Shown: positions 1 through 25,050 of the stretch, one piece after another
How the letters are laid out: each line of letters opens with the position of its first letter
Numbering within the stretch: position 1 is the stretch's first letter
Virus record (IMG/VR): IMGVR_UViG_3300043544_000335
Coordinates: 1-25,050 of that record
Origin: a virus
Strand: one strand, 5' to 3'
DNA length: 25,050 bases
Made by a program: the position numbers and the translations under genes
Notes under the pieces: model-generated
Databases searched by the model: none
What the model was told of the DNA's origin: nothing
The model's input: the letters and a program-made list of their open reading frames with translations, nothing else

Positions 1-1
1 A

Positions 2-217
2 GCACAAACCATATACGCTCATCTTGAAAAAGTTTATGTTAAGCTTTGGCAGAAAGTAAAACAGGGACAACTTATTGGTTTGACTGATAACACGGGATTT
101 TCAACTGGAGCTCATTTGCATTTTGGCTTTAGACCCGCAGGTTGGTGGAAAAATTATAATAACGGATATTTTGGCTATGTCGATCCGTTGTCCTACATTA
201 CAAAAAAAACCTGGTAA
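2..217 (+). CDS. M23-family peptidoglycan endopeptidase, C-terminal end (partial)
   Basis: The 5' end lies outside the window; 71 codons remain, open from the first bases to TAA at 215-217. The fragment shows the end of a LysM/M23-type (LytM) zinc peptidase domain: YAHLEKVYVK, the turn GQLIGLTDNTGFSTG, and the metal-binding HLHF (HxH) motif, ending in GYVDPLSYI. M23 enzymes cut peptide cross-links in the cell wall. Placed next to a holin-like protein and a lytic transglycosylase, it is probably the phage endolysin or a virion-associated wall hydrolase. The family call is firm; which of these roles it has cannot be decided without the N-terminus. Confidence 0.85.
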   Translation, partial: AQTIYAHLEKVYVKLWQKVKQGQLIGLTDNTGFSTGAHLHFGFRPAGWWKNYNNGYFGYVDPLSYITKKTW

Positions 218-221
218 AGGT

Positions 222-245
222 AATTTTATAATGCATTACAAAATT
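222..245 (+). promoter_or_regulatory. Palindromic element, copy 1 (one mismatch)
   Basis: A 24-base inverted repeat with left arm AATTTTATAATG and right arm CATTACAAAATT, perfect except for one C. It lies between an AAAGGTA motif (216-222) and the ATG at 246. A perfect copy lies at 5746-5769 in the same arrangement. It could be a dimeric repressor operator or an RNA hairpin in the leader. Confidence 0.6.
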
Positions 246-1535
246 ATGCCCAAAATGAAAAAGCAGAATGAAGAAATGCCATCATCGGTTAGGTGTCTCG
301 TTTACGACACGGGACTTGGAGTTGAGCACGCATTAAGACTTCAAAACGACGGATGGGACGTGACTTACTTCACTGAATGGGCCCACAAAGGATTTCCGGT
401 TTTCGAGGATTACGCCCCGGCGTTGGGAATGGTCAAAAAAACTAAGTATTTTTTCGAAGAATTGCCCGATTGCGACATAGTGTTTTTCCCCGACTGCGGA
501 AAGGGGGATTTGGTGGCGGAAATAAAGAGAAAATACGGGAAGCCGGTTTGGGGAGGCGGGCCGGCCGAGATATTGGAGCTAGACAGGATCAAGGCCCTGG
601 AGATAATGGACCAGTATGGCATAGCCTATCCGGAGACCCAGGTAGTGAGGGGAGTCAGCAAATTGAGGGAGATCCTCCAGAGAACCAACGAAAAAGTTTT
701 TGTGAAGTTCAACATATGGCGGGGGAAGCAGGAGACGTTTTCGGTGGAAAAGTATAGCAAGGCGGTGGAACTGAAGCTTGCCAGGTTGGAATTGGCCTTC
801 GGGCCCTTTGCCGATGACATTGACTTTTTGGTGCAAAAGGAGGCCAAGGGGGTGGAGCCCGGATTTGATCTGATCTTCAATGGTAATGAGTTTCTGGAGC
901 CCTGCCAATACGGATATGAGGTCAAGGGAACCGGAGTATACCTTGGAAGGTTGGTGCCTACCATCAACAGCCTTCCCGCGCCAATCCGGGAAGTGGCAGA
1001 GAGAATCAAACCATTTTTACAAGAGAATGACTACCGAGGAGCCATTTCTACAGAGGGAATAGTCGGAAAGGACAGGGAAATGAAGCTGATAGATTGGACC
1101 TGCAGGATGCCCTATCCCCTGTCGGCAATTTACACGGTGAACTTCAGAAATTATTCGGAAATTGTCTGGAAAGTGGCCAACAAACAACCGGTAGACCTAG
1201 ACATCAGGGCTCCTTATGTCGGGATAGTGACCTTCGAAAGCGAGTTCGCCCTCAACGATTGGCTGGACATCTACTTTGATTCCAAATACAGGGACAGGAT
1301 CAGGCTCAGGATTGGGTGCAAAAAAGAGGACATATACTATGCCGTTCCGGGATTCGTTTCCGTTGTGAGCATTATTGGGCTTGGCGGGTCAGTCGATGAA
1401 GTTTGCCAGGACATAGAAAGGATATTTGACGAGTCGGGCCTCGATGCCTTCCAGATTACCAAAGAAAGCCTGGGGGGGCTCGATTTCGCCAAAAAAGTCA
1501 TCGAGGAGGGGAAAAAATACGGCATTGACTTTTGA
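246..1535 (+). CDS. ATP-grasp ligase-like protein (PurD-like fold)
   Basis: 429 residues if started at ATG 246. The frame is open further upstream, but that part overlaps the M23 gene; ATG 231 lies inside the palindrome and is the only close alternative. I chose 246 because the second palindrome copy is also followed directly by its gene's ATG. Features: an N-terminal Rossmann-like part (CLVYDTGLGVEHALRL), DRIKAL near 113-118, a likely ATP-binding Lys in VFVKFN (about 151-156), QKEAKGVEPGFD (198-209), and a metal-site segment LIDWTCRMPYP (281-291) resembling the end of the PurD ATP-grasp domain. These enzymes join a carboxylate to an amine using ATP. The substrate is unknown; small-molecule synthesis or base/protein modification are possible. 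It sits oddly within the lysis genes. Confidence 0.65.
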   Translation: MPKMKKQNEEMPSSVRCLVYDTGLGVEHALRLQNDGWDVTYFTEWAHKGFPVFEDYAPALGMVKKTKYFFEELPDCDIVFFPDCGKGDLVAEIKRKYGKPVWGGGPAEILELDRIKALEIMDQYGIAYPETQVVRGVSKLREILQRTNEKVFVKFNIWRGKQETFSVEKYSKAVELKLARLELAFGPFADDIDFLVQKEAKGVEPGFDLIFNGNEFLEPCQYGYEVKGTGVYLGRLVPTINSLPAPIREVAERIKPFLQENDYRGAISTEGIVGKDREMKLIDWTCRMPYPLSAIYTVNFRNYSEIVWKVANKQPVDLDIRAPYVGIVTFESEFALNDWLDIYFDSKYRDRIRLRIGCKKEDIYYAVPGFVSVVSIIGLGGSVDEVCQDIERIFDESGLDAFQITKESLGGLDFAKKVIEEGKKYGIDF

Positions 1536-1587
1536 AAAGGTCAAGGTAAAATATATACAAAGGTCGAAGGAACAAAAATAAGAAGCC

Positions 1588-1770
1588 ATGAAATTCCTTT
1601 CGGGATACAAAACTTATATCTTTGCAGCGTGCATCATCCTTTCGGCGATATGCTATCTCGCCAAATGGATTGACGCACAAACATTCCAAGTCTTGCTCGG
1701 CATCTTCGGGGCCGGAGCCTTTACCGGACTCCGACTTGCCATCAAGAAGCTAGAAGCCCCAAAGGCCTAG
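1588..1770 (+). CDS. Holin-like small membrane protein
   Basis: 60 residues with two hydrophobic helices, about 7-25 (YIFAACIILSAICYLAKW) and 32-50 (LLGIFGAGAFTGLRLAI), and a basic C-terminus (KKLEAPKA). Size, KT-Y start and a Gly/Ala-rich second helix resemble short phage holins that make membrane lesions to release the endolysin. It is flanked by wall-degrading genes, which supports lysis. Two AAAGGTC motifs (1536-1542, 1559-1565) lie upstream, the nearer 22 nt before the ATG, and there is no Shine-Dalgarno site. It could instead be a structural membrane protein. Confidence 0.6.
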   Translation: MKFLSGYKTYIFAACIILSAICYLAKWIDAQTFQVLLGIFGAGAFTGLRLAIKKLEAPKA

Positions 1771-1782
1771 CAAATTTCAAGC

Positions 1783-1848
1783 GGTAAAAACCCCCTTACC
1801 ATTTAGGTTTTTCAAGCTCCAAAATCCACTGAGGATTAAGGGTTTTTT
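1783..1848 (+). terminator. Putative intrinsic terminator after the holin-like gene
   Basis: GGTAA (1783-1787) can pair with TTACC (1796-1800). AATCC-ACTGA-GGATT forms a second small hairpin, with a T6 run at 1843-1848. A longer pairing of AAAAACCC with GGGTTTTT is also possible. A promoter follows at once, which fits a transcription boundary, but no single stem is strong. Confidence 0.45.
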
Positions 1849-1853
1849 GTCCC

Positions 1854-1881
1854 TTGACTTTTTTAAAAATTTCATTAAACT
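1854..1881 (+). promoter_or_regulatory. Promoter P1 (sigma-70 type)
   Basis: TTGACT (1854-1859), a 16-base spacer and TAAACT (1876-1881). The AAAGGTC motif starts 9 nt after the -10 box, so the transcript should begin just ahead of it. It would drive the transglycosylase gene at 1916. Confidence 0.6.
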
Positions 1882-1915
1882 ATTTTAAATAAAGGTCGGG
1901 GAAAGGGAGAGAATT

Positions 1916-2476
1916 ATGAATGAGGATCCCAGCAAAGCCAGGCGCCTCCTTGGAATTGCAACAAGGTTTCTGATATTGGGAATAATAATCGGAGCCATTT
2001 TGTACCTGATTCTGTCGCAATATCTGCCCCGCAAAGACTCGGCGGAAGAGGCGAAATTGGCGGAAGCATCAAGAATAGAGCTCCGGGAACTGAAGCAATT
2101 TAATCTTGAGAGCGAATTTATCAGGGAAATTGCCATTCCGGCCATGCCCCAGGCAAAAAAAGTCGTCGGACAAACCGGCATCGTTGAAACTATAAAAAGG
2201 GTGGCGAAGGAGGAGGGAGTCGATCCAAACCTGCTGATAGCCATCGCCAAGTGCGAAAGCTCCTTGAGGCCAGGCGCGAGGGGAAGGGTGGACAAAAGAG
2301 ATAGGGGTCTTTACCAGATCTCCTCGCTCCACAACCCGGAGGTATCCGACGAGTGCGCCTTCGACGTGGAATGCTCCACCCGGTGGGTTGCGAGGCAGAT
2401 TAAAAGCGGAAACCTCTGGAAATGGAAAGCGAGCTCAAAATGCTGGAAGCCATTGGTTCAGGGGGGCGCCCGCTAA
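1916..2476 (+). CDS. Membrane-anchored lytic transglycosylase (SLT fold)
   Basis: 186 residues. One transmembrane segment at about 14-35 (ATRFLILGIIIGAILYLIL) follows a short basic cytoplasmic tail, making a signal anchor. A linker (40-85) leads to a lysozyme-like SLT domain. The catalytic Glu is probably E114 in IAKCESSLRPGA, and GLYQISS at 131-137 is the typical second motif. Cysteines at 113, 147, 153 and 176 could form disulfides outside the membrane. SLT enzymes cleave the MurNAc-GlcNAc glycan bond. With the M23 peptidase and holin-like protein this makes a lysis set; a role in DNA entry is also possible. AAAGGTC at 1891-1897 is 18 nt before the ATG. Confidence 0.8.
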   Translation: MNEDPSKARRLLGIATRFLILGIIIGAILYLILSQYLPRKDSAEEAKLAEASRIELRELKQFNLESEFIREIAIPAMPQAKKVVGQTGIVETIKRVAKEEGVDPNLLIAIAKCESSLRPGARGRVDKRDRGLYQISSLHNPEVSDECAFDVECSTRWVARQIKSGNLWKWKASSKCWKPLVQGGAR

Positions 2477-2500
2477 AAGGTCATAAAAAAATAAACCACC

Positions 2501-2677
2501 ATGGCATTTGAAATTCTAAAAAAGATTGAGTCGTCGAGAACATTGCGCATTGTCTTTGTCTCCGCCGCCGTTTTATTTTGCCTGGTTCTGGCGATAGCCT
2601 TCGTGCTTCTTTGCCTGAAGGTCGGGCGCACAATATACGAAATAGAAAAGACAAGCTCAATTTTGCCCTCTTTTTAG
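2501..2677 (+). CDS. Small one-helix membrane protein
   Basis: 58 residues, recognised by reading from the ATG 18 nt after an AAAGGTC motif (2476-2482). It has a short charged start (MAFEILKKIESSRTLR), one long hydrophobic helix at about 17-39 with two Cys, and a polar tail. It follows the transglycosylase gene, so a spanin-like, antiholin or second holin role in lysis is possible. I recognise no family. The consistent leader arrangement is the main support that it is a real gene. Confidence 0.6.
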   Translation: MAFEILKKIESSRTLRIVFVSAAVLFCLVLAIAFVLLCLKVGRTIYEIEKTSSILPSF

Positions 2678-2731
2678 GCAATTTTAAAGCGGCGAAGTTA
2701 AAACCCTTATCAATATTACATTTTACAACCA

Positions 2732-2760
2732 TTGACAAATTTTTTTAGAGAACATAAAAT
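2732..2760 (+). promoter_or_regulatory. Promoter P2 (sigma-70 type)
   Basis: Consensus TTGACA (2732-2737), a 17-base spacer and TAAAAT (2755-2760). AAAGGTC starts 10 nt after the -10 box (2771-2777) and is repeated at 2791-2797. It would drive the block of small genes from 2823. The 2678-2822 interval holds only this promoter and an A-rich leader. Confidence 0.75.
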
Positions 2761-2822
2761 TATATTAAATAAAGGTCAAAAAAAAACAAAAAAGGTCGAA
2801 AAATAAAAAAAATTAAAAAATT

Positions 2823-3200
2823 ATGAACAAGATCCAAGAGATAATCTTAAACCTAATAGAAAATACAAGGTTCAACAACTTTGACGGAAAAAAGATTGCA
2901 AAAGACTTAAGAGAAAATGAAGACAAATGGAAGGGGGTGGTTTTCGGGAGATTTACTTATTGGACATTGATGCCCCTAAGAGACATTGACAAAGGAATTT
3001 ACAACGCCGACACGATTTTCATCAAACTTCCGAAAAAAGGTTTGGAATGGTTAAAAACAATGGCCAAAAAATGGAGGGTTGATGAGTTTGGATATTATTT
3101 TAATGGAGAAACGGAGGGAACTTTTGATGAAAACTTGCAAAGGGCATTAAGAGATTGTCTGGAAAATGATGTGGTTTATGCGAGGTTATGGTGGGATTAA
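2823..3200 (+). CDS. Hypothetical protein, first gene of the small-gene block
   Basis: 125 residues, soluble, family not recognised. The N-terminus is helical and charged (MNKIQEIILNLIENTRF); the rest is rich in Trp, Phe and Tyr (FGRFTYWTLMPL, LWWD). It is the first gene after promoter P2, with two AAAGGTC copies in its leader, the closer one 25 nt before the ATG. The position suggests an early-expressed host-interaction or accessory protein; this is inference only. A strong hairpin directly follows its stop codon. Confidence 0.6.
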   Translation: MNKIQEIILNLIENTRFNNFDGKKIAKDLRENEDKWKGVVFGRFTYWTLMPLRDIDKGIYNADTIFIKLPKKGLEWLKTMAKKWRVDEFGYYFNGETEGTFDENLQRALRDCLENDVVYARLWWD

Positions 3201-3248
3201 CTCTTTATCCTGCCCCCTCTGTTCAAAAGGGAGCAGGAATAAGGAGTT
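3199..3248 (+). other. Long imperfect hairpin between genes
   Basis: Arm AACTCTTTATCCTGC (3199-3213) pairs with GCAGGAATAAGGAGTT (3233-3248) with one G-U pair and one bulge; an inner CCC/GGG part extends the stem. It begins inside the stop codon of the 125-residue gene and ends just before the next AAAGGTC. There is no U-run, so it is more likely an mRNA stabiliser or processing site than a terminator. Confidence 0.55.
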
Positions 3249-3272
3249 AAAAGGTCAAAAAAACAAAAAACC

Positions 3273-3497
3273 ATGAAAAAAAGAAAACTAATCAGCTTGT
3301 GGAGGCCTGCCGATTTTGGTAAAGAGTGGTTTATTTGCTATGCATATTATGACGAAAACGGGAACTGGACGGGCGAAAGCGAGGAGGCCCAAGTAAGCGA
3401 TGAGAAGCTTTATGAATTACTAAAACCAGTATTAGTAAAAAAGGTCAAAAAAGATGAATTCAATTATGGACAAAGAAATTCAAAAAATCAAAGATGA
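3273..3497 (+). CDS. Small hypothetical protein
   Basis: 74 residues. The start is basic (MKKRKLISLWRPADF), followed by a segment rich in aromatic and acidic residues (WFICYAYYDENGNWTGESEE) resembling a small beta-sheet domain, and a basic tail. Family not recognised. AAAGGTC at 3250-3256 lies 16 nt before the ATG. The C-terminal 10 codons overlap the next gene, and the next gene's motif (3440-3446) lies within this coding sequence, encoding part of KKVKKDEF. Confidence 0.55.
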   Translation: MKKRKLISLWRPADFGKEWFICYAYYDENGNWTGESEEAQVSDEKLYELLKPVLVKKVKKDEFNYGQRNSKNQR

Positions 3498-3645
3498 GAT
3501 TTGTGATTTGGAATTCGATGGTTACCCTATAGAGATCGACGACGATCTTGGAAATTGGCATTGGACGGATAACGCCCTGGATATACTGGCCTGGTATATT
3601 TACGACAAAATCAAAAAAAGCGAAAAAGGTCAAAAAGACAAATAA
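3466..3645 (+). CDS. Small acidic hypothetical protein
   Basis: 59 residues from ATG 3466. An earlier in-frame ATG at 3454 would sit only 7 nt after AAAGGTC (3440-3446); 3466 gives the usual 19-nt gap and the AATTATG context seen at other starts. Composition is acidic and aromatic (DLEFDGYPIEIDDDLGNW, WTDNALDILAWYIYDKIKK). Family not recognised. It overlaps the previous gene by 32 bases. Its last codons contain the next gene's motif. Confidence 0.5.
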   Translation: MDKEIQKIKDEICDLEFDGYPIEIDDDLGNWHWTDNALDILAWYIYDKIKKSEKGQKDK

Positions 3646-3650
3646 CAACC

Positions 3651-3806
3651 ATGCGCTATATGGGGGGATACAATGAAAAACTTAGGCGGAGGCGGGCGGA
3701 CAAAAGGTTCTTTGAGTTCTGGAATGAGTTTTTCTGGTGGTCGTTCTTTGCCCTCTTTTGGATTTTATTTTGGGGAACCTTTTTTGCCCGCCTTTGGCTT
3801 AAGTAA
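3651..3806 (+). CDS. Small aromatic membrane protein in a frame masked by a longer open frame
   Basis: 51 residues: an Arg-rich start (MRYMGGYNEKLRRRRADKRF), then a very hydrophobic Trp/Phe helix (FFWWSFFALFWILFWGTFF) and a short end (ARLWLK). I choose this over the overlapping longer frame because AAAGGTC (3625-3631) lies 19 nt before its ATG, its stop at 3804 is 3 nt ahead of the next gene's motif, and Arg-then-hydrophobic is typical of an N-in membrane peptide. Function unknown; a superinfection-exclusion or toxin-like membrane peptide is conceivable. Confidence 0.6.
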   Translation: MRYMGGYNEKLRRRRADKRFFEFWNEFFWWSFFALFWILFWGTFFARLWLK

Positions 3807-3834
3807 TTTAAAGGTCAATACAAAAAAACGAATT

Positions 3835-4074
3835 ATGAACAAGTCCAAAATTTTGGAAATACAAATCAGAACGGACCTGGAACAGCTGGAAAAGGACGTC
3901 GAGGCGGGCTTGTTTGACAGCAATCCCAAGGGGTATTTCGAGGCCAGGGAAAGGATCATGGACAAAATGAGGGAGATGGCAAGGCAGATGGAAATCGAGA
4001 GGTTCGAAAGGTTGGCGGAGAGCATTGCCAACCTAAACCACAAATACCAGGCAAATCAAAGGTCAAAACAATAA
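3835..4074 (+). CDS. Small helical, coiled-coil-like protein
   Basis: 79 residues from ATG 3835. The frame is open to 3673, but upstream translation gives a low-complexity Gly/Ser shadow of the membrane peptide gene, whereas AAAGGTC (3810-3816) is 18 nt before 3835. The protein is almost all charged helix (IRTDLEQLEKDVEAGLF, RERIMDKMREMARQMEIE). Family not recognised. The motif for the next gene is encoded in its last codons (QRSKQ). Confidence 0.55.
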   Translation: MNKSKILEIQIRTDLEQLEKDVEAGLFDSNPKGYFEARERIMDKMREMARQMEIERFERLAESIANLNHKYQANQRSKQ

Positions 4075-4081
4075 AAAAACC

Positions 4082-4345
4082 ATGGCCAAAAAGAAGTCTC
4101 CAAAACACAAAAAAGAAAAAGGACTTAAAAAACAAAAAAAAGTAAAGACCGCATCCCCTCGCCATTCCAGAGAGTCCTTAGTGGTTGAAGTTATAACAAA
4201 CATTGTAAAAACGATAGCCCAAGCATATATGGATGGATATGCCCAGGCCCAAAAAGAGCTCGAAGAAAGGGCCGATTTTTTAGATGCTCTTGAAAAAAGG
4301 GCGGAAGAAGAAAGGATGCATAGAATTTTTGGAGGGGGAAAATAG
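4082..4345 (+). CDS. Small basic/helical hypothetical protein
   Basis: 87 residues. The N-terminal 25 residues are strongly Lys-rich (MAKKKSPKHKKEKGLKKQKK), suitable for nucleic-acid binding, followed by a helical part with YMDGYAQAQKELEERADFL. Family not recognised. AAAGGTC at 4058-4064 is 17 nt before the ATG and inside the preceding gene's end. It closes the P2 block; P3 starts directly after its stop. Confidence 0.55.
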   Translation: MAKKKSPKHKKEKGLKKQKKVKTASPRHSRESLVVEVITNIVKTIAQAYMDGYAQAQKELEERADFLDALEKRAEEERMHRIFGGGK

Positions 4346-4346
4346 C

Positions 4347-4375
4347 TTGACAAATTTTGAAAAATACCCTAAAAT
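4347..4375 (+). promoter_or_regulatory. Promoter P3 (sigma-70 type)
   Basis: Consensus TTGACA (4347-4352), a 17-base spacer and TAAAAT (4370-4375). AAAGGTC follows 9 nt later at 4385-4391. It would drive the replication region from 4409. Confidence 0.75.
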
Positions 4376-4408
4376 TTTTTTAAAAAAGGTCGAAGCACTT
4401 TAAAAAGC

Positions 4409-5131
4409 ATGGACGAACACTTCGAGGTTAGGGATATGAGAAACAGCGAGTGGTTCTGGGTGCACAAATGCGTTATGGAATACAAAGGATTTAGCAGTTC
4501 TGATAAGCTGGTTTACATGGCGCTTTGTTATTTTGCCTCGTCCGGAAACCAAAAGTGCCGTCCCTCGATCCGGACATTGTCAATGCTCACAGGGCTTACC
4601 AAACCGACTATTCTAAAATCCCTGAAAAAACTGGAAGGAGCCATGGTAATCAAAATTGACAAAAGAGAGGGGCTATCTTCCGTTTACACGCTTCTCAAGG
4701 TTTCGCACCTCAAAGAAGAAGGCGGTAAAAAAGAAACACCGGTAAAATTATTTTACCACCCGGTAAAAAAGAAGACCACGAACAATAATAATGAACAAAA
4801 AAATAATAATACTAAAAGTATGCAAAGCAAGGCTTTGCAATCCCCGGAAGGAAAGGAAATCAACCACCTAATAGGATTGTTTAAGTATGTGAATCCGGCG
4901 TATGAGAGGCTTTTCAACAACAAGACACAAAGACAGGCCATCGAGAGGCTTTTACAGAAACTCGGAAAAGAGACGCTAGAGAAGATTATCAAGACCTTGC
5001 CGGCAATTTTCGGGAAAAAGTATGCGCCCAGGATTACCACTCCTTATGCCCTCGAACAAAAACTAGGCGATCTGATCGCCTATCTTAAAGAAGAAAGGTC
5101 GAAACAATCAAAAATTGGGATAGTAAAATGA
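4409..5131 (+). CDS. Winged-helix replication initiator-like protein
   Basis: 240 residues. The N-terminal domain (about 15-100) looks like a phage initiator HTH (HTH_36 type): DKLVYMALCYFASSGN, CRPSIRTLSMLTGLTKPTILKSLKKLE, then a beta wing. An Asn/Lys-rich linker (TTNNNNEQKNNNTK) at about 126-140 leads to a helical C-terminal domain (AIERLLQKLGKETLEKII). This two-domain shape with a low-complexity linker is that of lambda O and DnaD-like initiators, which bind the origin with the first domain and helicase or loader with the second. Iteron-like repeats and an AT-rich stretch lie in the DNA encoding the linker. It is first after promoter P3; AAAGGTC is 17 nt upstream. A transcription regulator is the main alternative. 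Confidence 0.6.
   Translation: MDEHFEVRDMRNSEWFWVHKCVMEYKGFSSSDKLVYMALCYFASSGNQKCRPSIRTLSMLTGLTKPTILKSLKKLEGAMVIKIDKREGLSSVYTLLKVSHLKEEGGKKETPVKLFYHPVKKKTTNNNNEQKNNNTKSMQSKALQSPEGKEINHLIGLFKYVNPAYERLFNNKTQRQAIERLLQKLGKETLEKIIKTLPAIFGKKYAPRITTPYALEQKLGDLIAYLKEERSKQSKIGIVK
4723..4839. other. Candidate replication origin inside the initiator gene
   Basis: Three direct copies of CGGTAAAA (4723, 4740, 4761) and an inverted TTTTACC (4751) form an iteron-like cluster. An AT-rich run follows (about 4781-4820, many AATAAT), a likely unwinding element, then a perfect hairpin TGCAAAGC-AAG-GCTTTGCA (4821-4839). Lambda-type phages keep their origin inside the initiator gene in the same way. Confidence 0.5.
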
Positions 5132-5415
5132 GGCTTGTCATTAGGGACTCAAACGCTGGCCAAAGAGAAATAGAGTTGACCGACGAAGAAGCGAGAAAGG
5201 TAGAGGCTTTGCTTTTGAAGGGGGCGGAATTTTTAAAGCTCGGAAAGGAATTGATTAACGCGAGATACATCATTGGGATATTCGAGGATCCGAAGGAGCA
5301 GCAGGCGCCCTATTACAGGAGGCTGGAGGCCCCGAAAGAATACGGAGACTTTAAAAAAATCAGGGAACTGATCCAAAAGCTTAAAAATACTCTCCTGGCA
5401 AAGGGTATATTGTAA
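5128..5415 (+). CDS. Hypothetical protein, replication region
   Basis: 95 residues, charged and mainly helical (LTDEEARKVEALLLKGAEFLKLGKELINARY; read in two halves around residue 35), with a C-terminal helix RELIQKLKNTLLAKG. Family not recognised. AAAGGTC (5094-5100) lies within the end of the initiator gene, 27 nt before this ATG; the two genes overlap by 4 bases (ATGA). The short spacing suggests co-translation with the initiator. Confidence 0.55.
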   Translation: MRLVIRDSNAGQREIELTDEEARKVEALLLKGAEFLKLGKELINARYIIGIFEDPKEQQAPYYRRLEAPKEYGDFKKIRELIQKLKNTLLAKGIL

Positions 5416-5438
5416 AGGTCAGCCAATGCAAAAATACC

Positions 5439-5735
5439 ATGAACAAGAAGAGCTACAGCAAATATGTCGCAATCGGGCACAATGCGCCCATTAAACCCAT
5501 TTCGCAAATTTTGAGAGAGATCGATCCGGAAGAGGTCTACAGACCGATTGACATCGTGAGGAATGGGTGGATTAGGAATACTCTTGGGTTTCCCGACTAT
5601 AACTTCCTTTTGGCGGAGATTAGGAAAGGAAAGCTTCCGGCAAAAAGAATCAACAACGGGAGCAAGAACAAGCCAAGATACGTTGTCAAGGGGGAGAACC
5701 TTTTGCTTTACTTAACGCGCAAGTTTTTAGATTAA
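5439..5735 (+). CDS. Excisionase/MerR-like DNA-binding protein
   Basis: 98 residues. The central part, VYRPIDIVRNGWIRNTLGF, followed by YNFLLAEIRKGKLPAKRIN and RYVVKGENLLLYL, has the layout of a small winged-helix domain of the excisionase/MerR type: recognition helix, basic wing, then a strand-helix end. Such proteins bend DNA in excision or regulate phage genes. No integrase is visible in the window, so a regulatory role is as likely. AAAGGTC lies 18 nt upstream. Confidence 0.5.
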   Translation: MNKKSYSKYVAIGHNAPIKPISQILREIDPEEVYRPIDIVRNGWIRNTLGFPDYNFLLAEIRKGKLPAKRINNGSKNKPRYVVKGENLLLYLTRKFLD

Positions 5736-5745
5736 AAGGTCGGGA

Positions 5746-5769
5746 AATTTTATAATGCATTATAAAATT
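5746..5769 (+). promoter_or_regulatory. Palindromic element, copy 2 (perfect 24-bp palindrome)
   Basis: AATTTTATAATG followed by its exact reverse complement CATTATAAAATT. It fills the space between AAAGGTC (5735-5741) and the ATG at 5771. If folded as RNA it would bring the motif within about 6 nt of the start. An ATG within the palindrome opens only a 12-codon out-of-frame reading frame. Confidence 0.7.
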
Positions 5770-5770
5770 A

Positions 5771-6160
5771 ATGATATCAAGCGAAATACTTAAAAATCTT
5801 ATAGAACTAAGGGAGGAGATGAAAAAGTCGGGAGCGGGGAGCGTCAAGGCGCAGGAGCTGATAAAAAAATTACTTGATAGCTATGTGAAGCAATACGAAA
5901 GCAAAGAGGGGACGACCAAGAAGATAACGGCACCGGATCAATGGGCGGAGAAATTTTTGAGGGAGGCCCTATGGATGCCATTCGGCAGTTTGTGCAACTT
6001 GATAGGCCTGGCACACCAAGGAAAAGGGATCGGCATTCAGGATTTCGAGCTTTTTGCCAGAAAGGCCTTCGAGCTTTCGTTGGAGTTTACCGAGAGGGCC
6101 TATGAAAGAGTCCAAAGGTCGGACAAGAACGATGAGCCGGACATTCCTTTAGAACAATGA
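5771..6160 (+). CDS. Hypothetical protein upstream of the nuclease gene
   Basis: 129 residues, soluble and helical, with a middle part AEKFLREALWMPFGSLCNLIGLAHQGKG and an acidic end (KNDEPDIPLEQ). Family not recognised. It overlaps the following Cas4-type nuclease gene by 4 bases (ATGA), suggesting coupled expression and perhaps a shared recombination task. Its leader carries the perfect palindrome after AAAGGTC. Another AAAGGTC lies in its end (6114-6120), 36 nt before the nuclease start. Confidence 0.55.
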   Translation: MISSEILKNLIELREEMKKSGAGSVKAQELIKKLLDSYVKQYESKEGTTKKITAPDQWAEKFLREALWMPFGSLCNLIGLAHQGKGIGIQDFELFARKAFELSLEFTERAYERVQRSDKNDEPDIPLEQ

Positions 6161-6714
6161 AACTCGATGAGATTCTTAAAAAATTTGTAGAGGAGGACAA
6201 AGAAGAGAAGGAAAGGAAAATTGGCAGGTATTGGGCCTCTGAAATTTACGCAATCCGCAGGGGATACCTGAAGCCCGAGAATTTTTTCGAAAAAGCAGAA
6301 ATAGGCCTAGAGGGAGCGAGGATGATACTTACCGGCCTTGCTTATGAACATATGCTCAATGAAATTTTCTCCAAAACGAGAGCCAAGTACAGCCCGCAGG
6401 TCAAAAAAGAAATCCAAATCAACGAGGAGATTGTATTAGTGGTCAAGCCAGACTTTGTATTTCCCGAGTTTGTGATTGAGACAAAATATCCATTTTCTAT
6501 ATTAAAAGCAGGAGAAATTCCCCCGCGCTACCAAGACCAGCTCGAGGCCATATATCGGGCGTTCGAGAAGAAGGTTTATCTTGGCATATTTTCCGCACCA
6601 TTTAAAGTAACGCTCGTGCCCTACAAGCCCTCAGAAAGGAGGTGGGAAAGCATAAAAAAGATTTTGACTGCCTTTCACGAGCAACTAAAGGCCTTCCAAA
6701 AGGTCAAACAGTAA
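6157..6714 (+). CDS. PD-(D/E)XK nuclease, Cas4/RecB type, lacking the Fe-S cysteines
   Basis: 185 residues. The RecB-family nuclease signature is visible: GLAYEH with H65, KPDF with D99, ETK with E108 and K110, and a YQDQLEAIY helix (Q126/Q128). These residues coordinate metal and cut DNA. The four cysteines that hold the Fe-S cluster in Cas4 are absent. In phages such enzymes serve as recombination exonucleases. The gene lies between a helical partner and an SSB-like protein, consistent with a recombination module. A second nuclease of the same family and nearly the same size is at 9246. Confidence 0.8.
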   Translation: MKLDEILKKFVEEDKEEKERKIGRYWASEIYAIRRGYLKPENFFEKAEIGLEGARMILTGLAYEHMLNEIFSKTRAKYSPQVKKEIQINEEIVLVVKPDFVFPEFVIETKYPFSILKAGEIPPRYQDQLEAIYRAFEKKVYLGIFSAPFKVTLVPYKPSERRWESIKKILTAFHEQLKAFQKVKQ

Positions 6715-6721
6715 CACATCC

Positions 6722-7177
6722 ATGAAAAAGAGCATTGTCATCACGCAGGTTCAAAAAATAAAAGAAGGAATAAATCCCAAGACCGGAAAGAAGTGGGAAC
6801 TATTTAGGGTCTTTGACGAGAATGGAGAGAGCTACTTTACCTTCAGCACTGCCTATCAAAAACTGATAGGCCAAAAGATGGAAATCGAATACAAGATTCA
6901 GAAGAGCGTCGGGAAAAATGGGATTATTTATGTGAGCAAATACATTGTGGAGAGAAGCCAGACGCAGAAGAATTTTGAGAAAGTTTTCGATTGCTTAAAG
7001 GTCATCAATGACAACATCAAAAAACTTGCGGAGAAGGTAGAGGAGCTGAACAAGATTACGAAGGACATGCTGGCCAAAGAAGGAGAGGAGATTAAAGAAG
7101 AAAAAGAAGATAGGAGCGAGGAGTTTTCCGAAAGCGAAGAGATAAGCGACCAAGACATTGCCGAGGCCCTGAAATAA
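6722..7177 (+). CDS. SSB-like protein: putative OB fold with acidic tail
   Basis: 151 residues. The first 75 or so (ITQVQKIKEGINPKTGKKWE, FTFSTAYQKLIGQKMEIEYK, IIYVSKYIVE) are strand-rich and could be a small OB fold. A helical segment (85-115) precedes a very acidic tail (GEEIKEEKEDRSEEFSESEE) and a short end, DIAEALK. A nucleic-acid-binding fold with an acidic tail is the plan of single-strand-binding proteins. Its position after a recombination nuclease fits. The family match is inferred from shape, not recognised motif by motif. AAAGGTC is 16 nt upstream. Confidence 0.45.
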   Translation: MKKSIVITQVQKIKEGINPKTGKKWELFRVFDENGESYFTFSTAYQKLIGQKMEIEYKIQKSVGKNGIIYVSKYIVERSQTQKNFEKVFDCLKVINDNIKKLAEKVEELNKITKDMLAKEGEEIKEEKEDRSEEFSESEEISDQDIAEALK

Positions 7178-7189
7178 CAAACAACAAAC

Positions 7190-7708
7190 ATGGAACAGCA
7201 AATTGTCATTCAACAAGAGGAATGGTATCAGCTCCTCGTGGAGCAGTGCAGGGCAATCATCGTGGAAACGAGGTTCAAGTCGGCGATAGACTTGCTTGAA
7301 GGGAAGTGGAGGCTAGGCAAGGAAGTGTGGGAAAGCAAAATGAATTTCGAAAGGGCGGGTTACGGAGAAAAAATGGTGGAAACCCTGGCAAAGGACATAG
7401 GAATCTCGGCATCGCACCTCTACAAATGCATCGAGTTTTACAAAAAGTTTCCGGCGGAAGACTTCGAGCAGGTAATTCCCAAGCTTCCGGCGGAAGAGGG
7501 AAAGGCCATCAGCTGGTATAAGCTTTGCCAGAAATACTTGCCCGATACCAAAGAGGAGGCCGAGATTAAGCAAGCGAAGGAACAAGAGAAATTAGAGAGA
7601 CAGCAATTGTGCCCCCACACAATTTTAGTGTGCAAAATTTGCAAAAAGGAATTTACCACCGATGAGTTAATTCAATGGATAGAGCAAATGAAACAAAAAA
7701 GTCTTTGA
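7190..7708 (+). CDS. HTH protein with C-terminal zinc finger
   Basis: 172 residues. The segment RLGKEVWESK to KFPAEDFEQ includes YGEKMVETLAKDIGISASHLYKCIEFYKKFP, a DNA-binding helix pattern like that of DUF1016-N-type and phage regulator proteins (cited here in part; residues about 58-88). The C-terminal part has CPHTILVCKICKKEF, a probable Zn site (C-x-H...CxxC). No AAAGGTC or clear Shine-Dalgarno lies upstream; the leader is A/C-rich (ACAAACAACAAAC). It overlaps the next gene by 34 bases. It could be a regulator or a replication accessory factor. Confidence 0.5.
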   Translation: MEQQIVIQQEEWYQLLVEQCRAIIVETRFKSAIDLLEGKWRLGKEVWESKMNFERAGYGEKMVETLAKDIGISASHLYKCIEFYKKFPAEDFEQVIPKLPAEEGKAISWYKLCQKYLPDTKEEAEIKQAKEQEKLERQQLCPHTILVCKICKKEFTTDELIQWIEQMKQKSL

Positions 7709-8115
7709 GAAAAGAATGCGACCAATTATGGAAGCTGGCAGTGGTGAAAAAATACGGCAATAAGTGCCTTGTCTGTGGAAAAGAGGCCCAAGACATTCAT
7801 CATTTCATTTCCAAGGGCAAGTCAGTTGCTCTCCGTTATGACATAGACAATGGAGTGCCCCTTTGCAGAAAATGCCATTTTGATTTTCATTTCAGGCCGG
7901 ACAAACTTATTGATATTGTCATCGCATTCAAGCGGGGAAAGGAATGGATAGAAGCCCTGCTCGAAAGGAAAAAGAACAGGGCGAAGGCCACTAAGGCTTG
8001 GTATCTTGAGCAGCGGGAGAAATTGGTTAGGTTTTTAAAAGACGACGAGGACTTGACAAACACTCAAGAGGGGGCATATAATGTTAAGGGGAGCGGGAGG
8101 AGGCCCGCTTCCTAA
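7675..8115 (+). CDS. NinG/HNH-type zinc nuclease
   Basis: 146 residues. Zinc ligands CLVC (C31, C34) and LCRKCH (C64, C67), with HH at 42-43 in IHHFISKGKS and a metal-site end HFDFHF, mark an HNH-like fold close to lambda NinG (Rap), a Holliday-junction/recombination protein. The C-terminal helix is rich in Lys/Arg. Start at ATG 7675 overlaps the preceding gene by 34 bases. It completes the recombination group. The last codons contain the promoter of the next cassette, P4. Confidence 0.7.
   Translation: MDRANETKKSLRKECDQLWKLAVVKKYGNKCLVCGKEAQDIHHFISKGKSVALRYDIDNGVPLCRKCHFDFHFRPDKLIDIVIAFKRGKEWIEALLERKKNRAKATKAWYLEQREKLVRFLKDDEDLTNTQEGAYNVKGSGRRPAS
8053..8082 (+). promoter_or_regulatory. Promoter P4 of the moron cassette
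   Basis: Perfect TTGACA (8053-8058), an 18-base spacer and perfect TATAAT (8077-8082), embedded in the end of the HNH gene. No AAAGGTC follows, unlike promoters P1-P3. Confidence 0.8.
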
Positions 8116-8150
8116 GTTCCTTAAAAACTTTTGGGGTTGCCTCGCCCCAA
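8092..8150 (+). promoter_or_regulatory. Structured 5' leader of the protease gene
   Basis: Three hairpins in a row: AGCGGG/CCCGCT (8092-8109), AAGTT/AACTT (8114-8130) and TTGGGG/CCCCAA (8131-8150). The last touches the Shine-Dalgarno AAGGAGGTGA (8149-8158), 6 nt before the ATG. It could tune translation or mRNA stability. Confidence 0.55.
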
Positions 8151-8164
8151 GGAGGTGAGGAGAG

Positions 8165-9178
8165 ATGAGGCGCATAAAAAAGCTGGCAGCGTGCGTCGTC
8201 CTCTTGGCGCTTGTGGCTCTTGGCATCGGCTTTTCCGAGTCAGTAGTCGTTCCTGGAGCTGACGTGCAAAAGTTCGTCCGGTCCGTGGCCGTGCAGGTTC
8301 TCGTCAATCTCGATAAGTATACTCGTTCTCTCACTTGGTATCAGGAAGTCACCGCCGACGGCCAGAAGGGCGAGTGGAAATGCAAGTATGGCGACTGGTC
8401 AAAACCCGAACGCATCGTCGTGGCCGGTTCCGGGGTTATCATCTTTTCCGATAAGCTTCCCATTCCGCAAGGCAACGTCGTGGGAGCCACCATCATTTTG
8501 ACCAACGCCCACGTCGTTGAGTATCTCGTAAAGAAAGAAGCCCTCGGATCTGCTATTAATCCTCTTGACGTCTACGACGATTCTGACCTCATTATCAGCC
8601 AGTATCCTCCTTCCGTTAAAGTGCGTGAAGGCGCTCGTCCTAAGGCCCAGCAATACTTTGTTTTGCCTGCCAACTATGTAACCATTAAGCATCGCGAAGA
8701 CCAGACTTACGAGGTCAGAGGCAAAGTTATCGCCTTTGACAAGGCTCTCGATGTGGCTCTTATCCAGCTTGACAACGTGTGGGGCCTCCCATACGCCACC
8801 TTCCGCGAAACTCCAGCTCAGGTGGGCGAAGAGGTGTGGATTTGTGGAGCACCTCTTGCTCTTCCTTTCAGCATTGATAGAGGACGCATCAATCAGATCA
8901 GGCTCGACCTTGGAGAAAGCGATGGCATCTTGTGGAACCGCCAGTTGAAGCTGGATATTGCCGCTGCTCCTGGCTCTTCTGGTTCTGGCATCTTTGACAT
9001 CAACGGCTATCTCATCGGATGCTTGCACGGCGTCCTGGTCTATCGGGGCAACTATATCCGGGGCGGACAGCTCGCAATTGACGGCGAGTTTATCCGCGAA
9101 TGGCTTATCTGGAACGGCTACGCTTTCATCGTAATGAACCCTCCCTACGCCAAGGCTCCATATGTGACCGGTAAGTAA
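8165..9178 (+). CDS. Exported trypsin-like serine protease
   Basis: 337 residues. The start MRRIKK plus hydrophobic LAACVVLLALVALGIGF (7-23) is a signal peptide or anchor. The chymotrypsin-fold triad is visible: H116 in TNAHVVEY, D196 in ALDVALIQL and S272 in APGSSGSGIF, with an oxyanion Gly two residues before. The layout resembles HtrA/DegP-type protease domains, but no PDZ domain follows. Export places it at the envelope or outside. Arg codons CGC/CGT and many CTC/CTT Leu codons differ from the AGG/AGA-rich phage genes. It has its own promoter, a strong Shine-Dalgarno and a following hairpin. Lysogenic-conversion or envelope-processing roles are guesses; the enzyme family is secure. Confidence 0.85.
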   Translation: MRRIKKLAACVVLLALVALGIGFSESVVVPGADVQKFVRSVAVQVLVNLDKYTRSLTWYQEVTADGQKGEWKCKYGDWSKPERIVVAGSGVIIFSDKLPIPQGNVVGATIILTNAHVVEYLVKKEALGSAINPLDVYDDSDLIISQYPPSVKVREGARPKAQQYFVLPANYVTIKHREDQTYEVRGKVIAFDKALDVALIQLDNVWGLPYATFRETPAQVGEEVWICGAPLALPFSIDRGRINQIRLDLGESDGILWNRQLKLDIAAAPGSSGSGIFDINGYLIGCLHGVLVYRGNYIRGGQLAIDGEFIREWLIWNGYAFIVMNPPYAKAPYVTGK

Positions 9179-9188
9179 GGGGATGGGA

Positions 9189-9218
9189 GGGACAGTATGA
9201 GCTGTCCCCCCCTTGTTT
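9189..9218 (+). terminator. Hairpin after the protease gene, weak terminator
   Basis: GGGACAG (9189-9195) pairs with CTGTCCC (9202-9208) around a 6-base loop, followed by CCCC and TTGTTT. It may partly stop transcription between the protease and the nuclease gene. Confidence 0.45.
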
Positions 9219-9245
9219 AAGAGAAGAGAAAGGAGGTGATAAGCC

Positions 9246-9797
9246 GTGCGCTATCGGCTGACGGTGTCGGAGATAATCAGCCTGCTGTTTTACAGGGCAG
9301 ATGACATCGCAGGGAAAGAGATGGTTCCCTCCGAAGTGTTAAAGGAAGGGAAAAGGATACATGACAGGCTTGGCTTCAACGACCCCCAGCAATACCGGCG
9401 TTTCGTTTTTGACCCGAACACAAACCACTGGTGGCTGATCATTGGGTGCGCCGACAAAATCGACCAGAAAGACGGCAAGGTTATGGAGCTTAAGACATAC
9501 TGGACCGCCAGGATGCCGGACAGGACAAGGGATGCGGGCGCAACTCAGGCACTTATTTACTGCTGGCTCACGGGCCTTGGAAAGTGGGAGCTCTGGGGCT
9601 ACTCGACTTACTCGAACAAGCTTTCGAAAATCGCAGAGGGTCACGCCGATGACGAGTTCGTCCGCCAAACGATCCTCAAGGCGATCCGCCTCAAGATGAT
9701 GCTCCAAGACTTCCGCTTCAAGTATATTATGGAGGCGGAAGGAGGTGGTAAGGATGCGGGAGCAGATCGAGGAGTTGGTGAGGAGATGGCAGGATAG
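9246..9797 (+). CDS. Second PD-(D/E)XK nuclease, Cas4/RecB type
   Basis: 183 residues from a GTG start, chosen because AAAGGAGGTGAT lies 5-6 nt upstream. Motifs: EGKRIHDRL (H40), GCADKID (D70, with D73 as alternative), ELK (E81, K83) and GATQALIYCWL (Q101), in the order and spacing of RecB/Cas4 nucleases. Only C68 and C106 are present, so no Fe-S cluster. It belongs to the moron cassette, overlaps the next gene by 44 bases and ends in a Gly/Asp-rich tail. It is not obviously a copy of the nuclease at 6157. A role in DNA end-processing or anti-plasmid/anti-phage activity is open. Confidence 0.75.
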   Translation: MRYRLTVSEIISLLFYRADDIAGKEMVPSEVLKEGKRIHDRLGFNDPQQYRRFVFDPNTNHWWLIIGCADKIDQKDGKVMELKTYWTARMPDRTRDAGATQALIYCWLTGLGKWELWGYSTYSNKLSKIAEGHADDEFVRQTILKAIRLKMMLQDFRFKYIMEAEGGGKDAGADRGVGEEMAG

Positions 9798-10092
9798 GCT
9801 TAACCTCAACGACTGGAACATCCAGGTGGTAGTAGTGGGGCATCCGAACCGCAAAGGAGCAGTGATCTATCCCGATTTCCGCTACAGGAAGGCAAGGCTT
9901 GTCGTGTATGACTCACGGCTCGACCTCGAGGAGTATATATTGCACGAGCTCATGCACTTGGTTGTCGGAGAGTTTTCCAACCTTGTCGTTAGGATTTTGA
10001 AGGATAGGATGACGGCCCAGGAGCAGGACCTGCTCGGGCACGAGGAGGACAGACTGGTGGAAAAGCTGACTTGGACGCTATTAGGGGGGTGA
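9754..10092 (+). CDS. HExxH putative zinc metallopeptidase
   Basis: 112 residues from ATG 9754, placed by the strong AAGGAGGTGG ending 6 nt upstream; a GTG at 9745 lies inside that ribosome site. HELMH at 64-68 is a gluzincin-type zinc motif, with E103 in HEEDRLVEK a possible further ligand. The fold, with a strand-rich first half (NIQVVVVGH, ARLVVYDS) and the helix with HELMH, recalls SprT-like or phage ImmA-type minimal metallopeptidases. It may be catalytic or a metal-binding partner. It overlaps the end of the nuclease gene. Confidence 0.65.
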   Translation: MREQIEELVRRWQDRLNLNDWNIQVVVVGHPNRKGAVIYPDFRYRKARLVVYDSRLDLEEYILHELMHLVVGEFSNLVVRILKDRMTAQEQDLLGHEEDRLVEKLTWTLLGG

Positions 10093-10098
10093 CCGGAG

Positions 10099-10308
10099 AT
10101 GCCCAAGAGCCTGAAGAAGGCGATAGAGGAGGAGCTTGACAAGGTGACAAAGCTCGTCTGGGAAGCCAACAAAATCCTGGACGAGATGGAAAGGCAAGAC
10201 ACCGAGATTGACCTGTGGCAGGCCTCGTTTACCTCAAGGCTCCGCACGATCAACCAGCAAATCGCCATCTCGGTCGTGGAGGTTCAGGCGCTTTTGGAGG
10301 CGTTCTGA
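10099..10308 (+). CDS. Small helical protein ending the moron cassette
   Basis: 69 residues, predicted nearly all helix with heptad-like spacing (LKKAIEEELDKVTKLVWEAN, LRTINQQIAISVVEVQALL). No family recognised; probably an oligomeric or partner protein. It starts 7 nt after the metallopeptidase stop, with GGTGACCGGAG as its ribosome site, and ends 10 bases before a strong terminator. It is therefore the last gene of the cassette. Confidence 0.6.
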   Translation: MPKSLKKAIEEELDKVTKLVWEANKILDEMERQDTEIDLWQASFTSRLRTINQQIAISVVEVQALLEAF

Positions 10309-10318
10309 GGCAACCGGG

Positions 10319-10345
10319 AGAGAGGGAGAAATCCCTCTCTTTTTT
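10319..10345 (+). terminator. Strong intrinsic terminator
   Basis: Perfect 9-bp stem AGAGAGGGA/TCCCTCTCT closed by a GAAA tetraloop, followed by T5. It bounds the cassette that starts at P4. Confidence 0.9.
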
Positions 10346-10441
10346 GGAGGAGCCCCGGGGGAAGCATTGCTTGTCGGCCTTCCGCCCCCTGGCGGAGAGC
10401 GCGCAAGGCGGTGCTTAAAGGTTCGACACCTTTCTCCTCCA
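10346..10441 (+). ncRNA. tRNA-like element (degenerate or non-canonical)
   Basis: GGAGGAG (10346-10352) can pair with CTCCTCC (10434-10440), and just inside it lies a perfect T-arm: AAAGG-TTCGACA-CCTTT (10417-10433) with the conserved GGTTCGA. The 96-base length fits a class II tRNA. However, I cannot find a proper D-arm or anticodon stem; the middle folds instead as CCGCC/GGCGG and other hairpins. CCA is not encoded. It may be a decayed tRNA, an integration remnant or a tRNA mimic. It starts directly after the terminator. Confidence 0.35.
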
Positions 10442-10494
10442 CAAAGGAAAAGGCCGTCAAAAATAATTGAAAATTACGAGGAGAAGAACAAAAA

Positions 10495-11775
10495 ATGGCC
10501 AATGGAGAAAATAAAATAATTTGGAGATCCGAAAAAAGGAAATTGAAAGATTTGAAATTTTTTGAGGGAAATCCGAGGCGGGCAAACGAAAAGCAGAAAC
10601 AAGATTTAGAAAAGAGTTTGGAGCGTTTTAATTTGGCAGATCCTTTAATAATAAACACAGACGGCACAGTTATCGGGGGGAATTTTAGATTGAAAATCTT
10701 AAAAGAGAAATTTGACAGCGAAACGGAAATTGATGTGAGGGTGCCAAACAGAACTTTAACAAGACAAGAAGCAGAAGAGTTAAACCTTCGTTTAAATAAA
10801 AATCAAGGAGAATGGGATTTGGACGTTTTAGCGAACTTCGATGAAGAACTTTTAAAAGAAGTAGGATGGGGAGAAGAAGAAATAGAAGAAATTTTTCATT
10901 TAGAAACCTTTGAAGATGAATTTAATTTCGAAGAAGAAATTAAAAAAATAAAAAAACCAAAAATAAAACAAGGAGACATATTCCAATTAGGAAATCATCG
11001 GTTAATGTGTGGAGATGCAACAAACTTCAACAACGTTAAAAGATTAATGGGAAAAAACAAATGCACTTTAGCAATTACAGATCCGCCCTATAATATTGGT
11101 TTGGATTATAGTAAAAAGATCACAGTGAATAAAAAATTAGCTTTCGAACCTAAAATCAGTGATAAAAAAAGTATTGAAGAATACGAACAATTTCTCGATT
11201 CTTTAATCAAAAATACTTTGAGGGTTTGTGAAAAAAATGCTCACATTTTTTTCTGGTGCGACGAAAAGTATATTTGGCTTTTACAAAAACTTTTTATGGA
11301 AAATCAAATAAAATTACAAAGAGTGTGTTTATGGATAAAGAATAACATTATGCCAACTCCGCAAAATGCTTTTAATAAAGTTTACGAAGCTTGTGTATAT
11401 GGAACAATTGGAAAACCCAAAATCAATAGAAATATTAAAAACTTGACAGAAATTTTAAACAAAGATTTACAAAAATCAGTAGATGTTTATGAATATATTT
11501 TTGAAAATTTAAATATTTGGCTTGAAAGTAGAGAAAGAGTTGATATTTATTTACATCCAACACAAAAGCCTGTAACTTTAATGGAAAAACCAATAAGGCG
11601 ATGCAGTTTTCAAAACGATATAATTTTAGATCTTTGTGGAGGATCAGGATCAACCTTGATTGCTTGCGAACAACTTAAAAGAAAATGTTATATGATGGAA
11701 ATAAACGAAACTTATTGCGAGGTTATAATAAATAGATGGGAAAAATTTACAGGTCAAAAGGCGAAAAAATTATAA
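10495..11775 (+). CDS. ParB-domain DNA (adenine/N4-cytosine) methyltransferase
   Basis: 426 residues. The N-terminal ParB/Spo0J-like domain (about 15-105) includes EGNPRRANEKQKQDLEKSLE (24-43) and TVIGGNFRLKILKE. The methylase domain has DPPYN at 196-200 and, later, the SAM-binding motif DLCGGSGST (379-387), the beta-class order. It should methylate exocyclic amines in DNA, probably to evade restriction. The gene is clearly more AT-rich than its neighbours, with many AAA, TTA and GAA codons, suggesting recent transfer. A GAGGAG Shine-Dalgarno lies 12 bases upstream. It sits between the tRNA-like element and the terminases. Confidence 0.85.
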   Translation: MANGENKIIWRSEKRKLKDLKFFEGNPRRANEKQKQDLEKSLERFNLADPLIINTDGTVIGGNFRLKILKEKFDSETEIDVRVPNRTLTRQEAEELNLRLNKNQGEWDLDVLANFDEELLKEVGWGEEEIEEIFHLETFEDEFNFEEEIKKIKKPKIKQGDIFQLGNHRLMCGDATNFNNVKRLMGKNKCTLAITDPPYNIGLDYSKKITVNKKLAFEPKISDKKSIEEYEQFLDSLIKNTLRVCEKNAHIFFWCDEKYIWLLQKLFMENQIKLQRVCLWIKNNIMPTPQNAFNKVYEACVYGTIGKPKINRNIKNLTEILNKDLQKSVDVYEYIFENLNIWLESRERVDIYLHPTQKPVTLMEKPIRRCSFQNDIILDLCGGSGSTLIACEQLKRKCYMMEINETYCEVIINRWEKFTGQKAKKL

Positions 11776-11837
11776 AGGCAAGCAACCAAGCCTTATGGAG
11801 TTAATAGGTCATAAAATAGGGGAAATTTAGGGGAATT

Positions 11838-12308
11838 ATGCCATACAAAGAGCCACCCAAGGAATACCAGTTTAAAAAGGGGGAGGGAGGCAGGCCGAAG
11901 GGCGCCAAAAACTTCAAGACCTACTTGAGGGAGGCCCTGATCGAGGTGGGAAAGGCGCTGAGCCTGGGGGAGACTCCCGATCCCGTGAAGGTCAAAATCA
12001 TCGTGAAGGGGCTGGGCGAGGCCCTGAAGGGGAATTATAATTTCTGGCAGGCAATGATGAAACTGATATTCGGCAAGGAAATAGCCGAGGAGCTGGGGGA
12101 GACGCTCAAGATGAAGGGGGACATACAGGTCGAGCCCCCAAACCCGAACAAAGCATTGGCCAGCCTAATAAACCAACTAGATGAGGAGAGCAGAAACAAA
12201 ATCATTGAGATACTCGAGAGAGCGCTTAGCCGAGGCGGATCCGAGGGAGGTGCTCTTCCTGATAAAAAACCCCCACTTCGAGAGGATGCCGTGCCAAAGC
12301 TTCCTTGA
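11838..12308 (+). CDS. Putative terminase small subunit
   Basis: 156 residues. The start (YKEPPKEYQFKKGEGGRPKG, then AKNFKTYLREAL) is the DUF5681-like pattern often found in genes directly ahead of large terminases. A basic DNA-binding N-terminus and helical rest fit a small subunit that recognises packaging sites. The end of the gene overlaps the large terminase gene by 128 bases if that gene starts at 12181. A near-motif ATAGGTC (11804-11810) lies 27 nt before the ATG. No functional motif proves the role; position is the main argument. Confidence 0.55.
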   Translation: MPYKEPPKEYQFKKGEGGRPKGAKNFKTYLREALIEVGKALSLGETPDPVKVKIIVKGLGEALKGNYNFWQAMMKLIFGKEIAEELGETLKMKGDIQVEPPNPNKALASLINQLDEESRNKIIEILERALSRGGSEGGALPDKKPPLREDAVPKLP

Positions 12309-13845
12309 GTTTGTGGACAGCCCCTACTATTTGGGCATCGGGAAGGACGTTTGGAAAAAGATTAAGGAGGAGGGCGAGAGACTGTGGAAGGGAATTTTGG
12401 AGGGAAAATACCGGGAGGCCATATGCCTGTGGGGCATAGGCAGCGGAAAGTCGTTTTTGGCCGAGGTTATAACCTGCCTTTTTGTGCATTACCTGCTGTG
12501 TCTTGAGAGGCCGCACGAGTATTACGGCCTCACGGACGACAAGCCGATTGCAGTGGTGAACATGGGTGTCAACGCCCTGCAGGCCAAGAACGTCATCTTT
12601 GCGGGCATCAGGAGGATGATCGAGAATTCGCCGTTTTTCCAGGAGTACCAGCCGGAGATTCTGCAGACAGAGATAAGGTTTCCCCGAAAAAACGTCACGC
12701 TCTATTGCGGAAACAGCCAGGAGACGATGCCGATCGGAATGAACGTCATCTGCGGCGTCTTAGACGAGGCGGCGTGGTTTCTGGACAACGAGGAGAAGTC
12801 CGTGGCGGAGAACATCTACACCACAATGAAAAACAGGATAATCTCGCGCTTCGGCGATAGGGGGTTTATATTCGTGATCTCGGCGCCGAGGTATGTGGAC
12901 GATTTCATTACCCGCCTTTATAATAAGATGAAGGACAAGGAATATGTCTACGCGACGTCATACAAGACCTGGGAAGTCAAAGATAGGGACAAGATGAAGA
13001 AGGAGGAGTTCGTTTTTAACGCGGGAAACGAGACCTGGAGGGTGCCGATGGACTTTTATGAGGTCGCCATGACAAACCCGGAAAGGTTCATGAGGGATTT
13101 TGGAGCCAAGCCGAGCCTGGCGCTGGAGGCGTTTGACAGGGATCCCGAGATAGTTGAGCGGGCGTGCAATTACCGGAGGAAGAGCCCGGTGGACGAACTT
13201 GGGAGGTTCAAGGACTGGTTCAAGGCGCCGGATTCCGAGCCCCGCTACATACACATTGACCTAGGGCTCAGGAAGGATGCCTGCGGGCTTGCAATGGGAA
13301 AGCTCGGCGGGTTTGACGAACAGGGCGGCGTCAGGAAGCCCAAGGTTTACATTGATCTGATGATGCAGATAAAACCCGGGATGCAGAAAGAGATAATCTT
13401 CGAGGACGTAAGGAGGATAGTCTACAGCCTGCGCGACAGGGGATTTAACATTAAGCTTGTGACCTTCGATGGCTTTCAAAGCGCCGATAGCATTCAAATC
13501 TTAAGGAGCAACGGGATCAACGCCGACGTGCTGTCGGTCGACAAGGACACCAGGGCCTACGAGACCCTGAAGGAGCTGCTACACACTGGCAGGATTGATT
13601 TTTACTATTACGAGCCATTTGTTAAGGAATACAAACGCCTAGAGTTGGTTAAGGGAAAGAAAGTTGACCATCCGCCCGGGGGAAGCAAGGACGTCACGGA
13701 CGCCGTGGCGGGAGTGTGTTACAATGTGTGTAGCCAAAAAACGAGCGGGTTTTTGGAATATATCAAAAGCGAAACCAGGGAGGAGAGCCCCCAGGACCAG
13801 GTGCAAAAGTGGTATGATTTTTATCGCAGATACGGGAGATTTTAA
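12181..13845 (+). CDS. terL: Terminase large subunit
   Basis: 554 residues. The packaging ATPase is seen in Walker A GIGSGKS (85-91), Walker B with VICGVLDEAAW (D195, E196) and the coupling motif SAP at 234-236. The C-terminal RNase H-like nuclease shows the three acidic residues: D360 in YIHIDLGL, D430 in VTFDGF and D504 or D507 in KDVTDAVAG. It drives DNA into the prohead and cuts concatemers. Start: ATG 12181 retains KNPHFERMP, common in the family N-terminus, but overlaps the preceding gene by 128 bases; ATG 12286 is a shorter alternative. Confidence 0.93.
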   Translation: MRRAETKSLRYSRERLAEADPREVLFLIKNPHFERMPCQSFLEFVDSPYYLGIGKDVWKKIKEEGERLWKGILEGKYREAICLWGIGSGKSFLAEVITCLFVHYLLCLERPHEYYGLTDDKPIAVVNMGVNALQAKNVIFAGIRRMIENSPFFQEYQPEILQTEIRFPRKNVTLYCGNSQETMPIGMNVICGVLDEAAWFLDNEEKSVAENIYTTMKNRIISRFGDRGFIFVISAPRYVDDFITRLYNKMKDKEYVYATSYKTWEVKDRDKMKKEEFVFNAGNETWRVPMDFYEVAMTNPERFMRDFGAKPSLALEAFDRDPEIVERACNYRRKSPVDELGRFKDWFKAPDSEPRYIHIDLGLRKDACGLAMGKLGGFDEQGGVRKPKVYIDLMMQIKPGMQKEIIFEDVRRIVYSLRDRGFNIKLVTFDGFQSADSIQILRSNGINADVLSVDKDTRAYETLKELLHTGRIDFYYYEPFVKEYKRLELVKGKKVDHPPGGSKDVTDAVAGVCYNVCSQKTSGFLEYIKSETREESPQDQVQKWYDFYRRYGRF

Positions 13846-13875
13846 TTCAAAGGTCGTCAAGTTAAGTAGACATCT

Positions 13876-14139
13876 ATGTTCGCAGAAGTAGTCGATTGGC
13901 TCATTTTAAGAATCCTTTGTGCGATGCTTTGTTACCAAATGGCGGAAAAGAAGGGGAAGGACGTGAATTTGGCCACTCTGGTCGGGCTCGCATTTGGAAT
14001 TTTGGGAGTGGCGTATTACACGATCGCAAAGAGCAGCAGAAAGAGCTGTTCCTTTTGCGGAGGAGCGATGAATCGGGACGCAAAAATTTGCCCACATTGC
14101 GGGAGAGAACCAGATTTGCTTGCCAAGATAGAAGAATAA
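13876..14139 (+). CDS. Membrane protein with C-terminal zinc ribbon
   Basis: 87 residues: two hydrophobic helices, about 6-22 and 32-51 (LATLVGLAFGILGVAYYTIA), then a zinc ribbon with CxxC pairs at C58/C61 and C72/C75 (CSFCGG, CPHCGRE). The layout is common in small bacterial membrane proteins of unknown role. AAAGGTC (13849-13855) is 20 nt upstream. Location after the terminase is unusual for a membrane protein; function unknown. Confidence 0.6.
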   Translation: MFAEVVDWLILRILCAMLCYQMAEKKGKDVNLATLVGLAFGILGVAYYTIAKSSRKSCSFCGGAMNRDAKICPHCGREPDLLAKIEE

Positions 14140-14166
14140 GGACGTGGCGAGGAGCCAGAAATTATT

Positions 14167-14301
14167 ATGGTTGAGACACAAGTTATCATCGCATCGGGGA
14201 CCGGACCGGTGACCGTGGACACTTATGCCTGGAAACCACGGGAAAGGTCAATTTTCACTCCTCCGGAGGACGAGGACCTAATAATTAACGATGATGAATG
14301 A
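14167..14301 (+). CDS. Small hypothetical protein between terminase and methyltransferase
   Basis: 44 residues, beta-rich start (MVETQVIIASGTGPVTVDTY) and acidic end. Family not recognised. The coding frame continues to a TGA that overlaps the ATGs of the next gene, a typical coupled arrangement. Its short length means modest confidence. An AAAGGTC at 14243 lies inside it, 41 nt before the next start. Confidence 0.4.
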   Translation: MVETQVIIASGTGPVTVDTYAWKPRERSIFTPPEDEDLIINDDE

Positions 14302-14932
14302 CGACACGGAGAGGGAGTTTGGGGAAATTTTTGAGGAGTATGACGAAGTATACTTTGAGGGCAAGGGAGCAAAGGCATACCACAGCTATGAGGAAGCGAG
14401 GGGGATTGTGCGGGAGCTGTTTGCGATCATTCTGAAAATGTTTAGAGGTGAAATCAAAACAGCGCTTGATATAGGGTGCGCCTACGGGTTTTCCGTGGAA
14501 TACCTCCTGCAAAACGGGGTGGACGCATACGGATGCGAGCCCTCCGCCTATGCGCTGGCCCGGGCTAAAAGATACTGGTGGGGCGAAAGGATTTTCAAGA
14601 GCTACTTGCCAAAATTGACGGGCGTCGATAGGAGGTTTGACTTGGTAACAGCGATGGAGCTTCTGGAACACATACCGGAAAAATACGCCAAGGACTCAAT
14701 CAAGAGAATTTTCGAGGTATGCGACAAATACGCCGTTATGGTGATAGCGTTCACTAAGCACTTTGGCCACATTAACTTAAAGCCGAGAGAGTGGTGGGAG
14801 GCCCTCTTCCGAGAACTAGGCTTCGCCGAGTTCGAGAGAAAGGACATAGAGAGAGAGTTCTCGAATCACCCCACTTCCAAAAGAATGCTTTGGTCGGGCA
14901 GGTTTTTTGTATTCGATTTAAGGAAAAGATGA
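14291..14932 (+). CDS. Class I SAM-dependent methyltransferase
   Basis: 213 residues (ATG 14294 is an equal alternative). SAM motif I is ALDIGCAYG (58-66), the acidic residue after strand 2 is E83 in YGCEPSAYA, and FDLVTAMELLEHIPE (116-130) is motif post-I/II. This is the UbiE/Methyltransf_11-like type, which acts on small molecules, sugars or lipids more often than DNA. The overlap with the next gene, a glycosyltransferase (ATGA), suggests they act together, for instance in decorating virion proteins, host sugars or DNA bases. Confidence 0.8.
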   Translation: MMNDDTEREFGEIFEEYDEVYFEGKGAKAYHSYEEARGIVRELFAIILKMFRGEIKTALDIGCAYGFSVEYLLQNGVDAYGCEPSAYALARAKRYWWGERIFKSYLPKLTGVDRRFDLVTAMELLEHIPEKYAKDSIKRIFEVCDKYAVMVIAFTKHFGHINLKPREWWEALFRELGFAEFERKDIEREFSNHPTSKRMLWSGRFFVFDLRKR

Positions 14933-16410
14933 ATATGTCAGGCAACTTGCCCGATAATTCCAATGCCCAAAACAAAAAGATCCGAGTTTTGGTTTGGGCG
15001 GACAGCCCGACGGTGGCTACCGGCTTTGCGCAGGTGTCCAGAAATATTGCAAGAGTCCTACACGAGACCGGGAAATACGACTTTGACTGGGTGGCGGTGA
15101 ATTTTGACGGGAGCTACTACGACAGGGAGAAGTTTCCGTACAAACTCTATCCCGCCCTCAACGCCCTCAAAATAGGCCCGGGCTACAGGGATTTATATGG
15201 GAGGCAGCAGTTTTTAGACATGCTCCAATCTGGGAAATACGACCTTGTCTTTGTGCTGGGAGACACTTTCATTGTGGCCACCATTGGACCGGAGATAGAA
15301 AAAATCAGAAGCGCCCTGCCACCCGAGAAAAAGTTCAGGTGGATTTTTTATTTCCCGATAGATGCGACGCCCTCAAAGCGGTGGATTGAGGAGTCCGTAT
15401 TGCTCGCCGATTATCCGGTGGCGTACACGGAATATGGATACAGAGAATGCCTGAGAGCATTTCAGGGATTGGACCCGGAAGACCAGAAAAAATATGACCT
15501 GCTCAAAAGCAAAATGACAATCATCTACCACGGAGTTAACCTACAAGAGTTTTGTCCTCTGAGCTGGAGCGAAGAGGAGAGGATACAGAAGAGGAAATTC
15601 TACTTTGGAGAAAAGCACTATAGAAAGTTCATCTTTATGAACCTTAACAGGAACCAGCCTAGAAAGGACATGTTCAGGAGCATGTTGGCCTGTAAAATGC
15701 TTCTCGAAAGGAGGCGCCGAAAGGGCAAGAACGACGCCCATTTTTATTTTCACTGCGCATATGACGACCCGGCGGGGATTAACCTTCTGGAGGTTTCCAA
15801 GCAGCTGGGGCTCAGGCCCGGAATTGATTGGAGCTTCCCAAACCCCAAAATGTTCACCGTGACTTACGGGTTTGAGATAAAGACGCTCAACGAGATATAC
15901 AATTGCGTCGACTGCGTCTTCTCCACGACGCTCGGGGAGGGCTTCGGGCTTTCAATTCCCGAGGCGATGGCGACGAAAAGACCAGTGATAGTGCCGAACA
16001 ACACGTCTATGCCGGAAATCACGGGGCACGGGGAAAGGGGCATCCTGGTTAAAAGTGGGGCCTCGCCGAACGATTACGTGGTTTTGCCAAACGACAACAA
16101 TAGGATTAGGCCCCTTATTGACGTAAATGATTTGGTTGACAAAATGGAGTGGGTTATGGAACACCCAAAGGAAGTTGCGCAGATGGTCGAAAGAGCGTAT
16201 GATTGGATCGGAACATTGGATTGGTCCGGGACGCGAGTGGGTATGCAATGGAGGAAATTGTTCGAAAGGGCGTATGAGGACGTTTTACGAATGAGAGAAA
16301 TGGCAAAGCTGGAATCTCAAGTCGACCTCAGGAAGCTCAAAAGAAACGACATTTGCCCGATATGCAAGGTCAAGGTTAAAAAATGCGCGCATAAAGATTG
16401 GGCGAGATGA
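14929..16410 (+). CDS. GT4-like glycosyltransferase with zinc-binding tail
   Basis: 493 residues starting at ATG 14929, overlapping the methyltransferase stop; the frame is open upstream, but that part shadows the methyltransferase. N-terminal Rossmann start IRVLVWADSPTVATGFAQVS (18-37); C-terminal nucleotide-sugar motif GEGFGLSIPEAMA (about 333-345), with IVPNNTSMPE after it. These define a GT-B retaining glycosyltransferase. The last 20 residues contain CPICKVKVKKCAH, a likely zinc-binding tail unusual for the family. Acceptor unknown: virion protein, cell-wall polymer or modified base. Confidence 0.85.
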   Translation: MNMSGNLPDNSNAQNKKIRVLVWADSPTVATGFAQVSRNIARVLHETGKYDFDWVAVNFDGSYYDREKFPYKLYPALNALKIGPGYRDLYGRQQFLDMLQSGKYDLVFVLGDTFIVATIGPEIEKIRSALPPEKKFRWIFYFPIDATPSKRWIEESVLLADYPVAYTEYGYRECLRAFQGLDPEDQKKYDLLKSKMTIIYHGVNLQEFCPLSWSEEERIQKRKFYFGEKHYRKFIFMNLNRNQPRKDMFRSMLACKMLLERRRRKGKNDAHFYFHCAYDDPAGINLLEVSKQLGLRPGIDWSFPNPKMFTVTYGFEIKTLNEIYNCVDCVFSTTLGEGFGLSIPEAMATKRPVIVPNNTSMPEITGHGERGILVKSGASPNDYVVLPNDNNRIRPLIDVNDLVDKMEWVMEHPKEVAQMVERAYDWIGTLDWSGTRVGMQWRKLFERAYEDVLRMREMAKLESQVDLRKLKRNDICPICKVKVKKCAHKDWAR

Positions 16411-16514
16411 ACAGCGATTTCAAAAATAAAATAATTTGCGGCGATGCGAACGATTAAAAGGTATTCCAGGCCCACTGTTATGATTTGCGAAACTTTAAAG
16501 AAGAGTTGAAATAA
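16407..16514 (+). pseudogene. Possible remnant of a DNA methylase gene
   Basis: ATG 16407 overlaps the glycosyltransferase stop and opens MNSDFKNKIICGDAND before TAA (16455-16457). KIICGDA is the usual start of small DNA N4/N6 methylases. In the same frame after the stop comes KVFQAHCYDLRNFKEELK and a second TAA. This looks like a gene reduced to its ends, or a chance short frame. Confidence 0.35.
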
Positions 16515-16530
16515 AAAAAGCGAATCCAAC

Positions 16531-16767
16531 ATGGCTTCACGAAGGAAAAAATGTCCAATATGCGGGAAGCCCTGGGCCTTCAGGCTTAAGGTCGTTTATG
16601 ACCTAGATGGCAAGCCGTTGTATTGCAAGCATGACGAGGACGCAGGCGACCTGCTGCGATTCGACTTGACCGACCAGAGGATCATCAAACATTTGAAAAG
16701 GGGCGAGGTTTTGGTAAAGGGGAGCGACGGCATCAGTCGCATCTGCAAAATCGTCAAAAAGAAATGA
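16531..16767 (+). CDS. Small zinc-finger protein
   Basis: 78 residues. KCPICGKPW (C8, C11) and YCKHDED (C32, H34) form a likely Zn site; the rest is basic (IKHLKRGEVLVKG, CKIVKKK). Family not recognised. It overlaps the next zinc-ribbon gene by 4 bases (ATGA). Nucleic-acid binding is likely. No AAAGGTC lies at the usual distance. Confidence 0.55.
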   Translation: MASRRKKCPICGKPWAFRLKVVYDLDGKPLYCKHDEDAGDLLRFDLTDQRIIKHLKRGEVLVKGSDGISRICKIVKKK

Positions 16768-16949
16768 GAGAAGTTACACCTCAATTAAAGCCAAAGGATT
16801 GGAGATGTCCCAATTGCGGAAGACTACTAGGGAAGTATTTAAACGAGGACTACATAGAGGTGAGGACTGAAAATCATCAGACGGTTTTTATAGAGAGGAA
16901 GCACGCCAAGGCGGTCTGCAAGTGTGGACATTTCATTAACGAGACTTGA
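16764..16949 (+). CDS. Com-like zinc-ribbon protein
   Basis: 61 residues with RCPNCGRLLGK (C15, C18) and CKCGHFIN (C52, C54), and IEVR between them. This is the layout of phage Mu Com and related zinc ribbons, which in Mu activate translation of a DNA-modification gene. Here a DNA-methylase remnant lies just upstream, an interesting parallel. The stop is followed immediately by promoter P5. Confidence 0.6.
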   Translation: MREVTPQLKPKDWRCPNCGRLLGKYLNEDYIEVRTENHQTVFIERKHAKAVCKCGHFINET

Positions 16950-16979
16950 CAAATTTAAAAAATGCGCTAAACTTATAAT
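16946..16979 (+). promoter_or_regulatory. Promoter P5, late/head genes
   Basis: TTGACA (16946-16951), a 16-base spacer and TAAACT (16968-16973). A perfect TATAAT also lies at 16974-16979, but too far from the -35. Transcripts would start near 16981, right at the structured leader. No AAAGGTC follows. Confidence 0.65.
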
Positions 16980-16981
16980 AA

Positions 16982-17089
16982 GCAGTGGTTAAAAGCTACC
17001 GCCCGGTAGCTTGACCGCGAGACGGCTTTAACCGCTGCAAATCGCTTCTCGAAAAGAGAGGTGGTTTGTAATGGTTAAAGCCGTTTTTT
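16982..17089 (+). ncRNA. Attenuator-like structured leader, or small RNA, before the portal gene
   Basis: Arm A GCAGTGGTTAAA (16982-16993) pairs with arm B (TTTAACCGCTGC, 17027-17038) around hairpin AGCTACC-GCCC-GGTAGCT (16994-17011) and a CCG/CGG hairpin. But B (17022-17033) also pairs perfectly with arm C, GGTTAAAGCCGT (17073-17084), followed by T6: an intrinsic terminator. A:B and B:C exclude each other. A third hairpin (17045-17061) covers a Shine-Dalgarno sequence. This is the design of a riboswitch or leader attenuator. Confidence 0.7.
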
Positions 17090-17121
17090 ATTATGCCCTC
17101 ATTGCGGGAAATTTTCTATAA
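17071..17121 (+). CDS. Possible leader peptide overlapping the portal start
   Basis: A 16-codon frame (MVKAVFYYALIAGNFL) with a good ribosome site GAGGTGG (17058-17064) 6 nt upstream. Its start codon lies next to arm C of the terminator, so ribosome binding would block termination. It overlaps the portal gene in another frame. Confidence 0.35.
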   Translation: MVKAVFYYALIAGNFL

Positions 17122-18814
17122 AAAATTCATCGAGCCGGCTCTTAAGCCCCTGCAGGAGAAAGTCAAACAGCAGGAGGAAATTATCAAGGTGCAACAAGAG
17201 ATGCTGGAGAAAAGAGATATGCCCCTGCATTATGCGACGCCGTTCAGAATGGTCGAGGGCACTGCCGGACAGGACATCTACAAGTGGAAAAAGATCGTAG
17301 ACTTCCGCACCCTTCGCGAGCTGTCCGAGAGGTATGACGTTGCGAGGGCTTGCATTAACAGAAGAAAGAGGCAAGTCGAGGGGGTTGATTGGTCCATTAC
17401 CCCCATAGATCCAAGAGCAAAAGCGGAAGAATACAGAAGCGACATAGAGAGGGTGAAAAAATTTTTCGATATGCCCGGCGGGAAGTTCTCCCGATTCAGG
17501 GAGTTCGTGGGCAGGCTGGTTGAGGACCTGCTTGTGCTGGACGCCGCCGTTGTCTGGAAGGATAAAACCATTGGCGGAGAGTTAATAAAGTTAGTAATAG
17601 TCGACCCCGAAACAATCCGCATAAGGGTGAACCTCGACGGGAGCATTCCAGAGCCCCCGGACGTGGCGTATGAGCAATGGGTGATGGGCGAGAAGAAGGG
17701 AGAGTTCACCACAGACGAGATGGTGTATTTGATGCTGAATCCGAGATCGAACACTCCCTACGGACTTGCGCCATTGGAAACCTTAATCCTTGGAGTGGAC
17801 GCCGCATTAAGGGCACAGCTGTATAACTTGAGCCTGCTTTCTGAGGGAAATATACCCGAGGGGTTTTTTACTTTACCGGAGTCTTGGACGCCAGACCAGA
17901 TTAGGGAATTTCAGGAATGGTTCGATGCCCTTGTCGCGGGCAGTCCCAGATTCCAGTCAAGGATTAAGTTTATGCCCGGCGGGAAGGGCGTCGGGTTCGT
18001 GCCCACCAAGAGGCCGGAGGACATGAGGTTTTTGGAGTATGAGAAGTGGCTTATGCTCAAGACCTGCGCCCTGTTCGACGTTCCGCCGGAGGAGATAGGG
18101 TTTACCGAGGAAATGTCCAGGGCCACGGCCCAGGTGCAGCAGGAAGTTGCGACGAAGGCGGGACTCGTGCCCATCCTTCAAACCCTCAAGGAGTTTTTCG
18201 ACGACATTATCCAAATAGATCTCGGATGTCCCCATTTGCAGTTCAGCTGGTATTCGCTCGACAAGAAGGACGAACTCAGGGATGCGCAGATCACAAGGAT
18301 GCTGATTCCCCTCGGCCTTGTCTCGGTCGACGAATGGAGGCAGGAGAACGGCCTCCCCCCGATCGGCCTTGACCATTTCATTATGACCGGCCAGGGGCCG
18401 GTGATGGTTAAAGACCTTATCAGGCCCTCGCAAAGGATGGAGGAGCAAAAGCCCAAAGAGCCCCAAGCCGAAAAGCCCCAGGAACAACAAAAAGAACCAC
18501 AAACCCAAGAGGAGGGAGTTGTCAAAGAATTGATCCAGTGGAAAACCAGGTGTTTGAACGCTATCAAAAAAGGCAAGAGAGCGGACAGGTTAAGGCCATT
18601 TCAATGCAGGTTTATTCCCGAGGATGTCCAAAAGCTTATCAGGGCGCAGCTGTTTTTCGCCAAAACCAAGGAAGAGATAAGGAAAATTTTTGACACCCAA
18701 ATTAAGGCGATGAGGCAGGAAATCATAATGCAAAGGGCGATGTCACTAAAGGAGGACATTAGCAAAGCAATTCAAGAGTATGCAGATATTGGAACTGGAG
18801 AAAAAATTGAATGA
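17093..18814 (+). CDS. Portal protein
   Basis: 573 residues. The N-terminus has a short coiled coil (LQEKVKQQEEIIKVQQEML). The body has typical portal features: DVARACINRRKRQVEGVDWS, DEMVYLMLNPRSNTPYGLAP, and MLKTCALFDVPPEEIGF, seen in HK97/SPP1-type portals. A Gln/Glu/Pro-rich linker (about 445-475) leads to a C-terminal module (RLRPFQCRFIPEDVQKLI). The dodecamer forms the DNA channel and docks the terminase. The start is right after the terminator U-run of the leader, with no Shine-Dalgarno of its own at normal distance, so initiation may depend on the leader. It overlaps the MuF gene by 35 bases. Confidence 0.88.
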   Translation: MPSLREIFYKKFIEPALKPLQEKVKQQEEIIKVQQEMLEKRDMPLHYATPFRMVEGTAGQDIYKWKKIVDFRTLRELSERYDVARACINRRKRQVEGVDWSITPIDPRAKAEEYRSDIERVKKFFDMPGGKFSRFREFVGRLVEDLLVLDAAVVWKDKTIGGELIKLVIVDPETIRIRVNLDGSIPEPPDVAYEQWVMGEKKGEFTTDEMVYLMLNPRSNTPYGLAPLETLILGVDAALRAQLYNLSLLSEGNIPEGFFTLPESWTPDQIREFQEWFDALVAGSPRFQSRIKFMPGGKGVGFVPTKRPEDMRFLEYEKWLMLKTCALFDVPPEEIGFTEEMSRATAQVQQEVATKAGLVPILQTLKEFFDDIIQIDLGCPHLQFSWYSLDKKDELRDAQITRMLIPLGLVSVDEWRQENGLPPIGLDHFIMTGQGPVMVKDLIRPSQRMEEQKPKEPQAEKPQEQQKEPQTQEEGVVKELIQWKTRCLNAIKKGKRADRLRPFQCRFIPEDVQKLIRAQLFFAKTKEEIRKIFDTQIKAMRQEIIMQRAMSLKEDISKAIQEYADIGTGEKIE

Positions 18815-19640
18815 CTTTTTGATCAAGACAATGAGAGTGAATCCCCTGCTTGGAAGCGTCGAGAGAAGCAGAAAATACAGGGAAGCCAGAAATGAAATCG
18901 AGCAGGCGCTACTGCGGCAGGCAATCCAGTTTCTGAGAAGCGAGGCCCTGAGGGAGATAGATCAAAAAGTAAGGGTTGGCGAGAATGTCATCTGGACGGA
19001 ACACCACGAAAAGCAAATAGGAGACATCATCAGGAGGCACTTTAAAAAGCTAAAAAACTTTGTCAACGTCACGCTTCTCCGAGAATTTTACCTGTGGCTG
19101 GCCAATTTGGGGGGGCAGAATTTCTTTAACAAGATCAGAATAAGAACCTTTAAGAAGGTAAACGTCATAGGTGTTAGGTTCGATTTGAAAAATCTCGCCA
19201 TGATAAGGGAGCTTATGAACGACGTCGATCTGTTAATCGACAGTCTGGACGAAACCACCGAACAATGGCTTATCGATCAGTTTATCAGGGGCAAGAAGGA
19301 GGGCCTGAGCAGCAGAGAGATTGCGGAGATTGTCAGGGAAAAGATTCCAGAGACCTACGCTTATAGGGCCGAAACAATAGTGGCCACCGAGAGCGCAGAG
19401 ATCACCAACAGGATAGAGTATGAGACGGCCCTCAGGAACGAGGCAACCTCCAAAAGATGGACTACCGCGGGGCTGAATATCTGCGAGACTTGTCGAGAGA
19501 ACGAAAGCGCCGGATGGATTGGGCTCAACTCCGACTTTCCAAGCGGACACTTCAGGCCCCCGGCACATCCAAATTGCAAATGCTTGCTTGAATATGAAAT
19601 CCCGCCATACGTTTCCGGATACGGATGGGCGGGAGAATAA
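18780..19640 (+). CDS. Minor head protein, MuF/SPP1 gp7 type
   Basis: 286 residues. The helical first two-thirds includes a REIAEIVREKIPETYAYR helix. The C-terminal MuF domain is recognised by ATSKRWTTAGLNICETCREN and FRPPAHPNCKCLLEY (C-x2-C, H-x2-CxC), a metal-binding pattern found in head-morphogenesis proteins. They bind the portal inside the prohead and can be ejected with the DNA. Position right after the portal, with a 35-base overlap, is the usual one. Confidence 0.85.
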   Translation: MQILELEKKLNDFLIKTMRVNPLLGSVERSRKYREARNEIEQALLRQAIQFLRSEALREIDQKVRVGENVIWTEHHEKQIGDIIRRHFKKLKNFVNVTLLREFYLWLANLGGQNFFNKIRIRTFKKVNVIGVRFDLKNLAMIRELMNDVDLLIDSLDETTEQWLIDQFIRGKKEGLSSREIAEIVREKIPETYAYRAETIVATESAEITNRIEYETALRNEATSKRWTTAGLNICETCRENESAGWIGLNSDFPSGHFRPPAHPNCKCLLEYEIPPYVSGYGWAGE

Positions 19641-19663
19641 AAGGTCATTTTACCTAAAAGATT

Positions 19664-20671
19664 ATGCCCATACCACAACCAAAACCAGACGAAAAGAAAA
19701 ATGACTTTATCTCAAGATGCATGAGCGACAAGGTAATGGTCAAAGAGTATCCCGACCAGGCCCAAAGATACGCAATTTGCCTCGCGACCTGGCGGAAGGG
19801 AAAAAAGGCGAGGTTCATTTATTACATCAGATGGAAGGCGAACTTCAAATGGGACGCCCTCAAAAAGGTTGTAGAAAAATACCAAACATTGCAGAAGATG
19901 CAGAAAATCTCAATCGAAGAGGGCGGACAATATTGGAGAGTGAGAGTAAAGAGCCCGGACAAGTTTGACGCCCAAAGCTTCCGGATAATCGACCTCAAAG
20001 ACGACGGAAGCATTAGGGCGGTCATAGGATGCCCCAAGGGGCAGTTCAAAAACGGCGTGTGCCAGGTTGGCACCGAAATTCAGGCATACCTTTTTAGGAA
20101 AGAAAGCTTTTCCAAGGAGGATGTGGAGAAATGGATTGAGGAGCACAAGGCGTCGTTGCCGGATTTGCAAAAGGCGGTTTGGACTAGGGACTACATTAAC
20201 AGACTGCCAGATGCCGCCTTCGCTCTAATTCTTCCCGGCGGAGAAAAAGACGAAGAGGGAAAAACCACCCCCCGCTATTTGAGACTCTTGCCTCACCATA
20301 ATATGAATGTGAGGAATGGCTTGGAGCACGATACCGTGGACATACCACACCTCAGAAATGCTCTGGCGAGATTGCCCCAAATCAAGGACATTACGGAAGC
20401 CGACAGGAAGAGGGCATATGAGCATCTCGCAAGACACGCGAGGGCACTTTTGCCAAGTTGGCAAGAAGAAGAAGAGGAAAAGAAGGCTAGGACCGATAAC
20501 GGCGCCTTGGCGGAGCTTAAGAAGATTTTGAAAGATATTGACGAGCTTTACAGGGCGGAACTGGACGCGATGTGGAATGCTGAACCCCAGCATTATCAGA
20601 AACTCGAGAGAAAGCTCGAGGATCTGAGAAAAAGATACCAGGAGCTAAAGGTCAAGATGAAAAAGAGCTAA
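19664..20671 (+). CDS. Head-assembly protein of unknown role
   Basis: 335 residues. The first 55 (DDFISR-like FISRCMSDKVMVKEYPDQAQ, AICLATWRKGKKAR) match a small segment often found next to or fused with prohead proteases. A middle beta-rich part (IRAVIGCPKGQFKNGVCQVG) and LLPHHN...VDIPHLRNALARL follow, and the end is a long charged coiled coil (about 275-335). I recognise no enzyme motif. Position between MuF and protease suggests a capsid or scaffold-related role. AAAGGTC is 17 nt upstream. Confidence 0.55.
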   Translation: MPIPQPKPDEKKNDFISRCMSDKVMVKEYPDQAQRYAICLATWRKGKKARFIYYIRWKANFKWDALKKVVEKYQTLQKMQKISIEEGGQYWRVRVKSPDKFDAQSFRIIDLKDDGSIRAVIGCPKGQFKNGVCQVGTEIQAYLFRKESFSKEDVEKWIEEHKASLPDLQKAVWTRDYINRLPDAAFALILPGGEKDEEGKTTPRYLRLLPHHNMNVRNGLEHDTVDIPHLRNALARLPQIKDITEADRKRAYEHLARHARALLPSWQEEEEEKKARTDNGALAELKKILKDIDELYRAELDAMWNAEPQHYQKLERKLEDLRKRYQELKVKMKKS

Positions 20672-20674
20672 AAT

Positions 20675-22096
20675 ATGCGCCAGCTCAAAAAATCAGTTTC
20701 AATGCCAAACAGCACGCAATTTTTCGTCCCCTTTTCCAAAATTGACAAATACCAGCATATGGTTTACGGGTATGTCTCGACCGAGACAGAGGACTCGCAA
20801 GGAGAGATAGTGGAAAAGGAGGCGATCAGGAAGGCATGGGACGATTATATGAAATTTGCTAACATTCGGGAGATGCACCAACTGAAGGCAGTTGGAGTGA
20901 CCAAGGAGTATGTCCACGATGATATCGGCACTTGGATAGGGGCGAAGATTGTCGACAGAGACGCGTGGGAAAAAATTGTCGAAGGGGTATATAAGGGATT
21001 TTCCATCGGCGGGAAGGTTCTGAAAAAGGTGGGAAATCGGATCAAAGAGCTTATTCTGAACGAAATTAGCATAGTGGACAGGCCCTCAAATCCCGACGCC
21101 GTCTTTCAAATAATCAAAACAGAGAAGGGAAAATTGCAATATGTGAACAAGGTCATTAAAAATCCCGCGAGCAAAGCGGGGACAAAGGTCGATCAGGTTA
21201 TAAAAAACAACATGAGAAAGCAAGACATAAAACCAGAAGAAAAACCAGCTCCAGAAGTTCCCGTTGAACAACCTCAAAATCAACCAGAGGAACAACAGGA
21301 ACCAAAGGAGCAACAAAACCAACCACAAGAAAAGCAAGAGACTCAAGAGTTGACAGAACAAGACATTTTAGAGGCCCTGAATGAACTGAAAGACAATACC
21401 CAAGCGTTGCTTGACGCCATTTCAGAAAGCGAGGATGTTCCAGAGATGCTGATTTACAAACTTGGCAAGATTGTCGAGATGCTCGGTTGGACCATCGAGT
21501 ATCTCGAATCGGAGAACGGAGAAGCCATGCCAGACGAGGAAGAGCCCGAAGAGGAAAATGGAGAGGCAGAAACGCCACAAAACGAAGAAGGAGAATCTGA
21601 AGAGGAAGAATCAGAAGAAAGCGCAGAAGAAAGAAAAAAACCAGCAGAAAGCGCGCAAGCGCAAAACAAAGAAGAAAAAAAGGTCGCAAAAATCGAGGGC
21701 CTTTCAAAGGCCATAAGAGGAAGATTGGAAGAGATAGCCCTCAAGGTTGACGCTCTTAATGCCTCAATTGCTAAAGTAGAGAAGATAGAAAAAGAGGTGT
21801 CTTCTCTAAAAGAGCAATTGGAGGAGATTAAGAGGCAACCAAGGGCATCTAGACCAGTCGCCTCTTACTTGGTCGAGAAAGGAGCCTCGTCCGGTGCTCA
21901 CAAGAGCATTGCAGATGTCGAGCAGGAGCTGAAGAAGATTCAGGCCGAGATCGACAAGACATACGAAGAGGCCAAATCCTTGATTGGAAAGGAAAATCCG
22001 ATCAAGGAGGCGGAATACAAGAGGAAGCTCGAAGATCTCGAAAAGAGATATTTCGAGCAAAAGAGACTTTTAATGGAGCTGAAAAGGCTCCAATAA
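20675..22096 (+). CDS. XkdF-type prohead protease fused to scaffold
   Basis: 473 residues. The protease domain (about 18-150) has YGYVSTETEDSQGEIVEKEA, MHQLKAVG (H68), GVYKGFSIGGKV (S110) and LNEISIVDRPSNPDA, a Peptidase S78-like pattern. A Gln/Pro/Glu linker (188-235), an acidic segment (280-330) and a coiled coil (340-473) make the scaffold. The protease removes scaffold after prohead assembly. The start at 20675 rather than ATG 20702 is favoured by AAAGGTC 21 nt upstream. It lies directly ahead of the capsid gene. Confidence 0.85.
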   Translation: MRQLKKSVSMPNSTQFFVPFSKIDKYQHMVYGYVSTETEDSQGEIVEKEAIRKAWDDYMKFANIREMHQLKAVGVTKEYVHDDIGTWIGAKIVDRDAWEKIVEGVYKGFSIGGKVLKKVGNRIKELILNEISIVDRPSNPDAVFQIIKTEKGKLQYVNKVIKNPASKAGTKVDQVIKNNMRKQDIKPEEKPAPEVPVEQPQNQPEEQQEPKEQQNQPQEKQETQELTEQDILEALNELKDNTQALLDAISESEDVPEMLIYKLGKIVEMLGWTIEYLESENGEAMPDEEEPEEENGEAETPQNEEGESEEEESEESAEERKKPAESAQAQNKEEKKVAKIEGLSKAIRGRLEEIALKVDALNASIAKVEKIEKEVSSLKEQLEEIKRQPRASRPVASYLVEKGASSGAHKSIADVEQELKKIQAEIDKTYEEAKSLIGKENPIKEAEYKRKLEDLEKRYFEQKRLLMELKRLQ

Positions 22097-22136
22097 AGGT
22101 CGGTGAGCATCGGTTTACTTTAAAACGCAACCGAAG

Positions 22137-23153
22137 ATGGAAAACAAAATCGTTGAACCAGAGGTTTTGAAGGCCGTTTTGAACGAAGAGCAAACACTGG
22201 CAATGGTTGCGGAAGCGATTAGAAAAGCCACCGTCACCGCCAATACTTACACCTTCTCTCCAGCCACAAGAAGCATCTTCGTGGCGGAAAACCTTGACCC
22301 GGTGGTGAAGCTGATTGTCCCGACGGCAACTCCCATCAGAAGCCTCTTGCCAAGAAAGACTGGTAGGGGGCAAGCCACAGCTTGGAAGCAATTGACTTCC
22401 AAGTTGAACCCCGGTGCTACCGGCACCAGGATAACATTTGCTGATGGGGGAACACCCAACGAGACAAGCCACACCTTCCAGGTCAAGACCGCCGCTTATA
22501 AGCTTCTTGGCAGGAAGGTGAGTGTTGGATTGATGCACGTGGCAGCTTCCAAAGACTACTTGCCAGTTGAGGAAGAATTGGTAAGAATCAAGACATTGGA
22601 GGTAATGCTTGGAGAGGAGGAATTGATTATCAATGGAGACAGCTCGGTTGACGCCAACGCTTTCGATGGTCTCTTAAAGCAAATTGTCACCAACAGCGGA
22701 ACCTCAACTACCGGGTTCCTGACTGCTAGCGGGGTGGCAGAGCTTGACGAGGCCATCTTCAACGAGGGAGGGGGAGCAACCCACTTGTTCCTCAGTCCTC
22801 GTCAATCAAGGGCGTTGGCAGACGAGCTCCAGGGAACTGGCTCCATTCAGAGGATAATTGTCAGCGATGCAGGAGCTGCGGTTGCAAACCTTCGCGTTGC
22901 ATCCATTATCAGCCCTGTCACCGGCAAGACAATTAACCTCGTAACCTCCCGATATATGGGAGAGTGGGCCATCCTTGGAACTCTCAAGACCGATGCCGGA
23001 GAGAATTGCGTTGAGATGGAGGATTTGATTCCCTTGATCAAGATGGACGTTCCAACAACTACCTTTGCCAAGGATAGCTTCATCGTCGAAGCGACAGTCC
23101 TCAAGCTCATCTACGAGCCCTGGTTCTACAAGATCGGAGGACTCGTGGCATAG
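22137..23153 (+). CDS. Major capsid protein (HK97 fold)
   Basis: 338 residues. The arrangement is that of HK97-like capsids: a short N-arm, AWKQLTSKLNP, beta-rich E-loop (GTRITFADGGTPNETSHTFQ), a helix with LEVMLGEEELIINGDSSVDA, and P-domain/A-domain strands (THLFLSPRQSRALADEL). Order protease-scaffold then capsid is standard. No scaffold delta-domain is fused here because it is in the preceding gene. AAAGGTC lies 35 nt upstream, with a CGGTT/AACCG hairpin (22111-22133) between. A branched terminator-like RNA follows the stop codon. Confidence 0.88.
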   Translation: MENKIVEPEVLKAVLNEEQTLAMVAEAIRKATVTANTYTFSPATRSIFVAENLDPVVKLIVPTATPIRSLLPRKTGRGQATAWKQLTSKLNPGATGTRITFADGGTPNETSHTFQVKTAAYKLLGRKVSVGLMHVAASKDYLPVEEELVRIKTLEVMLGEEELIINGDSSVDANAFDGLLKQIVTNSGTSTTGFLTASGVAELDEAIFNEGGGATHLFLSPRQSRALADELQGTGSIQRIIVSDAGAAVANLRVASIISPVTGKTINLVTSRYMGEWAILGTLKTDAGENCVEMEDLIPLIKMDVPTTTFAKDSFIVEATVLKLIYEPWFYKIGGLVA

Positions 23154-23170
23154 CTGAGGTAACCCTCTGA

Positions 23171-23257
23171 CCGACGGAGTGCGGGGCTCCACCAGTGGAA
23201 CTGGTCCTCCCCTCGGAGGATAAAGCGCCAAACGGAAAACTCCCCGCAATAATTTTT
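23171..23257 (+). terminator. Branched terminator-like RNA after the capsid gene
   Basis: TGCGGGG (23180-23186) pairs with CCCCGCA (23242-23248), enclosing ACCAGT-GGA-ACTGGT (23191-23205) and CCTCC-CCTC-GGAGG (23206-23219). A T7 run lies at 23253-23259 just before the next ATG (23263). It is more complex than an ordinary terminator; it may limit read-through so capsid is made in excess, or be a stable RNA. Confidence 0.65.
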
Positions 23258-23262
23258 TTGCC

Positions 23263-23892
23263 ATGAACTACATCACAGTTGACGAATTCAAAAGCTGGAA
23301 TCCGGAACTCGACTTTTCAGGGGTGGACGACGTCGTCATTTCCGGAATGATTTCTCGGGCTTCGGCGTGGGTCGACAAGTATTTGGGATATAGCCCAATA
23401 GCCGAGGACATCAATGATGAACTCACGCCGGCGATGGCGTCCACCGACTTCGACCTGGTGGTCTTTCCCAGGAAGATTCCCATAATCTCGGTTTCCGGGA
23501 TTAAGCTGAAGCTCGGCACTTACGAGACCGGCCTGGTTTTGGAGGATGCTGACGGAAACAAGACATATGACATACCCGAGCCGAGATACCACATTGTTTT
23601 TCCCTTCCTCGAACTGCAGACGATGGGAAAGGCCGTCTTCAAAAATCTGGCCCAGGTGAGACAGAGGACCTATTTCGTGAAGCTGTCATACAGGGCGGGG
23701 TATGAAACCCTGCCGGACGACATAAAGGATGCAGTAAACCTCGTCACAAAGGACATTTTCGTTAGGCAAAAAAATCCGCTTGGAGTCTCCAGCGTATCAG
23801 AAGGAGGCATTTCCATCTCCTTTGGAAGCGGCGAAAGCAAATTTTTGGAAGGAGCGAAGAGGCTTTTAGAGCCATACGTTAGGAGATACTAA
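23263..23892 (+). CDS. Head-tail connector protein (gp6/gp15-like)
   Basis: 209 residues. MNYITVDEFKSWNPELDFS and the helix MISRASAWVDKYLGY are typical of the HK97 gp6-like connector that forms a ring under the portal. A beta-rich insert (KIPIISVSGIKLKLGTYETG) and helix DDIKDAVNLVTKDIFVRQ follow. Directly after the capsid gene, as expected. No AAAGGTC; the start abuts the preceding U-run. Confidence 0.8.
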   Translation: MNYITVDEFKSWNPELDFSGVDDVVISGMISRASAWVDKYLGYSPIAEDINDELTPAMASTDFDLVVFPRKIPIISVSGIKLKLGTYETGLVLEDADGNKTYDIPEPRYHIVFPFLELQTMGKAVFKNLAQVRQRTYFVKLSYRAGYETLPDDIKDAVNLVTKDIFVRQKNPLGVSSVSEGGISISFGSGESKFLEGAKRLLEPYVRRY

Positions 23893-23893
23893 A

Positions 23894-24232
23894 ATGAGCG
23901 AACTTTTGCTTTATCCCCAAAGGGCCACTCTAAAGAAGCTGTCGCCGGACAGCGCAGACGCCGACAAAGAAGGATATGTTATCTTGGCGTCTGGCATTAA
24001 GATACAGCTCCAGCCGTTGGGGCCGGAATATACGGCATTGATGCCCGAAGGGGAAAGTGGTAAAATGTATAGGGGCATCACGACACATCGGGGCATAAAA
24101 ATAGGGATGATCATAGAGACAGAAGGAACGGCCACAATCCCCGGAATGCAACTAAAGGTGATTGGGGTGGAAGAGTGGAACGGCCCCTTGGGATACATTG
24201 CAAACCTTTCTTTGCTAAAAGCCGCAGACTAA
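23894..24232 (+). CDS. Head-closure (stopper-like) protein
   Basis: 112 residues, all beta-type (LLYPQRATLKKLSPDSADAD, GIKIGMIIETEGTATIPGMQ), consistent with a small beta-barrel stopper/closure protein. The family is inferred from size and place between gp6-like and gp10-like genes. The ATG lies one base after the preceding stop, suggesting coupling. Confidence 0.6.
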   Translation: MSELLLYPQRATLKKLSPDSADADKEGYVILASGIKIQLQPLGPEYTALMPEGESGKMYRGITTHRGIKIGMIIETEGTATIPGMQLKVIGVEEWNGPLGYIANLSLLKAAD

Positions 24233-24237
24233 AAACC

Positions 24238-24702
24238 ATGGCGGATACAGAGATGATAATTGATATAGAGGGAATTGAAGGGCTTGAGAAGAAACTCGGA
24301 GGTTTGGCAAGGGCTATGCCTCAGTTTGAAAGGACGATGGTGAGGGTGACCAACATGATAAGGGACAGCGCCAGGGCCGTGGTGCCGGTTGATACAGGAA
24401 CCCTCAGAAGGTCGATTATAAGCGAGGTAGAGTCGAGCAGGGACAATGTCGTGGGTACCGTCGGGCCGACCGAGCCATACGGCGCTCCGGTCGAGTTCGG
24501 AACGAGGCCGCACTTTCCTCCGGTGGACGCGCTGAAAAGGTGGGCCGAGAAAAGGGGGATGAATCCCTGGGCAGTGGCCCTCGCGATCAGCAGAAGGGGG
24601 ACTAGGCCCAGGCCATACCTTATACCATCGTTTGAAAGGCACAAAGACGACGCCCTAAGAGAGTTTAAAAACGCAATCGATTATTTGCTTGAAACATTAT
24701 GA
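24238..24702 (+). CDS. HK97 gp10-like tail-joining protein
   Basis: 154 residues from ATG 24238; the frame is open to 24175, but that part overlaps the previous gene. Characteristic features are VPVDTGTLRRSI (near 45-56), PYGAPVEFGTRPHFPP and a final FERHKDDALREFKNAI helix, the pattern of HK97 gp10/Phi29-unrelated neck proteins that join head and tail. It overlaps the next gene by 4 bases. Confidence 0.85.
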   Translation: MADTEMIIDIEGIEGLEKKLGGLARAMPQFERTMVRVTNMIRDSARAVVPVDTGTLRRSIISEVESSRDNVVGTVGPTEPYGAPVEFGTRPHFPPVDALKRWAEKRGMNPWAVALAISRRGTRPRPYLIPSFERHKDDALREFKNAIDYLLETL

Positions 24703-25050
24703 GAGATACAATCTTTCAGGCAATTGTAAACATCCTTAAGGGGCTCGATTGCCTCAAGGGAAGCGACGGAACCGTCAGGGTTTACCCATATGAGAGGGCG
24801 ATTCCCGAGGGATATCCGGCGGTGAACGTGGTAAGCACGAGGCTTGAGAGCTCAGTTTTGGACAACGCAAGGGACGTGAGGAGATATTTTTACCTTATCA
24901 GGGTGGTGCAGGAGAAAATTTCGGAAAGCGAAGGAGGCTTCGGGCCCGAGAAGGCAGAAAGGGTAGCCAGACAAAGAGAAGACGAAATTTTGCGGGCGTT
25001 TGACCAAAACAATGACCTGGACGTGGATGGGGTGATTAGGACGCTTCCGG
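24699..25050 (+). CDS. Tail-completion protein, partial (runs off the window)
   Basis: 117 codons visible from ATG 24699, overlapping the previous stop (ATGA). It begins MRDTIFQAIVNILKGLDCLK, then VRVYPYERAIPEGYPAVNVV and RRYFYLIRVVQEKI. This helix-strand-helix pattern after a gp10-like gene resembles tail-completion (gp17/gpU-type) proteins that cap the tail tube. The 3' end lies outside. Confidence 0.6.
   Translation, partial: MRDTIFQAIVNILKGLDCLKGSDGTVRVYPYERAIPEGYPAVNVVSTRLESSVLDNARDVRRYFYLIRVVQEKISESEGGFGPEKAERVARQREDEILRAFDQNNDLDVDGVIRTLP

Follow-up and report, generated by a model that had tools for sequence, protein, structure and literature searches.

The window, a stretch of 25,050 nt from virus record IMGVR_UViG_3300043544_000335, carries a structured leader directly 5′ of a portal protein gene. 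The portal assignment is firm (phrog_2662, E 9.5e-65; Pfam Phage_portal, 2e-27). Directly upstream of the leader lies a gene missed by an earlier note on this DNA, encoding a small, Com-like zinc-ribbon protein; its TGA stop codon falls inside the TTGACA of the leader promoter. The features are collected in Table 1.

Table 1. Features of the portal leader and its surroundings in the window, and positions of the homologous leaders in other phages.
Feature	Position	Strand	Remarks
Com-like zinc-ribbon protein gene (61 aa, WRCPNCGRLL...CKCG)	16764..16949	+	Candidate RNA-binding partner
Promoter (TTGACA, 16 nt, TAAACT)	16946..16973	+	TTGACA and a TATAAT-like hexamer at all nine loci
Arm A, 5′ strand of antiterminator helix P1	16982..16993	+	A:B covariation
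Hairpin h1 (AGCUACC-GCCC-GGUAGCU)	16994..17011	+	Sequence varies, pairing kept; covariation
Hairpin h2 (CCG-CGAGA-CGG)	17015..17025	+	Loop C...GA in eight of nine leaders
Arm B, common to antiterminator (with A, 17027–17038) and terminator (with C, 17022–17033)	17022..17038	+	
Inner hairpin in terminator loop	17039..17072	+	Sequence and length variable
Arm C, terminator 3′ strand	17073..17084	+	B:C covariation
U-run of predicted intrinsic terminator (six T in the DNA)	17084..17089	+	4–8 U in nine of nine leaders
Portal protein gene (ATG at 17093), first behind the proposed gate	17093..18814	+	phrog_2662, Pfam Phage_portal
Homologous leaders, part 1	L001 3893–4019; L004 4571–4692; L005 815–927; L008 4566–4681		
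Homologous leaders, part 2	L012 204–310; L013 3776–3870; L047 5864–5976; L048 1971–2080		

The earlier note had described an arm B that can pair with either an upstream arm A or a downstream arm C. Checked against the window sequence, the three arms are as described and lie where they had been placed. The A:B helix is formed by GCAGUGGUUAAA and UUUAACCGCUGC (12 bp, one G-U) and the B:C helix by ACGGCUUUAACC and GGUUAAAGCCGU (12 bp, perfect). The two helices are mutually exclusive, as had been stated, and both are kept and covary in nine leaders. The two hairpins inside the A:B loop, the six T and the portal ATG were likewise found in the positions given for them. Two further claims stood only in part. 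A promoter does precede the leader, but its correct elements are TTGACA at 16946–16951 and, after 16 nt, TAAACT at 16968–16973. A third hairpin, placed over a ribosome site (AGAGAGGTGG...ATG at 17071), is present in the window but is not conserved: it was seen only there, and the inner hairpin of the other eight leaders is variable.

The 140-nt region was predicted to fold at −69 kcal/mol, compared with a mean of −35.6 kcal/mol for shuffled sequences (z −8.9). A strict scan of the window for triples of arms, requiring a B:C helix of at least 11 bp, an A:B helix of at least 10 bp and T5, returned the leader as its sole site; any such site occurred in 6 of 200 shuffles. A loose, energy-only scan of the window for A/B/C triples did not separate the leader from shuffles. 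Because comparable combinations arise in shuffles under the loose scan, the single sequence is weak evidence, suggestive rather than decisive. Conservation decides that the observation is real, as the architecture of A, h1, h2, B, C and U-run is found in nine diverged phages and both helices covary.

Homologous leaders were sought in IMG/VR using the portal protein, portal alignments, the major capsid protein and DNA patterns. Eight were found in uncultivated phages, each directly 5′ of a portal gene whose product is from about 73% down to 50% identical to that of the window. The order of elements is the same in all nine phages: promoter, A, h1, h2, B, inner hairpin, C, U-run and portal ATG. 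Three additional DNA-pattern matches (L132, L133 and L135) were rejected as unrelated coding sequence without a portal relative. A covariance model searched over 57 loci (618 kb) found the nine leaders only, at one copy per phage; across 380 bacterial genomes from the phylum of L122, a set without a positive control, it gave no match. In Rfam, including its riboswitches and T-boxes, nothing scored above the gathering score in the window and the eight other loci, and below that score there were merely meaningless microRNA-type matches with E up to 10.

Two observations on the relatives are recorded here. L122 (JAGYLR010000006.1; about 0.7 Mb) is the only bacterial assembly with this capsid gene. 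Its phylum has genomes of 0.5–1.1 Mb, which hints at Patescibacteria-like hosts, a binning error being possible. In L001, an ORF inserted between head genes (6562–7038) looks, by appearance, like a LAGLIDADG-type homing endonuclease (WWAWTAGIIDGEGSISIQ).

At all nine loci, TTGACA is followed 16–18 nt downstream by a TATAAT-like hexamer that ends just upstream of arm A (in L001, TTGACA at 3863, 17 nt and TATATA), and in several cases the upstream gene has its stop codon within the TTGACA. Leader-peptide (ribosome-mediated) attenuation was rejected, as no start codon or ORF is common to the nine leaders. None of the nine portal genes is preceded by a Shine-Dalgarno sequence; this was not retained as a peculiarity of the portal gene since most genes of these phages lack one.

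With respect to translation signals elsewhere in the window, five adjacent genes at 8165–10519 have a strong Shine-Dalgarno sequence (e.g. AAGGAGGTGAGGAG). Since most other genes have none, this block may be of other origin. Separately, the word AGGTC (often AAAAGGTCA) occurs no more than 60 nt upstream of the start codon in about 20 of 36 genes, against about two expected from background. It often lies 21–27 nt before the ATG, on the + strand at 1538–6701 and 11751–22097, and is frequent in L005 as well. AGGTC might be an unusual translation or promoter signal.

An absence of covariation had been named in the earlier note as an outcome that would refute the switch. Among the homologous leaders, both A:B and B:C were found to covary. 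The mean duplex energies of arms from the same phage were −11.4 kcal/mol (A:B) and −20.5 kcal/mol (B:C), versus −3.8 and −11.1 kcal/mol for arms swapped between phages. For each helix, the true assignment of arms was the best of 40,320 permutations; this test used RNA duplex energies, left out the near-duplicate L048 and did not model phylogeny. Positions 4–11 of A:B showed three or four pair types apiece. Hairpins h1 and h2 also covary: the sequence of h1 changes and its pairing stays, and the CCG/CGG stem of h2 becomes CUG/CAG in L012 and L013. In the diverged leaders (L047, L048, L012 and L013), internal loops interrupt the B segment of B:C, yet A:B is still largely paired; A:B therefore does not arise merely as a by-product of B:C. 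A structural hallmark of an attenuator, namely conserved, mutually exclusive helices with one common strand, is present.

According to the fold predictions, a nascent RNA that reaches as far as B already contains A:B, with about 8–12 expected pairs, in each of the nine leaders. Once C has been transcribed, A:B falls to zero and the terminator is ahead by 9–26 kcal/mol, again in all nine. Some full-length folds also showed the 5′ end paired with the h2 loop, too inconsistently to support a claim. Within the limits of thermodynamics, this predicted order of folding fits a co-transcriptional terminator/antiterminator switch. The sequence features of an intrinsic terminator, a stable B:C stem with four to eight U directly after it, are also found in nine of nine leaders, some of which have just four U. 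In the terminator state of the window, the portal start codon itself is predicted to be unpaired. Covariation and folding order, each in nine of nine, support the terminator/antiterminator reading first proposed for the window. On the sequence evidence, a conserved leader of this type 5′ of the portal gene is well supported, with actual termination being inferred.

Homologs of the Com-like gene precede the leader in all nine phages. Compared with the Com proteins of Mu and other phages using hhalign, the nine-member family gave a probability of 96% (E 3.4e-9); the alignment spans the N-terminal 28 columns at 43% identity and the RCxxCxxLL...IEI half of Com is present. The second zinc pair of Com, CPRC right after IEI, was not found, and a CKC occurs about 20 residues further on. 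The protein was named Com-like and not filed in the Com family because this second cysteine pair differs (CxC versus CxxC). Weak matches were obtained to PF10122 for five of seven members (best E 0.0082, not above the Pfam cut-off) and to phrog_6417, a ‘translational regulator’, for six of seven (best E 5.8e-4). The window member alone gave no Com match and the window record no PF10122 match. A fold search with the predicted structure (mean pLDDT 82.9) yielded no confident match (best Z 2.8), comparison of the sequence with solved structures gave weak matches only, and the alignment was too variable to serve as the seed of a collection scan.

The Com-like gene and the leader are jointly absent from three relatives, L010, L014 and the bacterial assembly L122, and of the neighbouring genes only the Com-like one follows the leader in presence and absence. 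In the portal tree, these three fall among leader-bearing phages and four changes are needed, readable as one putative gain and three joint losses. This co-loss is weaker than it looks because gene, promoter and leader adjoin, such that one deletion removes all three. A second small zinc-ribbon gene (CPxCG...CxH...VKGSDGISRIC), located before the Com-like gene, lies at 16531–16767 in the window, 3344–3670 in L001 and 3318–3660 in L122; relatives that have no leader carry it too. In L010, it is frameshifted at about 4120–4160, the Com-like gene and leader being missing. In L014, a different gene (4496–4891) takes the place of both, and TTGACA remains upstream of the portal gene.

Com of phage Mu acts on translation: it binds a hairpin beside an inhibitory structure in the mom mRNA and turns the gene on (PMC6483171). 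Its target lies within GAAUGCCUGCGAGCAUCCC, has the loop CUGCGA and depends crucially on the GA (PMC6483171). In eight of the nine leaders, the exception being L012, the h2 loop starts with C and ends with GA. The CC-GC-GAG of the window fits the published CC(N)2-3GAG exactly, and the SELEX motif with a C-G closing pair is not exactly met in the homologs. L012 is not only the sole phage without the h2 loop motif but also the sole one without N-[RHK]-Q in the Com-like protein. Absent binding data, the resemblance of the h2 loop to the Com RNA target is only a likeness, and the loop and N-[RHK]-Q coincidences, noticed after the fact, are leads and not tests. The two systems have in common a small zinc-binding phage protein encoded directly upstream, with N-terminal halves that align, and a target hairpin loop beside an inhibitory RNA structure, which in Mu is opened by Com binding (PMC6483171). 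They differ in the second cysteine pair and in the target, here a portal rather than a DNA-modification gene; moreover, the leader has its own promoter and terminator/antiterminator pair, and binding to it has not been shown.

Of the mechanisms considered, the best is control by the Com-like protein. In the proposed model, a promoter within the packaging/head gene cluster would give rise to an RNA whose first ∼105 nt are the leader. The emerging RNA would adopt a three-way junction comprising P1 (A:B) and hairpins h1 and h2. On exit of arm C, A would be displaced from B and a GC-based hairpin would form, followed by the U-run; transcription would then end just before the portal gene, releasing an RNA of ∼105 nt. 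The Com-like protein would bind h2 at its C...GA loop and hold the A:B form, and polymerase would read through into the portal gene and the head genes that follow. The proposed polarity rests on the 3′ strand of h2, which is part of the terminator base (fully in most leaders, by two bases in L012 and L013), so that h2 excludes that base and a protein holding h2 closed would block termination. We assign a probability of roughly 0.58 to the whole model, in which termination is prevented by the Com-like protein bound to h2 and the portal and head genes are thereby turned on. It builds on observed sequence, conservation, covariation of both states and co-occurrence of the Com-like gene. Termination, binding, activation and timing are inferred, there being no transcript or binding data.

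The switch itself is supported by covariation and folding order independently of any ligand, and several other phage genes are linked to the leader. A real switch could instead respond to some other signal (a host factor, a small molecule, another phage protein or feedback by a capsid protein), or termination could be what the Com-like protein favours. We consider this unlikely: the Com-like gene is the sole neighbour matching the leader in presence, the zinc-ribbon gene at 16531–16767 also occurring without it, and what little unpaired sequence is conserved (a GA separating h1 from h2, plus the C...GA loop) resembles a protein site more closely than a metabolite pocket.

It is improbable that control acts mainly on portal translation, with the B:C stem blocking the ribosome as in the Mu mom mRNA until the Com-like protein opens it. 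The stem lies close to the ATG in nine of nine leaders, ending about 10 nt ahead of it, no Shine-Dalgarno sequence is present, and Mu Com acts on translation (PMC6483171). Nevertheless, the U-run straight after a GC-containing stem in all nine leaders points to termination, the start codon is predicted to be unpaired in the terminator state, and a Shine-Dalgarno sequence is in any case missing from most genes of these phages.

The earlier note had offered a separate small RNA of about 110 nt as an alternative. A free-standing RNA of about 105 nt, which might serve assembly or packaging, would be in keeping with the leader having its own promoter and terminator, adjoining the portal gene and being present in one copy per phage. 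However, for a product ending as the far more stable B:C, the retention of A:B complementarity would be unexplained, which makes this reading less likely; in addition, three relatives do without the leader, and the terminator would stand before the portal gene with no way past. We regard such an RNA as very improbable without excluding it. A plain terminator that merely ends the upstream transcript, A matching B by chance, is scarcely tenable: comparable combinations do occur among shuffles in the loose single-sequence scan, but they are outweighed by the covariation of A:B across the nine leaders, with as many as four pair types at a position, and by A:B pairing in diverged leaders where B:C has internal loops.

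The Com-like switch can be set beside other known systems. In phage lambda, the terminator tR′ lies close behind pR′, the late promoter of the structural genes; Q alters RNA polymerase in the vicinity of the promoter, with effect at distant terminators. An attenuator over phage structural genes was called unusual when the leader was first described; a terminator shortly behind a late promoter of such genes has at least this precedent. As in lambda, a regulator gene, here a putative one, lies just upstream of the promoter, followed by a terminator ahead of the structural genes; what differs here is that the leader can adopt two exclusive folds and that a Com-like protein is the candidate regulator. 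The pRNA of phi29 is a phage RNA tied to packaging/portal genes that works in the packaging motor. The leader is of about the same length and also near such genes; it has no Rfam match, and no likeness to pRNA is claimed. The put RNA of HK022 is a structured RNA of roughly similar size, made immediately after a phage promoter and involved in termination (PMC9378689); it comprises two stem-loops and, needing no protein, exerts a processive effect on RNA polymerase, whereas here a local terminator would be disrupted by an alternative helix. Protein-controlled bacterial attenuators, such as that of Bacillus subtilis rplJL, share the principle of a protein acting on a leader to attenuate transcription of an operon (PMC4538822); RNA and protein differ, and the operon here is a phage structural one. 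We tentatively propose that a Com-type zinc-ribbon protein acting as a transcription antiterminator on a three-way-junction leader, and so opening portal/head expression, could represent a new class of control.

The leader defines an RNA family of nine members that is absent from Rfam and missed by current annotation pipelines. That nine diverged phages keep both RNA shapes together with the Com-like neighbour suggests a previously undescribed on/off gate for head building. The timing of head-gene expression in uncultivated phages is mostly unknown, and a conserved RNA gate and the candidate protein linked to it provide a compact system that can be tested with reporters. If the model is true, the Com family would be extended from mom translation to transcription termination of structural genes, and Com-like proteins, known as translational activators of DNA-modification genes, would be general operators of RNA switches in phages.
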